Origin: Subtercola lobariae
Lineage (GTDB): Bacteria; Actinomycetota; Actinomycetes; Actinomycetales; Microbacteriaceae
Reading direction: 5' to 3'
NCBI RefSeq assembly: GCF_014640255.1
Contig: NZ_BMGP01000005.1
Location: forward strand, 294,880 to 358,879
DNA length: 64,000 nucleotides
The notes under the pieces are model-generated. The model was given only the letters and a program-made list of their open reading frames with translations. It did not search any database and was not told where the DNA came from. The position numbers were made by a program, and so were the translations under genes. This document shows, one piece after another, positions 1 through 64,000 of this stretch; position 1 is the first letter of the stretch; each line of letters starts with the position of its first letter.

Positions 1-512
1 ACCACTCGATTGGTTTCGGCACCGCCGGCGGCCACGTAGGCGAAGCGAATGCGTTCGTGGTCGCGGCAAGCGAGGGCGAGCTGGCCGAGCAACTCGCCCT
101 CGACGGGGCCACCCCGCGGCGTCTCTGGAGTGATGGATGCGGCGAGCGCATTCACCCGCTCGCGCACGGCGGCCGGCAGCACCTGCTCGAACTTGGCGAG
201 CGCGGTCTGGGTGGTGAGCGCTCCGTCGACGAGCCCCTGCGTGGCGGCCAGACGCAGGCCGATGGCCATGGTCACCGCTTCGTCGTTCGAGAGCAGCAGC
301 GGCGGCAGCTGCGAACCAGCCTCGAGCCGGTAGCCGCCCTGCACGCCGCGCGCGGCGACCACCCGATAGCCGAGTTCACGGAGCCGTTCGATGTCGCGGC
401 GCAGCGTGCGTTCGGTGACACCGAGGCGCTCGGCGAGCTCTGAGCCGGCCCACTGGCGGTGCGTCTGCAGCAGGTTCAGCAGTTCGAGGGTGCGCGAAGT
501 CGTTTCGGCCAT
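1..512 (-). CDS. WYL/YafY-type transcriptional regulator, truncated by window edge
   Basis: About 170 residues are visible from an ATG at 512 before the frame leaves the left edge. Residues 5-60 form a winged helix-turn-helix with the recognition segment TERTLRRDIERLRELGY, typical of YafY/DeoR-like regulators. The start of the WYL ligand-sensing domain (RIRFAYVAAGG) is reached just before the edge. The gene diverges from a VOC-fold enzyme at 598, and the 85 bp between them hold a 17-bp site that recurs in a second regulator/VOC pair near 42.9 kb. I infer that the protein controls the VOC gene and itself. The ligand is unknown and the C-terminal half is not in view. Confidence 0.85.
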   Translation of the reverse strand, partial: MAETTSRTLELLNLLQTHRQWAGSELAERLGVTERTLRRDIERLRELGYRVVAARGVQGGYRLEAGSQLPPLLLSNDEAVTMAIGLRLAATQGLVDGALTTQTALAKFEQVLPAAVRERVNALAASITPETPRGGPVEGELLGQLALACRDHERIRFAYVAAGGAETNRV

Positions 513-534
513 AGTGCCCAGTGTTCTCGAATTC

Positions 535-551
535 AGGACAGAAAGCGACCT
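535..551 (+). promoter_or_regulatory. Probable WYL-regulator operator (copy 1)
   Basis: AGGACAGAAAGCGACCT lies between the divergent WYL regulator and the VOC gene. It matches the reverse complement of 42894-42910 (AGGACAGAAACTGACCT) at 15 of 17 positions. In both places it has the same orientation relative to the VOC gene. The second copy is an imperfect palindrome with AGGTCAG/CTGTCCT arms. A binding site for the two related WYL regulators is the simplest reading. Confidence 0.6.
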
Positions 552-597
552 CTATCGCTCGTATCGTGAAACATCACCTCATCGAAAGAAGAAGCTC

Positions 598-966
598 ATG
601 GATTTCAAGATCGAACTCATTCTCGTTCCCGTCACCGACGTCGACCGCGCCAAAGCCTTTTACGTCGACCAGGTGGGCTTTCACGCCGACTTCGACCAGC
701 GCGTCAGCGACGCGGTGCGCTTCGTGCAGCTCACGCCACAGGGCTCGGCCTGCTCCATCGCGTTCGGCGAGGGCATCAGCGAGATGGTGCCGGGCACGCT
801 CAATGCCATTCAGGTGGTCATCGACAGCGCAGCGGATGCCCACCGGCACCTCACCGAAAACGGCGTCGAGGCGACCGAGCCCGACGTGCAGCCCTGGGGA
901 ACCTTCGTCACCTTCGCCGACCCTGACGGCAACCGCTGGATCTTGCAGCAGATGCCTGTGCACTGA
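598..966 (+). CDS. VOC-superfamily (glyoxalase/bleomycin-resistance fold) protein
   Basis: A 122-residue protein with the paired beta-alpha-beta-beta-beta layout of the vicinal oxygen chelate fold. The N-terminal module contains VTDVDRAKAFYVDQVGF and the C-terminal module ends FADPDGNRWILQQ, the usual metal- or ligand-proximal strand. The ATG at 598 follows an AGAAG ribosome-binding site. An upstream in-frame extension is unlikely because it would run through the operator region. The gene diverges from a WYL regulator. The family covers glyoxalases, dioxygenases and antibiotic-binding proteins, so the substrate cannot be named; a detoxification role is an inference from the pairing. Confidence 0.85.
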   Translation: MDFKIELILVPVTDVDRAKAFYVDQVGFHADFDQRVSDAVRFVQLTPQGSACSIAFGEGISEMVPGTLNAIQVVIDSAADAHRHLTENGVEATEPDVQPWGTFVTFADPDGNRWILQQMPVH

Positions 967-976
967 CGTGCCGCGA

Positions 977-2386
977 TCAGAGTCGGGCGAGTTCGCGCGC
1001 CACGATCGAGATGCCCTCGCCGAAACGCTCGGGGTGGGGGCCCGAGTAGTTCAGACGCGCGAATGATCCGGGGGGTTCGGTGGGAAACCACTCCGAACCC
1101 GGGGTCATCGACACCCCGGCGGCGAGGCAGCGGGCAACGAGGGCCCGAACATCCACTCGGTCATCGAAGCGAACCCAGAGGTTGAGGCCGCCGCGGGGCA
1201 GAAACGTGAGGGTGTCAGGCCCGAGCTGAGAGACGATGTGCCCGGCGAGGTTGTCTCGGCGGTCGCGCAGAGCAGCGCGAAGCCGGATCAGGTGGGTGCG
1301 CCAGCCCGGGTCGGTCACCACGTCGAGCGCGGCGGCCTGCAGCGCCCTGCTCACGTAGAGGTCGGTCACCGTGCGATCCACCTGAATACGCGCCAAGGCA
1401 GGCCCGCGCGCCACCACCGCACCCACCCGCAACGCCGGCGACACGCTCTTGCTCAGCGATCTCAGGTACACCACGTGGCCGTCGGTGTCGCGGGAGACGA
1501 GGGGTCGAGCATCCGCTTCGATACCGAAGTCGTGCGCCCAATCGTCTTCGATGATGAAGGCGTTTCGTGCGCGAGCGACCGCGACGATCGCGGCGCTCTC
1601 GTCGGCCGACCAGAGAGCGCCCGTGGGGTTCGCGAAGTGGGGCTGCGCGTAGAACAGCCGCGCGCCGGAGCTTTCGAACGCCTCATCGAGGGCGGCTGCT
1701 GACGGCACGGCCGACCCCCTGGCCACGGGAACGATGACGAGCCCAGCCTGCCGCGCCGCCGCAATGGCGCCCCAATACGTGGGCGACTCCATCACCACGG
1801 CGTCGCCCGGCTGGGCGAGCGCCCGAAAGATGGAGGTGAGCGCGCTCTGACTGCCCGGTACGACGACCACGTCGTCTGCTGTGACTCCGGATGCCCGGGC
1901 GGGCCCACCGGCCCGAATCTCGTTCGCGAACCACGCCCTGAGGTCGGGCAGCCCGTCGACACTGGGAAGGCTGACGCTCGCGTGCCCCCGTGCCGCCCTC
2001 GTGAGAGCGGTGCGAACCAGCCGCCCGGGCAGCAGTTCTTCGGTGGGGTAGGCGTTGTGCATCGAAATGGCGGGGCCCTTATCGAGTGCCATCGCGGTTC
2101 CGACGGCAGTAAGACTGTTGCGGGAGGGGCCGAGGGTGGTGGTCTGCCACGAGAAGTCGGCGCGGCCGAGGGTCGGTCGCGGCAGAATGAACGTGCCGGC
2201 GCCGGGTCTGGTCTCGATGAGACCGAGGCGCGCGAGGTTCTGCACGGCACGCTGAACGGTGAGCGGGCTGGCACCGAACCGGGTGACGAGCGACCGCGTC
2301 GAGGGCAGCGTGGCACCGACCGGGCCCACGCGAATGAGGTCACGCAGGTGGTGCTCGATGGCCGCCTCAGTGCTATCGTGTTGCAT
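977..2386 (-). CDS. MocR/GntR-family transcriptional regulator with aminotransferase-like domain
   Basis: A 469-residue fusion of a GntR-type winged helix (about residues 10-70; PSTRSLVTRFGASPLTVQRA) and a fold-type-I aminotransferase domain (about 105-465). The PLP-binding lysine is K313 in SLSKSVSPALRVG. NPTG (about 252-255) and the EDDW segment near 280 are also present. MocR proteins use bound PLP plus an amine or amino acid to switch transcription. The start is taken at the ATG at 2386 rather than 2398, and it overlaps the start codon of the divergent EamA transporter. Three GCTATCG direct repeats flank the starts and probably form the operator. The likely target is the adjacent exporter. 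Confidence 0.88.
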   Translation of the reverse strand: MQHDSTEAAIEHHLRDLIRVGPVGATLPSTRSLVTRFGASPLTVQRAVQNLARLGLIETRPGAGTFILPRPTLGRADFSWQTTTLGPSRNSLTAVGTAMALDKGPAISMHNAYPTEELLPGRLVRTALTRAARGHASVSLPSVDGLPDLRAWFANEIRAGGPARASGVTADDVVVVPGSQSALTSIFRALAQPGDAVVMESPTYWGAIAAARQAGLVIVPVARGSAVPSAAALDEAFESSGARLFYAQPHFANPTGALWSADESAAIVAVARARNAFIIEDDWAHDFGIEADARPLVSRDTDGHVVYLRSLSKSVSPALRVGAVVARGPALARIQVDRTVTDLYVSRALQAAALDVVTDPGWRTHLIRLRAALRDRRDNLAGHIVSQLGPDTLTFLPRGGLNLWVRFDDRVDVRALVARCLAAGVSMTPGSEWFPTEPPGSFARLNYSGPHPERFGEGISIVARELARL

Positions 2387-2432
2387 GACGGATAACAATA
2401 GCGCTATCGGTGGTGGCGAGCTAGCGCTATCG
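2372..2432. promoter_or_regulatory. Direct GCTATCG repeats, putative MocR operator
   Basis: GCTATCG occurs at 2372-2378, 2403-2409 and 2426-2432, all in the same orientation, across the overlapping divergent start codons of the MocR gene and the transporter. The last two copies are extended to TAGCGCTATCG. Widely spaced direct repeats are characteristic of MocR-family operators, so autoregulation plus control of the transporter is a reasonable inference. Confidence 0.55.
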
Positions 2433-3488
2433 CCTCAATCGTCTGGCGCAGCTGGCGCGAGCGAAGGCGCTATGAGATCACTCCCGTCGACAGCTGGCGC
2501 GAGCGAAGGCGCTGCGAGTCCACGCCCGTCGGCAGCTGGCGCGGGCGCTGCTGTCGAGTCAGAGCCGAGCGGCGGCGCGGCGGCGCGTCGGCGTCCGCCG
2601 GCTGGGCTGGTGTTCGGGTTTCTGGGGGTGCTGTCGTTCTCGTTCACGCTGCCCTTTACGCGGGTGGCTGTGGGGTCGCTCGATCCGCTGTTCGTGGGGG
2701 CCGGTCGAGCCGTGGTAGCGGCGGTGCTGTCGATCATCGTGCTGCTGATCATCCGCCCGCGCCTGCCCCGGGGCCGCCAATGGCTGCGCTTGTGCGTGGT
2801 GGCGGCGGGCGTCGTGGCCGGGTTTCCACTGCTGACCAGTTTCGCCATGCAGACCGCACCGGCCGCGCACGGTGCCGTGGTGATCGGAATTCTGCCGGCG
2901 GCAACTGCCATCGTGGCGGTGCTGCGGGGTGGCGAACGGCCGAGTCGCGCATTCTGGGTGGCGAGCATCGCCGGCCTCGCGGCGGTGGTGGCGTTCGTCG
3001 CGGTGAGTGGCGGCGGGCTGAACGGATTGCACCCGTCAGACTTCTTGCTGCTCGCCGCCGTGGCGCTGGCCGCGATTGGCTATGCCGAAGGCGCACTGCT
3101 GGCGCGCGAACTCGGTTCGTGGCAGATTATCTGCTGGGCGCTCGTCATCGGCTTGCCGGTGATGGCGCCGCTGGCCATCATCGGAGCCTCGCACGGGCCA
3201 CTCTCGGGCTCGGCCGAGTCGTGGCTGGCCTTCGCCTACGTGAGCGTAATCAGCCAGTTCTTGGGGTTCTTCGTGTGGTACCGAGGGCTGGCCATCGGGC
3301 CGATCTCTCGGGTGAGTCAGGTGCAACTTCTGCAGCCCGTGCTCACCATTGTGTGGGCCGCTCTGCTGTTCGGCGAGCATCTCGATTGGCTCGTGATCGT
3401 AGCCGCTGGCGTCGTCGTGGCCTGCGCGGCTTTCGCCGTTCGGGCCCGAATTGTCAACCCCGTCGCACGCCCGAAGCCCTCGGCGTAG
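2385..3488 (+). CDS. EamA/RhaT-family (DMT) transporter
   Basis: A 367-residue membrane protein with two tandem EamA repeats. About ten hydrophobic helices begin near residue 70 (LVFGFLGVLSFSFTLPFTR), followed by a conserved C-terminal half (GFFVWYRGLAIGPISRVSQ). The first 70 residues are a low-complexity Ala/Ser/Gly tail made of an imperfect 14-residue repeat (42 bp per unit, starting at 2449, 2491 and 2533). No ribosome-binding site precedes the ATG at 2385, so the message may be leaderless, or translation may start at the ATG at 2472. MocR-linked EamA proteins often export amino acids or metabolites; the substrate is unknown. The repeated tail could vary in length between strains. Confidence 0.85.
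   Translation: MTDNNSAIGGGELALSPQSSGAAGASEGAMRSLPSTAGASEGAASPRPSAAGAGAAVESEPSGGAAARRRPPAGLVFGFLGVLSFSFTLPFTRVAVGSLDPLFVGAGRAVVAAVLSIIVLLIIRPRLPRGRQWLRLCVVAAGVVAGFPLLTSFAMQTAPAAHGAVVIGILPAATAIVAVLRGGERPSRAFWVASIAGLAAVVAFVAVSGGGLNGLHPSDFLLLAAVALAAIGYAEGALLARELGSWQIICWALVIGLPVMAPLAIIGASHGPLSGSAESWLAFAYVSVISQFLGFFVWYRGLAIGPISRVSQVQLLQPVLTIVWAALLFGEHLDWLVIVAAGVVVACAAFAVRARIVNPVARPKPSA
2449..2543 (+). repeat. 42-bp tandem repeat in transporter N-terminus
   Basis: A 23-bp identical block starting CAGCTGGCGCGAGCGAAGG occurs at 2449-2471 and 2491-2513. A partial copy starts at 2533, giving a 42-bp period (14 codons). Because the period is a multiple of three, copy changes would keep the transporter frame. 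Confidence 0.85.
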
Positions 3489-3498
3489 CGTGAAAAAC

Positions 3499-4002
3499 AT
3501 GACCGATACAACGCACACCACTACTCACACCGAAGACGTCGACGCTGTCGCCAAGCTCATCAAGGGCGCAAAGGTGGCACTGCTCACCACCATCACCGCG
3601 TCGGGCGACCTGCACTCGCGGCCGCTCGGTGTGCAAGACGAAGACTTCGATGGCGAGCTGTGGTTCTTCACGCAAGACCCCAGCGAGAAAACCGCAGACA
3701 TTCGTGATAACGCTCACGTGAATGTGTCGCTCGAGTCGGGCAAGGGCTTTCTGTCGATCGCCGGAACCGCCAGCGTGGTGAAAGACGCCGCCAAGATTGA
3801 CGAACTGTGGAACACCCAGACCGAGGCGTGGTTTCCCGAAGGCCGCGAAGACCCCACGGTGGCGCTCATCAAGGTCGACGCGACATCAGCCGAATACTGG
3901 GTGACCAACGAGCCTAAAGTTGTGACGCTGTTCAAGGTAGCGAAGGCCGCCGCGACGGGTGGCCAGCCCGACATCGGCGAGAATCACTCGGTCGACCTCT
4001 GA
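3499..4002 (+). CDS. Pyridoxamine 5'-phosphate oxidase-like general stress protein (FMN-binding split barrel)
   Basis: 167 residues matching the general stress protein 26 group of the FMN split-barrel superfamily. The core reads LIKGAKVALLTTITASGDLHSRPL, followed by ELWFFTQDPSEKTADIRDN and VNVSLESGKGFLSIAGTASVV. Members bind FMN or F420 and have uncertain, often stress-related, redox roles. The start could be the GTG at 3490 (adding MKN) or the ATG at 3499; the latter is annotated. It follows the EamA gene by about 10 bp and may be co-transcribed, but no functional link is evident. Confidence 0.82.
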   Translation: MTDTTHTTTHTEDVDAVAKLIKGAKVALLTTITASGDLHSRPLGVQDEDFDGELWFFTQDPSEKTADIRDNAHVNVSLESGKGFLSIAGTASVVKDAAKIDELWNTQTEAWFPEGREDPTVALIKVDATSAEYWVTNEPKVVTLFKVAKAAATGGQPDIGENHSVDL

Positions 4003-4021
4003 GAGGTGCGGCGCCGCCCCG

Positions 4022-5101
4022 TTAGCTGACGGCCACGCTCTCAGCCAGCAGTTCTTTCACCATCGGCACCACTTTCGTGCCGTACAGTTCGATGTTCGTC
4101 ATCATGCTCTCGTGCGAGAGCGTTCCGGCACCGTACTTCAGGTCGAACCGGCTGACGCCGAGCGCCTCGACGTTGCGAGCGATCTTGCGTGCCACTGTCT
4201 CCGGCGAACCGATGTAGAGGGCTCCGTCTTCACCCGACTCCTCCCAGAACTGGGCCCGGGTGAGGGGCGGCCAGCCTCGGCTGGCACCGATGCTCGCGTG
4301 CATCGCCTTGTAGTGCGGAAAGAACTCGTTGCGCGCCTCGTCGTCAGTCTCGGCTACGAACCCGGGCGAGTGCATGCCGATGGCGGCGACCGGATGCTCG
4401 AACTGAGCCATCGCCCGCCGATACAGATCGACGTACGGGGCGAACCGCACCGGCGCACCACCGATGATGGCGAGCATCATGGGCAGCCCGTACCGTGCGG
4501 TGCGAACCACCGACTCGGGGCTGCCGCCCACTCCCACCCAGGCTCGCAACGCACCACTCTCGGTGTGCGGAAAGACCGACTGCTCGGTGAGCGAGGCACG
4601 AGTCGCGCCGCTCCAGGAGACAGGCTGTTCGGTCAGCAGCTCGGCGAACAGCTCGAGCTTCTCTTCGAAAAGTCTCTCGTAGTCAGAGAGGTCGAACCCG
4701 AAGAGCGGAAACGACTCGGTGAATGAGCCGCGACCCAGAATGACCTCGGCACGCCCGCCCGAAATCGCGTCGAGCGTGGCGAAGCGCTGAAAAACGCGCA
4801 CGGGGTCGTCAGAGCTCAACACTGTGACTGCCGAGCCGACGTGGATGTTCGTGGTTCGCGCCGCGACCGCAGCGAGCACCACCTCGGGCGCAGACACCGC
4901 GAAGTCAGCGCGGTGGTGCTCCCCCACCCCGAAGAAGTTCAGCCCCACCTGGTCGGCGAGCACTCCCTCATCGACCACGTTGCGAATGACCTGGGCCTGC
5001 GAAACCTCTGCGCCGTCTTTCGTGCGGGTGACGTCTCCGAAGGTGTCGAGGCCGAACTCCACGGTGGTGGGGGTGAACTCTGGTGCAGTGACCTCAGGCA
5101 T
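4022..5101 (-). CDS. LLM-class flavin-dependent oxidoreductase
   Basis: 359 residues with the luciferase-like TIM barrel. The N-terminus is VEFGLDTFGDVTRTKDG, followed by VGLNFFGVGEHHRADF with the typical GEHH motif, and a mid-barrel segment ISGGRAEVILGRGSFTESFP. Such enzymes oxidise or reduce small organic substrates with FMNH2 or F420H2. The ATG at 5101 is clear. Its upstream region carries the motif CGTTTGCAT-A-CGATA, shared with the second LLM gene at 28915, suggesting a common regulator. No flavin reductase is adjacent, but a CE1759-type reductase sits near 27 kb. The substrate is unknown. Confidence 0.87.
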   Translation of the reverse strand: MPEVTAPEFTPTTVEFGLDTFGDVTRTKDGAEVSQAQVIRNVVDEGVLADQVGLNFFGVGEHHRADFAVSAPEVVLAAVAARTTNIHVGSAVTVLSSDDPVRVFQRFATLDAISGGRAEVILGRGSFTESFPLFGFDLSDYERLFEEKLELFAELLTEQPVSWSGATRASLTEQSVFPHTESGALRAWVGVGGSPESVVRTARYGLPMMLAIIGGAPVRFAPYVDLYRRAMAQFEHPVAAIGMHSPGFVAETDDEARNEFFPHYKAMHASIGASRGWPPLTRAQFWEESGEDGALYIGSPETVARKIARNVEALGVSRFDLKYGAGTLSHESMMTNIELYGTKVVPMVKELLAESVAVS

Positions 5102-5127
5102 GAGCGCTTCTTTCCGATCGAGCTTTC

Positions 5128-5146
5128 AATACGTTTGCATACGATA
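5128..5146. promoter_or_regulatory. Shared motif upstream of LLM gene (copy 1)
   Basis: AATACGTTTGCATACGATA sits 27 bp upstream of the LLM start at 5101. A near copy (CGTTTGCAT followed directly by CGATA) is 49-66 bp upstream of the other LLM gene, 23.8 kb away. It may be an operator or activator site shared by both genes. Confidence 0.4.
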
Positions 5147-5240
5147 CAACCAGGTGTACACACCAGTATTCCCGGTGTTTTCGCGAAACAGCCGGGTCGC
5201 TCAGGCTCTGACCAGCACCGGGTGCTTAGGCTCAGTGGCG

Positions 5241-6710
5241 ATGACAACCCAGACACCGCCCCATCAGCACCGCGTTCTCACCCCCGAGCAGCGCCGGCGA
5301 CGCCGACGACGCCAGGTCGCGACGCGCTGGTCGGTCATCGGCGTGGTGCTGATTCTGCTGGTCACCGGCGGATACGTCGTCTACAACTACCAGCGTTTCG
5401 TGAACGGAATCACTCACATCGACGCCCTGCCGGGCGGCAGCACGAACAACAAAGACCAGAACATCCTGCTCGTCGGCGACGACCATCGGCCCGACAACGC
5501 AACCCCCGAGCAGCTCGCCCAGCTCGGCACCCAAGACGACGGCGGCGGCACCAGCACCGACACGATGATCATCGTGCACCTGCCGGCCGACGGCAGTTCG
5601 GCCACAATGATCTCGCTGCCGCGCGACTCCTGGGTCGACATTCCGGGGTTCGGTAAAGACAAGCTGAACGCTGCCTTCACGTATGGCAGCGAAAACGGCG
5701 GTGGTGATGCTGGTGGGGCGAAGTTGCTCGTCACGACCATCCAGAACCTCACCGGGCTGACGATCGACCACTTCGTTCGCGTCTCGCTGCTCGGGTTCTA
5801 CAACGTGGTTAACGCACTCGGCCCGGTGCAGGTGTGTCTGAACGAGGCCGTCAACGACCCGTTCTCGGCCATCAACCTGCCGGCCGGCGTTTCGAGCCTC
5901 GATGCGTCGCAGGCGCTGTCGTTCGTGCGGCAACGGCACGGGTTGCCGAACGGCGACCTCGACCGCGAAGTGCGTCAGCAGTACTTTCTCTCGGTAGAAG
6001 CGCGCCAGATTCTCTCGGCCGGAACCCTGCTGAACCCCGCCAAGCTCGCGAGCGTGCTCGACGCCATCAGTTCGTCGATCGAGACCGACTCGGGGCTGAA
6101 CATCATCGATCTCGCGACGCAGATGCGAAATCTGAGCCCCGACAAGATCAGATCGACCACCATTCCCATCGTCGGCACGCCCACCATCACCGTCGACGGT
6201 AACGACGTCTCTATCGTTCAGGTCGACACCGCTGCTATGCCGGGGTTCATCGCGAGTGTGCTGGGCACCTCGACGCCCGCCCCCTCGGCGCCGCCGTCGC
6301 CCTCGGTCTATGACAGCGCCACGGTTTCGCCGGTCGGCGAAGTCACCGTGACTGTGCTCAACGGCAGCGACAGTGACGGCGTCGCCGCGTCGAACACCGA
6401 CACGCTCGGCGGCTTCGGGTTCAAGACGGGCACACCGGGTTCGACCGACACGCAGACGACCACGACCATCCAGTACCCGGCTGGAAACGAAGGGCACGCT
6501 AAGGCTGTGGCGGCGTACTTTCCCGGCGCGGCCCTCGAGGTGGCATCGGTTTCTGACGTGACCGTGATTCTGGGCACCGACGGCATTCAGGCCACCGACC
6601 CGAATGCGGCGGCGACGGATGCTCCGGCCCCCGCCACGGGCGACCCAACAGCCACCCCGGCGCCGGCCGCCCCCACCACGAGTTACGCCAAGGGCGCCTG
6701 CATCAACTGA
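5241..6710 (+). CDS. LytR-CpsA-Psr (LCP) family cell-wall glycopolymer ligase
   Basis: 489 residues: an Arg-rich cytoplasmic tail (residues 10-30), one membrane helix (about 33-55), an extracellular LCP domain (about 75-330) and a C-terminal LytR_C-type domain (about 370-450). A Pro/Ala/Thr tail ends near a Cys. LCP hallmarks are visible: NILLVGDDHR, TDTMIIVHL, the Arg-containing MISLPRDSWV, KLNAAFTYG and SFVRQRHG. These enzymes attach teichoic-acid-like or other glycopolymers to peptidoglycan or lipid carriers outside the membrane. GTG at 5235 is an alternative start. The 3' end overlaps the convergent gene by 8 bp. Confidence 0.9.
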   Translation: MTTQTPPHQHRVLTPEQRRRRRRRQVATRWSVIGVVLILLVTGGYVVYNYQRFVNGITHIDALPGGSTNNKDQNILLVGDDHRPDNATPEQLAQLGTQDDGGGTSTDTMIIVHLPADGSSATMISLPRDSWVDIPGFGKDKLNAAFTYGSENGGGDAGGAKLLVTTIQNLTGLTIDHFVRVSLLGFYNVVNALGPVQVCLNEAVNDPFSAINLPAGVSSLDASQALSFVRQRHGLPNGDLDREVRQQYFLSVEARQILSAGTLLNPAKLASVLDAISSSIETDSGLNIIDLATQMRNLSPDKIRSTTIPIVGTPTITVDGNDVSIVQVDTAAMPGFIASVLGTSTPAPSAPPSPSVYDSATVSPVGEVTVTVLNGSDSDGVAASNTDTLGGFGFKTGTPGSTDTQTTTTIQYPAGNEGHAKAVAAYFPGAALEVASVSDVTVILGTDGIQATDPNAAATDAPAPATGDPTATPAPAAPTTSYAKGACIN

Positions 6711-7392
6711 TCGGCGTCGGGCGAGCGTATTCGCGTAGGCCGATGGCGAGGTCGACGCAGACAGCTAACAGGAGGTCGAGCTGCTCGGGAGTCGGTGCGC
6801 TGTAGAGCAACAGGCGCGTGCCGAGAGTGGGGAACTTCAGCGCCGCCCCGGTTCTCGTGAGCATGAAGTCGAGCTCCGAAAGGTCGAGCGGAACGTTCAA
6901 GGCTCGGCTGAAGGTCAGCGCCCAGGCCGTCGACCGCAGCACAACATCGAGGCGCCCACGCTCCTCGCCCGCAGGGCTCTCGACCCGCAGCCGCACGGCA
7001 TCAGTCGTTCGCGGCTCGTCGGGATCGGCCCGAATCACGAACACCGCCGCTCCGGCCGCATCGAACACCGTCGACTGCTCGCCGCGTTGCACTCGGGCGA
7101 CCTCGTTCGAGCCCGAGCTGATCACGGTCGACCCGCCTCCCCCACTCGCCACGCGGTAACTGCCACCGGCTCTGGTGGTGAGCGAATGGATGCCCTTTCC
7201 CCCGTTCTTGAACCCGAACAGCATGCCGAGCTTCGCCCCGGCGCCCTCGCCCCCGCTCTGCTCGGCGACGGCCAGCGCCTTTGCGTCAGCAGCAGCCGAC
7301 GGCCCGTCGTCGAAGGTCAGAACCAGAACATTCGACGCCTTGCGCGAGATGCGGCCGACGATCAGAACGGGCGGCGCTGGTTCAGCTGTCAT
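6703..7392 (-). CDS. Hypothetical protein, beta-rich
   Basis: 229 residues that I do not recognise. The protein begins VLIVGRISRKASNVLVLTFDDG and has a glycine-rich middle (LFGFKNGGKGIHSL, ASGGGGSTVISSG). Short alternating hydrophobic strands follow, then a helical C-terminus (LDLLLAVCVDLAIGLREYA). There is no signal peptide or membrane segment. The strand pattern resembles tubby/scramblase-like folds, but this is only an impression. It converges on the LCP gene with an 8-bp overlap of stop regions. The next gene on the same strand lies beyond a strong hairpin, so it is probably transcribed alone. Confidence 0.6.
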   Translation of the reverse strand: MTAEPAPPVLIVGRISRKASNVLVLTFDDGPSAAADAKALAVAEQSGGEGAGAKLGMLFGFKNGGKGIHSLTTRAGGSYRVASGGGGSTVISSGSNEVARVQRGEQSTVFDAAGAAVFVIRADPDEPRTTDAVRLRVESPAGEERGRLDVVLRSTAWALTFSRALNVPLDLSELDFMLTRTGAALKFPTLGTRLLLYSAPTPEQLDLLLAVCVDLAIGLREYARPTPIS

Positions 7393-7474
7393 GCCCCAAA
7401 TCTACAGCAAACCTGACACTTCGTCACGTAGTAGGCGCCGTTTAGGGCAGCGCGCCCGGCGAGAGCGAGCGCCG

Positions 7475-7512
7475 CGGACGAGAGCGAGCGCCGCGGCGGT
7501 CGCTCTCGTCCG
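7475..7512 (-). terminator. Perfect 12-bp stem hairpin downstream of the GlcG-like gene
   Basis: CGGACGAGAGCG (7475-7486) and CGCTCTCGTCCG (7501-7512) pair perfectly around a 14-nt loop. The hairpin lies just past the stop of the minus-strand GlcG-like gene. There is no U-tract, so it is either a Rho-independent-like or RNA-stabilising structure. The left arm is part of a 17-bp direct repeat (gagagcgagcgccgcgg). Confidence 0.5.
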
Positions 7513-7568
7513 TGCACCTCGCGCTCGCCCAACGGGGTCGCGCTTGCTGACGCGGTGGGCCGCCGCGG

Positions 7569-7970
7569 TTAGGAGAGCGCGGCTACTCCGGCGGCGGCAA
7601 CCGCACGGTCATCCTCTACCGTGCTACCGCTGACGCCGATCGCGCCCACGATGTCGCCGCCCACCGTGAGCGGAATGCCGCCGGGAAAGCTGATCAGCCC
7701 GCCGTTCGAGACCTCGATGTTGTACAGCGATCCTCCGGGCTGCGAAAGTTCGCCGATGCTGCCCGATTCCATGTCGAAGAACCGGGCGGTACGCGCCTTC
7801 TTTTGCGCAATGTCGATGCTGCCGAGCCACGCGCCGTCCATTCGCACGAACGCTTTCAGATTTCCGCCAGCGTCGACGACGGCGATGTTCATCGCTGTGC
7901 CTTGCTCGACCGCGGCTTTGTGCGCTGCTTCGACGACCGATTGGGCTTGTTCAAGGGTTATGTCACTCAT
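7569..7970 (-). CDS. GlcG/HbpS-family (DUF336) protein
   Basis: 133 residues covering one DUF336 domain: [51 protein letters not shown], then [20 protein letters not shown]. The family includes the haem-binding HbpS of Streptomyces and GlcG encoded in glycolate loci; many members have no proven function. The ATG at 7970 is chosen. An open frame extends to 8201, but it runs through inverted and direct repeats and has a composition unlike the protein. The gene lies downstream of the glucose-6-phosphate dehydrogenase gene on the same strand, separated by a 255-bp repeat-rich gap. Confidence 0.85.
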
Positions 7971-8042
7971 GCTCGTCACGATACGCCGAGCACAATTACC
8001 GCGCGGAGGGTTGCACCCGACCACGAGACGTGCTTGTCGGCG

Positions 8043-8112
8043 ACGAGAGAAGCCGTTTCGGTCGAGAGATGCTCGCGCAACGGCTTCTCTCGTCTGAAAC
8101 GGCTTCTCTCGT
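8043..8112. repeat. Nested inverted repeats with alternative pairing
   Basis: ACGAGAGAAGCCGTTTC (8043-8059) can pair with the perfect complement at 8096-8112. Its first 14 bases can instead pair with 8080-8093. The two stems are mutually exclusive. The block lies between the stop of the glucose-6-phosphate dehydrogenase gene and the start of the GlcG-like gene, so it may act as a terminator or processing element. Confidence 0.6.
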
Positions 8113-8116
8113 CGTG

Positions 8117-8153
8117 GGCACTGCACGGCACGGCACGGCACTGCACGGCACGG
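8117..8153. repeat. 20-bp tandem repeat, intergenic
   Basis: GGCACTGCACGGCACGG occurs at 8117-8133 and 8137-8153, with extra CGGCA pentamers between. It lies in the same intergenic gap as the nested inverted repeats. Confidence 0.8.
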
Positions 8154-8225
8154 GCCGAGAGCCGGGGCCCAGCGGCGGCGCGCGAGTAGGGGCGGGCGCA
8201 AGCGGCGTGGGCGGCGGCTAGAGCG

Positions 8226-9638
8226 TCAGACAGTGACGTCGTGCCGCCAGGCCGCCGGGCCCTGCGAGCCGGCGCGGTACGACTCGAGCGGCACCTCGTT
8301 CTTCTGCCAAGCGTTCAGCACGGGCGCCACGATGCGCCAGCACTGCTCGGCCACGTCACCGCGAATAGAGAGCGTCGGGTCGTTGCCGAGTACCCCGCGC
8401 ATCACTTCGCCGTATGCCGTCACGGGGCTGTCTTCGAGGGTCGTGCCGAGGTCGTGGCGTTCGAGCCCGAACGGGTCGCCGTCGCCGTTCATGGTGAGTT
8501 CGAGCGTGAGCGACGAGGGGCGAAGGCCCACCACGATGCGCTCCGGCGACTCCACGCCCTTCAGCCCGCGCGGCACGAACCCGACGGGCTTGAGCGTCAG
8601 AATGACCTCTTTGCGCGGAACGCCGATGGCCTTTCCACTGCGCAAGACGAACGGCACCCCTGCCCAGCGCCGCGTATTCACCTCGACCACCATCTCGGCG
8701 AGCGTCTCAGTGTCGAGCGACTTGTCGACGCCCTTCTCTGAGGTGTAGCCGGGCATCGTGCGGGTTCCCACGGTACCGGCGGCGTAGCGAGCGCGCCGGC
8801 TCGGGGCATCCGTACCGCCCAGCACGGGCTCACCTGACCACACCTGCGTCGCCCGCAGCACCTGCGCGGTCGCGGCCCGAAAGTCGACCGGGTCGATGCT
8901 GGTCGGCGCCTCCATCGCGACGATCGACAGCACCTGCAACAGATGCGACTGCAGCATGTCTTTGAGGGCACCCGAATGGTCGTAATAGCCGGCACGACCT
9001 TCGAGCCCGAGGTCTTCGTCGTAGATGATCTCGACCTTCTCGACGTTGTCGGCGTTCCACGTCGGCTCGATGAGCCGGTTCACAAACCGCAGGCCCAAGA
9101 TGTTCAAGACCGTGGCCATACCCAAGAAGTGGTCGACTCGGTGAATCTGCTCTTCGGGCACGACCTTCAGCAGATGCCGGTTGAGCGTCGCCGCGCTGCG
9201 CGAATCGGAGCCGAACGGCTTCTCGAGGGCCAGCACCGTTCCGGGCGGCAGCTCGACCGTGGCGAGCGTCTTGGCGACTTCGGCCACGATCGCGGGCGGC
9301 AGGGCGAAGTAGATCACGAGCTCGCCGTCGATGTCGGTGAGGATGCGCGAGAGATCGTCGTGCGATGTCGGGTCGGCGACCACGTACGTAGCGCCCGTGA
9401 CCAGGTCTTTTGCGGCCTGCCCTTTCGCCTTCACCCCATCGAACGCCGTGCGAACGGTCGCCTGCCACTCGGCGTCGCTCTTCGGCGACCGACCGGAGCC
9501 GAGAATGCGCAGCCCCTTCACGAGAGCGGCGTCGCTGGCAATTCCCCCCGCGATGAGGCTGCCGAGCCCTGGAAGCAGCAATCGCTCGGTCAGGTCTCCG
9601 CTGGCACCGAGAATAAGCAGGGTCTTCACCGTTGTCAT
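8226..9638 (-). CDS. Divergent glucose-6-phosphate 1-dehydrogenase
   Basis: 470 residues with both G6PD domains: a Rossmann NADP domain starting LLILGASGDL (residues 7-16) and the C-terminal substrate domain. Conserved EKPFG (K140), RVDHFLG (D169, H170) and QSHLLQ with the catalytic His (H232) are present. However, the canonical DHYLGKE lysine is replaced (GMA at 173-175), and the first loop reads GDLTERLL instead of GDLxxRKL. The protein is therefore a divergent paralogue; it may use another sugar phosphate or have reduced activity. The ATG at 9638 is used; upstream codons are non-conserved. No other pentose-phosphate genes are adjacent. Confidence 0.82.
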   Translation of the reverse strand: MTTVKTLLILGASGDLTERLLLPGLGSLIAGGIASDAALVKGLRILGSGRSPKSDAEWQATVRTAFDGVKAKGQAAKDLVTGATYVVADPTSHDDLSRILTDIDGELVIYFALPPAIVAEVAKTLATVELPPGTVLALEKPFGSDSRSAATLNRHLLKVVPEEQIHRVDHFLGMATVLNILGLRFVNRLIEPTWNADNVEKVEIIYDEDLGLEGRAGYYDHSGALKDMLQSHLLQVLSIVAMEAPTSIDPVDFRAATAQVLRATQVWSGEPVLGGTDAPSRRARYAAGTVGTRTMPGYTSEKGVDKSLDTETLAEMVVEVNTRRWAGVPFVLRSGKAIGVPRKEVILTLKPVGFVPRGLKGVESPERIVVGLRPSSLTLELTMNGDGDPFGLERHDLGTTLEDSPVTAYGEVMRGVLGNDPTLSIRGDVAEQCWRIVAPVLNAWQKNEVPLESYRAGSQGPAAWRHDVTV

Positions 9639-9735
9639 ACCTCTGAGCGTACTTCTGTGCGGGCAGTGGAGGCACGGGTCTGGCGAACCCCGCAGCATCC
9701 GTTATTCTGAACCTCGGTTCGTCGAGCCACGAGCC

Positions 9736-10800
9736 ATGGGGGGAAGCGTGGACACACCGTCGTCAGGGCCGACCAAGCGCTCGAAAGTCATCGGGCTTTC
9801 TGTCTTCGCTGCCGTCGCCGCCCTGCTCATGGCAACCGGAATCGTGGTGCAGGTGCAGCACGACACCGCCCAGCACGACGCAGCGGTGACCGTCGCAGTT
9901 CAGGCCACCGACGAGCTCGCGGCTGCGACCTCCGCTCGGGATGCCGCACTCGACTCCCTGCGCGCGACCACGGTCGCTGCCTCGACGTTCCAGACCGCCG
10001 TAACTGCCTCGCTCGCCGAGACCGACGGCTTCGTCGACCCGGATGCCCGCACCGCCCTCACCGCGGCCGAGCCCGCCCTTGCCACCGAGCAGACGACCGC
10101 CGTCGCGCTGCTGCCTGCAGACACCTCAGCCGCCTCCACTGCAACGACTGCCTCAACCACCACGGTGTCGTCGGTAAAGACACCCGACCTCGACGCACTC
10201 TCGACCGGTGATCTCTCGTCATACACGGCCACGACTCGTGGCAGCATCGCAGCAGTCAATGCGAAGGCGACGACGTACGACACCGAACGCATCAACCTGG
10301 TTTCGGCTATGCACGACAGCGAGATCGTGCTGCTTCGCGAGGCCGCATCGGTCGCATCGCAGGGCGCCACAATCGTGGCGGCGACCCAGAGCGCCGACCA
10401 GCCGTCGAAAGACGCCCTCACCGCTTCGATCTCAGCGGTCGCGGCCGCAGTCGCCGCCCCGACCGCCTTCAACGCCGCCGGATCGAGCACCCTGACCACC
10501 GCGCTCAGCAGCTACGTTTCGGCAGCGAAGGCCGCGCAATCGAACGAGGCTGCCGCCGAAGCAGCGAAGGCGAAAGCCGAGGCCGCTGCCGAAGCAGCGC
10601 GCGAGGCGGCACAAAATAGCTCGTCGTCGTCGTCGAGCTCGGGTTCATCGGGTTCTGGCACCGGTGGGTTGGTAGCAGTCGACCCAGCAATCCTTGCTGC
10701 GCAACTAGCGAAGTTCGAACAGGCGACGATTGACAATATGCACGCCAGCAACATTGCGGCCGGCAACTGCGTCATCTTTCCCTCGTGGTGCGGGTATTAG
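9736..10800 (+). CDS. Membrane-anchored extracytoplasmic hypothetical protein, coiled coil
   Basis: 354 residues. One N-terminal membrane helix (VIGLSVFAAVAALLMATGIV, about residues 19-38) follows a short positive tail. A long Ala/Thr-rich, probably helical ectodomain then extends to about residue 285 and ends in AAEAAKAKAEAAAEAAREAA. A Ser/Gly linker (about 295-310) leads to a small conserved-looking tail with two cysteines (GNCVIFPSWCGY). I do not recognise the family; the layout resembles Microbacteriaceae exported proteins of unknown role. ATG 9736 is used; GTG 9748 is possible. It diverges from the glucose-6-phosphate dehydrogenase-like gene. Confidence 0.65.
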   Translation: MGGSVDTPSSGPTKRSKVIGLSVFAAVAALLMATGIVVQVQHDTAQHDAAVTVAVQATDELAAATSARDAALDSLRATTVAASTFQTAVTASLAETDGFVDPDARTALTAAEPALATEQTTAVALLPADTSAASTATTASTTTVSSVKTPDLDALSTGDLSSYTATTRGSIAAVNAKATTYDTERINLVSAMHDSEIVLLREAASVASQGATIVAATQSADQPSKDALTASISAVAAAVAAPTAFNAAGSSTLTTALSSYVSAAKAAQSNEAAAEAAKAKAEAAAEAAREAAQNSSSSSSSSGSSGSGTGGLVAVDPAILAAQLAKFEQATIDNMHASNIAAGNCVIFPSWCGY

Positions 10801-10871
10801 CTCAGTCGTGCGGCCAGCAGGCGTATCGTTTCGAACGGAATTTGTTCACCTCCGATTCGATTGAGGTTTTC

Positions 10872-12566
10872 ATGAGCATCACTGTCGACACTGACGTCGT
10901 TCATCACGGCAACACCGACTACGACCCGAGCGCCTTTCGAAACGTGTTCGAGCACAACTTCACGTTCGCCTCTGCGGTCGAACGCAACACCCATCGTTTC
11001 GCGAACCGGCCAGCGATCTCAGACCCGTCGACCGGCCGCAGCTACACCTACCGCGAACTCGGCGAGGTCACTGGCGCTCTCGTCGCCGGTCTCGCCCAGC
11101 AGGGCATCGGGGTGGGCGATGTGGTCGCCTACCAGCTGATGAACCGGCCCGAGTTCGCATTTCTGTATGTGGCCGCCCAGGGGCTTCGAGCGGTGAGCTC
11201 GCCGATGAACTTTCGCCTCGCCCCCGCCGAGACCGCGCACATACTGAACGACTCAGAACCCGCGATCTTCGTCTACGAGACCTGGGCGACGGCCGAGGTG
11301 AGCACCGCGCTGAGCCTTGCGCGCCACCAGCCCCGACTACTCGTTGCCGTGGGCGACGGCGATGTGGTGCCGGGTTCGCTGCGGTTCGACGAACTGCTCG
11401 TCGTGGGCGCACCGACGTTCCGCGCGCCGGCAGATGCCACCGTGTGGGATGAGACGAGCCGCCTCTACACGTCAGGCACCACCGGTATGCCGAAAGCTGT
11501 GCCGCTGACGAGTCTCAACGAGGTGCTCACCGCGCATGACGCGATCATCCACTTTCCCCTCGGCCCCACCGACAAGACCATGAACATGTCGCCGTGGTTT
11601 CACCGTGGCGGCAACTACTGCGCGGGCCCGAACTCGATCTTCTACGTGGGCGCCGAGGCGGTGTGCTTGCAGCAGTTCACGCCCGACGCCGTGCTCGACG
11701 CGGTGCAGAACTCCAAGCTGACCTACGTCATCGGTGCCCCGACGAACCTCGAGCGCCTCGCCGACGAGCAAGAGGCGAACCCCCGCGACCTCAGTTCGCT
11801 CAGCGGCATCGTGACCATGGGTGCCCCGCTCGACCGCGCCGCGGCCCTGCGTTATCAGCGCGTGCTGACGAAGCGCATCGCGAACGGCTACGGCACCACC
11901 GAGGCGTTCTGGAACACCTATTTGCGCCCCGAAGACCTGCCCGACGCCGCAGGCGCCGCCGGCCGCGCCTGCCTCGACGACGACGTTGCCGTCGTGAAGG
12001 TCTATGCCGATCACCTCGCTGCACCAGACGACTTCGCCGACAAGAACTCGCACGAAATCGGCGAGGTCATCATGCGCACGGTGAAAAGCGGTTACGCCTA
12101 CCGCAACAACCCCGAAGAAGAGGCCGAGAAGTTTCACGACGGCTGGATCTACCCGGGCGACCTCGCCAGCTGGAACGAGAACGAGATAGTCACCATCATC
12201 GGCCGCAAAGACGACATGATCATCTCGGGCGGCGAGAACGTGCATCCGGTGCAGGTCGAAGAGGTGCTGGCCGGGCATCCCGATGTCGCCGACAGCATCG
12301 TGGTGGGCCTGCCCGACGAGCAGTGGGGCGAAGTGGTCGTTGCGTACATTCAGCCGAGAGAGGGGCGGATGCTCGACCGAGCAACCGCGGCGAAACAGCT
12401 CGAAGACTTCACCCGCGAGAGCGTCGCGCTGGCCGGCTACAAGCGCCCCCGGCGCTACACCTTCGTGACGGAGCTGCCCTACACAGCCACCGGCAAGAAG
12501 CAGCACTTCGTTCTGAAGAAGCAAGCCCCGGCCGACGATGCGGCCGGCAGGTTTATCACGCCGTAG
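10872..12566 (+). CDS. Class I adenylate-forming acyl-CoA synthetase
   Basis: 564 residues of the ANL superfamily. The phosphate loop is LYTSGTTGMPKAVPL, the motif after the first half is NGYGTTEAFWNTY, the hinge region WIYPGDLASW leads to IIGRKDDMIISGGENVHPVQVEEV, and the catalytic lysine is in PYTATGKKQHF near the C-terminus. These enzymes activate a carboxylic acid with ATP and transfer it to CoA. Length and motifs fit medium- or long-chain or aromatic acid ligases; the substrate is not readable. ATG 10872 is chosen because the upstream part of the frame is not conserved. The MFS exporter gene starts 96 bp downstream on the same strand. Confidence 0.88.
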   Translation: MSITVDTDVVHHGNTDYDPSAFRNVFEHNFTFASAVERNTHRFANRPAISDPSTGRSYTYRELGEVTGALVAGLAQQGIGVGDVVAYQLMNRPEFAFLYVAAQGLRAVSSPMNFRLAPAETAHILNDSEPAIFVYETWATAEVSTALSLARHQPRLLVAVGDGDVVPGSLRFDELLVVGAPTFRAPADATVWDETSRLYTSGTTGMPKAVPLTSLNEVLTAHDAIIHFPLGPTDKTMNMSPWFHRGGNYCAGPNSIFYVGAEAVCLQQFTPDAVLDAVQNSKLTYVIGAPTNLERLADEQEANPRDLSSLSGIVTMGAPLDRAAALRYQRVLTKRIANGYGTTEAFWNTYLRPEDLPDAAGAAGRACLDDDVAVVKVYADHLAAPDDFADKNSHEIGEVIMRTVKSGYAYRNNPEEEAEKFHDGWIYPGDLASWNENEIVTIIGRKDDMIISGGENVHPVQVEEVLAGHPDVADSIVVGLPDEQWGEVVVAYIQPREGRMLDRATAAKQLEDFTRESVALAGYKRPRRYTFVTELPYTATGKKQHFVLKKQAPADDAAGRFITP

Positions 12567-12662
12567 AGTTGACGGGGGTAGTTAGCGTTGCCGAACTAAC
12601 GCGCGAACACCCGCACCCCACAACCCCTGCCAAACCCCGCCGCCTCACCTCTGAAGGGCCCC

Positions 12663-14123
12663 GTGACGAAGGAACAGACCGAGAGCGTCAAGTCGGGCGT
12701 CGGTTTTCGCTCGGAACGCGGGCCTCTGCTCATCGCCCTGATGCTCTCTACCGGTCTGGTGGCCATCGACGCGACCATTCTGGCGACGTCGGTTCCGTCG
12801 ATCGTGGGCGATCTGGGTGACTTCTCGCAGTTTCCGTGGCTGTTCTCGATCTACCTGCTCGCGCAGGCGGTCTCGGTTCCGGTCTACGCCAAGCTCAGCG
12901 ACACCGTGGGGCGCAAGCCGCTGATTCTGTTCGGCATCGGTCTCTTTCTTGCCGGGTCGATTCTGTGCGGACTCGCCTGGAGCATGCCCGCGCTGATCGC
13001 CTTTCGGGTGATCCAGGGGCTCGGGGCCGGCGCGGTACAGCCCATGGCGGTCACCATCGCGGGCGACGTGTACACCGTGGCTGAACGCGCAAAAGTTCAG
13101 GGGTATCTGGCGAGCGTCTGGGCGATCTCCTCGGTCGCCGGGCCCGCGCTCGGCGGGCTGTTCTCCGAGTTTTTTTCGTGGCGGCTCATCTTCTTCGTGA
13201 ACGTTCCGCTGTGCATCCTGGCCGGCCTGATGATCATGCAGCGCTTTCACGAGAAGATCGAGAAACGCAAACATCACATCGACTATGCAGGATCGATCGT
13301 CTTGACTATCGCCCTGAGTTCACTGATTCTGGCGGTGCTCGAGGGGGGTCAGGCGTGGGCCTGGAACTCCCTCTACAGCTTCGCCGCGTTCGGGTTCGGC
13401 GCGGTGATGCTCGTGGTGTTCGTATTGGTCGAACGCCGTGCCGCCGAACCGGTGCTGCCGCTCTGGGTCTTCTCCCGGCGACTGCTGCTCACAACCACGC
13501 TGATGTCGCTCGGGGTCGGGGCGATTCTGCTCGGGGTGACCTCGTTCGTGCCGACCTATCTCGAGGGGGCGCTGCACATCACGCCGCTCATTTCGGGCCT
13601 TGCGGTCGCGGCGATCACCCTCGGCTGGCCCATCGCCGCGTCGCAGTCTGGCCGGTTCTATCTCACGATCGGGTTCAAGAGAACCATTCTCATCGGCCTG
13701 GGAATCGCGGTGCTCGGCACTCTCTCGCTGTGGCTTTCGGCACCGACTCCGAATCTGCTCCTCGTCACCGTGAGCTGTTTCATCGTCGGGCTCGGCCTCG
13801 GGCTCGTCGCCTCGCCTGGCCTCATCGCGGCACAGTCGAGTGTGCCCTGGGAAGAACGCGGAGTGGTGACCGGCACGAACTTCTTCGCCCGCTCCATCGG
13901 CAGCGCTGTGGGTGTCGCTATCTTCGGGGCGATCGCGAACAGCATCTACGCGTCGCACGCGGGTGGGCAGAACGACCCGGCCACCATCGCTCTGGCGACG
14001 GGCAGCGCGTTTCTCGCGGTACTGGTCTGCGCAGTTGCGATCGTCGTCGCCGCGTTCGCGATGCCGGATGCTCGGCTGCAGTCAGACGGCACAGTGGCGC
14101 TTTCGCCCGAACTCGGTGGTTAG
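12663..14123 (+). CDS. MFS exporter, DHA2 (EmrB/QacA-like) family
   Basis: 486 residues with about 14 transmembrane helices. Motif A is visible after helix 2 (KLSDTVGRKPLILFG). The helix-4 segment RVIQGLGAGAVQPMAVTIAGD and the helix-5 motif C region SSVAGPALGGLFSEFFSWRLIFFVNVP are typical of 14-helix drug:H+ antiporters. A GTG start at 12663 is used. The protein probably exports a hydrophobic or cationic compound. It lies downstream of an acyl-CoA synthetase, with no regulator immediately adjacent. Confidence 0.9.
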   Translation: MTKEQTESVKSGVGFRSERGPLLIALMLSTGLVAIDATILATSVPSIVGDLGDFSQFPWLFSIYLLAQAVSVPVYAKLSDTVGRKPLILFGIGLFLAGSILCGLAWSMPALIAFRVIQGLGAGAVQPMAVTIAGDVYTVAERAKVQGYLASVWAISSVAGPALGGLFSEFFSWRLIFFVNVPLCILAGLMIMQRFHEKIEKRKHHIDYAGSIVLTIALSSLILAVLEGGQAWAWNSLYSFAAFGFGAVMLVVFVLVERRAAEPVLPLWVFSRRLLLTTTLMSLGVGAILLGVTSFVPTYLEGALHITPLISGLAVAAITLGWPIAASQSGRFYLTIGFKRTILIGLGIAVLGTLSLWLSAPTPNLLLVTVSCFIVGLGLGLVASPGLIAAQSSVPWEERGVVTGTNFFARSIGSAVGVAIFGAIANSIYASHAGGQNDPATIALATGSAFLAVLVCAVAIVVAAFAMPDARLQSDGTVALSPELGG

Positions 14124-14132
14124 GCTCGTCAG

Positions 14133-14513
14133 TCAGAGTTCGTCGTCGTCGTCGTCGAGTTCTTCGCCCCGCGTCGGTGATTTCTTGGCGGCCTGGTCGG
14201 CTTTGTCACGCTCATGGCGGCTCGGAACCATCGACATGACGAACAGCAGCCAGAGCAGCGCGAAGATGATGAGCCCGGCGATGAGATCGCTGAGCTGAAA
14301 CGGGTAGAGGTGCCCATCGATCGATAGCACCAGTACGGTCTCGATCACCGCGAACGCTCCGAAGAACGCCGCGAGCACACCGCGCGTCAGTTTGATGCGG
14401 CGGCCTCTGCGGTGCATTTCGGTGCGCCTCAACTCCACCATCAACGCGAGCAGCAGCACGGGCAAGATCTGCGCGAGGGCGGTTGCCGTCGCCGAATCGA
14501 ACAGCCTGATCAT
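14133..14513 (-). CDS. Small multi-pass membrane protein, unknown
   Basis: 126 residues from the ATG at 14513 (an ATG at 14570 would add 19 less conserved residues). Three hydrophobic helices are visible: ATALAQILPVLLLALMVEL, GVLAAFFGAFAVIETVLVLS and LIAGLIIFALLWLLFVMSMV. They are separated by a basic loop (RRTEMHRRGRRIKL). The acidic tail EELDDDDDEL is encoded by a GTC/GAC-type trinucleotide run. The family is not recognised. It converges on the MFS gene. Confidence 0.6.
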   Translation of the reverse strand: MIRLFDSATATALAQILPVLLLALMVELRRTEMHRRGRRIKLTRGVLAAFFGAFAVIETVLVLSIDGHLYPFQLSDLIAGLIIFALLWLLFVMSMVPSRHERDKADQAAKKSPTRGEELDDDDDEL

Positions 14514-14584
14514 GAGTCGAGCGTAGTGGTTCACGCGCTGCCACTCGGACGTTGACGAGGCGCCGAGCATCCGGTATCGTTACA

Positions 14585-14607
14585 TTATTCAACAGATTCA
14601 TTGATAA
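14585..14607. promoter_or_regulatory. Imperfect palindrome upstream of ArsR gene
   Basis: TTATTCAA (14585-14592) and TTGATAA (14601-14607) form an AT-rich imperfect inverted repeat 16 bp before the ArsR start codon. Such sites usually bind ArsR/SmtB repressors, so autoregulation is plausible. Confidence 0.4.
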
Positions 14608-14622
14608 AGAGAATGGTTGATT

Positions 14623-15021
14623 ATGAACACTGAGAGCTCGCCGGCTCCGGATGCTCGCACCGAAGACGACCTCGACCGGGCCTTTCTGGCGCTGGCCGAC
14701 CCCGTCAGGCGCGCCATTGTCGCGCGGCTCTCGCGCGGCGAAGCCACGGTGAACGAACTCGCTGAGCCGTTCGCCATGACCAAGCAGGCCGTTTCGCGGC
14801 ACATTCAGGTGCTCGAAACGGCCGGGCTCATCACACGAACGCGCGACGGGCAACGCCGACCGTGCCACCTGCGGCCAGCAGCGCTCGAAGAACTCACGTC
14901 GTGGATCGATACGTATCGCCTCGAGGCCGAACGCCGATTTCGGCGGCTCGATAGTGTGCTCGAATCTCTGACCGCACCGTCGGCGCCAGTCTCTGCCGAA
15001 CAACCAGCCACCACCGAATAA
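14623..15021 (+). CDS. ArsR-family transcriptional regulator
   Basis: 132 residues with an ArsR-type winged helix: AFLALADPVRRAIVARLSRGEATVNELAEPF, then MTKQAVSRHIQVLETAGLI and RTRDGQRRPCHLRP. It has no metal-binding ELCV box and belongs to the metal-independent subgroup. That subgroup is commonly paired with SRPBCC proteins, exactly as here: the next gene starts 35 bp downstream. Start ATG 14623 (TTG 14617 is possible). The C-terminus ends in a short PATTE repeat whose DNA is duplicated into the intergenic gap. Confidence 0.85.
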   Translation: MNTESSPAPDARTEDDLDRAFLALADPVRRAIVARLSRGEATVNELAEPFAMTKQAVSRHIQVLETAGLITRTRDGQRRPCHLRPAALEELTSWIDTYRLEAERRFRRLDSVLESLTAPSAPVSAEQPATTE

Positions 15022-15036
15022 CCAGCCACCACCGAA
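15002..15036 (+). repeat. 17-bp direct repeat spanning a stop codon
   Basis: AACCAGCCACCACCGAA occurs at 15002-15018 and 15020-15036. The first copy encodes the end of the ArsR protein; the second lies between the stop codon and the SRPBCC gene. This suggests a small recent duplication. Confidence 0.8.
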
Positions 15037-15056
15037 CAATCGAAGGAGAAGGAATC

Positions 15057-15545
15057 ATGACCAACCCCACTACCCTCACCGCGACGCCTGGGCTGCCCTA
15101 CGTCGACACCGTTCGCGAATTCGAGGCGACCCCCGAACAGCTCTTTCGGGCGCAGACCGACCCCGACCTCGTTGCCCAGTGGCTCGGGCCACGCGAGCTC
15201 GAGATGACGGTGCTCGAATACGACGTGCGCCCGGGCGGCTCGTACCGTTACATTCATACCGACCCGGCCTCGGGCACCGAGTACGTCTTTCGGGGTGTCT
15301 TTCACACCGTGGAGAAAGCCACGCTGCTCATTCAGACCTTCGAGTGGGAGGGCGCGCCGGGCCAGGTATCGCTCGACACGTCGCGGTACGAAGACCTCGG
15401 CGGGCGCACGCGACTGCACCAACACTCGGTCTTTCCGAGCGTCGAGGTGCGCGACGCCATGGTGTCAAGCGGCATGGAGCGCGGCGTCGTCGACTCGATG
15501 AACCGTCTCGACGAGCTGCTGGCCGGCGCAGGTTTGCCGAGGTAG
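15057..15545 (+). CDS. SRPBCC/AHSA1-family (START-like) protein
   Basis: 162 residues of the Aha1-C/SRPBCC fold: the strand VDTVREFEATPEQLFRAQTD, the characteristic LVAQWLGPRE, then VRPGGSYRYIHTDP and the final helix GMERGVVDSMNRLDELLA. The cavity binds hydrophobic ligands; the precise function is unknown. It is preceded by AAGGAGAAGG and follows the ArsR gene in a two-gene operon, an arrangement widespread in actinobacteria. The ArsR protein probably senses a ligand related to this protein's function. Confidence 0.87.
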   Translation: MTNPTTLTATPGLPYVDTVREFEATPEQLFRAQTDPDLVAQWLGPRELEMTVLEYDVRPGGSYRYIHTDPASGTEYVFRGVFHTVEKATLLIQTFEWEGAPGQVSLDTSRYEDLGGRTRLHQHSVFPSVEVRDAMVSSGMERGVVDSMNRLDELLAGAGLPR

Positions 15546-15578
15546 GGTGGTCGCAAGATCAGTGCAGATCGGAGAAAC

Positions 15579-16967
15579 GTGCAGAACCCGTATAGCGTGA
15601 CGCCCGCCGCGGTGCGGCATGCGGGTGAGATCGCATACGAAACACGCGTCGAAGCCGGCCTCTTCGTTCCCGGCGTTCGGCCCCTCGTCGAGGAGTCGTG
15701 GCAGCGTTCGCTCGAGCTGCACCTCGACCCCGACCGCATCGTTCCGAGCTTCGATCTCGACGATGAGGGGTTACGCGAGTATCGCAGGGAGCATCCGCTT
15801 TCGCTGGTGCTGCCGGTCATCCATCGCCTGCTCATTCAGCACACCTTCGACACCGGGCTGATCATCGCGGTGGGCGACCAAGCCGGTCGCCTGCTCTGGA
15901 TCGACGGCGACCGCGAGTCACGACGCACGGCGGAGGGCATGCTCTTCGTCGAGGGCGCAAACTGGTCTGAAAAGTCGGTGGGCACGAGCGCGCCAGGCAC
16001 TGCGCTGGCGCTCGACCACGGTATTCAGATCGGCGGCGCCGAACACTTCTACCGCATCGTGCACCCGTGGAGCTGCACAGCCGTGCCAGTGCACGACCCC
16101 GCAACCGGCGATATTCTCGGCGTCGTCGACATCACCGGGGGCGACAATGCCGTTCTGCCGACCACCCTCCCGCTGCTCGAAGCTGCGGTCGCAGCGGCAG
16201 AGGCTGAGCTGCGCATCCATCAGCTCACCGCGCGCGAGCATACGCGCGCCGCCCCTCGAGTGATCACCCTGCAGAGCCCGGTTCGTGTTGTGTCGAACCG
16301 GCCGCCTTCTCGGGCGCGAGGCAGTTCGGCGGCTGAACCGCAGTCTCAACCGTCGACGGATGCCCTGCAGCTCTCAGTGCTGGGCCGCGAACTCGGGCGG
16401 CTGACCTCGGGCTCTCGTGTCATCGAACTCAGCGCGCGGCACTCGGAGATACTCACGCTGCTCGCCTGGCACCGACACGGGCTCTCTGCCGAGCAGCTCG
16501 CCGACAAGCTCTACTCGGGCGCGGGCGCCAATGCGCACTCGGTGGCCACGCTGCGTGCCGAGATGGTGCGGTTGCGCGCGGTTCTCGCCGACACGCAGAC
16601 CGGGCTACAGCTCTCGTCGCGCCCGTATCGGCTGAGCGGCCCGCTCGACCTCGATGCGCATCGCGTGCTCGCGTTTCTCGAACGCGGGGCGCACCGGGTG
16701 GCGCTGGCTGCCTACTCTGGCCCGGTGCTGCTCGGCTCCGCCGCTCCGGGAATCGTCGAAATTCGGGCCGAGGTGAGCAGCAACGTTCGCGAGTCACTGC
16801 TGAGCGACGGGTCGGTCGAGGTTCTGCTCGACTACACCCGCAGCGACGAGTGCGCTTACGACCGCGAGGTGTGGGTGCAGTGCCTGCAGCGGCTGCCGGC
16901 GAGATCGCCGAAACGGGCATCCGTGGTCGCCCGCATCGAACGCATCGACGCCGAGCTGGCGCGCTAA
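15579..16967 (+). CDS. GAF-domain transcriptional regulator of the aldehyde dehydrogenase operon
   Basis: 462 residues from a GTG preceded by GGAG. An N-terminal segment VRPLVEESWQRSLELHLDP matches the start of AcoR-like regulators. A GAF domain follows (about 80-205; GRLLWIDGDRESR, VEGANWSEKSVGTSAPG, HPWSCTAVPVHDPATGDILG). After a disordered linker, the C-terminus (about 275-385) looks like a winged DNA-binding region (LTLLAWHRHGLSAEQLADKLY, SVATLRAEMVRLRAVL). No AAA sigma-54 domain is present. Homologues sit next to acetaldehyde dehydrogenase genes in actinobacteria, and here the enzyme starts 113 bp downstream. It probably senses an aldehyde or alcohol signal. Confidence 0.82.
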   Translation: MQNPYSVTPAAVRHAGEIAYETRVEAGLFVPGVRPLVEESWQRSLELHLDPDRIVPSFDLDDEGLREYRREHPLSLVLPVIHRLLIQHTFDTGLIIAVGDQAGRLLWIDGDRESRRTAEGMLFVEGANWSEKSVGTSAPGTALALDHGIQIGGAEHFYRIVHPWSCTAVPVHDPATGDILGVVDITGGDNAVLPTTLPLLEAAVAAAEAELRIHQLTAREHTRAAPRVITLQSPVRVVSNRPPSRARGSSAAEPQSQPSTDALQLSVLGRELGRLTSGSRVIELSARHSEILTLLAWHRHGLSAEQLADKLYSGAGANAHSVATLRAEMVRLRAVLADTQTGLQLSSRPYRLSGPLDLDAHRVLAFLERGAHRVALAAYSGPVLLGSAAPGIVEIRAEVSSNVRESLLSDGSVEVLLDYTRSDECAYDREVWVQCLQRLPARSPKRASVVARIERIDAELAR

Positions 16968-17080
16968 AGCGTTCGCGGCCGCAACTCGGTGCAACGTAGC
17001 CGCAACCGGGCTCGACGTACCGTGGTGCCAGGCGCCCGACGTGGGTGCCCCTCGACAACGACGTCTAAAGGATGAGACAC

Positions 17081-18604
17081 ATGACGGTCTACGCAGCACC
17101 GGGAAACCCCGACGCGAAAGTCACCTTCAAACCCCGCTACGAGCACTGGATCTGCGGCGAATGGTCGAAGCCCGTCAAGGGCCAGTACTTCGAAGACATC
17201 TCGCCGGTCAACGGCAAGCCCTTCGCCGAGGTCGCACGCGGCACCGCAGAAGACATCGACAAGGCTCTGGATGCTGCGCACAGCGCGGCCCCGGCGTGGG
17301 GTCGAACCTCCCCCACCGAACGAGCGGCGGTGCTCAACAAGATCGCTGACGTCATCGACGCGAACCTCGAGCTGCTGGCCGTGGCCGAGACCTGGGACAA
17401 CGGAAAGCCCATTCGCGAGCCGCTGTATGCCGACCTGCCACTGGCATCCGACCACTTCCGATACTTCGCGTCGGCCATTCGCGCCCAAGACGGCGATCAC
17501 GCCGAAATCGACCATGACACCGTGGCGTACCAGTTTCACGAGCCGCTCGGGGTCGTGGGGCAGATCATCCCGTGGAACTTCCCTATTCTGATGGCGGTTT
17601 GGAAGCTCGCCCCGGCGCTGGCCGCCGGCAACGCGATTGTGCTGAAGCCGGCCGAGCAGACCCCTGTGTCGATTCTGGTGCTGATCGAACTGATCGGCGA
17701 CATTCTGCCGCCCGGGGTGCTCAACATCGTCAACGGATTCGGCGTGGAGGCCGGCAAGCCGCTCGCGTCGAGCCCGCGCATCCGTAAGATCGCGTTCACT
17801 GGTGAGACCAGCACCGGGCGACTCATCTCGCAGTATGCGAGCGCGAACCTGATTCCGGTGACTCTGGAGCTCGGCGGAAAGTCGCCGAACATCTTCTTCA
17901 GCGATGTGGCCGACCAGAACGACGCGTTCTACGACAAGGCGCAAGAGGGATTCACCCTCTTCGCTTTCAACCAAGGCGAAGTCTGCACGTGCCCGAGCCG
18001 CGCGCTCATTCAGAAGCCCATTTACGACTCGTTCCTCGACACAGTGACCACCCGTACGGCCAAGGCGATTCAGGGCAACCCGCTCGACACCGACACGCAG
18101 GTCGGTGCTCAAGCGTCGAATGACCAGCTCGAGAAGATTCTGAGCTACCTGGATATCGGCAAGCAAGAGGGCGCGAAGGTGCGGCTCGGTGGCGAGCGCG
18201 CCGATCTCGGCGGCGACCTGGCAGAGGGCTACTACGTGCAGCCGACCATCTTCGAGGGCAACAACAAGATGCGTATCTTCCAGGAGGAGATCTTCGGTCC
18301 GGTCGTTGCGGTGACCTCGTTCGATGACTACGACGACGCCATTTCCATTGCGAACGACACCCTCTACGGTCTCGGCGCTGGCGTTTGGTCGCGCAACGGA
18401 ACCGTCGCGTATCGAGCGGGGCGTGACATCCAGGCCGGTCGGGTGTGGATCAACAACTACCACGCCTACCCCGCGGGCGCAGCGTTCGGCGGCTACAAGA
18501 GCTCGGGCATCGGCCGCGAGAACAACAAGCTGGCGCTCGACCACTACCAGCAGACGAAGAACCTGCTCGTGTCGTACAGCGACAACGCGCTCGGCTTCTT
18601 CTAA
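17081..18604 (+). CDS. NAD-dependent (acet)aldehyde dehydrogenase
   Basis: 507 residues of the aldehyde dehydrogenase superfamily, closest in outline to ExaC/AldA-type acetaldehyde dehydrogenases. The oxyanion region is [21 protein letters not shown], the NAD motif FTGETSTGR, the general base lies in [11 protein letters not shown], and the catalytic cysteine is in [18 protein letters not shown] and [12 protein letters not shown] also match. It oxidises acetaldehyde or a related aldehyde to the acid. ATG 17081 is preferred because AAAGG lies 9 bp upstream; ATG 17072 is too close to it. A DUF779 gene follows and a GAF regulator precedes, the standard three-gene module. Confidence 0.92.
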
Positions 18605-18681
18605 ACCGCTGCCCTGGGCGGGGCAGCATGGCGCATCCGTCGTTCGCGGCGTACCGTAAACCACAGAGAGAAGGTCTCATC

Positions 18682-19113
18682 ATGATCGATGCAGCAGTCA
18701 CACTCGAGCACGAAACGCAGTCGCGCGTGGCGCTCAACGACGCGAGCGTCGAGCTGCTGCGCAAGCTGTGGCAGCAGTACGGGCCGCTGATGTTCCATCA
18801 GTCGGGCGGATGCTGCGACGGCAGTTCACCGATGTGCTACCCCGCTGGCGACTTTCTCACCTCCGACAACGACGTGCTGCTCGGCCGCTTCGACATCGGC
18901 AGCGAACCGTCGCTCGACGCCGATGGAGTCGCGGGTGGCTCTCAGCCCATCGAGTTCTGGATGTCGCGTGAACAATTCGGCTACTGGAGCCACACGCACC
19001 TCACGGTCGACGTGGTCAAGGGTCGCGGAAGCGGCTTCTCGGTGGAGGCCCCCGAGGGCGTGCGCTTCATGATCCGCTCGAAGCTGATGGACTCGGCTAC
19101 GCCCTTCGAGTAA
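18682..19113 (+). CDS. DUF779 family protein
   Basis: 143 residues. The signature FHQSGGCCDGSSPMCYP contains three cysteines, and later segments are IEFWMSREQFGYWSHTHLT and GRGSGFSVEAPEGVRFMIRS. DUF779 proteins are nearly always encoded beside acetaldehyde dehydrogenases and may act as accessory or redox/metal-binding factors, but no reaction is proven. ATG 18682 follows AGAGAGAAGG. It ends the operon and converges on the flavoenzyme gene at 19137. Confidence 0.9.
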   Translation: MIDAAVTLEHETQSRVALNDASVELLRKLWQQYGPLMFHQSGGCCDGSSPMCYPAGDFLTSDNDVLLGRFDIGSEPSLDADGVAGGSQPIEFWMSREQFGYWSHTHLTVDVVKGRGSGFSVEAPEGVRFMIRSKLMDSATPFE

Positions 19114-19136
19114 TCCGCTGGCCGCGCGCACCAGCG

Positions 19137-21404
19137 TTACGGCGCGAGTGTGCGCGCGGCCGCCAGGCCCTCTGCGGTGGCGCGCACGGCGTCGACCGAA
19201 CGGGCATCCTTTGCCCCGCCCACCACTGCGAACGGAATGCCCGAAGCCTCGAGTTCTGCCTCGAGTGGGTTGTGCGACTCTTGGCCGGCGCACACGACGA
19301 CGGTGTCGGCGCGGATGCTCAGCTTTTCACCTTCGGGGCCGAATACCTCCACCGCGGTGGGGGTGATGCGGCGGTAGTGCACTCCCCCGAGCATCCGTAC
19401 GCCTGCGTCTTTCAAGCGACCGACCGCTACCCAGCGTGAGCTGATGCCGATTCCGTCGCCGAAGCGGCCTGACCGGCGTAGCACGGTGACGAGTTCGCCG
19501 GCGCGCGGCTGCGGGCGGTTGGCGCTGACGGCCGGGTTGCGTTGAGCGACGCCCGCGCCCACCAGCCCGGTCGACGGCAGCAGCCCGTAGCGGCGGGCGA
19601 ACTCGAGCGCGCGGTCTGCTTCGGCGCTCGGTTCGGTGAGGTACGCGGCGATGTCGACGCCGATGCCGCCGCCGCCGATGATGACGACGTGGCCGTCGGG
19701 CACGCCCTCGCGCAATGCTCGCTCGTAGCTGATGACGTGCGGCAGGTCGGCTCCGTCGACCTCGATCGCGCGCGGAACAACCCCCGTGCTGAGGATGACC
19801 GCGTCGAACGGGCCCCCGATCAGGTCTGCAGCTCGGGCGGTCGTGCCGAACCGGAGGGTCGCACCGAGGTCGCGCAACTCGGCGATGGCAGCCCTGGCGG
19901 TGGCCGCATAGTCTTCTTTTCCCGGAATACGCGCCGCCAACCCGAACTGACCGCTGGGCTCGGCGCGGGCCTCGAAGAGCGTCACGTCGTGTGCGCGGCG
20001 AGCTGCGTCGACCGCCGCCGCGAGCCCTGCCGGGCCCGCCCCCACCACGGCGATACGTCGCGGGCGCACGGTGAGCGTCAACGGAAATCGGCTCTCGTTT
20101 CCGGCCCGGGGGTTCACTAAGCACGACACTCGTGCACCCACCAGCGAACGGTCGATGCACGCCTGGTTGCACCCGATGCATGTGTTGATCAGGTCATACG
20201 TTGACTCCCGGCTGCGCGCCACGATCTGCGGATCGGCCAGAAACGGCCGCGCCAGAGCCACGGCGTCGATGAGCCCACCCTGCAGCACTTCTTCGACGTC
20301 GCGCAGGTCGGTCATCCGGTTGCTGGCGATGACGGCAACCCGGCGCGACCCTTGGGCGTGCGTCACGAATTTCGGCGAACGTGGGGCACCGGATGCCCGA
20401 ACCACCCCCGCGATGCGCTCGGCGTAGCCCAGCCAGGCCCCGTGCGGCACCGCTGCCTGCACCGTCGGAACCCGCGACTCGTGCCACCCCACCCCCACGC
20501 TGATGGCGTCGACACCGCCCTCAACCAGCTCCCGCACGAGCTCGTCGACCTCGTCGGCGCTGCTCGACCCGGGCATGAGGTCGTCGCCAGAAATGCGCAC
20601 CGTCACCGGTACCCCTGACGCCCTCTCAGCCGCGGTGTTCTCCGCCGATCGAGTCGCGGCCGGGCCCGCGTCGGGGACCGCGTCGACAGCCGATAGCGAG
20701 ACACGGAACCCTACCGCGGCGCGCACCGCCGCCAGCACCTCGCGTGCGAAGCGGCGGCGGCGCCGCGCGGTGCCGCCCCACTCGTCGTCGCGCAGGTTCG
20801 TCAGCGGCGAGCAGAACTGGTTGATCAGGTACCCCTCCGACGCCATGATCTCGACGGCGTCGAACCCGAGCGCCACGGCCACGCGCGCGGCCGAAGCGAA
20901 ATCGCCGATCGTGCGCCAGATTTCATCGTCGTTCAACTCCCGGGGAATGGCGCCCCGAGCAGCCCGCCACGGCACCGCCGACGGCGCCACCTGTTCGAGC
21001 GGCGATCCATCGGCCGCAGTGAGCCCGTCGAGCAACGCGTAGCGCCCCGCATGAAACAGCTGCGCCGAAACCAGACCCCCAGCCGCATGAACGGCTTCGA
21101 CCGCGTGGGCGAGCCGAGCATCCGTCGCCGCTTCGCCGAGCACCGCGTAGTCGGCCGCCCCACGCCCCTCGGGGCTCACCGCAAGGCCGCCCGTGATGAT
21201 CAGCGCCGCGCCACCCTCAATCCGCTCGCGCCAGAACGCGGCCAGCGCCTCTCCCCCGTCGTCGACGAGCTCGAGCCCGGTGTGCATGCTGCCCATCACC
21301 ACTCGATGCGGTACCTCGAGCGCTCCCAGCCGCCACGGCGAAAACGTGCGGCCGAGTGGATGCCCGGCAGCACCGCCTCGAACGGCCCCCGTCGCCGAAC
21401 TCAC
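19137..21404 (-). CDS. 2,4-dienoyl-CoA-reductase-like flavoenzyme (PlmM/AnsM-type), cyclohexanecarboxyl-CoA operon
   Basis: 755 residues combining an old-yellow-enzyme FMN barrel (about 18-400), a 4Fe-4S cluster and an FAD/NAD(P) domain (about 448-755). Catalytic residues line up with E. coli FadH: Y192 in SEGYLINQF and H308 in GVGWHESRVPT. The cluster cysteines are C409, C412, C416 and C428, with the same spacing as FadH. GAGPAG (455-460) is the FAD loop. About 30 extra residues (236-265) interrupt the barrel between FRVSLS and VTVRISGDD. It is translationally coupled by an ATGA overlap to the SDR gene. In the shikimate to cyclohexanecarboxyl-CoA pathway a related protein is thought to reduce a dienoyl intermediate; this role is inferred from the operon. 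Confidence 0.85.
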   Translation of the reverse strand: MSSATGAVRGGAAGHPLGRTFSPWRLGALEVPHRVVMGSMHTGLELVDDGGEALAAFWRERIEGGAALIITGGLAVSPEGRGAADYAVLGEAATDARLAHAVEAVHAAGGLVSAQLFHAGRYALLDGLTAADGSPLEQVAPSAVPWRAARGAIPRELNDDEIWRTIGDFASAARVAVALGFDAVEIMASEGYLINQFCSPLTNLRDDEWGGTARRRRRFAREVLAAVRAAVGFRVSLSAVDAVPDAGPAATRSAENTAAERASGVPVTVRISGDDLMPGSSSADEVDELVRELVEGGVDAISVGVGWHESRVPTVQAAVPHGAWLGYAERIAGVVRASGAPRSPKFVTHAQGSRRVAVIASNRMTDLRDVEEVLQGGLIDAVALARPFLADPQIVARSRESTYDLINTCIGCNQACIDRSLVGARVSCLVNPRAGNESRFPLTLTVRPRRIAVVGAGPAGLAAAVDAARRAHDVTLFEARAEPSGQFGLAARIPGKEDYAATARAAIAELRDLGATLRFGTTARAADLIGGPFDAVILSTGVVPRAIEVDGADLPHVISYERALREGVPDGHVVIIGGGGIGVDIAAYLTEPSAEADRALEFARRYGLLPSTGLVGAGVAQRNPAVSANRPQPRAGELVTVLRRSGRFGDGIGISSRWVAVGRLKDAGVRMLGGVHYRRITPTAVEVFGPEGEKLSIRADTVVVCAGQESHNPLEAELEASGIPFAVVGGAKDARSVDAVRATAEGLAAARTLAP

Positions 21405-22246
21405 CCCTCGTCTGACGCAGCAGCAGCCGCCCCGAACACCGCATCGTGCAGGTCGCCCGTCGTGTCGCTCCAGAACGGCGGAGCCACCACCGTGAGCCCG
21501 CCGTCGACTGTCAGCGTCTGCCCGGTGATGTAGCCCGCAGACGGCGACAGCAGAAAGTCGATGGCCGACGCCATGTCATCGGCGGTTCCGGGCCGGCCGA
21601 GCGGCAGCTTCTCGATCACCGTCGACATCGGCGCCATGCCGGGCACCCGGTTGTAGAAGAAGTCGAGCGAGTCGGTGTCGATCAGCCCGCCATTGACAGC
21701 GTTCACGGTGATGTTACGCGGCCCGAACTCGGTAGCCATGTACTTCACGTACATCTCGGCCGCCGCCTTCGCCGCCCCGAGCGAGGCATAGGTGGGAAAC
21801 GCGCGAAGGGAGCCGTAACTGGTCACCACGATGATGCGGCCGCCCGCGGCATCCATCAGCTCTACAGCGCGCTGCGCACCGAGCACGAACGAGCGAACGT
21901 TCATCGCCCAGTTGCGGTCGAGGTGGTGCAGCTTGAGCTGCGAGACGGGCTTGAAGGCACTGGCTGCCGCGTTCGCAACGAACATGTCGAGTCGACCGTA
22001 CTTCGCGCGCACCGCGTCGAACATGGCGTCGATGTCGTCGGGCTCTTCGATGTTCGCCTGAACGGTCATGCCGTCGGCACCCGCCGCCCGAACCTCGCTC
22101 AGAGTCTCTTCGGCGAGATCGGCGTTCGACTTGTAGTTGACGACCACGTCGATGCCGCGCGCGGCGAGTTTCAGCGCGAGAACCTTGCCGATTCCGCGCG
22201 AACTGCCGGTGATGAGGGCGACAGGCGCCTGTGAGGTGGATGCCAT
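21401..22246 (-). CDS. chcA: FabL/ChcA-like enoyl reductase of the SDR family
   Basis: 281 residues. The NADP loop is LITGSSRGIG (residues 11-20). At the active site the usual YxxxK is absent: the residue four before K160 is leucine. Instead Y153-X6-K160 (TYASLGAAK) matches the spacing of FabL-type enoyl-ACP reductases. The C-terminus has the usual QTLTVDGGLTV. GGAGAAA precedes the ATG at 22246; the open frame upstream is not used. The protein fits an enoyl thioester reductase. With its neighbours it corresponds to ChcA, 1-cyclohexenylcarbonyl-CoA reductase, which completes cyclohexanecarboxyl-CoA formation. The symbol is assigned from operon context plus active-site pattern, not from an alignment. 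Confidence 0.7.
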   Translation of the reverse strand: MASTSQAPVALITGSSRGIGKVLALKLAARGIDVVVNYKSNADLAEETLSEVRAAGADGMTVQANIEEPDDIDAMFDAVRAKYGRLDMFVANAAASAFKPVSQLKLHHLDRNWAMNVRSFVLGAQRAVELMDAAGGRIIVVTSYGSLRAFPTYASLGAAKAAAEMYVKYMATEFGPRNITVNAVNGGLIDTDSLDFFYNRVPGMAPMSTVIEKLPLGRPGTADDMASAIDFLLSPSAGYITGQTLTVDGGLTVVAPPFWSDTTGDLHDAVFGAAAAASDEG

Positions 22247-22334
22247 GCGGCGGTTTCTCCTTGTTCTCGTGCGATGTTCGTATCGGGCTATGAGGGAGAG
22301 CACAGACGAGTGCTCTCCCGCCCAGCGGCGCTTT

Positions 22335-23498
22335 CTAGTAGACGGCCGTGCCGTTCAGCACCGACCGCGCCACGACCTGCTTCTGAATTTCGTTCGTGCC
22401 CTCTTCGAACCGCGGCGCACGTGCATCGCGGTACACCCGCTCGATGGTGTTGCGCTTCCAATACCCCTGGCCGCCGTGCACCTGCAGTGCCTTGTCGGTG
22501 ACGCGTGTGATCATGTCGACCGCGATCATCTTCGACGCACTCGAGAGGATGCCCGCATTTGCCGCCCCCGTCTGAAACGCCCGCGCGGCCTCGAGTACAA
22601 GCGCCCGCGCTGCAGCGATGTCGGCATAGTTCTCGGCGAGCATGAACTGAATCGCCTGGCGCTCGGCGATCTTCTTGCCGAACGTCTCGCGCCGGTTGGC
22701 GTACTCGACCGCGAGTTCTTGGGCCCGCTCGGCCAGCCCCACGCAGCTCATCGCGACAGAGACTCGGCTCGGCAGCAAGAAGCCGCCGAGCGTCACGGCG
22801 AGCCCGTCGCCCTCGTCGCCAAGCCGTGCCGATGCCGGCACCCGAACATCCGTGAACCGCAGAATGGCGTGATCGGTGCCTCGAATGCCCATGGTCTCTG
22901 AATCGTCGACGACCTCGACGCCCGCCAGCCCCGTGTTCGGCAGCAGCAGCGCCACGAAACCGTCTTTGCCCGTCGACCCCTCGATGCGCGCGGCCATCAG
23001 CCAGTAATCGCATTTCACGCCGAACGTGATCAAGTGCTTCTCGCCGTTCAGCACGTACGAGTCACCCTCGCGGCGAACCGTCGACCGAATATCGGCGCCC
23101 GACCCGGCGGTCGCCTCGGTCAGCGTGAAGGCCACGAGCACATCACCCGCGACCGACGGCTTGATGATGTTCTCGCGCTGCTCGTCGGTTGCGAACGGTT
23201 CCATCGCCCGCCACGTTCCATTGATGACGTGAACCAGCATGCGCACCGACCCGTGCGAACGGGAGAAGATCTCCATCAGTTCGAGATACCGGTCGAACGG
23301 AATGCCCTGGCCGCCGAGATACTCAGGGGCGGCCAGCGAGAAGTACCCGCGCGACTTCAAATCGCCGAAGAGCGAGGCAGGCACCGAACCCGTCTTCTCG
23401 ATGGTGTTCGCGTACTCTTCGCCGGGCCCGCGAACCCAATCGTCGATTTCGTCTTTCAGGGCCGAAAACGACTCTTCGGTGAAACTCACTGCCGTCAC
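22335..23498 (-). CDS. Acyl-CoA dehydrogenase (PlmL/AnsL-type), cyclohexanecarboxyl-CoA operon
   Basis: 387 residues with all acyl-CoA dehydrogenase landmarks: FTLTEATAGSGADIRSTV, SYVLNGEKHLITFG (FAD/substrate region), ANRRETFGKKIAERQAIQF, VHGGQGYWKRNTIERVYRD and the catalytic Glu near residue 366 in FEEGTNEIQ. The ATG at 23498 overlaps the stop of the preceding ligase fusion (ATGA). In the cyclohexanecarboxylate pathway a dehydrogenase of this type is thought to introduce a ring double bond during removal of the shikimate hydroxyls. The same fold also serves in beta-oxidation, so the assignment depends on the neighbours. Confidence 0.85.
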   Translation of the reverse strand: MTAVSFTEESFSALKDEIDDWVRGPGEEYANTIEKTGSVPASLFGDLKSRGYFSLAAPEYLGGQGIPFDRYLELMEIFSRSHGSVRMLVHVINGTWRAMEPFATDEQRENIIKPSVAGDVLVAFTLTEATAGSGADIRSTVRREGDSYVLNGEKHLITFGVKCDYWLMAARIEGSTGKDGFVALLLPNTGLAGVEVVDDSETMGIRGTDHAILRFTDVRVPASARLGDEGDGLAVTLGGFLLPSRVSVAMSCVGLAERAQELAVEYANRRETFGKKIAERQAIQFMLAENYADIAAARALVLEAARAFQTGAANAGILSSASKMIAVDMITRVTDKALQVHGGQGYWKRNTIERVYRDARAPRFEEGTNEIQKQVVARSVLNGTAVY

Positions 23499-26400
23499 TT
23501 CTCCTTGGTCTGTTGAGAGACGAGAGCGCCACGCACGAGTGCGGCGGCGCGTTCCCGCAGTATATTCTTCTGGATCTTTCCCACCGCGTTGCGCGGCAGC
23601 TCGTCGATGAACTCAAGCCGCTCGGGCCAGTAGTACTTCGATACGCCGTTGGCGCCGAGGTACGACTGAACGTCGCCGAACGTCACCTGCATCGCGTCAG
23701 GCGACGAGGCTTTCGCCGGCACAACGAAAGCGCAGGCGCGCTCGCCGAGCCGGGCATCCGGCATCGCCACGATTGCCACGTCAGAGATCAGCGGATGCTG
23801 GTAGAGCAGGTTCTCGATCTCGACAACGGGTATCTTCTCGCCGCCGCGATTGATCACGTCTTTCACCCGGCCGGTGATGTGCAGGTAGCCGGCCGAGTCG
23901 ACCACCGCGAGATCGCCCGTGCGGTACCAGTGGTCTGGCGTGAACACATCTGCGGTGAGATCGGGGCGGTCGAGGTAGCCGCTGAACATGGTGGGTGAAT
24001 GCAGCTCGTAGTTGCCCTCGATTCCGCGGGGCATTTCCCTGCCCTCGTCGTCGACGATGCGAATCCGGATGCCCGGCAGCGGCCGCCCGTCGGTGCCCCA
24101 CGCATCATCGGCGAGGTCGCCGGGCCCGGCCAACGTACCGAGGCAGGTCTCGGTGGTGCCGAACGCACCCAGTACCGCGGTGCCGAGCACGTCGCGGGCC
24201 TCCCGCGCTAGAGCGCGGGGAACGGCCGAGCCGGTGGCAACGAACATCCGCAGCGTCTCGGGTGCAGCGGCGCCGTCTTTCACTGCACCGACGAGATCGT
24301 CGACGAAAGCCGCCGCGGCTTGTACAAAGGTCGCCCTCGCTTGGCCGAACGCCTGGTCGAGGGCGATCTGGGCGCTCCACACCGGCTGTATGACCACCGC
24401 GACCTTCAGCCGCCAGGCCAGCAGCATGCCGTACAAGAAGCCGGTCTGGTGGGCCAGCGGTGACGGCACGTAGATGCGGTCAGTCTCGTCGAGCCCTGAC
24501 TGGCCCACGTGCAGGGCCGTGGCGACGCTCAGCGTGCGGTGCGTGTGCTGCACGCCCTTCGGCTCACCGGTGGTGCCCGAAGTGAAGAGCAGCTGGCACA
24601 CGTCGTCGGGGCGCGGAGCTCGTGACTGAATGAGGTCGGTGTCGGGGCTGACCGATTCGAGGGCCTGGTCGTAATACCGCCAAGTCCAGTTCATTGCGGC
24701 GAACGCGTCGGCCGCGTTCTCGGGAATCGGCGGCACGTCGGTGGCGATGTCGACGCTGTGCCGCTCGTCTGTGCGCAACACGATGATCTGTTCGAGGGCG
24801 AGCGGGCGACGGTTGATGCGAGCCTCTTCTGCCGCGTCGAGCAGCTCGATCGAGGGCCGGCGCTTGCGAAAGACGTTGGGCAAGAAAATGACGCGGGCAC
24901 GCGACCGTGACAACGTCATCGTGGTCTCGCGCGGGCCGAACACGGGCATGATCGGCGTGGCAACTGCGCCGATCTGAACGATGCCGAGCGTGATCGCCAC
25001 GAATTCGCTCCAGTTCGGTAGCTGCAGTGCCACCGACTCGCCCCGCTGCACACCCAGGTCGAGCAGAAGGGCAGAGACACGGTCGGCCTCGGCCTGCAGT
25101 TCGGCCCAACTGGTGCTGATGGGCGACTCGGCGCCGACCTCGACGATCGCCGTCTCATCCGGCGCCTCGGTCGCGAGTCGGCGCACCTGCTCGGTGAGTA
25201 CGAGAGGCCGGCCCGCCTCGATCTCGGCGGCGAGGGCCGCTGCCGCTACCGCCGCGTCTCGCGCGGTCGGCAATGCTGTCGCACCGGTCGGAGTGTTCTC
25301 GTCGCCAGACTCGCCCGTTTCGGCGATCTCCTCTTGACGGGTGAAGCCCACCTCGTTGTGTGTCAGCTCGGTGGTCGGAGCCGCTGCCACGTCGATGTCG
25401 AGCCCGATGGTATTCATCGCCTCGAGAAATGCGGGGTACGAGATTCGGTAGGCGCGTGGATAGGTCAGGCTCGACATGCCGCTGGCGGTGGTCGCCGCTA
25501 CCGACAGCGACATCAGCACCCGGTGATCATTGAAGCTCGACATGGCCGCGCCATGCAGCGTGTCGACGCCCGTGACTCGCAGTTCATCCGTCTGCTGCTC
25601 TGCCTTGCCGCCCAGACGGTTCAGCTGCAGCATCGCGGCGACGCGGTCAGACTCCTTGAGGCGAATGTGCCCCACGTTGTGCAAGCGACTCGTGCCGTCG
25701 GCGAATGACGCCATCGAGGCGAGCACCGGCAGCAGGTCGGGAATCGGCTGGCAGTCGATGTCGATCGACCGCAGCCTGATTCCATCGTGCTGAATGCGCA
25801 CGAACCCCGTTTTCGCGTCTTTCTCGAGCGGCACGCCCATGGCGGTGGCCAGGTCGAGAAATTCGGCCTCTGGATGATCGGTCTCGCTGGCCTTCAGCGC
25901 AGACAGGCCGCGGAACAGCACATTCGACGGGTGAATCGCCGCCGCCGCGATGCCGAACGCGGCCGACCCGATGTCGGGCGGAATCGTATAGCTCGTCGGC
26001 ACCGCCGTCTGGTTCGCCGCAACACGATAGGTGAGCCAGTCGTCGGAGTGCTCAACGGTCAGACCGAACAGGCGCATCATACGAACGGTGAGCTCGACGT
26101 ACGGCTGCTCGTTGAGCGCTCCGCCGGTGACGTGAATGGTGGTGTCGGTCGAGGCGAACGGAGCGAGCAAGAGCAGGCCGCTCAGCCATTGCGAGAGCGT
26201 GCCCGCAATGCTGACCTCTCCGCCTCGCGGCCGCCGCGGTTGTACGGTGATCGGCGGGCAGTTTCGGTCTGAGTCGAGCTGCACGCCCATGTGCGTGAGC
26301 GAATCGAGCAGGGCCTTGATGGGCCGGCGGCGAAAGTACTTCATGCCGGTCAGCGTCATCGGCCGGTCGGCCAGCGCCGCAAGGCCCACCATGAAGTACA

Positions 26401-26710
26401 GCGTCGTTCCCGACGAGCCCACGTTGAGCAGGCCCTCTGCACCACGCGACCCGTGGTCGACGATCGGCGCGGCTCGATACGGGCCGCCGGTCACGATGTA
26501 GTCGTCGCCGACGACGCGGATGCTCGTGCCGAGCGCCCTCAGCACGCCGATGGTCCACTCCACCTGCCGCGTGGTCGAGATGCCCGAAATGACGCTTGTT
26601 CCGGGTGCGAGTGAGGCGAGCACCAACGCGCGATGTGCGTGGTATTTCGAGACGGGAATGTCGAGTTCACCCTCGAGGGAGGTTGATGTTCCACGAACCA
26701 CGAGCTGCAT
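23495..26710 (-). CDS. EPSP-synthase-like/acyl-CoA-ligase fusion (PlmJK-type), first gene of cyclohexanecarboxyl-CoA operon
   Basis: 1071 residues. Residues 1-440 are an EPSP-synthase fold; 510-1071 are an ANL acyl-CoA ligase; an Ala/Thr linker joins them. In the first domain K22, R27, R129 (RRRPI), Q174, D325, K352, E353, R356, H396 and R397 are retained. The S23 equivalent is Tyr, the R100 equivalent Y105 and the K411 equivalent I423, so part of the phosphoenolpyruvate/S3P site is lost. The ligase has LLFTSGTTGEPKGV (707-720), YRTGD and K1045 in NAVGKIQK. ATG 26710 has AAGGGG 7 bp upstream and is preferred over ATG 26728. A fused protein of this kind is known from the phoslactomycin cluster, where the unfused equivalents are AnsJ and AnsK (recalled from the literature). 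Probable role: activating shikimate and helping its early elimination chemistry. Confidence 0.85.
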   Translation of the reverse strand: MQLVVRGTSTSLEGELDIPVSKYHAHRALVLASLAPGTSVISGISTTRQVEWTIGVLRALGTSIRVVGDDYIVTGGPYRAAPIVDHGSRGAEGLLNVGSSGTTLYFMVGLAALADRPMTLTGMKYFRRRPIKALLDSLTHMGVQLDSDRNCPPITVQPRRPRGGEVSIAGTLSQWLSGLLLLAPFASTDTTIHVTGGALNEQPYVELTVRMMRLFGLTVEHSDDWLTYRVAANQTAVPTSYTIPPDIGSAAFGIAAAAIHPSNVLFRGLSALKASETDHPEAEFLDLATAMGVPLEKDAKTGFVRIQHDGIRLRSIDIDCQPIPDLLPVLASMASFADGTSRLHNVGHIRLKESDRVAAMLQLNRLGGKAEQQTDELRVTGVDTLHGAAMSSFNDHRVLMSLSVAATTASGMSSLTYPRAYRISYPAFLEAMNTIGLDIDVAAAPTTELTHNEVGFTRQEEIAETGESGDENTPTGATALPTARDAAVAAAALAAEIEAGRPLVLTEQVRRLATEAPDETAIVEVGAESPISTSWAELQAEADRVSALLLDLGVQRGESVALQLPNWSEFVAITLGIVQIGAVATPIMPVFGPRETTMTLSRSRARVIFLPNVFRKRRPSIELLDAAEEARINRRPLALEQIIVLRTDERHSVDIATDVPPIPENAADAFAAMNWTWRYYDQALESVSPDTDLIQSRAPRPDDVCQLLFTSGTTGEPKGVQHTHRTLSVATALHVGQSGLDETDRIYVPSPLAHQTGFLYGMLLAWRLKVAVVIQPVWSAQIALDQAFGQARATFVQAAAAFVDDLVGAVKDGAAAPETLRMFVATGSAVPRALAREARDVLGTAVLGAFGTTETCLGTLAGPGDLADDAWGTDGRPLPGIRIRIVDDEGREMPRGIEGNYELHSPTMFSGYLDRPDLTADVFTPDHWYRTGDLAVVDSAGYLHITGRVKDVINRGGEKIPVVEIENLLYQHPLISDVAIVAMPDARLGERACAFVVPAKASSPDAMQVTFGDVQSYLGANGVSKYYWPERLEFIDELPRNAVGKIQKNILRERAAALVRGALVSQQTKEK

Positions 26711-27023
26711 AGCTACCCCTTCTCGCATGGCGTCACCCCGAGATTGCGGGGGTCAATGCGCGAAGAATCCGAAGAGTCCGGCGGTGCGATGCGAGCTACA
26801 GTGCTCTCTTATTTTCGCGATAGACGAAGCAAGCCAGGGGCAGCGTTTTCGTTTTTCAACCTACGCCTCACAACCATTTCTCAGCAAATCCAGGCTAGTG
26901 AGTTGTGATTTCACCACAACTGGGCACCGACCGCGTCTGTAGACAACCGAGAACCTCACGAATCTCGGAATACGCCGGCCAGCCCTGTGCGGCGAGCCGC
27001 CGTGCGGCTAGCCGCGCTGCGAA
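26711..27023. other. Intergenic leader of the cyclohexanecarboxyl-CoA operon
   Basis: This 313-bp stretch has no convincing gene. Next to the start codon it holds the AAGGGG ribosome-binding site, a small hairpin (CCCCG 26736-26740 with CGGGG 26747-26751), and further up a palindrome at 26901-26921. No promoter hexamers stand out. The end near 27 kb contains short GC-rich inverted repeats after the FMN reductase stop, possibly its terminator. Confidence 0.5.
26901..26921. promoter_or_regulatory. Palindrome upstream of the cyclohexanecarboxyl-CoA operon
   Basis: AGTTGTG (26901-26907) and CACAACT (26915-26921) form a perfect 7-bp inverted repeat with a 7-bp spacer, about 190 bp upstream of the operon's first start codon. 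It is the only clear operator-like site there. No regulator gene is adjacent. Confidence 0.4.
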
Positions 27024-27719
27024 CTACTGCGCGCCGTAGCCTCCGACGGGGCTGAAGCCGGCGGGCAACGCGAACGGGTCGACGATTCGGGATGAACGGT
27101 CTGAGAGTTGCACCAACGCTGTCAGCTCGCTCGCGGCACGAGCGATGCGATCGGGCAGGGCCGTAGCGGTTTCTCCGTTTGCGGGCGTGACCGCTCCGCT
27201 GCCCCAATCGCTCGAAGCCGCGTAGACCGAGGTGGGCACCACGATGGCATGCAGGTACGTGAAGAGCGGGCGCACGGCGTAATCCAGAGCGAGAGAGTGC
27301 CGCTCGGTGCCGCCCGTCGCCGCGATCAGCACCGGTAAGTCAGTGAGTGCGGTGGGCTCGATGATGTCGACGAACGACTTGAAAAGCCCGCTGTAACTCG
27401 TCGTGAAGATGGGAGTGACAGCGATGAGGCCATCGGCTGAGGCCAGAGCATCCAGAGCCTTCTGCAACGTCGGAGCCGCGAAACCGGTCAGCAGGTTGTT
27501 GGTGATGTCGTGCGCGAGGTCGCGCAGGTCGATCACCTCGGTGGTCACGTCGACACCCTTCTCGGTGAGCCGGTCGACGGTGGCCGTGGTGAGCCGGTCG
27601 GCCAGCAGCCGTGTCGACGACGGCTGGCTCAGCCCGGCAGAGACCACCACGAGGGTGCGTTCGGGTCTGGCGGCGTCAGTGTTGATATCGGCGCCAGAGT
27701 TCACTGCGTTCTCGGCCAT
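27024..27719 (-). CDS. NAD(P)H-dependent FMN reductase, CE1759-type
   Basis: 231 residues of the flavodoxin-like FMN reductase fold: RTLVVVSAGLSQPSSTRLLAD (phosphate loop), ASADGLIAVTPIFTTSYSGLFKSFVDII (FMN isoalloxazine region) and LIAATGGTERHSLALDYAVRPLF. It starts 2 bp after the end of an LLM gene and so forms a two-gene operon. CE1758-type monooxygenases and CE1759-type reductases are a recurrent actinobacterial pair. The reductase presumably supplies FMNH2 to the monooxygenase. Substrate unknown. Confidence 0.87.
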   Translation of the reverse strand: MAENAVNSGADINTDAARPERTLVVVSAGLSQPSSTRLLADRLTTATVDRLTEKGVDVTTEVIDLRDLAHDITNNLLTGFAAPTLQKALDALASADGLIAVTPIFTTSYSGLFKSFVDIIEPTALTDLPVLIAATGGTERHSLALDYAVRPLFTYLHAIVVPTSVYAASSDWGSGAVTPANGETATALPDRIARAASELTALVQLSDRSSRIVDPFALPAGFSPVGGYGAQ

Positions 27720-27721
27720 GA

Positions 27722-28915
27722 CTAATTGGCCTCAGACGCCACAGCTGAGACGGCATCAGCCGAGACGGCATCAGCCGTCACGGCGTCAGCCGAAGCGGCG
27801 TCGGCCGAAGCGACGATGGACTCACGTGCGGCCACTTCTGCAGCATCCCGAGCCGCGACCAGCGAAGCATGCGTGGGGCCGTCGGGCACCGACGCGGGGC
27901 GGTTCTCGGCGAACTCCTTGCGCAGCACCGGCACCACGTCTTCGCCCAAGAAGTCGAGCTGCTCGAGCACCGTCTTCAGCGGCAGGCCAGCGTGATCCAT
28001 CAAGAAGAGCTGGCGCTGGTAGTCGCCGAAGTAGTCACGCATCGAGGCGTACCGGTCGATGACCTGTTGCGGGCTGCCCACGGTGAGCGGGGTCTGCTCG
28101 GTGAAGTCTTCGAGCGACGGCCCGTGCCCGTAGACCGGAGCGTTGTCGAAGTACGGACGGAATTGGTTCACTGCGTCTTGCGAGTTCTTCGCCATGAACG
28201 CCTGGCCGCCGAGGCCGACGATCGCCTGCTCGGCAGTGCCGTGGCCGTAGTGCTCGAAGCGCGAGCGGTAGTAGCCGATGAGCTGCATGTAATGCTCCTT
28301 CGGCCAGAAGATGTTGTTCGCGAAGAATCCGTCGCCGTAGTAGGCAGCTTGTTCGGCGATCTCGGGTGAACGGATGCTCCCATGCCACACGAACGGAGGC
28401 ACACCGTCGAGCGGGCGAGGCGTCGACTGAAAACTCTGCAGCGGGGTACGGAACTTGCCCTCCCAGTTCACGTAGTCTTCGCGCCAGAGCCGGTGCAGCA
28501 GCGCGTAGTTCTCGATGGCGAGCGGGATGCCCTCCCGAATGTCTTTGCCGAACCACGGGTAGACCGGGCCAGTGTTTCCGCGGCCCATCATCAGGTCGAC
28601 TCGGCCGTCAGCGAGGTGCTGCAGCATCGCGTAGTCTTCGGCGATCTTCACGGGATCATTCGTGGTGATCAGCGTGGTCGCCGTGCTGAGCAGCAGTTTG
28701 TCTGTCTTGGCCGCGATGTAGCCGAGCGTCGTGGTGGGCGACGAGGAGAAGAAGGGCGCGTTGTGATGCTCGCCGAGCGCGAACACCTCGAGGCCGACTT
28801 CTTCGACCTTCTGCGCGATGGTCACGATGTTCTTGATGCGCTCGTGCTCGCTGGGGGTGTGGTTGGTCGTGGGGTCAGTGGTCACATCGCTGACGCTGAA
28901 GATTCCGAATTGCAT
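27722..28915 (-). CDS. LLM-class FMN-dependent monooxygenase, CE1758-type
   Basis: 397 residues. The barrel starts MQFGIFSVSDVTTDP and continues LEVFALGEHHNAPFF, TATTLITTNDPVKIAEDYAM and LADGRVDLMMGRGNTGPVYPWF. It is coupled to the FMN reductase gene 2 bp downstream. After residue about 360 the protein has a low-complexity Ala/Ser/Asp tail with four 5-residue repeats encoded by 15-bp DNA units. The barrel does not need this tail. GAGGG precedes the ATG. The upstream region shares the CGTTTGCAT/CGATA motif with the other LLM gene at 5101. Confidence 0.88.
   Translation of the reverse strand: MQFGIFSVSDVTTDPTTNHTPSEHERIKNIVTIAQKVEEVGLEVFALGEHHNAPFFSSSPTTTLGYIAAKTDKLLLSTATTLITTNDPVKIAEDYAMLQHLADGRVDLMMGRGNTGPVYPWFGKDIREGIPLAIENYALLHRLWREDYVNWEGKFRTPLQSFQSTPRPLDGVPPFVWHGSIRSPEIAEQAAYYGDGFFANNIFWPKEHYMQLIGYYRSRFEHYGHGTAEQAIVGLGGQAFMAKNSQDAVNQFRPYFDNAPVYGHGPSLEDFTEQTPLTVGSPQQVIDRYASMRDYFGDYQRQLFLMDHAGLPLKTVLEQLDFLGEDVVPVLRKEFAENRPASVPDGPTHASLVAARDAAEVAARESIVASADAASADAVTADAVSADAVSAVASEAN
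27747..27806 (-). repeat. 15-bp tandem repeat in LLM C-terminal tail
   Basis: Four units of 15 bp (GAGACGGCATCAGCC twice exactly, then two variants) encode the pentapeptide pattern ADAVS at the C-terminus of the LLM protein. Units of 15 bp keep the reading frame. Confidence 0.85.
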
Positions 28916-28963
28916 GATGCCCTCTTTTCTTTCGCTGCAGGCATCGCCGACTTGAGCAATGTC

Positions 28964-28981
28964 TATGCGTTTGCATCGATA
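28964..28981. promoter_or_regulatory. Shared motif upstream of LLM gene (copy 2)
   Basis: TATGCGTTTGCATCGATA lies 49-66 bp upstream of the LLM start at 28915. It shares CGTTTGCAT and CGATA with the site at 5128-5146 in front of the other LLM gene. ATGC-GTTT-GCAT inside it is palindromic. Confidence 0.4.
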
Positions 28982-29174
28982 TTCGAGTCAACGACCACGG
29001 TAGCCAAACTATTCCCGCTCATTCTGACCACTTCAGCGTATTCGAAATCGGCTCCCGCGTGAGGCTCGCGGGCCCTCAGCTGAGGCGGTTCTGACAGAGT
29101 GAAGCCGCGCTCGCCGAATGGGCCACCGCGTCAAGGGCGTGACATCTGATACCCGACACGGTTGGCTGACTACC

Positions 29175-30641
29175 ATGACTCGCACACGCTGGATCTTCGC
29201 CGGCCAGCTCGGCTCGCAGTTCGACGACGGCGGCCGCATGCTGCTCGTCGAGGCGAGGTCGGTCTTCGGGCGCCGGCCCATGCACCGCGCCAAGGCGCAT
29301 CTGATTCTCTCGGCGCTGCGGCACCGGGTCGCCGAGCTCGGCGACCGCGTGGAGTTTCATCAGGTAGACCACTATGGCGAGGTGGTCAACGGGCGCACTG
29401 ACCTCGAAGTGATCGACCCCACTTCATACAGTGCGCGCCGTTTCGTGCGAAAGCTCGGCGCCGAAGTGCTGCCGAGCCGTGGCTTCGTGACGAGCGAAGC
29501 AGATTTTGCGCGATGGGCGGGCGCACGCCCTGGCAAGCGGCTGCTGCTCGAAGACTTCTACCGTTCGGTGAGGCAGCGCACGGGCATCCTGATGCAGGGC
29601 GACACCCCCGTCGGCGGCAAGTGGAATTTCGACGCGAAAAACCGGCACGCACCACCCAAGGGCGCCGTCACTCTTGGCCTGCCCGACCCCTGGTGGCCCA
29701 CCGAAGACCACATCGACGCCGAAGTGCGCGAAGATCTCGACCGCTGGCAGGCTGACGGGTTGGTGCAGTTGGTCGGTGCGGATGCTCCTCGGCGCTTCGC
29801 CGTCACCGAAGCCGAGGCGAACCGTGCTCTTGACGACTTCATCGGCAGCCGCCTGAACGATTTCGGGCCGTTCGAAGACGCCACCCTGACGGGCGACTGG
29901 AGCATGGCCCACTCCCTGCTCAGCGCGCCCCTCAATCTCGGCTTGCTGAACCCACTCGAGGTCGCTGAACGTGTCGCCGCGGAGTATGACGCTGGCCGCG
30001 CACCCCTGGCGAGCGTCGAGGGTTTCGTGCGCCAGATCATCGGCTGGCGTGACTACGTGTGGCACCTCTATTGGCACCTCGGCGAGCAGTACCCGCGCAC
30101 GAACAACTACCTCCAGGCCACGAATCCGTTGCCTCGCGCGTTTCTCGAACTCGACTCGGCCGCTGTCGAGGCGAATTGCCTGAGCCAGAGTATCGAGGGC
30201 CTGAACGCGCGCGGCTGGGCCCATCACATTCAGCGCCTCATGATTCTCGGCAACTGGTCGTTGCAGCGCGGCTACGACCCTGCCGCCCTGAGCGACTGGT
30301 TCACCGACATGTTCATCGACGGCACACCCTGGGTCATGGCCGCCAACGTCATCGGAATGTCTCAGCACGCCGACGGCGGCATCGTCGCAACCAAACCGTA
30401 TGTCGCTGGCGGTGCTTACCTCAACTCGATGACCGACTACTGCGGCGGCTGCCGATTCAACCCGAAAGTGCGTCTCGGCGACGACGCCTGCCCCTTCACC
30501 GCCGGCTATTGGGCCTTTCTCGACCGCAACGAACGTTTGCTCGCCTCGAACTTTCGCCTGAAGATGCCGTACGCCTCCCTTCGCCGCCTGCCCGACCGTG
30601 ATGCCATTGCGATGCAGGAGCGCGTGCGCGACCGCTTCTGA
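29175..30641 (+). CDS. Iron-sulfur bacterial cryptochrome/photolyase (FeS-BCP, PhrB-like)
   Basis: 488 residues. The four cluster cysteines C335, C423, C426 and C439 have exactly the spacing of Agrobacterium PhrB (350, 438, 441, 454). The paired histidines H350/H351 match PhrB H365/H366, required for (6-4) repair. The N-terminal domain (WIFAGQLGSQFDDGG) is the antenna Rossmann-like domain; the C-terminal helical domain contains GWRDYVWHLYW and MAANVIGMSQHADGG for FAD. It probably repairs UV (6-4) photoproducts in blue light using FAD, a lumazine-type antenna and a 4Fe-4S cluster. ATG 29175 is chosen; the 19 upstream codons of the open frame are non-conserved. Confidence 0.9.
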   Translation: MTRTRWIFAGQLGSQFDDGGRMLLVEARSVFGRRPMHRAKAHLILSALRHRVAELGDRVEFHQVDHYGEVVNGRTDLEVIDPTSYSARRFVRKLGAEVLPSRGFVTSEADFARWAGARPGKRLLLEDFYRSVRQRTGILMQGDTPVGGKWNFDAKNRHAPPKGAVTLGLPDPWWPTEDHIDAEVREDLDRWQADGLVQLVGADAPRRFAVTEAEANRALDDFIGSRLNDFGPFEDATLTGDWSMAHSLLSAPLNLGLLNPLEVAERVAAEYDAGRAPLASVEGFVRQIIGWRDYVWHLYWHLGEQYPRTNNYLQATNPLPRAFLELDSAAVEANCLSQSIEGLNARGWAHHIQRLMILGNWSLQRGYDPAALSDWFTDMFIDGTPWVMAANVIGMSQHADGGIVATKPYVAGGAYLNSMTDYCGGCRFNPKVRLGDDACPFTAGYWAFLDRNERLLASNFRLKMPYASLRRLPDRDAIAMQERVRDRF

Positions 30642-30694
30642 TCGGGCTGAGCCCGCGACCACCGCGCCGCCTCGACGGCGTGATCGCCGTGCGT

Positions 30695-31162
30695 TCACAC
30701 CTCGAAGTCGGCGGCCGAGGCAGCGCTGAGGGCGTGGGCGATGCGCTCAGCGAAGCCATCGGAGTGCGGCGGCAGAGCATCCATAGCGAACCAGGCGGCC
30801 TCGGTGTTTTCGCCGTCAGCCGGGTACGGGATACCCGAGACCCACGTCATGCGAAACACGATGTCGAGGTACTGCGCCTGATCACCGTTCGGATAGGTCA
30901 TGGGCGGCAGCACGTGCACCCACGCCAGCCGCTCGGCCACGGCCACGACGCCCGCCTCTTCGAGCACCTCGCGTGCGGCGGCGACCGCGGGTTCTTCGCC
31001 CGGGTCGATGATTCCGGTCACCGGAGTCCAGGCGCCGGTGTCGCCGCGCTTCACCATGAGCAGGCGGCCGTCGTGCTCGACGACCGCCGTGACACCGCTC
31101 AACCACAGGGTCTCGTGACCGACTTTCGCACGCAGGGCCAGAACGAAATCGGGGGTCGCCAT
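30695..31162 (-). CDS. NUDIX hydrolase
   Basis: 155 residues. The Nudix box GIIDPGEEPAVAAAREVLEE is complete, including the metal-binding REVxEE core, and is preceded by RGDTGAWTPVTG. The N-terminus carries VTAVVEHDGRLLMVKRG and the C-terminus DIVFRMTWVSGIPYPADGENTEAAWF. The family hydrolyses nucleoside diphosphate derivatives; the substrate cannot be read from sequence. The gene converges on the photolyase gene, leaving about 50 bp between stop codons. DNA-repair-related nucleotide cleaning is possible but unsupported. Confidence 0.87.
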   Translation of the reverse strand: MATPDFVLALRAKVGHETLWLSGVTAVVEHDGRLLMVKRGDTGAWTPVTGIIDPGEEPAVAAAREVLEEAGVVAVAERLAWVHVLPPMTYPNGDQAQYLDIVFRMTWVSGIPYPADGENTEAAWFAMDALPPHSDGFAERIAHALSAASAADFEV

Positions 31163-31247
31163 GGCTCGAGCGTACCGTTTCGTGCGACGCGCCCGATCGT
31201 TTGCACCCTCGGCGGGTTCGTCTTGACAGCAGAGAAGACCAGACCCG

Positions 31248-32006
31248 CTAGACGACGCCTCGGGCACACCATGCCAGGGCGGAGACGTCGAACGAACCTG
31301 CGGGCACGAGCTCGGCGCAGCGAGCTCGCAGAGCGGCGCGCTCGTCGGTCGACAGCCTCGAAACGTAGCCGCCCGCCGGGCCCACCCCGAGCAAGTATGG
31401 CTGCCACCAATCGTCGAACGATTCGTACTGCCTGGTCACCGTGAGGCTCGACGATTCGACGCCCGACAAACCCGCCTCGACGAAGAGCCGCCCAAGATCG
31501 CCGTCGCTCGTGCCCGGCATGCTCGACTCCCCCGGTTCATCGGGGTCGAGGTCGTGCACGGCTTGCCAGAAGGTGGCGAGCGGGCCGCGGTCTCCGGCGT
31601 GATCCCAGACGCAGGCTGCGACGAGACCACCGCGTCGAGTAACTCGTGCCATCTCACGAACGGCGGCCTGAGCATCCGGTATCAAGTGGATGACCAGCTG
31701 AGCGAGCACGACGTCGAACTCTTCGGCCTCGAAGGGCAGCCGTTCGGCGCCGGCGAGTCGCACGTCGACCGCGGGCAGGCGCTGCTTCATCGCCTCGACG
31801 AACGATTCCGACGGGTCGATGGCCGCGACCGCTGCAGCGCCGAGTCGTTCGACGAGTTGTTCGGTGAGTGCTCCCGCGCCAGACCCCACGTCGAGAGCGC
31901 GCTGGCCGGGTCGCACGCCAGACCAGTCGGCGAAGAGGCCGGCGAGGGGTTCGGAGAATCGGCCCATGAAACTCAGGTATGCAGCCGCCGTGACGTCGAA
32001 GCTCAT
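31248..32006 (-). CDS. SAM-dependent methyltransferase (class I)
   Basis: 252 residues with the class I fold. Motif I is ALDVGSGAGALTEQLVERL, the acidic loop after strand 2 AAIDPSESF, motif II region FDVVLAQLVIHLIPD, then REMARVTRRGGLVAACVWD. The overall pattern is that of UbiE/Methyltransf_11 small-molecule methyltransferases; the acceptor is unknown. It diverges from the ketopantoate-reductase-like/TetR operon, and the shared upstream region has two TetR-type palindromes, so both units may be co-repressed. Confidence 0.85.
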   Translation of the reverse strand: MSFDVTAAAYLSFMGRFSEPLAGLFADWSGVRPGQRALDVGSGAGALTEQLVERLGAAAVAAIDPSESFVEAMKQRLPAVDVRLAGAERLPFEAEEFDVVLAQLVIHLIPDAQAAVREMARVTRRGGLVAACVWDHAGDRGPLATFWQAVHDLDPDEPGESSMPGTSDGDLGRLFVEAGLSGVESSSLTVTRQYESFDDWWQPYLLGVGPAGGYVSRLSTDERAALRARCAELVPAGSFDVSALAWCARGVV

Positions 32007-32039
32007 GGTCTCACCGTAGTCGTCGATGAAACCGCTAAC

Positions 32040-32089
32040 CGGAATAGCAAGTTCCGTTTATACTGACGATAGCGGAATCACCCATTCCG
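32040..32089. promoter_or_regulatory. Twin palindromic TetR operators flanking a promoter
   Basis: CGGAA/TTCCG (32040-32044, 32052-32056) and CGGAAT/ATTCCG (32073-32078, 32084-32089) are two similar palindromes about 33 bp apart. A TATACT -10 element (32059-32064) lies between them. They sit between the methyltransferase and the reductase/TetR operon and probably bind the TetR protein encoded at 33025. Confidence 0.6.
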
Positions 32090-32137
32090 TTTGTGCTCAA
32101 CCCGAACGCGCGTGCAGCACCGCGAGATGGAGTAACC

Positions 32138-33025
32138 GTGAAAGTTCTCGTGTACGGCGCCGGCATTCTCGGCAGCCTCTACTCGGCTCGCCTGCACGAA
32201 GCGGGGCACGAGGTGTCACTGGTCGCCCGCGGCGCGCGTTTGGCGGCCTTGCGCGAGCACGGCGTGCAGCTCGCCGAGGGCGAGAGCACGGTCATCCGAT
32301 CGGTCGCCGTACCCGTCACCGAACGGGCGATGGGCCGTTACGACGTGACCCTGGTCATCGTGCGCTCGCACCACGTGGAGGGCGTGCTCGAGTCGATCGC
32401 CGACCTCAGCCGCGGTGATGGCGACAGCGGCGACGTACTGTTCTTACTCAACTGGGCCGGTGGGCTGCAGCCGCTCGCAGCGAAAATCGGTGCCGAACGC
32501 GTTCTGCTCGGCTTCGCCAACGCCGGCGGAACGATGCACGAAGATGTCGTGCGCTACCGACCGAGTACGCCGCTCACCCGTTTCGTTGCGATGCCGATCG
32601 GCGAACCCGGGGGCGGCACTACCGAGCGCGTCGAGCGCGTCGTGCAACTCTTTCGTTCGGTCGGGTTCAGGGCCAAACCCGAGCGTCAAATGGATGCCTG
32701 GCTCAAAACTCATGCCGCCTTCGAAGTTCCGCTCAGCCAGGCTGTGCACGAGGCGGGCGGCCTTGAGGCGCTCGCCAGGCATCCCGACGCCCTTCGCTCG
32801 ATGATCAAGCAGATGCGACTCACGCTCACCGGCTTGGCGTCGCGACCGGTACCGCGCGCCTTCAGCGCCCTGATCGTTGTTCCCGAGTGGATGCTCGTGC
32901 GGGTGTTTCGACGGTTCTTGCGGAGTTCTGCGGCGTCGCCCCTCGCGAGCACCTCGCCCGCGGTCTTCGCTGAGGTCGAGTTTTTGGCTGAGCAGCTGCG
33001 CGCATCCGCGGGGCGGGCGAGCTGA
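32138..33025 (+). CDS. Ketopantoate reductase-family (ApbA/PanE-like) oxidoreductase
   Basis: 295 residues from a GTG preceded by GGAG. The NADP motif VLVYGAGILGSLYSARLHEAGHEV is canonical (GxGxxG). The middle contains TLVIVRSHHVEGVL and LLNWAGGLQPLAAKIGAERVLLGFANAGG, and the C-terminal helical domain follows. The catalytic lysine/glutamate pattern of true PanE is only partly visible (KTHAAFEVPLSQAV), and actinobacterial homologues paired with TetR regulators are usually of unknown substrate. It overlaps the downstream TetR gene by one base (TGATG). Expression is probably controlled by the twin palindromes at 32040-32089. Confidence 0.82.
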   Translation: MKVLVYGAGILGSLYSARLHEAGHEVSLVARGARLAALREHGVQLAEGESTVIRSVAVPVTERAMGRYDVTLVIVRSHHVEGVLESIADLSRGDGDSGDVLFLLNWAGGLQPLAAKIGAERVLLGFANAGGTMHEDVVRYRPSTPLTRFVAMPIGEPGGGTTERVERVVQLFRSVGFRAKPERQMDAWLKTHAAFEVPLSQAVHEAGGLEALARHPDALRSMIKQMRLTLTGLASRPVPRAFSALIVVPEWMLVRVFRRFLRSSAASPLASTSPAVFAEVEFLAEQLRASAGRAS

Positions 33026-33726
33026 TGGGCGGCACGGATGCTGCGGACGCCGGTACCGCTCGCTCTCGCCCTCGCTCTCGCCCTCGCCCGAAACGCAAGG
33101 ATGCGGCGCTCAACAACGAACGACTCGTGCAGGCAGCGCGTGAAGTGTTCGCGCGAAAAGGTCTCTCGGCGACCCTCGAAGACATCGCCGCGCAGGCGGG
33201 CGTCGGCGTAGGAACGGTGTACCGCAACTTCGCCAGCAAACGCGAGATCGTCGAGACGCTGTACGACGAGGCGATCGAATCGGCCTTGGCCGATGTGCAA
33301 GACGCGTTGGCGATCGAAGACCCGTGGCAGGCCATCGTGGCGTTCTTCGAGGTGACCGCGGCCAATCAGGCTCGAGATCGAGGCCTCGGTGAGACCCTCC
33401 ACGGCCCTGGTCACGGCCCCGGGGCTGCCGGGCCCAGCCAGCTCGCGGCGGCGACGTTGGTGGCGACGCTGCAGCCGCTGTTCGAACGAGCTGCCGCCGC
33501 TGGAGTCATTCGCGACGGCGTCACTGCCACCGACATCTGGCCCATCTTCACCATGCTCAACAGCGTCTACGGTCTGAGCGAGGCGAACCCAGACCTCTGG
33601 CGGCGGTACCTCACGCTCCTGCTCGACGGCCTGCGCGCCACCGATCGGGGCGCTCTGCCGGTGCCACCGCTCGACGTCGCCGCATTCACCGCGGCGGTCT
33701 CGCGTGCTGATTCGGGCACCGGCTGA
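33025..33726 (+). CDS. TetR-family transcriptional regulator
   Basis: 233 residues. After a basic disordered N-terminus (residues 1-30) comes the TetR HTH: RLVQAAREVFARKGLSATLEDIAAQAGVGVGTVYRNFASKREI. The C-terminal ligand domain is helical and contains an unusual Gly/His/Pro loop (GETLHGPGHGPGAAGPS). It is translationally coupled to the reductase gene and probably represses its own operon and the divergent methyltransferase through the twin palindromes upstream. DNA just beyond the stop consists of degenerate repeats. Confidence 0.88.
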   Translation: MGGTDAADAGTARSRPRSRPRPKRKDAALNNERLVQAAREVFARKGLSATLEDIAAQAGVGVGTVYRNFASKREIVETLYDEAIESALADVQDALAIEDPWQAIVAFFEVTAANQARDRGLGETLHGPGHGPGAAGPSQLAAATLVATLQPLFERAAAAGVIRDGVTATDIWPIFTMLNSVYGLSEANPDLWRRYLTLLLDGLRATDRGALPVPPLDVAAFTAAVSRADSGTG

Positions 33727-33828
33727 GGTGCCGACTCGGGCGCTGACGCGAACGCTGATTCGGGCACCGCCTCGGGCGCTGACGCAGGCGATGATCCAGG
33801 CACCATCTCGAACGCTGACTCGGGCACC
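33706..33828. repeat. Degenerate 15-bp repeats at and after the TetR stop
   Basis: GCTGATTCGGGCACC and variants occur at 33706-33720, 33754-33768 and 33814-33828, mixed with shorter CTCGGGCGCTGACGC units. The first copy encodes the TetR C-terminus. The rest fills the gap to the convergent VOC gene and opens a spurious minus-strand frame. Confidence 0.75.
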
Positions 33829-33845
33829 GACTGAGGGCCGTTCGC

Positions 33846-34286
33846 TCAGGCAGACGTGACGACGAAGATGCAGAACGGATGCCCGGCCGGGTCGGCATAC
33901 ACGTACAGCGGCTCTTCGGCATCCGTCGACCGATCGTCGAGCACACGCGCACCGAGAGCCAACGCATGCGCATGCTGCTCAGCGAGCTCGTCGGCGGAAG
34001 CGACCGAGAAGTCGAGATGCAGCATCTGCGGGCGCGGGCCCTCCGGCCAGGTCGGCTCGGGCAGGCTCGCCACCTGCTGAAACGCGAAACGCCAGCCGCT
34101 GCCGGAGTCGAGCAGCGTGACCCAATCGGCACCGGCCACGTCAGGCGACCCGTCGGTCGGCGGCTCATCGCCCGCGCGGTACTCGAGGCCGAGCAACTCG
34201 CGGTAGAACTCGGCGAGCCCCCGCGCATCCTCTGTGTCGAGCACAACCTGGCGAATCGATGGGGTCAATCGCTTCGAAGTGGCCAT
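33846..34286 (-). CDS. VOC-superfamily protein
   Basis: 146 residues: IRQVVLDTEDARGLAEFYRELLGLEYRAGD in the first module, QMLHLDFSVASADELAEQHAHALALGARVLDD and YVYADPAGHPFCIFV in the second. The pattern matches the actinobacterial glyoxalase-like (Glyoxalase_6) group, with one likely metal ligand each in the HLDF and AGHPF strands. The ATG at 34286 is preferred to an upstream one at 34319. It is not evidently linked to the HxlR regulator 176 bp away on the same strand. Substrate unknown. Confidence 0.85.
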   Translation of the reverse strand: MATSKRLTPSIRQVVLDTEDARGLAEFYRELLGLEYRAGDEPPTDGSPDVAGADWVTLLDSGSGWRFAFQQVASLPEPTWPEGPRPQMLHLDFSVASADELAEQHAHALALGARVLDDRSTDAEEPLYVYADPAGHPFCIFVVTSA

Positions 34287-34462
34287 GCTCCATTCTTGGC
34301 GCGGGCCGCGCGGCGGCACAACCCCCGCGGCAACGCGCGGGCGCGGATGCTCACCCGGCAGCTAACGCTCACGCCCAGCGATCGCCTCGCGGGAGCCGTT
34401 GCCCCCGTGGCACCTCACTCGGCAGCGATCCCCCCGTAACACCCCACGCGGCAGCGATCGCC

Positions 34463-35107
34463 TCACGCGGCAGCCAAATGGAACGTCTCCGCAAAGCGGT
34501 CGAGCAGCTCACGGCGCCCATGCAGCACGTCGACCACACCCGTCTCAATGGCGCGTTCAGGGGCGAGCTCGCCCGAAATGAGCCGGCGAAACCCTGTGCC
34601 GGCCGCAAAGGCGACATCTACATCACCGCCCCCGCGCGTCACATCGAGCGCAGACCCATTCACCCGAATCACCAGCTCGGCACCACCAAGCCGCGCTCCG
34701 TACGCCGTCGGGGGCAGCTGCGCAGCAACCACGGGGCGAAAAGCGGTTCGCAGGTCGATGGTCATCGAATCGGGCGTGATGACTTGCTCGTCGCGTGGGT
34801 CGCCCAGCGCCTTGAACCCCCACGCGCCGAGCGCGAGCACGACCGGCTCGAGTTCACGCCCATACGGAGTCAGCTCGTAGACGATGACGCGCGATCGCGG
34901 GGCTCGCCGAATCACCCCGGCCGCCTGCAACTCCTTGAGCCGCGCCGCCAGAATATTCGTCGGAATTCTGGCCAGCCCCGAAGCGAGCTCCCCATACCGC
35001 CTGGGCCCCACGAGCAGATCCCGGATGATCAGCAGCGCCCACCGCTCACCCACCAGCTCGACGGCCCTGGAAATGCCCGAGTACTGCCCGTAATCGCGTG
35101 CTGCCAC
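34463..35107 (-). CDS. HxlR-family transcriptional regulator with SCP2-like C-terminus
   Basis: 214 residues from a GTG start. The HxlR winged helix occupies residues 1-95 (SRAVELVGERWALLIIRDLLVGPRRYGEL, then IPTNILAARLKELQAAGVI and YELTPYGREL). Residues 120-214 resemble the SCP2-like sterol-carrier domain that follows HxlR DNA-binding domains in actinobacteria (ELVIRVNGSALDVTRG, then FRRLISGELAPERAIETG). The second domain probably binds a hydrophobic ligand. No divergent target gene is adjacent; the nearest neighbours are VOC proteins on the same strand. Confidence 0.82.
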   Translation of the reverse strand: MAARDYGQYSGISRAVELVGERWALLIIRDLLVGPRRYGELASGLARIPTNILAARLKELQAAGVIRRAPRSRVIVYELTPYGRELEPVVLALGAWGFKALGDPRDEQVITPDSMTIDLRTAFRPVVAAQLPPTAYGARLGGAELVIRVNGSALDVTRGGGDVDVAFAAGTGFRRLISGELAPERAIETGVVDVLHGRRELLDRFAETFHLAAA

Positions 35108-35129
35108 GAGTCTCTGCAGACCTCAGCTC

Positions 35130-35564
35130 TCAGGCCTGCTGGCTGAGATACGCCTCAGGGCCTTGTTCGGCGGCCACCGGATCCATCCAGCCGAACTCGA
35201 TGATGTTGCCGTCGGGGTCGGTGAGCTGGCGCTGGTACATGAAGCCGTAATCAGACGCGGCCTGCGCCTCCGTGCCACCCGCCGCGAGGCCGCTCGCCAC
35301 AGCGCTATCGACCTCACCACGAGTGTCGACGAAGATCGCCGTCGACACCGAAACCTCTTTCGCGGGGTCGCCGATAGGCCGCTCGCTGAAGGTCTGAAAG
35401 TAGTCGCGCGTCAGCAGCATGAAGGCGCTGTGGTCTTGCTCGACAATGACGCAGGCCGCGTTGTGGTCGGTGAACTTCGGGTTGACGGTGAATCCGATGG
35501 CGGTATAGAACGTCTTCGCGCGCTCAAGATCGGTCACCGGCAGATTGACGAACATCGCGGTCAT
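35130..35564 (-). CDS. VOC-superfamily (glyoxalase) protein
   Basis: 144 residues beginning MTAMFVNLPVTDLERAKTFYTAIGF and ending with QLTDPDGNIIEFGWMDP. This is the extradiol-like/lactoylglutathione-lyase-like group. ATG 35564 is chosen because GAGGAGA lies 8 bp upstream; the open frame begins at 35645, but those residues are not VOC-like. It follows the VapC gene across a gap and precedes HxlR on the same strand. Function unknown. Confidence 0.87.
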   Translation of the reverse strand: MTAMFVNLPVTDLERAKTFYTAIGFTVNPKFTDHNAACVIVEQDHSAFMLLTRDYFQTFSERPIGDPAKEVSVSTAIFVDTRGEVDSAVASGLAAGGTEAQAASDYGFMYQRQLTDPDGNIIEFGWMDPVAAEQGPEAYLSQQA

Positions 35565-35667
35565 AGTAAATCTCCTCATGCATTCGGTTCTCGCTCGTTC
35601 GATATGAACATCCTCAACACTTGCAAAAAACAAGTACCACGTCAATACCTCGCGGCCGAACAGCCGT

Positions 35668-36075
35668 CTACGACCCGCTCGGGTCGGCCCACATCACTCG
35701 CAGACCACCCAGAGACGCGAATGCGGCGTCGGCCGTGACGAGCACAGCGTTTTCAACGATCGCCTGAGCCGCGAGCATCCGGTCGAATGGATCGCGGTGC
35801 TCCCACTCGATCTGCGCGGCGATGAGCGCATGCTCGCCTGAAATCGGCAGCTCGCGGGCCCCGAGCGTGCTCAGGTGCCGAGCGAACGCGGCCAGAAATG
35901 GCCCGGCTTCGGCGAACTTTCCTTTGCGAAACTTAATTCCCAATTCCCACGGCGTCACCGCAGACACCAGCAGTTCATTCGCGGGGTCTTCGATGAGCCT
36001 GACCGCCAGCGCCGGAATACGGCCCGGCGCTCGAACGGCCCAATAGAACGTATGCGAATCGAGCAGCAGGATCAC
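35668..36075 (-). CDS. PIN-domain ribonuclease toxin (VapC-like)
   Basis: 135 residues starting from a GTG that overlaps the antitoxin stop (TAGTG). The N-terminal ILLLDSHTFYW holds the first acidic residue of the PIN site. The next segments are VSAVTPWELGIKFRKGKF, HRDPFDRMLAAQAI (the D-P-F-D-R signature) and LVTADAAFASL. This architecture fits an Mg2+-dependent RNase of the VapC type that is silenced by the upstream antitoxin. Gene order and overlap are standard for such pairs. The RNA target is unknown. Confidence 0.88.
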   Translation of the reverse strand: MILLLDSHTFYWAVRAPGRIPALAVRLIEDPANELLVSAVTPWELGIKFRKGKFAEAGPFLAAFARHLSTLGARELPISGEHALIAAQIEWEHRDPFDRMLAAQAIVENAVLVTADAAFASLGGLRVMWADPSGS

Positions 36076-36305
36076 TACACACCCCACGCGGCGAGTTCGT
36101 CGTCGCTCATCGGCTCCCAGAACGACTCCGGCAACTCTGGCCCCGGAGCGAACCCGAGCTGGCGACGAGGTGCTCGCTCAACAGCTTTGAGTGTCGCTAT
36201 CGGACGCCCACTGCGTGCCAGAACGAACTCTTCGCCGCGCTCCACGCGCGCCAACAGTTCAGAGAGTCGAGTCTTCGCATCTTGCACATTCACCATCTCG
36301 GTCAT
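36075..36305 (-). CDS. Phd/YefM-type antitoxin
   Basis: 76 residues. The N-terminal DNA-binding region MVNVQDAKTRLSELLARVERGEEFVLARSGRPIATLKAV is classic Phd/YefM. The C-terminal tail (PESFWEPMSDDELAAWGV) is the likely toxin-binding segment. The start ATG at 36305 lies 2 bp from a perfect palindrome at 36308-36327, so the complex with VapC probably represses its own promoter. A longer open frame to 36545 is rejected because it enters unrelated sequence. Confidence 0.88.
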   Translation of the reverse strand: MTEMVNVQDAKTRLSELLARVERGEEFVLARSGRPIATLKAVERAPRRQLGFAPGPELPESFWEPMSDDELAAWGV

Positions 36306-36307
36306 AC

Positions 36308-36327
36308 TGACCAAGTCTAGTTGGTCA
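36308..36327 (-). promoter_or_regulatory. Antitoxin operator palindrome
   Basis: TGACCAA (36308-36314) and TTGGTCA (36321-36327) form a perfect 7-bp inverted repeat with a 6-bp spacer directly in front of the Phd-type antitoxin start codon. Its position implies autoregulation by the toxin-antitoxin complex. Confidence 0.65.
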
Positions 36328-36530
36328 ACAAGTGATTTCACCAGGATCTGCACCTTTCTTGCGGGCGTTTGAGCCCGCGTCACGCATCCGAGATTATGCC
36401 GCCGTTCCTGGCGAATCTGCGCAAATCTCTGCGTTGTGGAAAGCCCGCAACTCGTGGAATATGTGGAGAAGCGTGACCAGCACTGATGGATGCGCCGGCG
36501 CGCGGCGAGCATACGAAAGAAGGTCGAATC

Positions 36531-36887
36531 ATGACGATCATCCACACGCTCAGCGTCAGTGCGGTGTCAGACCTCGAGGTTTCAGCCGAGTGGTACGAAC
36601 GGATGCTCGGCGAACCCCCGACGAACGTGCCGACGCCGGGCATCCTCGCCGAGTGGCGCGTCACGTCGAATGGATGGCTTCAGGTGACTGTCGACGCGGC
36701 TCGCGCGGGCACCTCGATGGTCAACCTGGCCGTCGACAACCTCGCCGCGACCATTCGCGATCTCGCATCACGCGGCATCTCGGCGGGCGAAACCCAGCAC
36801 GCCAACACGGGCGTAGATCTCGCCACCCTCACCGACCCCGACGGCAACACCATCACCCTGATCGGCAACTTCCGCGAGCACTACTAA
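36531..36887 (+). CDS. VOC-superfamily protein
   Basis: 118 residues: TLSVSAVSDLEVSAEWYERMLGEPP in the first module and TLTDPDGNTITLIGNF in the last strand. AAGAAGG precedes the ATG. It lies between the two toxin-antitoxin pairs on the opposite strand, divergent from the Phd/VapC pair. No regulator is adjacent. Substrate unknown. Confidence 0.85.
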   Translation: MTIIHTLSVSAVSDLEVSAEWYERMLGEPPTNVPTPGILAEWRVTSNGWLQVTVDAARAGTSMVNLAVDNLAATIRDLASRGISAGETQHANTGVDLATLTDPDGNTITLIGNFREHY

Positions 36888-36900
36888 GCCCTGTCGTGGT

Positions 36901-37218
36901 TCAACTTGCACGATGACGCCGGATGTACTCTTCGAGCGCTTCGCGAGCGATCGCCGAGACGGGTCGACCTTCCTCGGCCGCCAGCGCGTCGGCATCGGAA
37001 CGCAACTGAGCCGTGAGTCTGAAGGCAACACTCGGCGACGATCCCGACTCGCCGAGGGACGGGCGACCCGCCTTCTTTCGTTGCTCGCTGTACTGGGCGG
37101 TATTCTCTTCGGTCATCGGCCGGCCGTCAGGCCAGTTGTGAATGACCTTGTCGAGGTCTGCGTCTTCATCGACGAGCTGGTCGTTGTCGGTCACGTTGTA
37201 CTTGCTGGTGTCAGTCAT
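36901..37218 (-). CDS. Ribbon-helix-helix (CopG/BrnA-like) antitoxin
   Basis: 105 residues. A disordered acidic N-terminus includes IHNWPDGRPMTEENTAQYSEQRKKAGRPSLG. The C-terminal ribbon-helix-helix is SVAFRLTAQLRSDADALAAEEGRPVSAIAREALEEYIRR. The gene overlaps the upstream toxin gene by 8 bp, in the toxin-first order known for BrnT/BrnA and HicA/HicB systems. I infer that it neutralises that toxin and represses the promoter at 37457-37487. Confidence 0.8.
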   Translation of the reverse strand: MTDTSKYNVTDNDQLVDEDADLDKVIHNWPDGRPMTEENTAQYSEQRKKAGRPSLGESGSSPSVAFRLTAQLRSDADALAAEEGRPVSAIAREALEEYIRRHRAS

Positions 37219-37450
37219 TTCGAATCCCCTTTGTGAAATATGTTGGCATGACGTGGATGATGAGAACGAGGTCTTCGTCGGGCCGTGGTGATCCGACAAT
37301 CTCGAGTTCACGTCCACGATCATCCGACCCGACCCACAGAAGCGTGCCGTCACCCTGCAGGGTCGGCTCGCCTGCGGCTTTCAACGCTTCCCAGGCGGCG
37401 GCGCGGCCTATTCGATGCCTCCGAGCAGATCGGGTGAACTGGTATTTCAT
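37211..37450 (-). CDS. Small BrnT-like putative toxin
   Basis: 79 residues with a compact RelE/BrnT-like outline. A helical N-terminus (RSARRHRIGRAAAWEALKAAG) is followed by strands (TLLWVGSDDRGRELEIVG) and a final strand DLVLIIHVMPTYF. It lies directly upstream of, and overlaps, an RHH antitoxin gene. Its promoter places the -10 element about 7 bp from the ATG, so the message is likely leaderless. Family membership is by arrangement and general pattern, so another toxin type is possible. Confidence 0.68.
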   Translation of the reverse strand: MKYQFTRSARRHRIGRAAAWEALKAAGEPTLQGDGTLLWVGSDDRGRELEIVGSPRPDEDLVLIIHVMPTYFTKGIRND

Positions 37451-37456
37451 AGAGTG

Positions 37457-37487
37457 ATTTTAGTTTGACAAAATGTTTTCGTCAAAC
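37457..37487 (-). promoter_or_regulatory. Leaderless toxin promoter with overlapping operator
   Basis: On the minus strand TTGACG (37485-37480) and TAAAAT (37462-37457) are 17 bp apart and 7 bp before the toxin ATG. The palindrome GTTTGAC/GTCAAAC (37463-37469, 37481-37487) covers the spacer and -35 element, an ideal site for autorepression by the RHH antitoxin. Confidence 0.7.
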
Positions 37488-37567
37488 AAAATGAGCGTAG
37501 ATTGATCCATACCGCATGCCACGCAATCAGATGGCAGGCGCAAGCGGCTCGGATGTAGCGTGGAAGC

Positions 37568-37918
37568 ATGACGCTGAAGTTCGAAGAGATCGTTGTAGAT
37601 TGCCGCGACTTCCGTACGCTCGGGCAGTGGTGGGCGGCCGCGCTCGGCTGGAGTGTGCTCTATGAGAACGAGGGCGAGCTCGAGATTCAGAATCCCGACG
37701 GCTCGCACCCGACGCTGCTGTTTTTGAATGTGCCGGAGTCGAAGACCATCAAGAACCGCCTGCACTTCGACTTCGTGCCCGACAACCAGGCCGACGAGGT
37801 GGCGCGGCTGCTCGCCATGGGCGCCCAGCGCGGCGACATCGGCCAGGGCGAGCAGCCGTGGGTGGTCATGACCGACCCCGAGGGCAACGAATTCTGCGTG
37901 CTTTCCGCACGCGACTAA
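37568..37918 (+). CDS. VOC-superfamily (Glyoxalase_6-like) protein
   Basis: 116 residues: LKFEEIVVDCRDFRTLGQWWAAALGWSV, then LLFLNVPESKTIKNRLHFDF and PWVVMTDPEGNEFCVLS. The WW(A)AALGW and RLHFDFVP segments typify the actinobacterial Glyoxalase_6 group. No ribosome-binding site is obvious. The stop codon lies inside a run of CTMMSG-like hexamers. It is convergent with the patatin gene. Function unknown. Confidence 0.87.
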   Translation: MTLKFEEIVVDCRDFRTLGQWWAAALGWSVLYENEGELEIQNPDGSHPTLLFLNVPESKTIKNRLHFDFVPDNQADEVARLLAMGAQRGDIGQGEQPWVVMTDPEGNEFCVLSARD

Positions 37919-37950
37919 GGCTAAAGCTAACGCTAAGGCTCCGGCTCCGG
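37915..37950. repeat. Hexanucleotide repeat spanning a stop codon
   Basis: Six consecutive hexamers (CTAAGG, CTAAAG, CTAACG, CTAAGG, CTCCGG, CTCCGG) fill 37915-37950. The TAA stop of the VOC gene is in the first unit, and the convergent patatin stop lies just beyond. Confidence 0.85.
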
Positions 37951-37956
37951 ATGCCG

Positions 37957-38988
37957 TCAGCCCCAGAAGTCGGCGAGCTCGGCCGCACGGGCTCGCCCTT
38001 GCGAGAACCCGGCCCGAGCGGCCGGCGCCCGGGCAGCGAGGTTCATCATGTTGCCCCCGAAGGCCTCGACCGCAACGTCATCGGGAACCACCGTCTCCAC
38101 CGCGCTGCCTGAAGCGCGAAGCTCGTCGAGTTGCGGCGCCAGGTGCATGTTCCAGTCGAGCGGCATACGGGTTCTGCCGCCGAACGGCGACAGCACGAGC
38201 ACCCTGCGATGCCCGACGGCCAGGTCTGCGTTCTCGCTCGAGCGCCGGTATCCCCCGTCGAAGTACGGTACGCCGCCGATTGTGAAGGGCGCGCCACCGG
38301 CGGTGCTCGCGGCGACGGCGTCGACGAGATCGATGCCGCTGTGTTGGTCGAAGACGACGGGGTCACCGGTTCGAGCATCCACCACGGTAATCAGCACCGA
38401 TTGACGCGGCCACAGCGGGCTCGGCAGCCGACGGGCCACGGTTGCGCGCCACTGCGCCTGGCGCTCGAGATCGAATGCGTCATCGAGTTCGAGTACCGAT
38501 GCGGCCAGGCGACGGCGCACGTCGACCGGGCCGTCGGCAGCGGCGATGACGTCGTTCGTGCGTTGCAGATGATCGACCATCGACCCGAGCGGCCCGTGCA
38601 CAGGCCCGTGGCCCTGCGCCGCCGTCGCCCGCCCAGGGGCTGACCCAGGCAAGGACACGGGCGCCGAGAGGATCTCTTCGTACAGCTGAGACAGCTGAGG
38701 AAGCTGAGGCGGCCGAGCGGCCGTGATCTGCGCAGCCGCCGTCGCACCTGCCGAAGTGCCGACCATGAGGTCTGCCGCGGTGACATCGATGCCGCCGTCG
38801 AAGAGCCCGGCGATGACGCCGATCAGCCAGGCGTTACCAGCCGCGCCGCCGCCGCCGAGAACGACGGCTCGCTCGCCGACTGAGTGGGTGAAGTCCGTAA
38901 CGACGGTGTGTGGATGTTCGTCAGACCCGAATTCGTTCGAATTTGTTTCGAGTGAAACGTGCAGGGTCTTGAAGGGTGTTGAGTTCAT
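37957..38988 (-). CDS. Patatin-like phospholipase
   Basis: 343 residues. The oxyanion loop is VVLGGGGAAGNAW, the nucleophile serine lies in MVGTSAGAT (GxSxG), and the dyad aspartate in PYFDGGYRR (DGG). The family hydrolyses acyl chains of lipids using a Ser-Asp dyad. The first 40 residues are not conserved, and a Pro/Gly-rich loop occurs after the nucleophile helix. The ribosome-binding site (AAAGG) is modest, and a 17-codon upstream ORF with a perfect Shine-Dalgarno site precedes it by 51 bp. Intracellular; lipid target unknown. Confidence 0.88.
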   Translation of the reverse strand: MNSTPFKTLHVSLETNSNEFGSDEHPHTVVTDFTHSVGERAVVLGGGGAAGNAWLIGVIAGLFDGGIDVTAADLMVGTSAGATAAAQITAARPPQLPQLSQLYEEILSAPVSLPGSAPGRATAAQGHGPVHGPLGSMVDHLQRTNDVIAAADGPVDVRRRLAASVLELDDAFDLERQAQWRATVARRLPSPLWPRQSVLITVVDARTGDPVVFDQHSGIDLVDAVAASTAGGAPFTIGGVPYFDGGYRRSSENADLAVGHRRVLVLSPFGGRTRMPLDWNMHLAPQLDELRASGSAVETVVPDDVAVEAFGGNMMNLAARAPAARAGFSQGRARAAELADFWG

Positions 38989-39039
38989 GGGAGTTGCCTT
39001 TCGCGAAGTGCGTGGCTGGGCGCTCCCGGTGGCGACTAC

Positions 39040-39093
39040 TCAGTCGCCTGATCGTGTACTGCAGGGTGCACCCAGTGCGGATACTGCGTTCAC
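39040..39093 (-). CDS. Candidate 17-residue leader peptide upstream of the patatin gene
   Basis: A GTG at 39093 follows AGGAGGTG with a 6-bp spacer, the strongest ribosome-binding site in the area. It opens a frame of 17 codons (MNAVSALGAPCSTRSGD) ending in TGA, 51 bp before the patatin ATG. Its position suggests a leader ORF that couples or attenuates patatin expression. No terminator/antiterminator pair is obvious, so a chance Shine-Dalgarno cannot be excluded. Confidence 0.45.
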   Translation of the reverse strand: MNAVSALGAPCSTRSGD

Positions 39094-39175
39094 GGGTGTC
39101 ACCTCCTGCCGAAAACTCACGATGCCATAGAGATTAGCACTCGGCTCGCCGCGACTCACGAGCAAACTTTTTCAC

Positions 39176-39814
39176 TCACGGCGCGAACGTGCGGAGGTAG
39201 GCGATACTCGCGTCGAGCGACGCCTCGAGCGGCTTCGTCGACTTGCGCGTCTTGCAGAGCAGAAGACCACCTTGCACGGCGGCGAGAACCGCTGAGGCAA
39301 GCGACGCCGCATCGGCGTCAGCTCGAAGCGCGCCGGCCGCTTTCATTCGCGTTATTCCGTCGGCGAACGCTCGTTCCCACTGGTCGAAGCTGTCGACGAG
39401 CACGGCACGGGCGTCTTCGTCGGTATCGGCGAGCTCGTTGGCGATGGAGCCCAGAGGGCAACCGCCCGTGCAATGGTTCTCGTCTTGCTCCCGCACCAGC
39501 TGGTCACGCCAGGCCGCCCATGACCCCCAGTTGTCGAGCCGCGAGATGTGCGGCTCTTGCCCCGCCAGCACGGCGATCGTCTGCCTCGTGACGACCTCGC
39601 TGATGAGCGACGACTTATCGGCGAAGTAGTGATAGATCTGCGACTTACCCACCCGAGCGGCAGCGCCGACGTCGTCGAGGCTGGTGCCGGCCACACCCTC
39701 TTCGAACACCAAAGCAGCTGCCGCATCGACGATTCGTGCCCGGGTGGCCTGCCCCTTCGGCGTCTTCGCTCTGTTCGGGGCTGAGACAGCGCGGCTGGTC
39801 GGGATGATCGACAT
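39176..39814 (-). CDS. TetR-family transcriptional regulator
   Basis: 212 residues: the HTH at 22-68 (RARIVDAAAALVFEEGVAGTSLDDVGAAARVGKSQIYHYFADK) and a C-terminal domain with the segment CTGGCPLGSIANELAD. That segment is typical of a TetR subgroup often linked to oxidoreductases and hydrolases. It diverges from a peroxiredoxin-like gene; ATGTAC-N6-GTACAT at 39833-39850 is the likely operator for both. The effector is unknown. Three cysteines (one near the C-terminus in LLLCKTRK) leave redox sensing open. Confidence 0.88.
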   Translation of the reverse strand: MSIIPTSRAVSAPNRAKTPKGQATRARIVDAAAALVFEEGVAGTSLDDVGAAARVGKSQIYHYFADKSSLISEVVTRQTIAVLAGQEPHISRLDNWGSWAAWRDQLVREQDENHCTGGCPLGSIANELADTDEDARAVLVDSFDQWERAFADGITRMKAAGALRADADAASLASAVLAAVQGGLLLCKTRKSTKPLEASLDASIAYLRTFAP

Positions 39815-39832
39815 AACTGAAGACTAACAAAA

Positions 39833-39850
39833 ATGTACTTGCCGGTACAT
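39833..39850. promoter_or_regulatory. Palindromic TetR operator
   Basis: ATGTAC (39833-39838) and GTACAT (39845-39850) form a perfect 6-bp inverted repeat with a 6-bp spacer. It lies midway between the divergent TetR gene (starts 39814) and the peroxiredoxin-like gene (starts 39904). Confidence 0.6.
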
Positions 39851-39903
39851 TCTCAAATTCAGACAATGAAGGTACCCCGTCAGACGAATTCGAGGAGCAC
39901 GCC

Positions 39904-40590
39904 ATGGCACAAACGTCACCCACCATCGCCGAGCAGGTCGCCGTTCTGCGCGCGAGCAGCACGCCGTCACCGACTGCCGACAAGTTCACCGCTGAACAGC
40001 AGGCCCTGTCACTGCAACCGACGCCAGAAGGCCTGCTGCCGGTCGGATCCGCTTTTCCCGACGGCGACCTGCTCGACGCGCAAGGCGACACAACCAGCCT
40101 GGGCGCAGTTCTGGGCGGCGCCCCTGCCGTCGTCATCTTCTACCGTGGCGCGTGGTGCCCCTATTGCAATATCGCCCTGCGCACCTACCGCGACCAACTC
40201 GCCTCTCCTCTTGCAGACCTCGGTGTGACACTCGTCGCCCTCAGCCCGCAGAAGGCCGACGGTTCTCTGACGATGAAGGAAAAGAACGAACTCGAATTCC
40301 TCGTGCTTTCCGACCCCGGCAACGGCATCGCCTCAGCACTCGGCATTCTCACTCACCCGTCAGACGGCGCCCGCGAAGCGCAACTCGAACGCGGGCTCGA
40401 CCTCGAAACGATGAACGCTGACGAAACGACGAACGTGCCCATGCCCACGGTCGCGCTGATCGATGCCGACGGCACTCTGGTCTGGATCGATGTTCACCCC
40501 GATTACACGACCCGCACCGAATCCGCCGAGATTCTCGCCGCGGTGCACGAAAACCTCCTGATCGGCAAGGTTGCCGACACGAATTCGTAA
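39904..40590 (+). CDS. AhpC/TSA-family peroxiredoxin-like protein
   Basis: 228 residues. The thioredoxin-fold core has VVIFYRGAWCPYCNIALRTY, with the peroxidatic-like Cys and a second Cys three residues on (WCPYC), then LVALSPQKADGSLTMKEKNELEFLVLSDPGN and PMPTVALIDADGTLVWIDVHPDY. The first 45 residues are a helical extension. The group is common in actinobacteria as peroxide-reducing or thiol-disulfide enzymes. It is transcribed divergently from a TetR regulator. Possible downstream partners are the SDR and hydrolase genes on the same strand. Confidence 0.86.
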   Translation: MAQTSPTIAEQVAVLRASSTPSPTADKFTAEQQALSLQPTPEGLLPVGSAFPDGDLLDAQGDTTSLGAVLGGAPAVVIFYRGAWCPYCNIALRTYRDQLASPLADLGVTLVALSPQKADGSLTMKEKNELEFLVLSDPGNGIASALGILTHPSDGAREAQLERGLDLETMNADETTNVPMPTVALIDADGTLVWIDVHPDYTTRTESAEILAAVHENLLIGKVADTNS

Positions 40591-40679
40591 CGACGCGCCT
40601 GAACGAACGTCTGACCTGGCCGGGGAGAGCGCACTAGAAGAGCGTTGCGCTCTCGCCGAGCAGCCGATAGTTTCTCAGC

Positions 40680-41474
40680 ATGGATCTGGGATTGACCGAC
40701 AAGGTCGCCGTCGTCACCGGCGCGAGTAAGGGCATCGGCCTCGCCATCACGCAGAGGCTCGTCGCAGAGGGCGCCAAAGTGATAGCCGGGTCACGATCAT
40801 CCTCCCCCGAACTCGACGAATTGGTGGCCGGCGGCTCGGTGCTCTTCGAGAGTGTCGACCTGTCGAAAGTGGATGCTCCGGCCCGCCTCATCGAGCGATC
40901 AGCCGACTTCGGCGGCCTCGACATTCTCGTGAACAACGTCGGCGCGGTCGCGCTGCGCTTCGACGGATTTCTCGCCATCACCGACGAGCAGTGGAACGAC
41001 ACCCTCAACCTGAGCTTTCTCGCGGCCATGCGCACGACTCGCGCCGCGATTCCCTTACTCATCGAGCGGGGAGGCGGCAACGTCGTCACCATCGGCTCGG
41101 TGAACGCCTTTCTGCCCGACCCGCCGGTGGTCGACTATTCGGCCGCGAAGGCCGCGGTGTGGAACCTCTCGAAAGCGCTGTCGAAAGAATTCGGTGCGCA
41201 GGGCTTGCGCTTCAACACCATCAGCCCCGGCCCGGTAGCGACACAGCTCTGGCTGGGCGAAAACGGCGTCGCGGCAACGGCGGCGAAGAGCATGGGCGTC
41301 GATTTCGACACGGCGCGCGACCGGGTCGTGGCGGCGCAGGGCGGGTTCTCGACCGGGCGATTCACACAGCCGTCAGAGGTCGCCGATCTGGCGCTGATTC
41401 TCGCGAGCAATCGCGCCGGCAACGTCACCGGCTCCGACTTTCTCATCGACGGCGGCCTCGTCAAAACCCTCTGA
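40680..41474 (+). CDS. SDR-family oxidoreductase
   Basis: 264 residues, classical SDR. The cofactor loop is VVTGASKGIG, the structural motif LVNNVGAVAL (NNxG), the active site TIGSVNA with VDYSAAKAA (YxxxK), and the C-terminus NVTGSDFLIDGGLVKTL. It uses NAD(P)H to interconvert an alcohol and a ketone. The ATG at 40680 is clear. The gene lies between the peroxiredoxin-like and alpha/beta-hydrolase genes, all on the plus strand, possibly co-regulated by the TetR protein at 39814. Substrate unknown. Confidence 0.9.
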   Translation: MDLGLTDKVAVVTGASKGIGLAITQRLVAEGAKVIAGSRSSSPELDELVAGGSVLFESVDLSKVDAPARLIERSADFGGLDILVNNVGAVALRFDGFLAITDEQWNDTLNLSFLAAMRTTRAAIPLLIERGGGNVVTIGSVNAFLPDPPVVDYSAAKAAVWNLSKALSKEFGAQGLRFNTISPGPVATQLWLGENGVAATAAKSMGVDFDTARDRVVAAQGGFSTGRFTQPSEVADLALILASNRAGNVTGSDFLIDGGLVKTL

Positions 41475-41525
41475 CCCGAACTTCCACCTCTCAAACCGAA
41501 CGAACGAACACGAACGGGGAGCATC

Positions 41526-42335
41526 ATGCCGAAGAACGTCGTTTTCATCCATGGACTGTGGATTCACTCTTCTGCTTGGAAGCCGTGGCAAGAACTTTTC
41601 GAGCAGAAGGGGTACGCGACCACCGCGCCCGGCTGGCCCGGCGATCTCGAGACCGTCGAAGCCACCCGCGCGAACCCCGACGGCCTGAACGAGCAGGGCA
41701 TCTCTGAGATCTGCAATCACTATGCCGACCTCATCTCGACGTTCGACGAGAAGCCGATTGTCGTGGGGCACTCGTTCGGCGGCCTGATCGCCCAAGAATT
41801 GCTGGCGAACGATCTTGTTGCGGCGGCCGTTGCCATCGACCCCGCGCCCGTGAAGGGCGTCAAGATTCTGCCGTTCGCCCAGCTCAAGTCGGGTCTGCCG
41901 GTGCTCGGCAACCCGGCCAACCGCAAGAAGACCGTCGCTCTCGACGAGAAGCAGTTCAAATACGCCTTCGGCAACGTGCTCACCGACGAGGAGTCGAACG
42001 CACTGCACGCCGCCTGGACGATCCCCGGCCCCGGCAAGCCGCTCTTCGAAGACGCGACCGCCAACTTCGTGCGCCACTCCCCCGCCACGGTCGACACGCA
42101 CACCGCGGTGCGCGGGCCGCTGCTGCTCACCTCGGGAACCGAAGATCACACCGTGCCGAAGGAAGTCACTGTCGCGGTGGCCAAGCTCTACGCCGACAAC
42201 ACCGCCTCGGTAACCGAATACCACGAGTACGAGGGCAAGGGCCACTCCCTCACTCTCGACAGCGGCTGGAATGACGTGGCAAGCGACGTTCTGGCCTGGC
42301 TCGAGTCGAAAGGCTTCGGCCCCGGCGAAAGCTGA
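41526..42335 (+). CDS. Alpha/beta hydrolase
   Basis: 269 residues: FIHGLWIHSSAWKPW (oxyanion HG), the nucleophile in IVVGHSFGGLIAQ (GHSFGG), an acid in LLLTSGTEDHTVP, and the catalytic His in YEGKGHSLTLDSG. The overall pattern is that of small-molecule esterases/lipases of the YdeN/alpha-beta-hydrolase_6 type. It follows the SDR gene by 51 bp. Substrate unknown. Confidence 0.9.
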   Translation: MPKNVVFIHGLWIHSSAWKPWQELFEQKGYATTAPGWPGDLETVEATRANPDGLNEQGISEICNHYADLISTFDEKPIVVGHSFGGLIAQELLANDLVAAAVAIDPAPVKGVKILPFAQLKSGLPVLGNPANRKKTVALDEKQFKYAFGNVLTDEESNALHAAWTIPGPGKPLFEDATANFVRHSPATVDTHTAVRGPLLLTSGTEDHTVPKEVTVAVAKLYADNTASVTEYHEYEGKGHSLTLDSGWNDVASDVLAWLESKGFGPGES

Positions 42336-42346
42336 ACCGTCGGTGA

Positions 42347-42829
42347 CTAGTCGGCGTTGTAGGCCGCAACCACGTCGACGATCCAGGTGACGCCGAACGC
42401 ATCGGTGAGCATACCGAAGCCGGGGCTCCAAGCCGAGGCGGCGAGGGGCTCGATGATCGACGCCCCAGCGGCGAGTTCGGCCCAGTAGCCTTCAACTTCG
42501 TCGAGGGTGTCGCCGCGAACCGAAACGAAAAACGGTTGATCGGTCAGGGTCAGCCCGTTCTCCCGACGAGTGGATGCGGCAACGCTGGTGGTGGTGCCCG
42601 CTCTGCCGCCGACCGGCTCGCCCGCGATGTCGTAGGCCATCACCCGAAACCCGTTTGGGCTTTCGACCTGGCCGAAAACCACATTCTGGGCCCCAGGCGC
42701 GTCTGCGGGCATCCCGAAATCGCCGTAGCTAGCGACGACGAGCTGACCGCCGAAGACGCTCTGGTAGAACTCGAGCGCCTGGCGCGCTGTGCCGTGAAAA
42801 TTGAGGTGAGTGGATGCTGCGATGCTCAT
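42347..42829 (-). CDS. PhnB-like VOC protein
   Basis: 160 residues: THLNFHGTARQALEFYQSVFGGQL, VVFGQVESPNGFRVMAYDI, FFVSVRGDTLDEVEGYWAEL and the final SPGFGMLTDAFGVTWIVDV. This is the 3-demethylubiquinone-methyltransferase-like (PhnB) subgroup, whose members are mostly of unknown function. AAGGAG lies 6 bp before the ATG at 42829. It diverges from a WYL regulator, and the intergenic region carries the same 17-bp site as the pair at the left end of the window. Confidence 0.88.
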   Translation of the reverse strand: MSIAASTHLNFHGTARQALEFYQSVFGGQLVVASYGDFGMPADAPGAQNVVFGQVESPNGFRVMAYDIAGEPVGGRAGTTTSVAASTRRENGLTLTDQPFFVSVRGDTLDEVEGYWAELAAGASIIEPLAASAWSPGFGMLTDAFGVTWIVDVVAAYNAD

Positions 42830-42893
42830 GTCTGCTCCTTGTAGCACTGTCTGCCGGGCTTCTGCCTGGCATCGCCTACTCTCACAGCGGTCT

Positions 42894-42910
42894 AGGTCAG
42901 TTTCTGTCCT
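42894..42910 (-). promoter_or_regulatory. Probable WYL-regulator operator (copy 2)
   Basis: AGGTCAGTTTCTGTCCT is an imperfect palindrome between the PhnB-like gene and the divergent WYL regulator. Its reverse complement matches 535-551 at 15 of 17 positions, in a second regulator/VOC pair. Confidence 0.6.
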
Positions 42911-42932
42911 CCACTCGAATTAGCATGGGAAA

Positions 42933-44015
42933 GTGCCCGCAACCACCTCTCGCCTCCTGACGCTGCTCTCTCTGCTGCAGACCCGGCGAGACTGGCCGGG
43001 CGCGATTCTCGCTGAGCGCCTCGACATCAGCCATCGAACGGTTCGCCGAGACGTTGAACGGCTGAGAGAGATGGGCTACAGCATCCACTCGTCGATGGGG
43101 CCCGATGGCGGCTACCGGCTCGACGCGGGAAGCGAGTTGCCTCCGCTGCTGTTCGACGACGACCAGGCCATTGCGTTGGTGATCGCTCTCGGCTCTGTCG
43201 CGGCGAGCGGCGCCGACATCGGCGAAGCGGCCCTGCGTGCGTTGACCACCGTGCGGCAGGTGATGCCTTCGCGATTGCGGCACCGACTCGACGCGTTTGC
43301 GTTCACCGTGATGGCGCCCCCAACGGCAATGGCCGGTTCGGGGGCGCCCGCGGTGGCACCGGAGGTGCTTCTTGAGCTCTCGGCCGCCGTGCGTGCCCGC
43401 GAGGTGCTGCGCTTCGACTACGCGAACGCCCACTCGGGCGCATTCGCCGGCGCGGCAAACGCCTCGACCGGGGCAGATCGCGTACATGGCATCGCTTCAG
43501 CGCGTGAACCGAGTGCAGACGCAACACCCCAGCCCGACGCCCCGCCGGCGCCTCGCCGCGTGCAACCACATCACCTCGTAACCTCGAGCGGCCGCTGGTA
43601 CCTTGTGGGGTGGGATCTCGACCGCGACGACTGGCGCACCTTTCGCGCCGACCGCATCAGCCCCCGCACGCCCAGGGGCTCGCGATTCGTTCCCCGAGAG
43701 ATTCCCGGCGGCGATGTCGCTGAGTACGTGGCTGCCCGGTTCAAGGGATCGTCTGAAGCGAATCGCTGGCCGTGCATGGGCACGGTCATCCTGAATCTCT
43801 CGGCGGCAGAAGTGGCGCCGTTCGCGGCAGACGGCGTTGTCGAAGACCTCGGGCCAGGCCGGTGCAGTCTCGAACTCGGGTCGTGGTCGTACCGCGCCCT
43901 TGCGGCGTCGCTCGGGCGTTTCGACGCGGCGATCGAGGTGCTGCGGCCCCCCGAACTGACCGAGGCCTTCGGCGAACTCTCCCGCAACTACGCCCAGACG
44001 GCGGCCCTCTCGTGA
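42933..44015 (+). CDS. WYL/YafY-type transcriptional regulator
   Basis: 360 residues from a GTG. The N-terminal winged helix (residues 5-60) contains LAERLDISHRTVRRDVERLREMGYSIHSS. The WYL domain starts near 150 (VLRFDYANAHSG) and continues after an inserted Ala/Pro-rich loop (about 165-210) with VQPHHLVTSSGRWYLVGWDLDRDDWRTFRADRI. A C-terminal WCX-like domain follows. It is a close architectural match to the truncated regulator at the left edge and likewise diverges from a VOC gene. It probably responds to a small ligand, or to nucleic acid as proposed for some WYL proteins. Confidence 0.9.
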   Translation: MPATTSRLLTLLSLLQTRRDWPGAILAERLDISHRTVRRDVERLREMGYSIHSSMGPDGGYRLDAGSELPPLLFDDDQAIALVIALGSVAASGADIGEAALRALTTVRQVMPSRLRHRLDAFAFTVMAPPTAMAGSGAPAVAPEVLLELSAAVRAREVLRFDYANAHSGAFAGAANASTGADRVHGIASAREPSADATPQPDAPPAPRRVQPHHLVTSSGRWYLVGWDLDRDDWRTFRADRISPRTPRGSRFVPREIPGGDVAEYVAARFKGSSEANRWPCMGTVILNLSAAEVAPFAADGVVEDLGPGRCSLELGSWSYRALAASLGRFDAAIEVLRPPELTEAFGELSRNYAQTAALS

Positions 44016-44130
44016 GCTCGACCGAAGGGTCTCGCCTCAGCTCTCGGTACATGCGAGTTCAGTATGCGAGTTCAGCACGCTCGGCACGCGCGGCTCGTGC
44101 AGCAGGATCGGTGACCCCTCTTCGCAAACG

Positions 44131-44598
44131 TCAGGCGCCTGGTTCGGAGATACGCTCGAGCGCCTCTCTGAGGTAGACCACCTGCGACGGGGTGAACGGT
44201 TCGATGAGGTGCCTCCGCACTGCTGCCGCGTGAATCGGGCGCACCACATCGATGACGGCCAGGCCGGCCTCCGTCAGGCTGACCTCGACCGCCGAGCCGA
44301 CTTTCGTACGTTCGATCAGCCCGCGTGATTGCATTCTCGACAGGTGATGCGAGAGTCGCGTTCGATCCCAGCCGAGCAGTGATGCTAGCTCGCTCTGCCT
44401 CACCCCGCCGTCGACCTCAGCAGCATGGATCAAGACGGCGACGTCGGGGTCAGACAGCCCGGTGGCGGCACGAACATCATCTGAAATGCGAGCACGTAAC
44501 ATCTCTTGCGCGCGCTTGAACGCGAAGTAGAGCTGCCGCTCGTCATCGGAGAGAAGCTCGGCCGTCGCCGGTTCGACTCTGCTATCGATTGTTGACAT
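44131..44598 (-). CDS. MarR-family transcriptional regulator
   Basis: 155 residues: LIHAAEVDGGVRQSELASLLGWDRTRLSHHLSRMQSRGLIERTKVG is a typical MarR winged helix, flanked by the dimerisation helices. The family senses phenolics, oxidants or drugs. It diverges from the DUF2316/aldo-keto reductase operon, with ATGTTG-N6-CAACAT at 44619-44636 between the start codons. It contains no cysteine, so direct thiol sensing is unlikely. Confidence 0.88.
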   Translation of the reverse strand: MSTIDSRVEPATAELLSDDERQLYFAFKRAQEMLRARISDDVRAATGLSDPDVAVLIHAAEVDGGVRQSELASLLGWDRTRLSHHLSRMQSRGLIERTKVGSAVEVSLTEAGLAVIDVVRPIHAAAVRRHLIEPFTPSQVVYLREALERISEPGA

Positions 44599-44618
44599 AT
44601 CTACATTCTAGGCGCACA

Positions 44619-44636
44619 ATGTTGATATGACAACAT
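44619..44636. promoter_or_regulatory. Palindromic MarR operator
   Basis: ATGTTG (44619-44624) and CAACAT (44631-44636) form a perfect 6-bp inverted repeat with a 6-bp spacer between the divergent MarR and DUF2316 genes. Repression of both directions is the likely role. Confidence 0.6.
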
Positions 44637-44664
44637 CTCGCAGGAGATGGGTAAGGAACGTTCA

Positions 44665-44979
44665 GTGTCTCTCACTCGCCGCCAGATCGCCGCAACTCGC
44701 GATGAGCTGGCCATCAACCTCGCTCGTTCGGGCCTCAGTGCGCCCGACGTCGCCGCCGCCCTCCATCTCGATCTCGACCGCGTACACGCCTCCCTCACCG
44801 TGAACGGCGAGTCGCCGCGCGATGTGTGGCTCATTCGCGACTACCTCGAACACACCATTCGCCTCGCGGGTGGCGCGCCGCACCCGTACTCATCGCTCAC
44901 TGACGAGGCCCGGGCATCCGCTCGCGGCTGGTTCGGCATCGCCGACCTCGATGAGGTTCTGAATCGGGTTGACGGATGA
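44665..44979 (+). CDS. DUF2316 family protein
   Basis: 104 residues resembling DUF2316: SLTRRQIAATRDELAINLARSGLSAPDVAAAL, then DVWLIRDYLEHTIRLAGGAPHPYSSL and a C-terminal GWFGIADLDEVL. The N-terminus looks like a helix-turn-helix. The GTG at 44665 is preferred because AAGGA lies about 7 bp upstream; the ATG at 44647 directly abuts an AGGAG and would lack spacing. It overlaps the aldo-keto reductase start by 4 bp (ATGA). Function unknown; DUF2316 proteins often accompany reductases. Confidence 0.75.
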   Translation: MSLTRRQIAATRDELAINLARSGLSAPDVAAALHLDLDRVHASLTVNGESPRDVWLIRDYLEHTIRLAGGAPHPYSSLTDEARASARGWFGIADLDEVLNRVDG

Positions 44980-45872
44980 CCGGCGAACGCCCCACGCCGG
45001 GTGGCACGTTCACCCTGGCCGGCCGCGAGACCGCCCGCATCGGCTACGGAATGGGGCAGGTAACCCGTTCCGCCGAATCGGCCGAAGGCCACGACTCAGC
45101 CGTGGCGCTGTTGCACCAGGCGCTCGAACTCGGAGTCACCCACTACGACACCGCCCAGTTCTACGGCAATGGCCGCGCGAACGAACTGTTGCGCGAGAGT
45201 TTCTCTGGCGTTCGAGACGAGATCGTCATCTCGACCAAGGCCGGCGCCAAGCCCGTGCCGGGTGCACCGATTCCGTTGACGGCCGCACAGAGGCCCGCAG
45301 AATCGCGCGCGGCTGTGGAGTCGAACCTGCAGACGCTCGGCACCGACCGTATCGACATTGTGAACCTGCGCCGCATGGATTTCACCCCGGGGCTCATCGC
45401 CGAGGGCGACCAAGTGGTCGCTTTCGAAGATCAGCTCGCCGAAATGGTGAGCCTGCGCGACGAAGGCAAGATACTCGGTATCGGTCTGAGTCACGTCACT
45501 GTCGATCAGCTGCGAAGCGCATTGCCGGTGACAATCGTCTGCGTGCAGAACATCTACAACCTCGCCGATCGAGGCGACGAGCCGCTGCTTACGCTCAGCG
45601 AAGAGAACGGTATCGCCTGGGTGCCGTACTTTCCGCTCGGCGGAGGCTTTGGCGCTTTGCCCAAGGTGAGTGACCTGCCGTCAGTTCAGCAGGCGGCGGC
45701 TCGCCTCGAGGTGACGCCCTCGCAGATCGGTGTGGCCTGGCAGCTCGCGCACTCGCCGAACACCCTCATCATCTCGGGCACAAGCAGCCCCGAGCACCTG
45801 CGCGAAAACGTGGCCGCCGGCAGTGTGTACCTCGACGAACAGACCTTGCGCGAGCTCGATTCTGATTCGTAG
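44976..45872 (+). CDS. Aldo/keto reductase family protein
   Basis: 298 residues. AKR landmarks: IGYGMGQVTR, LELGVTHYDTAQFYGNGRANELL (catalytic Asp and Tyr), VISTKAG (catalytic Lys) and LGTDRIDIVNLRRMD, where the usual His of the tetrad is replaced by Arg-Arg. Then come VQNIYNLADRGDEPLL and a C-terminal TPSQIGVAWQLAHSPNTLIISGTSS. The missing His is also seen in some oxidoreductase-like AKRs and may alter activity. It is co-translated with the DUF2316 gene and probably repressed by the MarR protein. A hairpin follows the stop. Confidence 0.88.
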   Translation: MTGERPTPGGTFTLAGRETARIGYGMGQVTRSAESAEGHDSAVALLHQALELGVTHYDTAQFYGNGRANELLRESFSGVRDEIVISTKAGAKPVPGAPIPLTAAQRPAESRAAVESNLQTLGTDRIDIVNLRRMDFTPGLIAEGDQVVAFEDQLAEMVSLRDEGKILGIGLSHVTVDQLRSALPVTIVCVQNIYNLADRGDEPLLTLSEENGIAWVPYFPLGGGFGALPKVSDLPSVQQAAARLEVTPSQIGVAWQLAHSPNTLIISGTSSPEHLRENVAAGSVYLDEQTLRELDSDS

Positions 45873-45875
45873 CCG

Positions 45876-45899
45876 CCGCCGCGATTGCGCTCGCGGCGG
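45876..45899 (+). terminator. GC-rich hairpin after the aldo/keto reductase gene
   Basis: CCGCCGCG (45876-45883) and CGCGGCGG (45892-45899) form an 8-bp stem with an 8-nt loop 4 bp after the stop codon. There is no U-tract. It may limit read-through into the next gene. Confidence 0.5.
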
Positions 45900-45987
45900 A
45901 ACGCGCCATGTCTGGCCGAGCGATTCGGCAAAATGGTGAACGAAGCCGCGCGCCGAATCGCGCCCCGCAACACAAGGAGCGAGTCAG

Positions 45988-46701
45988 ATGGTCGAGATCG
46001 TGTTCGTGCACGGAGCGTTGGTGCGCGATGGGGCCTGGTGGTGGCGACCTGTCGCCGAGCTGATTCAGACGGCCACCGGCGTCACGAGCAGAGCCGTGTT
46101 GCTGCCGTCGTGCGGCGAGGGCGCGGCCGGGTACGACGGCAGCGGGCTCCTCGAAGACGCGGCTGCGTTGCGTGGCGTGCTCGATGAGGTCGACACTGCG
46201 CTGATCGTGGGCCACTCTTACGGCGGTACGGTCATAGCGCAGGGCGCCGAGCATCCGGCAGCAGCGCACCTCATGTACATCACGTCGTATCTGCCCGACG
46301 TGGGGCAATCGCAGGCCGTGATCACCGGCGACGAGCCCGACTCGGTGTCGATAGCCCTCGGCGACGACGGAACGCTGGGCATAGCCGGTTACGACGCCGC
46401 GTCGTTCGGCGAGCGGTTCTGGCACGACGTGACAGCTGCCGAAACGAAAGCCGGAGCCTGGGAGCGGGTGACCCGGCAATCGGTCGAGGCGTTCGGCACT
46501 CCGACAACGAACGCGGCCTGGCAGGGCAGGCAATCGACCTACCTCGTCTGCGCCGACGACCGCAGCACATCGCTCGAGTTGCAGCGCTTTCACGCCGAAC
46601 GTGCCACTCACGCGGTGGAGCTGCCGACGAGCCACCACCCGTTTCTCTCCCGCCCCGATCTCGTGGCGCAGCAGGTCGAGCGCATTCTCGCGGAGCTCTG
46701 A
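45988..46701 (+). CDS. Alpha/beta hydrolase
   Basis: 237 residues: IVFVHGALVRDGAWWWRPVAEL (HG oxyanion), nucleophile in LIVGHSYGGTVIAQGA, acid in TYLVCADDRSTS, and the catalytic His in LPTSHHPFLSRPDLVA. This outline is typical of the small esterase/hydroxynitrile-lyase-like subgroup (alpha/beta-hydrolase_6) common in actinobacteria. AAGGAGC precedes the ATG. A hexamer repeat begins at the stop codon. Substrate unknown. Confidence 0.9.
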   Translation: MVEIVFVHGALVRDGAWWWRPVAELIQTATGVTSRAVLLPSCGEGAAGYDGSGLLEDAAALRGVLDEVDTALIVGHSYGGTVIAQGAEHPAAAHLMYITSYLPDVGQSQAVITGDEPDSVSIALGDDGTLGIAGYDAASFGERFWHDVTAAETKAGAWERVTRQSVEAFGTPTTNAAWQGRQSTYLVCADDRSTSLELQRFHAERATHAVELPTSHHPFLSRPDLVAQQVERILAEL

Positions 46702-46730
46702 GCATTGGCGTTGGCGTTGGCGTTAGCGTT
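46701..46730. repeat. Hexanucleotide repeat at a stop codon
   Basis: Five hexamers of the pattern RGCRTT (AGCATT, GGCGTT three times, AGCGTT) start at the last base of the hydrolase stop codon. This is similar in position and style to the hexamer run at 37915-37950. Confidence 0.85.
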
Positions 46731-46825
46731 GGCGCGGCCGCGAGCTGGCACGCACGGGCGTGAGCCGGCAGCGAGGCCTCTGCCGAGGCTCGTGCCGTAA
46801 GTTCTGCGAATTGCCTAAGCTCGGC

Positions 46826-46856
46826 TTGACTTCAAGCGCTTGAAGTCTGTTGAGAT
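46826..46856 (+). promoter_or_regulatory. MerR-type promoter with 20-bp palindrome
   Basis: TTGACT (46826-46831) and TGAGAT (46851-46856) are 19 bp apart, the long spacer typical of MerR-controlled promoters. The spacer is occupied by the perfect palindrome GACTTCAAGCGCTTGAAGTC (46828-46847). The ATG of the MerR gene is 7 bp after the -10 element, so the message is probably leaderless. Confidence 0.75.
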
Positions 46857-46862
46857 AGCACT

Positions 46863-47318
46863 ATGACCACAAGCACAAGCACCCTCATGACCATTCACGA
46901 GGTGTCGCAGCGCAGCCGACTCAGCGAGCCGACCCTGCGGTACTACGAAGAGGTGGGGCTCATCGGCCCCATCGCCCGCGATGAGAGCAGCGGACACCGT
47001 CGCTACCGAGACTCCGACCTCGACAACCTGCAGGCCCTCGCCTGCCTGCGCGCTATGGGCGTGGGCATCGAAGACATGCGCACCTACCAGGCGAACCGGA
47101 TGCTCGGCCGCAGCGCCGCCGGTGAACAACGTGACCTGCTCGCCCGCCACGCCCAACGCATCGAGCGCGAGATCGCGACCCTGCACGTGCACCTGAACTA
47201 CCTCGAGGCGAAAGCCGGGCTGTGGGATGCCCGAGACCGCGGTGATGCCGAAGCCGAGGCCGAGGCATCCGCTCGAGTGAACGCCATGCTCGGTGAGCTC
47301 GAGGCGGTGCTCGCATGA
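46863..47318 (+). CDS. MerR-family transcriptional regulator
   Basis: 151 residues: the winged helix MTIHEVSQRSRLSEPTLRYYEEVGLIGPIARDESSGHRRYRDSDL, then LQALACLRAMGVGIEDMRTY and a long coiled-coil dimerisation helix (EQRDLLARHAQRIEREIATLHVHLNYLEAKAG). No conserved metal cysteines appear. It overlaps the epimerase gene by 4 bp, so the regulator and its likely target form one operon. The operator is visible immediately upstream. The inducer is unknown, probably a small electrophile or oxidant. Confidence 0.9.
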   Translation: MTTSTSTLMTIHEVSQRSRLSEPTLRYYEEVGLIGPIARDESSGHRRYRDSDLDNLQALACLRAMGVGIEDMRTYQANRMLGRSAAGEQRDLLARHAQRIEREIATLHVHLNYLEAKAGLWDARDRGDAEAEAEASARVNAMLGELEAVLA

Positions 47319-48274
47319 GCCCCGTGCTGGTCACCGGCGGCAACGGATACCTCGCAACACGACTCGTCGCCGACCTGCTGCTGAGCGGAACCGAGGTGCG
47401 CACTACGCTGCGTTCGCCCGCGAGTGAACCCGCCCTGCACGCGGCGCTCGGGCGAGCGGGCGCTGACGTCGCGGGGCTCGAAGTGGTTTACGCGAGCCTC
47501 ACCGAAGACGAGGGCTGGGCATCCGCTACCCGTGACGTCGACGGGGTCTACCACCTCGCGTCGCCGATGATTCAGTCGGCGAACCCCGACGACGTGGTCG
47601 TGCCCGCGCGCGATGGCGCACTTCGTGTGCTTCGCGCGGCACGAGATGCCGGCGTGCCGCGCGTCGTTCTGACCTCGTCGTTCGCCGCGGTCGGTTACTC
47701 CCCCAAACCCGTGCGTGACTACACCGAAGACGACTTCACCGACCCTGAGACTCCGGGCCTGCCCGCGTATCCGCTGTCGAAGGCCGTGGCCGAGCAGGCG
47801 GCGTGGCAGTTCATCGAGAACGAGGGCGGCGACACCCAACTCGCGGTCATCAATCCCACCTGGATCGCCGGGCCGACCCTGACGGTCGACGCCCGCTCGT
47901 CGCTGCAGGTCTTCACCGCGATGATCAGTGGCGCCATGACTCACGCGCCGCGCCAGCGCTTCGGCATCGCCGACGTGCGCGACGTGGCCTCGCTGCACGT
48001 CGCGGCGATGACGACTCCGGATGCCGCCGGCAAGCGCTACCTGGCCCTCGCAGACGGGCCCACGCTCACCTTCCTCGACGTGGCACAGGTGTTGCGTTCG
48101 CGGCTCGGAGCGTTCGCCGAGAACGTTCCTACCGAGGAGGCGCCCGGCGATGAGCCGTCTCTGCTCGTCATTCACAACGAGAAAGCGAAGCGCGAACTCG
48201 GGTTTCGCCCGCGCCCTCCCGAGCAGACCATCGTCGACACCGCCGAGAGCCTGCGCGACCTCGGGCTGGTCTGA
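47315..48274 (+). CDS. NAD-dependent epimerase/dehydratase (extended SDR, dihydroflavonol-reductase-like)
   Basis: 319 residues: VLVTGGNGYLATRLVADLL (GxxGxxA cofactor loop), GVYHLASPMI, RVVLTSSFAAVGY and the active-site LPAYPLSKAVAEQAAW (YxxxK). The C-terminus is RDVASLHVAAM and AKRELGFRPRPPEQTIVDTAESL. The pattern fits DFR/cinnamoyl-CoA-reductase-like or aldehyde reductases of the extended SDRs. It is co-translated with the MerR regulator. A 21-bp minisatellite starts about 40 bp after its stop. Confidence 0.9.
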   Translation: MSPVLVTGGNGYLATRLVADLLLSGTEVRTTLRSPASEPALHAALGRAGADVAGLEVVYASLTEDEGWASATRDVDGVYHLASPMIQSANPDDVVVPARDGALRVLRAARDAGVPRVVLTSSFAAVGYSPKPVRDYTEDDFTDPETPGLPAYPLSKAVAEQAAWQFIENEGGDTQLAVINPTWIAGPTLTVDARSSLQVFTAMISGAMTHAPRQRFGIADVRDVASLHVAAMTTPDAAGKRYLALADGPTLTFLDVAQVLRSRLGAFAENVPTEEAPGDEPSLLVIHNEKAKRELGFRPRPPEQTIVDTAESLRDLGLV

Positions 48275-48600
48275 CACAGCCTGCGTCGGCTGTCGCTGCT
48301 CGGGCCGGTTTGGCCAGGCTCGGGCTGGCTTGGCTTGGCTTGGCTTGGCCAGGCTCGGGCTGGGCTTGGCCAGGCTCGGGCTGGGCTTGGCTTGGCCAGG
48401 CTCGGGCTGGGCTTGGCCAGGCTCGGGCTGGGCTTGGCTTGGCTTGGCTTAGCTTGGCCAGGCTCGGGCTGGGCTTGGCCAGGCTCGGGCTGGGCTTGGC
48501 CAGGCTCGGGCTGGGTTTGGCAGGGTTCGGGCTGGGCCGCGGGCATCCACCCTGGCATGATGTCTGCAGACCCACTTCGGGTCGACGACGGGAGCAGAAC
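48275..48600. other. Intergenic interval dominated by a minisatellite
   Basis: This 326-bp interval has no gene. Most of it (48314 to about 48535) is the composite repeat listed separately; the remaining bases lead into the VOC gene. Open frames on both strands across it are artefacts of the repeat. Confidence 0.8.
48314..48535. repeat. Composite minisatellite: 15-bp core plus CTTGG pentamers
   Basis: The core CCAGGCTCGGGCTGG occurs eight times, starting at 48314, 48349, 48370, 48396, 48417, 48458, 48479 and 48500, with a degenerate copy near 48520. Cores are joined by GCTTGG plus 0-4 extra CTTGG units, so spacings are mostly 21, 26 or 41 bp (21 plus multiples of 5). The regular 5-bp ladder implies slippage of the pentamer inside a longer tandem array. 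Confidence 0.9.
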
Positions 48601-48954
48601 ATGGGCGTGACAGGCATGGGCGGGCTGTTCTTTCGGAGTAGGCAACCGGATGCACGGGCCCAGTGGTACCGCGATCACCTCGGTATCGACGCTGGCGACG
48701 ATCGCGCCTGGAACCAGGAGGCGGGAGCAACCGTTTTCGCGCCCTTCGCATCAGACAGCGACTACTTCGCAGCCGATCAGCCGTTCATGCTGAACCTGCG
48801 GGTGTCTGACCTGACCGAACTCGTGGCTGAACTGAAGGCGGCCGGCATCGAAGTCGAGCAGCGGCCCGAGTGGGAAGGGTCGGAGTATGGGCGATTCGCG
48901 CGCATCTACGACCCCGAAGGCCTGCCGATCGAGCTGTGGGAGGCACCCGCCTGA
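48601..48954 (+). CDS. VOC-superfamily protein
   Basis: 117 residues: GLFFRSRQPDARAQWYRDHLGID, FMLNLRVSDLTELVAELKAAGIEVEQRPEWEGSEYGRF and RIYDPEGLPIELWE. The last strand, with a Glu ligand position, is typical of glyoxalase-I-like members. ATG 48601 is used; the open frame further upstream is minisatellite. It precedes the surface-protein gene without apparent functional link. Confidence 0.85.
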   Translation: MGVTGMGGLFFRSRQPDARAQWYRDHLGIDAGDDRAWNQEAGATVFAPFASDSDYFAADQPFMLNLRVSDLTELVAELKAAGIEVEQRPEWEGSEYGRFARIYDPEGLPIELWEAPA

Positions 48955-49053
48955 GCTCGTGCGGCGAGGCGTCGAAAGCGGTTCGTCGTCAGCGGGGGTG
49001 GAGAAATCGCGCCAGCCACGTTACAGTGGCCCCAGCTTCGAGTTGGGGGATCA

Positions 49054-50454
49054 GTGAAGAAGACCGCGTCGGCACAGGAATCGGCTCCGTCACACCGCGC
49101 TTCTGCGCGCACGCGCATCGGGGCGGTGCTCGCCGCCGCGGCTCTCGCCGTCGCTGCGCTCGCGCTGCCCGCTGCGGCCTCTGCGGCGCCGGCCGTGCAG
49201 CCAGCTGCAACCTCGACTGCCACGGCACACGTGCAGGCTGACGCCAGCGGGCCGGTTGGTTGCGGATACGGAACAGGCGGACCGTTCGCGAACACGCTGT
49301 GCTGGATCGACATGAGCTCGTACAACGACACGATCGCCCGTAGCGACGCCGGGCAGCCGTTCAGCATCACGCTGCCTGGCGGATACACGACGACGTTCAC
49401 TGCTCACACTTCGGGTACTCAGCAGGTTCACGCGTCAGGTTTTCCGACGTGGACCTACGGCGACCACCAGGGCGCGATCGTCGGCAACGAGATCTATTTG
49501 GGTACCCCCGGTATGCCCGCGCTTTATCAGGGCTACAACGAATCCGGTCTCGACGGCGTCTCGACGATCTCGCTCACCAATATCTCGGTGAAGGATTCCG
49601 ACGGAAACGCCGTGCAGGGCTGGCAATTCGTGGGAGTCGACGCCGAAGCTACCGCACCGGGCGAGACCATTACGTTCACGTCTGACAGCGGGGTGAAAGA
49701 GATCGCGACCTACTCTCCCGGCCCAGACGGAAACGGCTGCCCGGCCGACATCGTGCAGGTCGACCCGAACACCATCACCTGCACCGGAAGCGCGACCGCA
49801 CAGGGCCCATACGGAACAGCGCTCGTCAGTTCGACGCAACCCACGACGTTCACGCAGACCATGACAACCGGGCAATTGGCGGCTGCGCTCGAAGGCGTCG
49901 CGTTTGCGTTCCAGAGCGCACAAGTGCAGCTCGATGCGAACGTGGTCAACCGGGCTGCTGCGGGAGATGACTTCACGGTGAGCGTTACCTCGGCGGAGTC
50001 GTCGGTCGTCGGAACGGCTTCGACCGCGGGCGGGAGCAGTGCATCCACTGGCCAGTTGATCGTGCTGCCGCGTGAGCGGAGCGCCGACGACTACACGCTC
50101 AGCCTCACGGGCAACAATCTCGCCGCCTACACTCCGGTGTGGAGTTGTTCGGTGAACGGAACGGTCGACCCGTCGCTGGCCGCAACCGGCGTCACGCAGC
50201 TCAGTGTCTCGCCGGCCGCAGGTGACCTCGTGGCCTGCACCGTGTCGCTCGATGTTGCGAGCGCACCGACGGCTACGCCGACTCCGTCGGCAAGTGCCAG
50301 CACGTCGACGCCGGTGCCGGCGGCAGATAGCTCGACCTCCGGCCTTGCGGCTACCGGCCTCGACGCCTCGGGCATCGCGCTCGGCGCTGCCGTTCTGCTG
50401 TTGCTCGGTGTGGGCGCCTTCACCCTTCGCCGACGCACCTCGAACACGAAGTAG
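49054..50454 (+). CDS. Sortase-anchored surface protein (LAXTG type)
   Basis: 466 residues from a GTG with GGGGGA 4 bp upstream. A signal peptide (residues 1-45; a basic start followed by AVLAAAALAVAALALPAAA) leads to a long beta-rich ectodomain with paired cysteines. A Thr/Pro/Ser stalk (about 400-425) precedes the sorting signal LAATG, then a membrane helix (ALGAAVLLLLGVGAFTL) and the positive tail RRRTSNTK. LAXTG is the preferred motif of class E sortases of high-GC Gram-positives. No sortase gene is in the window. Function unknown; the protein is probably displayed on peptidoglycan. Confidence 0.82.
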   Translation: MKKTASAQESAPSHRASARTRIGAVLAAAALAVAALALPAAASAAPAVQPAATSTATAHVQADASGPVGCGYGTGGPFANTLCWIDMSSYNDTIARSDAGQPFSITLPGGYTTTFTAHTSGTQQVHASGFPTWTYGDHQGAIVGNEIYLGTPGMPALYQGYNESGLDGVSTISLTNISVKDSDGNAVQGWQFVGVDAEATAPGETITFTSDSGVKEIATYSPGPDGNGCPADIVQVDPNTITCTGSATAQGPYGTALVSSTQPTTFTQTMTTGQLAAALEGVAFAFQSAQVQLDANVVNRAAAGDDFTVSVTSAESSVVGTASTAGGSSASTGQLIVLPRERSADDYTLSLTGNNLAAYTPVWSCSVNGTVDPSLAATGVTQLSVSPAAGDLVACTVSLDVASAPTATPTPSASASTSTPVPAADSSTSGLAATGLDASGIALGAAVLLLLGVGAFTLRRRTSNTK

Positions 50455-50517
50455 CGCCGCCTCCCGCCCAGCCGCCTCCCGCCCGCAAATGTCGCGTTCC
50501 GTGCGGAGGGATGCGCG

Positions 50518-51237
50518 TTACTGAGCCGCTATCGCACGGTCGAGCCACTGCGTGAGCAGCTGACGCTCGGCGTCGGTCAGTGCCGGAAGCTCGGCGACTC
50601 GGGCGCGCACGGTGATCGACGCCGCGAGTACACCTTCGTCAGCGCGCGTCGGTGAGTCGGTGAGAATCTGGTCGAGCACCGCTTGGTACATCGACTCGGC
50701 GAGCGCCGGGTCTCGGCGATCGGTGGGCGTCGAGAGCAGCGTCGAAATGGTGCCGACTCCGGCTGACTGAATCATGCCCACCGCGCGCGGCTCGCTCACG
50801 CGAAGGCGACCGATGAGCGCGATTCGGTGCACGCGTGCCTCGAGAACGCGCCGACCCGACTCGGCCGCCGGAGAGTTTCGCACCCGGTCGGGTTCACTGA
50901 GCAGACGGAAGATCGACGGGTTTTCGACGCCGAACCTGATTTGCGCATGCCAGCCCTCGCGCAGGTCGTCGAGCGGGTCGACGTCATCGGCCGTGGCAGC
51001 TTCGACGACCGCCGACTTGGCCGACACGTAGGTCGCCATCACGTGTTCAGCCACGGCTTCAAGCAGCCCGTCTTTGTCGCCGAAAAGGCGGTAGATGGTC
51101 GGCGCCTGAACAGTGGCAGCCTCGGCGACCCCGCGCGTCGTGACGGCGGCGGGCCCTTCGTCGCGAAGAAGTTGTGCGGCGGCCTCCACGATGCGCGATC
51201 GGGTATCGGCACGATGAGAAGCGGTGGTTTCAGCCAT
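50518..51237 (-). CDS. TetR-family transcriptional regulator
   Basis: 239 residues: the HTH at about 12-60 (RSRIVEAAAQLLRDEGPAAVTTRGVAEAATVQAPTIYRLFGDK) and a helical ligand-binding domain. It diverges from the NmrA-like quinone-reductase gene. The 86 bp between them carry four GATAAC/GTTATC-type half-sites, the likely shared operator. The probable effector is a quinone or oxidant, inferred from the partner gene. Confidence 0.88.
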   Translation of the reverse strand: MAETTASHRADTRSRIVEAAAQLLRDEGPAAVTTRGVAEAATVQAPTIYRLFGDKDGLLEAVAEHVMATYVSAKSAVVEAATADDVDPLDDLREGWHAQIRFGVENPSIFRLLSEPDRVRNSPAAESGRRVLEARVHRIALIGRLRVSEPRAVGMIQSAGVGTISTLLSTPTDRRDPALAESMYQAVLDQILTDSPTRADEGVLAASITVRARVAELPALTDAERQLLTQWLDRAIAAQ

Positions 51238-51245
51238 GTGATCAA

Positions 51246-51309
51246 CGATAACGCATTGTTGCTATCACTGTGTTATCGCTGTTACGCTGATGATGATTTC
51301 AGAGATAAC
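51246..51309. promoter_or_regulatory. Cluster of GATAAC half-sites
   Basis: CGATAAC (51246-51252) and GTTATCG (51272-51278) are a perfect inverted pair. GCTATC (51261-51266) lies between them and GATAAC recurs at 51304-51309. The cluster covers the intergenic region of the TetR/quinone-reductase pair. Confidence 0.5.
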
Positions 51310-51323
51310 GAAAGGTCGTCAGC

Positions 51324-52202
51324 ATGATCGTCATCACCGGAGCAACCGGAGCCCTCAACGGAGCCACGGTCGATCATCTACTCGATCGCCTCCCCGCGAG
51401 CGAGCTGGTCGTGGTCGCGCGCGACGTCAGCACAGCACAGCGCTTCGCCGACCTCGGCGTAGCCGTGCGGCACGGCGACTTCGCCGACCCGAGCACGCTC
51501 CCAGCAGCCTTCGACGGCGCAGATCAGCTGCTGCTCGTTTCGTCGAGCGATCCCGCCGGCGATGCGACGAGCCTTCACCGGGCCGCTGTCGACGCGGCGA
51601 TCTCTGCGGGGGTCGGGCGCATCCTGTACACCAGTCATCAAGGCACCTCGCCCGACACACCCTTCGGCCCGGGGCGCGACCATGCTGCAACAGAGCGGAT
51701 GCTCGCCGACTCGGGTATCTCGTGGACGTCGCTGCGCAACGGGTTCTACTCCCACAGCCTCGGCTGGATGATCGGCCCGTGGCGCGAGACGGGCACCTTC
51801 GCGATTCCGGCCGATGGGCCCGTGTCGTGGACATCTCGTGCCGACGAGGCCGAGGCGGCGGCGATCATCATCGCAGCGATCAACGCCGACCCCGCGCTCA
51901 GCAGCTACGACGGGCCCGTGACCCTCACGGCGAGCGCGGCCCCGACCTTCGCGGAGGTCGCCGAAATCGCATCGGAAGCGACCGGGCGAACGGTGACCCG
52001 CGTGGTCATGGAGCCTGACGAGTGGGTCGCGGCCCAGATCGCCGCTGGCCGGCCTGAGTTCGTAGCGAGATTTTCGCTCGGCATGTACCAAGCTGCTGAT
52101 CAGGGCTATTTCGAGGGAACCGACCCGCTGCTCGCCACATTGCTCGGTCGCGAGCCGCTGACAGTGCGAGCTGAGCTGAGCGCGCCGCCGATCGCACACT
52201 GA
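51324..52202 (+). CDS. NmrA-like NAD(P)H-binding protein (QOR2/YtfG-like quinone oxidoreductase)
   Basis: 292 residues of the atypical SDR (NmrA/QOR2) group: IVITGATGALNGATVDHLL, ASELVVVARD, LLLVSSSDPAGDATSLHRAAVDAA, ILYTSHQGTSPDTPF and LRNGFYSHSLGWMIGPW. YtfG-type members reduce quinones with NADPH. AAAGG precedes the ATG. It diverges from a TetR regulator, a common arrangement in actinobacteria. A hairpin follows the stop codon. Confidence 0.87.
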   Translation: MIVITGATGALNGATVDHLLDRLPASELVVVARDVSTAQRFADLGVAVRHGDFADPSTLPAAFDGADQLLLVSSSDPAGDATSLHRAAVDAAISAGVGRILYTSHQGTSPDTPFGPGRDHAATERMLADSGISWTSLRNGFYSHSLGWMIGPWRETGTFAIPADGPVSWTSRADEAEAAAIIIAAINADPALSSYDGPVTLTASAAPTFAEVAEIASEATGRTVTRVVMEPDEWVAAQIAAGRPEFVARFSLGMYQAADQGYFEGTDPLLATLLGREPLTVRAELSAPPIAH

Positions 52203-52230
52203 GAAAGCGTCGCACACTGAGAGAGGGCAC

Positions 52231-52257
52231 AAAAAAGGCAGGAAGAACATCCCTGCC
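52231..52257 (-). terminator. Intrinsic terminator, minus strand
   Basis: GGCAGG (52237-52242) and CCTGCC (52252-52257) form a stem. Read on the minus strand it is followed by six U residues (52236-52231), the textbook intrinsic terminator. On the plus strand no U-tract follows. No minus-strand gene ends here, so it may stop an antisense transcript, or serve the plus-strand quinone-reductase gene as a weaker hairpin. Confidence 0.6.
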
Positions 52258-52280
52258 GTAATCAGATTATCTCTCACCCC

Positions 52281-52299
52281 GGGGCTTGCCGCAAGAACC
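52281..52299 (+). promoter_or_regulatory. Rifamycin-associated element (RAE)-like palindrome
   Basis: GGGGCTTGCCGCAAGAACC closely matches the 19-bp RAE palindrome (GGGGCTTGCGGCAAG followed by C-rich bases) found upstream of rifamycin-resistance genes such as rox, arr, rph and helR in actinobacteria. It lies 60 bp before the start of a Rox-like monooxygenase gene. The consensus is from memory. Confidence 0.65.
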
Positions 52300-52358
52300 C
52301 CCCTCTGCCGCAGACTGTCTGTTCGGGCTTGTTCACGCCCGAGAGAAGTGGGGTCGTT

Positions 52359-54008
52359 GTGCAGCAGTATGGGGTCGTTATTGTCGGGGCCGGTTCGGTG
52401 GGCATGATGCTCGCCGCCGAGCTGACTCTCGCCGGGGTGGAGGTGGCGCTGCTCGAGCGCCGGCCGAGCCAAGAACTCGCCGGGTCGCGTGCTGGAGGTT
52501 TGCAGTCGCGAACCATCGAGGTGTTCGACCAGCGCGGCATCGCCGAGCGATTTCTCGAAGCGGGCACGACTGCACAGGTGCAGCGGTTCGGCGAAGTGAC
52601 GCTCGACATCAGCGACTTTCCCACGCGGCACCCCTACGGGCTCGGGCTGTGGCAGAACCGCATCGAGGCGATCCTCGCCGAGTGGCTGAGCGAACTGGGC
52701 GTGACGATTCACTACGGCTGCGAGGTGACTGGAGTCGAGCCCGACGAAGCGGGGGTGACCGTGCGGCTCGGCGACGGGCATCCGGTGCTCGAAGGCGCAG
52801 GCTCGACCGCAACCGACGGTGCCATAGAGTCGACCGCAGGCGACGGGCATCCGGTGCTCGAAGGCGCAGGCTCGACCGCAACCAACGGTGCCATAGAGTC
52901 GACCGCAGGCGACGGCCACCTTGGCGGCGCACACGCTCTGCGCGCGCAGTACGTCGTGGGGTGCGACGGCGGCCGCAGCCTGGTGCGCAAGGCAGCGGGC
53001 ATCGATTTCGCCGGCTGGGATGCCACCGTCAGCAACCTGGTCGCCGAGGTCGAATACGGCGCGCCGCCCGAGTTCGGCATGAAACACGATGCCCTCGGCA
53101 GTCACGGCATCGGGCCCATCTCCCCGGGCTCCGAGACGGTTCGGGTGGTCGTCACCGAGAGCGAGCTACGGCAGGGCGCCGCCGAGCCCACCCTCGACGA
53201 CCTCAGAGCCGCCATGCGCGCGGTGTGGGGCACCGATTTCGGGGTGCACTCCCCCACCTGGATCTCGCGGTTCACCGACGCCGCCCGCCAGGCCACCTCG
53301 TACCGGTCGGGGCGGTTGCTGATCGCCGGCGATGCCGCGCACGTGCATTATCCGGCTGGCGGCCAGGGGCTCAACATCGGCGTGCAAGACGCCGTAAACC
53401 TCGGCTGGAAGCTCGCGCGCGTGGTGACAGGCCGCTCGCCCGAATCGCTGCTCGACACCTACGAGAGCGAGCGGCACCCTGTCGCAGCACGGGTGCTGCG
53501 CGACACGCTGGCGCAAGTGGGGTTGCGCCGGTCAGACGAGCGATCGGTCGCCGTGGCCGAGGCCGTCGTCGAGCTGCTGTCGCTCGATGCGGCACGCAAA
53601 CGGTGGGGTGCCAGGCTCTCGGGCCTCGGGGTGCGGTATGACGTCGCGAACGGTGCAGCCGGGCATCCACTTCTCGGGCGACGGATGCCCGACCTGCCGC
53701 TACTCGTCGACGAACGCCCTCTGCAGATGTACACGCTCTTGCACGCGGCACAGCCCCTGCTGATCACCTTCGGGCAGCCGCTCTCAGGCGAACTGCTGCG
53801 CCCGTGGAGGCAGTACATTCGTGCCGTTGTCGCGACGTACGACGGCGCGTGGGAGCTGCCCGAACTGGGCGAAGTCGCGGCGCCGGCCGCCGTGCTCGTG
53901 CGCCCGGATGGCTACGTGGCCTGGGTGGGTGACGGCACGGAGGCCGGGCTGGTAGAGGCGCTGACGACGTGGTTCGGCACTGACGAAAAAGAGACGCACA
54001 AGTTTTAG
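52359..54008 (+). CDS. FAD-dependent aromatic monooxygenase, Rox-like (putative rifampicin monooxygenase)
   Basis: 549 residues of the group A FAD monooxygenases: VIVGAGSVGMMLAAELTLAGVEVALLERR (ADP-binding loop), YVVGCDGGRSLVRKAAGI (DG motif) and LIAGDAAHVHYPAGGQGLNIGVQDAVNLGWKL (GD motif). A thioredoxin-like C-terminal region carries PAAVLVRPDGYVAWVG. The TDFGVHSPTWISRF and LLDTYESERHPVAARVL segments resemble Streptomyces Rox as I remember it. An RAE-like palindrome upstream supports a rifamycin link. Residues about 139-184 are two near-identical 23-residue repeats absent from relatives. Start: GTG 52359. It may instead hydroxylate another phenolic substrate. Confidence 0.72.
   Translation: MQQYGVVIVGAGSVGMMLAAELTLAGVEVALLERRPSQELAGSRAGGLQSRTIEVFDQRGIAERFLEAGTTAQVQRFGEVTLDISDFPTRHPYGLGLWQNRIEAILAEWLSELGVTIHYGCEVTGVEPDEAGVTVRLGDGHPVLEGAGSTATDGAIESTAGDGHPVLEGAGSTATNGAIESTAGDGHLGGAHALRAQYVVGCDGGRSLVRKAAGIDFAGWDATVSNLVAEVEYGAPPEFGMKHDALGSHGIGPISPGSETVRVVVTESELRQGAAEPTLDDLRAAMRAVWGTDFGVHSPTWISRFTDAARQATSYRSGRLLIAGDAAHVHYPAGGQGLNIGVQDAVNLGWKLARVVTGRSPESLLDTYESERHPVAARVLRDTLAQVGLRRSDERSVAVAEAVVELLSLDAARKRWGARLSGLGVRYDVANGAAGHPLLGRRMPDLPLLVDERPLQMYTLLHAAQPLLITFGQPLSGELLRPWRQYIRAVVATYDGAWELPELGEVAAPAAVLVRPDGYVAWVGDGTEAGLVEALTTWFGTDEKETHKF
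52773..52910 (+). repeat. 69-bp in-frame tandem duplication inside the monooxygenase gene
   Basis: A 69-bp unit starting GACGGGCATCCGGTGCTCG is present at 52773-52841 and 52842-52910. The only amino-acid change is Asp to Asn. A third truncated start follows at 52911. It inserts two 23-residue copies after the strand GVTVRLG, in a loop of the substrate/FAD domain. Confidence 0.9.
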
Positions 54009-54016
54009 TTTGAGAC

Positions 54017-54045
54017 TTGACAGTTAGATCTCTAACCTTTAGAGT
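54017..54045 (+). promoter_or_regulatory. Consensus promoter with MarR-type operator
   Basis: TTGACA (54017-54022) and TAGAGT (54040-54045) are separated by 17 bp and lie 7 bp before the MarR ATG, giving an essentially leaderless message. GTTAGA-TC-TCTAAC (54023-54036) fills the spacer and a GTTCTAAC half-site follows, implying autorepression. Confidence 0.7.
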
Positions 54046-54052
54046 TCTAACT

Positions 54053-54496
54053 ATGGACGAACCGGAGATGAGATTCAGCAGCAGCCTCGAGCTGGTGCGC
54101 TGGATCGGCTGGGCCCAGCGAAAGGTGGGCGAAGACTGGATCAAGACGCGCGAACTCAGCCACGAGCAAGCGTTCGCGTTGGGCTTTCTGGTGCAGAACC
54201 CTGGTTCTATTCAGCGCGATATTGCCCAACTGACCCGCACGAGTGCGGCGAGCGTGTCGAGCCTGCTCCACGGGCTCGAACGCCGCGGCCTCATTGAGCG
54301 CCGCACCGAGGGCGGCAACGAACGCAGCAAACGCGTTTACGCAACACCCGAAGGCGCCGAACTGATCGCCGGCTTCGGTGATGCGATAGCCGCTGCCGAT
54401 GACACCATTCTCGCCCCGCTCGATGAAACCGAGCGGGCCACCCTGCACGAATTACTGACGAAGATCACGGCTCACCTGCCGCAACCCACCCGGTAA
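54053..54496 (+). CDS. MarR-family transcriptional regulator
   Basis: 147 residues: FALGFLVQNPGSIQRDIAQLTRTSAASVSSLLHGLERRGLIERRTEGGNERSKRVYATPEG is a typical MarR winged helix with its wing. The promoter and operator are directly upstream. The gene precedes a MATE exporter by 150 bp on the same strand, so it probably represses itself and the exporter. It contains no cysteine. The ATG at 54053 fits the leaderless promoter; an in-frame ATG at 54017 overlaps the -35 element. Confidence 0.88.
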   Translation: MDEPEMRFSSSLELVRWIGWAQRKVGEDWIKTRELSHEQAFALGFLVQNPGSIQRDIAQLTRTSAASVSSLLHGLERRGLIERRTEGGNERSKRVYATPEGAELIAGFGDAIAAADDTILAPLDETERATLHELLTKITAHLPQPTR

Positions 54497-54646
54497 TACA
54501 ACCCGCCCGGTAAAGCGGCGGGCAGCAGCACCACCCTTCGCGCCTGTTTCGGCGCGGCGGGGGCCGTGCATCCAGTTCTTCCCACATTCTCTCGCCGCGC
54601 CGGCGTTCGCTGGCGCGCGCTCGAACCTGCCCGTAAAGGAGCAATC

Positions 54647-56098
54647 ATGAGCACCTCGAACCCTGAACTTCAGAAAGCGGGGGCTGCCGACGCTGTTGGC
54701 ACCAACCGCTGGTACCTCTCTGCCGCACCGATTGTGCGCGCGCTCGTGCACCTGTGTGTGCCGATGGCCGCCGCCATGATCGTCGGCGCCGTTTACAACG
54801 TCATCAACGCGGGCTTCATCGGCTCGCAGAACGACCCCACGCTTCTCGCCGCCATCACGTTCGGCACACCGCTGCTCGGCCTGGTCATGGCCATCGGCGG
54901 GGTGTTCGGCGTGGGTGGTGGCGCCCTTATCTCGCGTCTACTCGGAGCTGCCGAGCATGAACCCGAGAAGGCCGGCGAGATCAAGCACGTTTCGTCGTTC
55001 GCCCTCTGGGGCGCGGTGATCTCCGGCGCCGTGTTCGGCATCGCAGGCCTGCTGCTGCTGAACCCGCTCGTGTCATTGCTGGGGGCAGACTCGTCTGCCG
55101 TGGCGGCCACGAGCTCGTATGTGGGCGTCATGCTCGCCTTCGTGCCGGTGTTGGCCGCTGCATTCTGCCTCGAGCAGATCGTGCGTGCCGAGGGCGCCGC
55201 CCGCCAGGTGATGATCGGCCTCATCGCTTCGACCGTGGCCAATGTCGTCTTCGACGTGCTGTTCATTCTCGTTCTGCACTGGGGCGTGGCTGGCGCCGCG
55301 CTCGCCATGGGACTCTCGAACCTCGGAGTCGCGGCCTATTTCATCATCTGGTTACAGCGCAACAGCGCGAACGTGAGCCTCTCCCCGCGCTGGTTCACGC
55401 TCTCTCCCGCCGTACTGAAGCCTGTCTTCGGGGTTGGCGTCGGCGAACTGTTGCAGGCGTCGTTTCTGATCGTGACGTCGCTCGTGCTGAACAACCTCGC
55501 TGCCGCCTATGGCGACAGTGCGCTGGCAGCCATGGGTGTTGCGGTTCGAATCGCACAGGTGCCCGAGTTCTTGGTCATGGGCGTCACCCTCGGTGTGCTG
55601 CCGCTGCTCGCGTACTCGTTCGGCAAGGGCGACAAAGCACGGCTCAACTCGGCTGTGCGGGTTTCTGCGCTCACGGTCGGCGGCATCGTGCTGATCTCGG
55701 CCGGCGTCGTGTTCGCCTTTCGCGACCAGGTGTTCTCGACCTTCGTCTCCGACCCGTCAGTGCTCACCATCGGCGTCACTATTCTGACGGCGCAACTCGT
55801 CGCCATGATCGTGAACGGATTCACAGGCCTCATCACTTCGCTTTTCCAAGCCACCGGGCGAGCGACAGCCGCCATCGTGATGTCGATGGCTCAAGGTGTG
55901 GTGTTCATTCCGATCGTGATTCTGGGCAACCTGTGGTTCGGGCTGCCCGGCATCATCTGGTCGCTGACCGTCTCCGAAGGCATCGTGTTCGTCGTCGGCG
56001 TGACCATGTGGCTCGCTTCGCGCAAGGCCATCGATCGCGGCCTCGCCGAAGGGAACGCGGATCGTGCCGAGGCGGTGCTGGAGCAGGCCGCAGCCTGA
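54647..56098 (+). CDS. MATE-family multidrug/Na+ efflux transporter
   Basis: 483 residues with about 12 transmembrane helices in two similar halves. The N-lobe begins PIVRALVHLCVPMAAAMIVGAVYNVINAGFIGS and includes GVFGVGGGALISRLLGA; the C-lobe has GVGVGELLQASFLIVTSLVLNN and GFTGLITSLFQATGRA. The family exports cationic drugs in exchange for H+ or Na+. AAAGGAG lies 6 bp before the ATG at 54647. It is probably regulated by the MarR protein encoded just upstream. The substrate could be related to the Rox-like enzyme's substrate, but nothing shows this. Confidence 0.9.
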   Translation: MSTSNPELQKAGAADAVGTNRWYLSAAPIVRALVHLCVPMAAAMIVGAVYNVINAGFIGSQNDPTLLAAITFGTPLLGLVMAIGGVFGVGGGALISRLLGAAEHEPEKAGEIKHVSSFALWGAVISGAVFGIAGLLLLNPLVSLLGADSSAVAATSSYVGVMLAFVPVLAAAFCLEQIVRAEGAARQVMIGLIASTVANVVFDVLFILVLHWGVAGAALAMGLSNLGVAAYFIIWLQRNSANVSLSPRWFTLSPAVLKPVFGVGVGELLQASFLIVTSLVLNNLAAAYGDSALAAMGVAVRIAQVPEFLVMGVTLGVLPLLAYSFGKGDKARLNSAVRVSALTVGGIVLISAGVVFAFRDQVFSTFVSDPSVLTIGVTILTAQLVAMIVNGFTGLITSLFQATGRATAAIVMSMAQGVVFIPIVILGNLWFGLPGIIWSLTVSEGIVFVVGVTMWLASRKAIDRGLAEGNADRAEAVLEQAAA

Positions 56099-56131
56099 TC
56101 GAGCCCTCCCCCGAAGCGCCGCCAGGTTCAG

Positions 56132-57112
56132 TTACCGGGCGGCGTTTTCGACGTGCTCGCGCGAAACTTCCCAGAGGCGCTCGGCGTCGGCCGGGTCGAG
56201 TGCCCACTCTTTGACGCCGTGCGGATGCTCGGCAAGCGACGCGTCATTGGGCACGGTGTACGCCTCGCGGCCGTCGTCGAGGTAGTGGCCGCCGGTCTGT
56301 GCGAACTCAGCAGCGACTGCCGCCACGACGGTGGTGGCCGCCCCCTGCTCGACCGACTTGTACGTGAAAACCCCCGCCGCCTCTGCGGCATCGAGCGATT
56401 CCTTCTGCTTCGCGGTGAAGTTTCTCTGCAGCCCCGTTGCCACGCCTCCAGGATTCACCGCGTTCGCGAAAATGCCATCCGAAGCCCAACGCCTGGTCGC
56501 CTCAACCGCGAACAGCGAATTGGCCGTCTTCGATTGCGCATACGCGATCTGAGGATCGTAGCCCCGCCGCTCGAAGTGCAGGTCATCGAAATCGACGCGG
56601 GAGCGCATATGCGCCGTCGAGCTGAGCGACACGATACGAGCCTCGCCACGGTCATCCGCTGCCCGAGAAAGCGCGTCATGCAAGCCGCGTGCGAGGGCGA
56701 AATGGCCGAGGTGGTTGGTGGCGAACTGCAGCTCCCACCCCTCTGGCGTGCGCTCGAAACCGCCGGTGACGAGACCCGCGTTGTTGACGAGAAGGTGCAG
56801 TGCGCCCTGCCAGTTCTCCACGAAACGACTCACGCTGGCCAGGTCGGCGAGGTCGAGCGGCGAGACGTGAAGCTGCGCACCGTGTGTTGAATCGGCGATG
56901 CGCCGCGCCACCTCATCGCCCGCCGCCTTGTTGCGAACGGCGAGCGTGACCTCGGCGCCGGCGGAGGCCAGGGCTCTGGCGGTTTCGACTCCGAGCCCCG
57001 AGGTGGCGCCGGTCACGATAGCGCGAAGCCCGGTGAGATCGACGCCGTCGAGCACCTCGTCGGTTGTACTCGAGGCGGTGAATCGGGTCGTAATGGGGTG
57101 CGTTTGGGTCAT
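56132..57112 (-). CDS. SDR-family oxidoreductase (retinol-dehydrogenase-like)
   Basis: 326 residues: LRAIVTGATSGLGVETARALASAGAEVTLAVRN (TGxxxGxG), HLLVNNAGLVTGG (NNAG), VSLSSTAHMRS and YAQSKTANSLFAVEA (YxxxK), then NAVNPGGVATGLQRN. This is the C-type SDR group similar to protochlorophyllide/retinol dehydrogenases. The ATG at 57112 faces a divergent TetR gene, with ACTATACA/TGTATAGT between them as likely operator. Substrate unknown. The open frame upstream of 57112 is a shadow of the TetR gene. Confidence 0.9.
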   Translation of the reverse strand: MTQTHPITTRFTASSTTDEVLDGVDLTGLRAIVTGATSGLGVETARALASAGAEVTLAVRNKAAGDEVARRIADSTHGAQLHVSPLDLADLASVSRFVENWQGALHLLVNNAGLVTGGFERTPEGWELQFATNHLGHFALARGLHDALSRAADDRGEARIVSLSSTAHMRSRVDFDDLHFERRGYDPQIAYAQSKTANSLFAVEATRRWASDGIFANAVNPGGVATGLQRNFTAKQKESLDAAEAAGVFTYKSVEQGAATTVVAAVAAEFAQTGGHYLDDGREAYTVPNDASLAEHPHGVKEWALDPADAERLWEVSREHVENAAR

Positions 57113-57118
57113 AACGTC

Positions 57119-57148
57119 ACTATACACATTAGACAAGATTTGTATAGT
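57119..57148. promoter_or_regulatory. Palindromic TetR operator
   Basis: ACTATACA (57119-57126) and TGTATAGT (57141-57148) form a perfect 8-bp inverted repeat with a 14-bp spacer between the divergent SDR and TetR genes. It begins 7 bp from the SDR start codon and probably represses both directions. Confidence 0.6.
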
Positions 57149-57175
57149 AGATACTCTAGGCTTTATGCTGGCGGC

Positions 57176-57802
57176 ATGAGTGTTTCTGATCCGAGCGCGG
57201 CGGTGCATGCCGCCGGCTCGGCCGTAGAGTCGGCCGTCGGCGCGGCGGCAGACGCGGCCGCCGACACCGGCCGTCGCGCGGCCGTGCTCGAGTCTGCCAT
57301 CGTCACCTTCGCCCGGTTCGGCTACCGCAAGACCGCCATGGAGGAGGTCGCCCGCTCGGCGCACATCTCGCGCCCGGGCCTGTACTTTCTCTTCGACTCG
57401 AAAGAAGCCCTCTTCCGCGCCGCGGTGACCCAAACCCTCGAACGCGACCTCGAGGCCGTCGAGCACACACTCGCCGAACGCGAAAGGCCTCTTCGAGAGC
57501 GGATGCTCGAGGCCTTCGACCTCTGGGCAGGCCGCTACATCGGGCCTCTGACCGGCGACATCACGGTGGTCATCGACGAGAACCCCGCCCTGCTGGGCGA
57601 GATCGTCGAAACTACCCCGCGGCGTTTCGAAGCACTCATCACGGCGGAACTTGCGGCGCATCTCGACGGCGAGCACTCGACTCGCGTCACCCACATCGCG
57701 CAAACCCTGATCAGCGCCTCAATCGGCATCAAACACCAAGTCACCCTACGTGAGCACTACCGCGAACGCATGGCCACCGCCATCGGCTTACTTCTCGGCT
57801 GA
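57176..57802 (+). CDS. TetR-family transcriptional regulator
   Basis: 208 residues: the HTH at about 35-80 (RRAAVLESAIVTFARFGYRKTAMEEVARSAHISRPGLYFLFDSKEAL) after an Ala-rich N-terminus, then a helical effector domain. It diverges from the SDR gene and very likely controls it through the palindrome at 57119-57148. ATG 57176 is used; the longer open frame starts inside the SDR gene region. Confidence 0.88.
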   Translation: MSVSDPSAAVHAAGSAVESAVGAAADAAADTGRRAAVLESAIVTFARFGYRKTAMEEVARSAHISRPGLYFLFDSKEALFRAAVTQTLERDLEAVEHTLAERERPLRERMLEAFDLWAGRYIGPLTGDITVVIDENPALLGEIVETTPRRFEALITAELAAHLDGEHSTRVTHIAQTLISASIGIKHQVTLREHYRERMATAIGLLLG

Positions 57803-57846
57803 AGCCGCACGACGACGAGCGAGCCGCCCACGACGACGGCGCGCTC

Positions 57847-58161
57847 TCAGGCAAGGGGCGCGTGGTTGATCCACACAACTCCGTACGGCTTGCGGTCTTG
57901 TTCACGGTGCTGAAAACCGAGCAACGGCGCTGAGACGGCGAGCTGCTCGAGGGTTTTAAGGCTTTCGCAGGTCATCCGCACCATCGCCGACGATACGAAT
58001 ACGCGAGCATATTCATCGGTGGGGGCGGCGATGTGGCGGGTGGAGACGAAGTCGGTTGCGAGTCCGGAGTCGAGGCAGATGCTGCGAATCTCGGCGATGA
58101 ATGCGTCTTGCTCTTCGGCCTGGCGATCGGTGAACGAGAACACAATGGTGTGCTGAATCAT
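57847..58161 (-). CDS. Dabb-type (stress-responsive A/B barrel) protein
   Basis: 104 residues resembling the Dabb dimeric alpha/beta-barrel family: MIQHTIVFSFTDRQAEEQDAFIAEIRSI, then YARVFVSSAMVRMTCESLKTLEQLA and PYGVVWINHAPLA. Small barrels of this type include stress proteins and polyketide cyclases. AAAGG precedes the ATG at 58161. It diverges from a LysR regulator and may be its target. Confidence 0.75.
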   Translation of the reverse strand: MIQHTIVFSFTDRQAEEQDAFIAEIRSICLDSGLATDFVSTRHIAAPTDEYARVFVSSAMVRMTCESLKTLEQLAVSAPLLGFQHREQDRKPYGVVWINHAPLA

Positions 58162-58286
58162 GGTGGTGCCTTTCGTTGGGAACAGCATCAAGCCTGCGTC
58201 CACTGCTACCCGCGCGTCCAATACCCTTTGCTGAGAATTGATGCCCATCAGACATCAATGAGGATTACGAGTGATACCCTCGAGGT

Positions 58287-59093
58287 ATGGATCTTGATCT
58301 GCGTAAGCTGCGCTACTTCGTGCGCGTGGCCGAAGAGGGCCACTTCGGCCGCGCCGCCGAGCGCCTGCACATCGCCCAGCCCGTGCTCAGTCGCCAGATT
58401 CGCGCACTCGAGGTCGAGCTCGGCTGCGACCTCTTCGAACGCACCACTCGTTCGGTGAGCCTCACGCCGTCTGGCCTGCACCTGCAGCGAACGGCACCTT
58501 CGCTGTTGGCCGCCTCGAATTCGACGGTTCGCGGGGTGCACGAAGCCGCCCGCGGCGCGAAACACCTTGCGGTGGGCTTTGCGCCGGGGCTGAGCGTGGC
58601 GCCCGTTGTGCACGCATTCGAATCCGAGCATCCCGACTGCGCCATCGAATTGGTTCGACTGAACTGGTTCGAGCAAGGCGAAGCGTTGCTCGACGGCACG
58701 GTCGACGTGGGATTTCTGCGACGTCCGTTCGAAGATCGCGGCCTGCGCACCATAGCCGTGGGAGCCGAGACCTCGGTCGTCTTTCTGCCCGCTACCCACC
58801 GATTGGCGAGCCAGAAGACAGTACTGCAGGCTGAACTCGACGGCGAGAAGATTCTCGACGGCGAGCGCCGCCACACCAGCTCCATCGAAGAGAAACTCGA
58901 GCTCGTTGCGGCCGGCCACGGCCTCGCCGTGCTGCCCGAGAGCGTGGGCGCGTACTACCATTCAGACGCGCTCGCCCGTGTTCCGCTCGCCGACGCTCCC
59001 CCTCACGAGCTCTGCCTCGCGGTGCTCAGCAGCCGCCGTCAACCGCACCTGCGTGCGTTTCTCCATACCGCTGCCGAGCTCCTCGCCACCTGA
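58287..59093 (+). CDS. LysR-family transcriptional regulator
   Basis: 268 residues: the HTH LRKLRYFVRVAEEGHFGRAAERLHIAQPVLSRQIRALEVELGCDLFERTTRSVSLTPSG, followed by a shortened periplasmic-binding-like effector domain (HLAVGFAPGLSVAPVV; GHGLAVLPESVGAYY). It is about 30 residues shorter than a usual LysR protein, with the loss in the effector domain. ATACC-CTCGA-GGTAT (58274-58288) overlaps its start codon and may be part of its own operator. It diverges from the Dabb protein gene. Confidence 0.88.
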   Translation: MDLDLRKLRYFVRVAEEGHFGRAAERLHIAQPVLSRQIRALEVELGCDLFERTTRSVSLTPSGLHLQRTAPSLLAASNSTVRGVHEAARGAKHLAVGFAPGLSVAPVVHAFESEHPDCAIELVRLNWFEQGEALLDGTVDVGFLRRPFEDRGLRTIAVGAETSVVFLPATHRLASQKTVLQAELDGEKILDGERRHTSSIEEKLELVAAGHGLAVLPESVGAYYHSDALARVPLADAPPHELCLAVLSSRRQPHLRAFLHTAAELLAT

Positions 59094-59111
59094 CGCCCAG
59101 CAGAATGGTGC

Positions 59112-59167
59112 CGATTTGACGCAAAGGCACCTCAAAAATCTCCAGAGAGGGCCTTTGCGTCAAATCG
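59112..59167. terminator. Long bidirectional hairpin between convergent genes
   Basis: CGATTTGACGCAAAGGC (59112-59128) pairs perfectly with 59151-59167. Inner CCTC/GAGG arms extend the stem to 21 bp with a one-base bulge and a 13-nt loop. It lies between the convergent LysR and SDR genes and probably terminates both, although neither side has a clear U-tract. Confidence 0.65.
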
Positions 59168-59182
59168 ATACGCGACCAGGGG

Positions 59183-60001
59183 TCAGCCTTGGGCCTCGGC
59201 TGACCAGTCGCTGTACTTCTCCCACGTCTCGATGCGCCCGGCGTAGTCGGCCTTGGCGATGTTGATGGGGGCGGTGCCGAAGAAGATGCGCAGCGGCGGT
59301 TCGTCGAGGTCGACGAGTTTCAGCACCACTGCCGCAGTTGCGGCGGGGTCGCCTGGTGTGCCGACGCGGCTCTTGCGGGCTTCGGCCACACCCTTGTGAA
59401 TCTCGGCGTAGGCCGGCAGCTCGTCAGAGTGCTTCGATGACGAGCCGCTCCAGTCGGTGTCGAACCCGCCGGGCTCGATGAGGGTGACATGGATGCCGAA
59501 GCTCGCGACCTCTTGAGCGAGTGCTTGCGAGAACCCTTCGAGCGCCCACTTCGACGCGTGATAGATGCCGACGAGCGGAAACGCTGAGATGCCGCCGATC
59601 GACGAGACCTGAAGGATGTGCCCGCCGCCCTGCTCGCGCAAAAACGGCAGAGCAGCCTGCGTCACCCACAGAGCACCGAACAGGTTCGTTTCGATCTGCG
59701 CGCGCGCATCTTCTTCACTGATCTCTTCGATGAAACCGAAGTGGCCGTAACCCGCGTTGTTGATGACAATGTCGAGACGGCCGAACTTCTCGTGCGCGGT
59801 CGCGACCGCGGCGAAGGCAGCATCGTGATCGGTGACGTCAAGCTCGATCGGCAGAATGGCGTCGCCGTACTTCTCGACGAGGTCAGACAGCGAGTCGACG
59901 TTCCGCGCCGTCGCCGCAACCTTGTCGCCGCGCTCGAGCGCAGCCTCAGCCCATTCCCTGCCGAACCCGCGTGACGTACCTGTGATGAACCACACCTTCA
60001 T
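59183..60001 (-). CDS. SDR-family oxidoreductase
   Basis: 272 residues: VWFITGTSRGFGREWAEAAL (TGxxxGxG), DIVINNAGYGHFG (NNAG), LQVSSIGGISAFPLVGIYHASKWAL (Ser and YxxxK), then VTLIEPGGFDTDW. The C-terminal region IFFGTAPINIAKADYAGRIETWEKYSD is typical of actinobacterial SDRs that act on unknown ketones or alcohols. GAAAGG precedes the ATG at 60001. No regulator is directly adjacent. Confidence 0.9.
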   Translation of the reverse strand: MKVWFITGTSRGFGREWAEAALERGDKVAATARNVDSLSDLVEKYGDAILPIELDVTDHDAAFAAVATAHEKFGRLDIVINNAGYGHFGFIEEISEEDARAQIETNLFGALWVTQAALPFLREQGGGHILQVSSIGGISAFPLVGIYHASKWALEGFSQALAQEVASFGIHVTLIEPGGFDTDWSGSSSKHSDELPAYAEIHKGVAEARKSRVGTPGDPAATAAVVLKLVDLDEPPLRIFFGTAPINIAKADYAGRIETWEKYSDWSAEAQG

Positions 60002-60068
60002 GAACGTGCCTTTCGAAAGCGAAGAATACGGCGCCACGTTTGGCGCCGTTCTTCCAGGCTACGCTTGC

Positions 60069-60590
60069 CTACCGGCGGCTGAGAACGCCCTTGACGAAGG
60101 CAGCCTGCCCCGCATGCTGAATGTCGTCGTTGACAATGCTGATCAAGCGTGCGGCGAGGGTGACGGGCGGGTTCCAGCGCGTGTCGACGATTCGGTCGAG
60201 GTCGCTTTCGCTCAGGGTGGCGATACCGGCCAGGGTGCTTTCGTTGACCGCATCGAAGTAGTCGCCGAGTAATTGCGTCGTCACCGCGGGCGCCTCGCCG
60301 ACGTGGCCCACCTGGTCGGCCGCCTGGCCGTGACCGGTCTCAGAGGTGTCGAACGGCAGAGCGAACCGCTCGGCCCACCCTGCGCTCTGCCAGAGTTGCT
60401 CGGTGTTCAGCGCGGCGGCGACCTGAGCATCCTGACCCCGCGACAAGTGCCAGATCAACCAGGCGATCGAGTTCGCTTCGGGGTCGAGCCGGGCCGAGAG
60501 CTGCTCGGGTTCGAGGCCATCGAGCACGCGGTGAACCATGCCGTTCACGCGGTCGAAGGTGTCGGTGAGTACGTCTACTGCTGAGGTCAT
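60069..60590 (-). CDS. DinB-family (DUF664) protein
   Basis: 173 residues of the four-helix DinB fold: DRVNGMVHRVLDGLEPEQLSARLDPEANSIAWLIWHLSRGQDAQVAAAL, and the C-terminal IVNDDIQHAGQAAFVKGVL. The metal-site histidines are H49 (IWHLSRGQD) and H159 (IQHAGQ); a third ligand is not certain. In actinobacteria DinB/MST proteins are often mycothiol-dependent enzymes. It is followed upstream on the same strand by the PhnB-like gene with a 9-bp gap, so the two probably form an operon. Confidence 0.85.
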   Translation of the reverse strand: MTSAVDVLTDTFDRVNGMVHRVLDGLEPEQLSARLDPEANSIAWLIWHLSRGQDAQVAAALNTEQLWQSAGWAERFALPFDTSETGHGQAADQVGHVGEAPAVTTQLLGDYFDAVNESTLAGIATLSESDLDRIVDTRWNPPVTLAARLISIVNDDIQHAGQAAFVKGVLSRR

Positions 60591-60599
60591 GCCTCCAGC

Positions 60600-61076
60600 C
60601 TAAGCTCCGTCGTGCGCTGCCTTGAGCGTGGCGATGTCGAGCTTCGACATGGTCATCATGGCCTGCATCGTGCGGCCCGCCTTCTCGGGGTCTAGGTCGG
60701 TGAGCATCTCGGTCAGAACCGGCGGAACGATCTGCCACGACAGCCCGAACTTGTCTTTCAGCCAGCCGCACTGACTCGGCGCGCCGCCGCCTGAGATGAG
60801 CGAGTTCCACAGGTAGTCGATCTTCTCCTGCGTCTCGGCGTGCACATAGAACGAAATCGCCTCGCTGAACGTGAACTGGGGGCCGGCGTTGATGGCCTGA
60901 AATTCGACTCCGTCGAGCACGAAGCTCGCCACCATGGCTGTGCCGGCCGGGTACGGCGAGCCTTCGGGGTAGCGGGAGACCGACTGGATGCGCGAGTTGT
61001 CGAAGATCGACACGTAGAACTCAGCGGCCTCTTCAGCTTGTGTGTCGAACCAGAGAAATGGGCTGATCGCTTGCAT
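60600..61076 (-). CDS. PhnB-like (3-demethylubiquinone methyltransferase fold) VOC protein
   Basis: 158 residues: ISPFLWFDTQAEEAAEFYVSIFDNSRI, SFVLDGVEFQAINAGPQFTFSEAISFYV, and the signature SQCGWLKDKFGLSWQIVPPVLTEML. The C-terminal helix (AGRTMQAMMTMSKLDIATLKAA) is typical of the large PhnB-like subgroup. GAAGGAG precedes the ATG at 61076. It is the likely first gene of a two-gene operon with the DinB protein. Biochemical role unknown. Confidence 0.88.
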   Translation of the reverse strand: MQAISPFLWFDTQAEEAAEFYVSIFDNSRIQSVSRYPEGSPYPAGTAMVASFVLDGVEFQAINAGPQFTFSEAISFYVHAETQEKIDYLWNSLISGGGAPSQCGWLKDKFGLSWQIVPPVLTEMLTDLDPEKAGRTMQAMMTMSKLDIATLKAAHDGA

Positions 61077-61234
61077 CGACGACTCCTTCGTGTGCGTGCC
61101 TGCGCTCAAGCGTAATGAGCGTTGGTCAGCGACGCCAGGGGTGCTGGTGATGCTGTGCCGGGGCGCGCCGCCACCGCGGGGTGAGGCCCGACGGCGGCTC
61201 CGCGGCGACCCGGCACGGCAGCGACTGACGGGGC

Positions 61235-61363
61235 TCAGCGACGGTCGTCGGGCAGCGTGCCGGGTCGCGTAGCAACCGAGCTATACCCGCCCGAGCGCAC
61301 CTGGAGAATGGTCGCGCCGATGGCAACGAGAGCGAGCACGGCGAGAATGATGAGAAAGAACAT
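61235..61363 (-). CDS. Small single-pass membrane protein
   Basis: 42 residues from an ATG with a perfect AGGAGG 6 bp upstream. An N-terminal membrane helix MFFLIILAVLALVAIGATIL is followed by a polar tail (QVRSGGYSSVATRPGTLPDD). It resembles the short conserved membrane proteins common in Microbacteriaceae. It lies between the PhnB-like gene and the LuxR-family gene on the same strand. Function unknown. The strong ribosome-binding site and codon use argue that it is real. Confidence 0.7.
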   Translation of the reverse strand: MFFLIILAVLALVAIGATILQVRSGGYSSVATRPGTLPDDRR

Positions 61364-61493
61364 CCGGAGCCTCCTGAGTGAGATCGTGACCCGAACTGCG
61401 TCGGTGAACACGACTCTCGTCTCTAAGCCGGGGGGCCGAATGAGGTGGATGCCCTATCTTCAGCACCCGGCGAACGCTGCCCTCGCCGCGGTG

Positions 61494-64000
61494 CTAAGGC
61501 GACGAACTCGCAGCGAAACTCCGCGCTAGATAGGCGGCTTCTGTTCGTGATGTCGCGCCCGTTTTTCGCAGGATGTTCGACACATGCACGCTTGCGGTCT
61601 TCACGCTGATGAACAGCTGCTCGGCGATCTGCTTGTTGGTCAACCCGCGCTCGAGCAGGTCGAGCACCTGGCGTTCGCGGTCGGTGAGCAGGGCTGCTGC
61701 AGAACCGCCGTCGGCCGGCGCGGGCGCGGCGGCGCCGCTGCCGGTGCCGTTGCTACCGCTGCCAGTCCGGCCTAGACTGCCGCTGCCGCCAGCCGCCGCC
61801 GAGGTCGCCGAAGCGGCGGAAGCCGCAATGGCACCGACCCGCCGTTCGAGCTCGACCACACGGTCGACCACCCACACGAAACCGATCGAGCTCGCCGCCA
61901 CTCGGGCCTTCTGAGCCCACAGCCGGGCGGATGCCCGGTCTCCTCCGTTCGCGAACGCCTCGGCCGCACGAACCATCGCCCACTGCGCCAGTCGTGCGCC
62001 GGTCGTGGGTGTTTCGCAGGCGGTCACCGCGAGCATCCACAGCTCGGCGTCGGTGCCCGTGCCGCGAGGCCCACCGAGTTCGGCCTCGAAAACGGCCGCA
62101 AACGGGGCGGCCGTCGGCCACGCGGCCGAGTCGGCCAGCACAGCCCGAAGTGCGGTCTCGAGTTCACCGCCGGGTGCCGTGGGGTCGGCGACTAAACCGG
62201 GCCCCGTGGGGTCGGCCGCGAAGCCGGGCCCCGACGGATCAGCTGCGCCGGGGTGCCCCGTCGGGGCACCCGCGCCGCCGGGACCCCGCGTCGACTCTTC
62301 GAGCGACGGCAACTGCAACCCGGTGACGCGCGCCGCGGCGAGCGTGCGTGCCGCGGCCTGAAGCAGCGGAAGATCGTAGGCGGGGTAACTTCGATGCTCG
62401 GCCGCGAGCAGGGCAGAGACCTCGGCCCAGGCCTGCCGCACGTCGCCGCGCGCCAACGCGATCTCTCCCGCGACAAGGGCGAACCCGAGCCGCGATTGCA
62501 CGTCGATGCGCAACTGCAACCGCAGGCCTGAGCGCCAGCCGCGCAGCAAGCGTTCGGCCTCGGCCACGTCTCCGCCGGCCAGCACCGACTGCAGCTTCAA
62601 ACGCTGAAGGTGCGCGCTGAAGCCGATGGGCGGGTCGAGGTCGAGCGCTCGTTCGAGCATTTCGTTCGCCCGGGCCGTCTCACCCAGCGAGAACAACGGG
62701 CTGATGACGTTCGAGAGCAGCATGATTCCCGAGGTGCGTTCCACTCCGCGCTGGCGTGCCCGCTCGGCCCCCTCTTCGGCCGTCGCGACCGCGTCGCCGA
62801 ATCGCCCGAGCAGGTTCAGTGCGTCAGACTGATTAACCCAGTACCGCAGCCTGGCGGAGTCGTTGCCCTCGGCCAGCCGACCGGCCAGCGCAAGGTCGGC
62901 CAGACCGTCGTCGATGTCGCCGAACCCGAACTTCGAGATGCCCCGAATGTTCGCGGCAACCGACATGCGCGGCTTAGAATCGACCGCTGACGCTTCGGCG
63001 AAAGCGCGGTCAGCCGTCTCGATGGCTTCGGCGAACCGGGCATCGAGCATGAGTCGTGCAGCCAGCTCGCCCAGAATGTTAGCCCGCAGCACGCTTCGCG
63101 GCCTGAGGTGAATCACGTCGAGCGCCTGGCGCAACAAAGCGATCGACCCCACGTGACCGACATTTGCCAGGTATGACGCTTTGTCGCGCAGCATGCGCGC
63201 GTACTGCTCGGCATGACCGCTCGGGCCGCTCTCGCTCGCCTGCACCTCGTTCAGTGCCTCGTCGATGAGCGCGATCGCCCGCTCGCTCTCACCGGCGTTG
63301 CGCAGAATGTACGACGTCTCGGCGAGCAACTGCACCCGCGTCTGGCCGGCGACACGTTCGGGGTCGGCGACCTCGTTCCAGAGTTCGAGCGCGCGTTCGC
63401 CCATGCGAGCCGCCGTCAGAAACGCGTATGAATTGCGCGCCTGCCCCATGGCGGCGATCGACGAGGCGAACGCCCGAGCTGAGTTGTGCGCGATCATCCA
63501 GTGGTACGAAATGGCCGTGGCATCACTCGACGACGCCGTCTGACCCGACTCGAGCGCCTCGGCGTACGTGGTGTGAAAACGTACCCGCTCGCCGGGCAGT
63601 AGTTGGTCGTGCACGGCCTCGCGCACGAGCGCGTGCCGAAACGCGTACGCCGTATCGTCGACCACCAGCACCCCGGCTGCCATAGCTTCACGTACCGCGA
63701 GGTCGATCTCGTCGGCGGTGTGCGGGCACACCTCGGCCAGAAGCTCGTGATCGACCCGCACTCCCCCGGCCGAAATGAGCCGCACGAGCCCCTGCGCGTG
63801 ATCGCTCAGCAGCTCATACCTGGCGAGCAGAATGCCGCGTAAGGTCTCAGGAAAGCTGTCAGCCCCCACGAACGTCTCGCAGCCGACCAGCTCTTCGACG
63901 AAGAACGGCACTCCCTCGGTTCGCTCGAAGATGATGTCGGTATCTCGCACATCGAGCGCCGAACCGTGGATGCACGTCGCCAGCGCCCGAACTTCACGCC
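61494..64000 (-). CDS. Large LuxR-family (LAL-type) regulator, N-terminus beyond window
   Basis: About 835 residues are visible. The frame stays open to the right edge (REVRALATCIHGSALDV), so the start and Walker motifs of the ATPase domain lie outside. TEGVPFFVEELV marks the end of the AAA/STAND ATPase; next come a winged region (FRHALVREAVHDQLLPGERVRFH), a long helical repeat domain, two low-complexity linkers (Gly/Pro/Ala near 61.7-62.3 kb), and the C-terminal GerE helix-turn-helix (LTDRERQVLDLLERGLTNKQIAEQLFISVKTASVHVSNILRK). LAL regulators bind ATP and an inducer and activate metabolic or biosynthetic genes. The target is not in view. Confidence 0.88.
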   Translation of the reverse strand, partial: REVRALATCIHGSALDVRDTDIIFERTEGVPFFVEELVGCETFVGADSFPETLRGILLARYELLSDHAQGLVRLISAGGVRVDHELLAEVCPHTADEIDLAVREAMAAGVLVVDDTAYAFRHALVREAVHDQLLPGERVRFHTTYAEALESGQTASSSDATAISYHWMIAHNSARAFASSIAAMGQARNSYAFLTAARMGERALELWNEVADPERVAGQTRVQLLAETSYILRNAGESERAIALIDEALNEVQASESGPSGHAEQYARMLRDKASYLANVGHVGSIALLRQALDVIHLRPRSVLRANILGELAARLMLDARFAEAIETADRAFAEASAVDSKPRMSVAANIRGISKFGFGDIDDGLADLALAGRLAEGNDSARLRYWVNQSDALNLLGRFGDAVATAEEGAERARQRGVERTSGIMLLSNVISPLFSLGETARANEMLERALDLDPPIGFSAHLQRLKLQSVLAGGDVAEAERLLRGWRSGLRLQLRIDVQSRLGFALVAGEIALARGDVRQAWAEVSALLAAEHRSYPAYDLPLLQAAARTLAAARVTGLQLPSLEESTRGPGGAGAPTGHPGAADPSGPGFAADPTGPGLVADPTAPGGELETALRAVLADSAAWPTAAPFAAVFEAELGGPRGTGTDAELWMLAVTACETPTTGARLAQWAMVRAAEAFANGGDRASARLWAQKARVAASSIGFVWVVDRVVELERRVGAIAASAASATSAAAGGSGSLGRTGSGSNGTGSGAAAPAPADGGSAAALLTDRERQVLDLLERGLTNKQIAEQLFISVKTASVHVSNILRKTGATSRTEAAYLARSFAASSSP

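Follow-up and report, generated by a model that had tools for sequence, protein, structure and literature searches.

A stand-alone gene cassette in Subtercola lobariae that probably supplies cyclohexanecarboxyl-CoA to membrane fatty-acid synthesis

Four adjoining minus-strand genes in a 64 kb stretch of Subtercola lobariae DNA (the whole stretch analysed, hereafter the window) raise the question of which acyl-CoA they make and which pathway receives it. A sequence-only reading had placed them at 19137..26710 in the order JK, L, ChcA, M and had proposed an operon for the cyclohexanecarboxyl-CoA starter of omega-cyclohexyl fatty acids; open reading frames and Pfam matches agree on that order. 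JK (23495..26710, minus strand; from the open reading frame, the choice of start and Pfam) is a fusion of an EPSP-synthase-like domain, J (about 25415-26686, by Pfam), with an AMP-forming acyl-CoA ligase domain, K (about 23576-25180, by Pfam). Its longest frame covers 23495-26728 (1077 aa counted from the first ATG), and the start at 26710 is better than that at 26728 because a GAAGGGG stretch lies 5 nt upstream of it. L (22335..23498, minus strand, 387 aa) belongs to the acyl-CoA dehydrogenase family by its Pfam and PDB matches. It is followed by a ChcA-like SDR enoyl reductase of the FabL type (21401..22246, minus strand; PDB, NCBIfam), 281 aa long from an ATG inside a mechanical frame that starts at 22303, and by M (19137..21404, minus strand, 755 aa), an FMN/FAD/Fe-S flavoenzyme like 2,4-dienoyl-CoA reductase (PDB, Pfam). 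The two overlapping junctions of the earlier reading are real, one between the JK stop and the L start (23495..23498) and one between the ChcA stop and the M start (21401..21404), both on the minus strand; they are not ATGA, as first described, since both read GTGA on the coding strand.

What was found, an EPSP-synthase-like domain joined to an acyl-CoA ligase and followed by an acyl-CoA dehydrogenase, ChcA and a flavin oxidoreductase, has counterparts in known systems. We take PlmJK to be an EPSPS-ligase fusion as well. The ansatrienin cluster (ansJ-M and chcA), presumably with separate J and K followed by L, chcA and M, has a polyketide context, unlike the window, and the ansatrienin-type or cyclohexylcarbonyl-CoA cluster, placed in another host, makes the CoA ester there from shikimate. 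Work on doramectin has drawn on such a cyclohexylcarbonyl-CoA gene cluster (Cropp 2000, as cited by PMC10295569). The gene table of PMC5852498 lists plmJK, labelled there an AMP-dependent synthetase and ligase, then plmL, ChcA and plmM after the polyketide synthase (PKS) genes. Compared by that table, the phoslactomycin-type clusters (lmP1-P4, pnP1-P4) match the window in all four genes and in the order listed, which bears out the equation of the two sets; their PKS genes are adjacent, whereas none lies near the window cassette or was found in its genome. To judge from these comparisons, the cassette is most likely of the known plm type, here in Microbacteriaceae without adjoining polyketide genes, and we consider it quite probable that the four genes form a unit of their own that supplies cyclohexanecarboxyl-CoA to membrane fatty-acid synthesis. 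Gene content, gene order, conserved catalytic residues, distribution, a PKS-linked homologue and a search of the genome that found no modular PKS are the observations that carry this reading. The homologue, which took the place of the Plm proteins in sequence comparison, is in G639, a large-genome actinomycete: a cassette of the same order and 47-60% identity lies beside a modular PKS, some 130 nt from a frame of more than 3000 aa that encodes KS, AT, DH, KR and ACP domains. In G909, J-K-L-ChcA adjoin an ACP gene and two genes for KAS III, the chain-starting enzymes, which also speaks for the cassette.

JK is present in 43 of 398 Microbacteriaceae genomes (14 of 85 genera), and in only four of the 12 genomes of the window's own genus, the other eight being without it. 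At 56 loci compared, J and K share a single open frame in 42 and are separate in 14, L is present in 54, and all 45 loci that have J, K, L, ChcA and M keep them on one strand and in one order. The unit is kept through 16 genera while its flanks change, and the prospect that its matches would prove unrelated, or its conserved context a different one, did not materialise. In some lineages the site has J-K-L but not M, or not ChcA. These cases do not fit a pathway of five fixed parts, and we counted them against the assignment, as we did the low frequency of JK within the genus. The cassette has an ffh-rpsP neighbourhood in 23 loci; five genera have it with ffh on one side and rpsP on the other, and a sixth is half-seen. 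Clustering of the flanks produced many shadow frames of GC-rich genes, and the families followed were ffh, GCS2, rpsP and an acyl-CoA synthetase. Ligase-only matches were excluded from the counts, namely G075/L097 (42%) and eight g93 genomes of the order-level search (36-39%). A plasmid search gave 123 matching records; in none did the match cover more than 80% of JK, and among the 30 matches listed all were through the ligase part only.

In the strongest competing explanation, the product of the cassette, either cyclohexanecarboxyl-CoA or a ring acid reduced only in part, goes into a specialised metabolite or an acylated product instead of a membrane lipid. The published relatives sit in polyketide clusters (PMC5852498), the G909 genes with their ACP and KAS III neighbours could be a specialised cluster, and the patchiness within the genus would suit such a product. 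Against this, no KS motif occurs in the fetched Microbacteriaceae stretches (each at most 20 kb; the window, 64 kb), G639 alone having one. A search of the window's genome for the ketosynthase family gave two full matches, in frames of 496 and 441 aa, and two partial ones. None of the four is modular, and no modular PKS is seen because the full matches sit in frames of fewer than 500 aa; the genome is 98.67% complete, so that a missing piece is possible. As first described, the cassette stands without polyketide synthase genes beside it. Near cassettes elsewhere there are four long frames (over 1700 aa; one at L132, one at L133, two at L142), which are free of KS motifs. FabH is encoded at C3:161 kb, beside a ketosynthase and a frame that looks FabD-like by eye, so the genome combines a FabH with no competing modular PKS found at that completeness. 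The ffh-rpsP neighbourhood would also be an odd site for a specialised cluster. We regard a specialised product as improbable.

Fatty-acid profiles bear on both explanations. Omega-cyclohexyl fatty acids are made by Alicyclobacillus, Sulfobacillus and Curtobacterium pusillum, presumably from the same starter unit, and Curtobacterium belongs to the same family as the window organism. Cyclohexyl acids in C. pusillum, on which the earlier reading had drawn, are reported in work cited by PMC3426160, and for Herbiconiux it is stated that "Cyclohexyl-C17:0 may be present" (PMC10011130). Profiles that fit a specialised product better are those of five new Herbiconiux strains, with no cyclohexyl acid among those named in PMC10011130, and of four Subtercola type strains, tabled without one in PMC5945732; the strains of either group may or may not carry JK. 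For Sulfobacillus, genes for omega-cyclohexyl acids are said to have been identified, though they are not named there, and the literature found, as available to us, names no gene set for such lipids in Microbacteriaceae. The interpretation as a cyclohexanecarboxyl-CoA starter operon is supported by the plm order, the G639 homologue, FabH without a modular PKS found, and reports of cyclohexyl acids in two genera of the family. It allows the makers of omega-cyclohexyl lipids among the Microbacteriaceae, whose taxonomy takes note of this trait, to be predicted from their genes, and the distribution of JK can be compared with fatty-acid profiles.

K and L also suggested a second rival, an alicyclic-acid catabolic cluster, in which K would be a cyclohexanecarboxylate-CoA ligase and L a cyclohexanecarboxyl-CoA dehydrogenase. 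K (Pfam AMP-binding at aa 517-919 of JK, E 7.1e-69, and AMP-binding_C) has the cyclohexanecarboxylate-CoA ligase TIGR03208 as its best NCBIfam match, and L, which has the N, M and C domains of acyl-CoA dehydrogenases, matches two models for cyclohexanecarboxyl-CoA dehydrogenase; its PDB matches belong to the acyl-CoA dehydrogenases and include caffeyl-CoA reductase 6fah and cyclohexanecarboxyl-CoA dehydrogenase 7xp7. The scores, however, are far under the equivalog cut-offs (421.5 of 792.3 bits for K; 178.5 of 650 and 130.6 of 575.35 bits for L), the cassette has no hydratase, hydroxyacyl-CoA dehydrogenase or thiolase by Pfam, its order equals that of the plm set (PMC5852498), and an EPSPS-like domain joined to a ligase, together with an enoyl-reductase-type SDR, points to synthesis. 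We rejected this catabolic (ali/bad) reading of K and L as highly improbable on those scores and the missing partner enzymes. K, L, ChcA and M are each under the cut-off of their best NCBIfam equivalog, which we also counted against the assignment to a cyclohexanecarboxyl-CoA cassette. Residues of L, ChcA and M are conserved: the RFEEG stretch of L, which we take to carry the catalytic Glu, is invariant in 54 rows; a Tyr-x6-Lys pair is invariant in 50 of 50 rows of ChcA, and four Cys are invariant in 43 rows of M. ChcA (Pfam adh_short_C2), with enoyl-ACP reductase 3oic as best PDB match and FabL as best NCBIfam match (247.7 of 328 bits, below the cut-off), appears to be of the enoyl-reductase type, a spacing of Tyr-x6-Lys being, on our assumption, that of such reductases. 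M (Oxidored_FMN and Pyr_redox_2) has 1ps9 as best PDB match (E 5.3e-134).

JK has a Pfam EPSP_synthase match at aa 15-438 (E 2.2e-78). J, at 307.8 bits, exceeds the 287.25-bit cut-off of the NCBIfam aroA model, and the positions corresponding to E. coli K22, R27, R124, D313, E341, R344, H385 and R386 are unchanged in it. That J is a second ordinary EPSP synthase with unrelated neighbours is scarcely credible all the same, since the genome has a separate AroA (C3:369696, 31% identical to J), so that J is not its sole EPSPS-like gene, the substrate-side residues are swapped for identical letters in all lettered rows, and J keeps company with K and L as counted above. Serines 23, 169 and 197, presumably the S3P-binding positions of EPSP synthase, are absent from J in every lettered row of the 56 loci: Ser23 is replaced by Tyr in 55 of 56, the lone exception being a gap, and Ser169 by Leu and Ser197 by Glu in all 56. 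Compared with AroA, whose family and catalytic residues J shares, the J subfamily shows S23Y, R100Y, S169L and S197E where the AroA of the same genome keeps the E. coli letter, and also N94S and K411R, where that AroA differs or is gapped. J is, by these residues, a distinct EPSPS subfamily, and the Tyr, Leu and Glu in place of the three serines suggest that its substrate is unphosphorylated. To our knowledge, the step that opens the route from shikimate to a cyclohexane ring has no biochemical assignment, and the change to Leu169 and Glu197 makes a testable prediction about its substrate. Residue markers (SKYH.HR, GSsG..LYF, LSQW, and NE before a Tyr) tell J from AroA, two proteins that annotation may mix up because J passes the aroA cut-off.

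For the cyclohexanecarboxyl-CoA cassette, we infer the lipid end product, the ChcB gene and every individual reaction, the chemistry of J included. J would act on shikimate, probably without the 3-phosphate, in a first elimination to a cyclic diene acid, which the fused ligase K would put onto CoA. The redox steps, which depend on flavin and NAD(P)H, would fall to L, M and ChcA. A crotonase-type isomerase encoded away from the cassette would, in the role of ChcB, give the 1-ene, and ChcA would reduce this to cyclohexanecarboxyl-CoA. FabH of the type II fatty acid synthase would then take it, and not a branched acyl-CoA, as starter, and the products would be omega-cyclohexyl C17/C19 acids. The window was said to lack ChcB, and no crotonase-type gene was matched in its 64 kb, nor within the 56 cassette loci, with seven of nine own-genome queries read in frame. 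Crotonase-family (PF00378) matches number nine in the own genome, none singled out as ChcB, and 2 to 34 in 11 other genomes of the genus; eight further flank stretches of G639, G777 and G909 gave weak ones (L141, 27-32%; L101, 35%).

A bolder proposal has two parts, and we advance it tentatively, as somewhat unlikely to hold in full. J would found a separate EPSPS-derived class acting on unphosphorylated shikimate, its retained PEP-type active site converting a ring hydroxyl into a leaving group, perhaps through transfer of an enolpyruvyl unit, and driving a 1,4-elimination; and part of the Microbacteriaceae would have the cassette in the core genome as a membrane-lipid locus, with a fixed site between ffh and rpsP in five or six genera and a place elsewhere in Subtercola.

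An acyl-CoA synthetase gene at 10785..12566 (plus strand) is a possible companion, with homologues beside J or M elsewhere. Its frame also matched at 45 loci across 16 genera, for the most part owing to a resemblance to ligase K. Matches of 72-77% identity lie 1.4-2.8 kb upstream of J in nine of nine loci of genera g11 and g26, and one of 60% lies 1.4 kb from M in G777. That it belongs with the cassette is suggested by these homologues and no more firmly than that, because in the window it is 6.6 kb off and on the opposite strand.

The operon had been read from sequence alone as encoding the supply of cyclohexanecarboxyl-CoA (CHC-CoA), the proposed starter for omega-cyclohexyl fatty acids, and its gene set and order support this reading, making it near certain that the operon is a CHC-CoA cassette. 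All four open reading frames were found at 19137-26710 on the minus strand; the two gene overlaps reported as ATGA both actually read GTGA. EPSP_synthase and AMP-binding domains (Pfam) share one frame, JK (1077 aa at 23495-26728 from its first ATG, 26710 being the better start), which is followed by acyl-CoA dehydrogenase domains (L, 22335-23498), an enoyl-reductase-type SDR (ChcA, 21401-22246) and an Oxidored_FMN and Pyr_redox_2 protein (M, 19137-21404). Among solved structures, the J part comes closest to EPSP synthases, L to acyl-CoA dehydrogenases, ChcA to an enoyl-ACP reductase and M to 2,4-dienoyl-CoA reductase. The aligned relatives show no change in the Tyr-x6-Lys pair of ChcA (50 rows), in L's RFEEG motif (54 rows) or in four cysteines of M (43 rows), and the TSGT.GePKgV surroundings and the C-terminal gk.qk of the ligase K are mostly kept (53 rows). 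The operon genes look undamaged. We infer the individual reactions, the gene for the isomerase step (ChcB) and the lipid product.

We compared 56 loci carrying J and K (the window, L009, L055-L096, L098, L099 and L129-L138), which cover all 43 Microbacteriaceae genomes retained below, G010 and genomes from wider draws. J and K lie in a single open frame in 42 of the 56 and are separate in 14. L accompanies them in 54 loci, ChcA in 50 and M in 47, and all 45 loci with every part show one strand and the order J-K-L-ChcA-M. Contig ends cut L076 and L081. Within the fetched stretches, L129 consists of JK alone, L089 is without ChcA and M, L132 and L133 are without ChcA, and L131 and L135-L138 are without M. 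Of the window frames at 10001-36000, only the four operon genes, their shadow frames and a K-like acyl-CoA synthetase have relatives in all 16 genera; no cluster of flank frames spans more than six genera. From these flanks and the absences in partial loci, J-K-L seems the least dispensable part of the cassette. L089, in G352, resembles a loss, as ChcA and M are kept in seven other loci of its genus; L129 is a second JK of G777, a genome that also holds a full cassette.

The cassette is patchily distributed in our whole-genome searches, all of which lie within the window's own phylum. In Subtercola, 4/12 genomes carry JK (E <= 1e-150), and two Subtercola MAG contigs, both falling within this genus group, carry a JK 81 and 83% identical to that of the window. 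When named genome contigs were scanned with the window protein, an approach that detects close relatives only, these two contigs came up along with one ligase match of 23%. The family search (E <= 1e-90) matched 44/398 genomes in 15/85 genera; the match in G075 was dropped, being a ligase of 42% identity with neither J nor L, leaving 43/398 genomes and 14/85 genera. Matches were found in 3/394 genomes of the class draw, 12/297 of the order draw (eight of them ligase-only), 5/246 of the phylum draw and 3/249 of the family of G639, a large-genome actinomycete; the window's own genome is counted in those of these four draws to which it belongs.

The genome has its own AroA, 31% identical over the J part. 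J could still be taken for an ordinary EPSP synthase: it exceeds the NCBIfam aroA cut-off (307.8 vs 287.25 bits) and, aligned with AroA and solved EPSP synthases, it keeps E. coli K22, R27, G96, R124, S170, Q171, Y200, D313, K340, E341, R344, H385 and R386. However, at positions 23, 100, 169 and 197, where AroA retains the E. coli letter, J has S23->Y (55/56), R100->Y, S169->L and S197->E (56/56 each), that is, in every row with a letter. N94->S and K411->R also occur, but AroA likewise differs or is gapped there. In E. coli EPSP synthase, positions 23, 169 and 197 surround shikimate-3-phosphate at its carboxylate and its 3-phosphate; the Leu and Glu of J at these places argue against a phosphorylated substrate. 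As the rows were selected for resembling the window protein, with J identities as low as 45%, this invariance is a subfamily trait and not independent proof. In a quick J tree with many weakly supported forks, the window and its genus fall in a 40-row group of Microbacteriaceae only; L093-L096, from three other genera of the family (g2, g8, g64), cluster with loci of other families, a hint of transfer.

Ketosynthase motifs occur only in L098 and L101, both of G639, and are absent from all Microbacteriaceae stretches fetched (mostly 20 kb, some shorter). In G639 the cassette begins ~130 nt after a same-strand frame of >3000 aa with KS, AT, DH, KR and ACP domains; a gene table in PMC5852498 lists the PKS genes lmA and lmB ahead of homologues of plmJK, plmL, ChcA and plmM. 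The window genome has four ketosynthase-family matches, none of them modular: two are full, in frames 496 and 441 aa long, and the others are short and partial. It also has three FabH C-terminal-domain matches, one being a 333-aa KAS III that adjoins a ketosynthase and a frame that looks FabD-like by eye. The cassette product is therefore likely used in FabH-started fatty acid synthesis, and the cassette likely serves membrane lipid. In L131 (G909), an ACP and two KAS III genes (11204-13724) lie immediately upstream of J-K-L-ChcA, possibly a dedicated chain-initiation set. Fitting phenotypes are C. pusillum (cited in PMC3426160) and Herbiconiux, for which PMC10011130 remarks 'Cyclohexyl-C17:0 may be present'; non-fitting are five new Herbiconiux strains with no cyclohexyl acid among the acids named (PMC10011130) and four Subtercola type strains, whose table lists none (PMC5945732). 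These phenotypes neither prove nor refute lipid use. With the Herbiconiux strains weighed in, our overall confidence is slightly lower, and we still hold a stand-alone CHC-CoA cassette feeding membrane fatty-acid synthesis to be quite probable.

Cassettes occupy a ffh/GCS2-rpsP neighbourhood in 23 loci (L057-L071, L073-L075, L078-L082): they stand between ffh and rpsP in 19, from five genera (g5, g31, g53, g57, g69), only the rpsP side is on the stretch in two g31 loci and one g22 locus, and only the ffh side in one g53 locus. The rpsP frames start <= ~1.5 kb from M. In five Subtercola genomes checked, two with the cassette and three without, the GCS2 and rpsP matches are 218-278 nt apart with no cassette genes between them, so the Subtercola cassettes stand at a different site. 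Three of the four carriers share this site (window, G005, G010); the fourth, G009, differs on one flank and runs into the contig end on the other.

The acyl-CoA synthetase at 10785-12566, 6.6 kb from the operon and on the opposite strand, has its best NCBIfam match, below cut-off, in a long-chain fatty-acid-CoA ligase. Besides the window, loci with it near the cassette are L083-L085, L087-L092 and L130. Matches of 72-77% identity lie 1.4-2.8 kb upstream of J in 9/9 g11/g26 loci. In G777 a 60% match sits 1.4 kb away from M, and L009 has a partial one of 90% at 2.9 kb from M; no other match across the searched loci exceeds 38%. As a cassette companion the synthetase is a lead only. Also adjoining the operon, at 27024-28915, are a CE1759-type FMN reductase and a CE1758-type luciferase-like monooxygenase, both passing NCBIfam cut-offs, and at 15579-18604 an ExaC-type acetaldehyde dehydrogenase (NCBIfam cut-off passed) adjoins a GAF-domain regulator.
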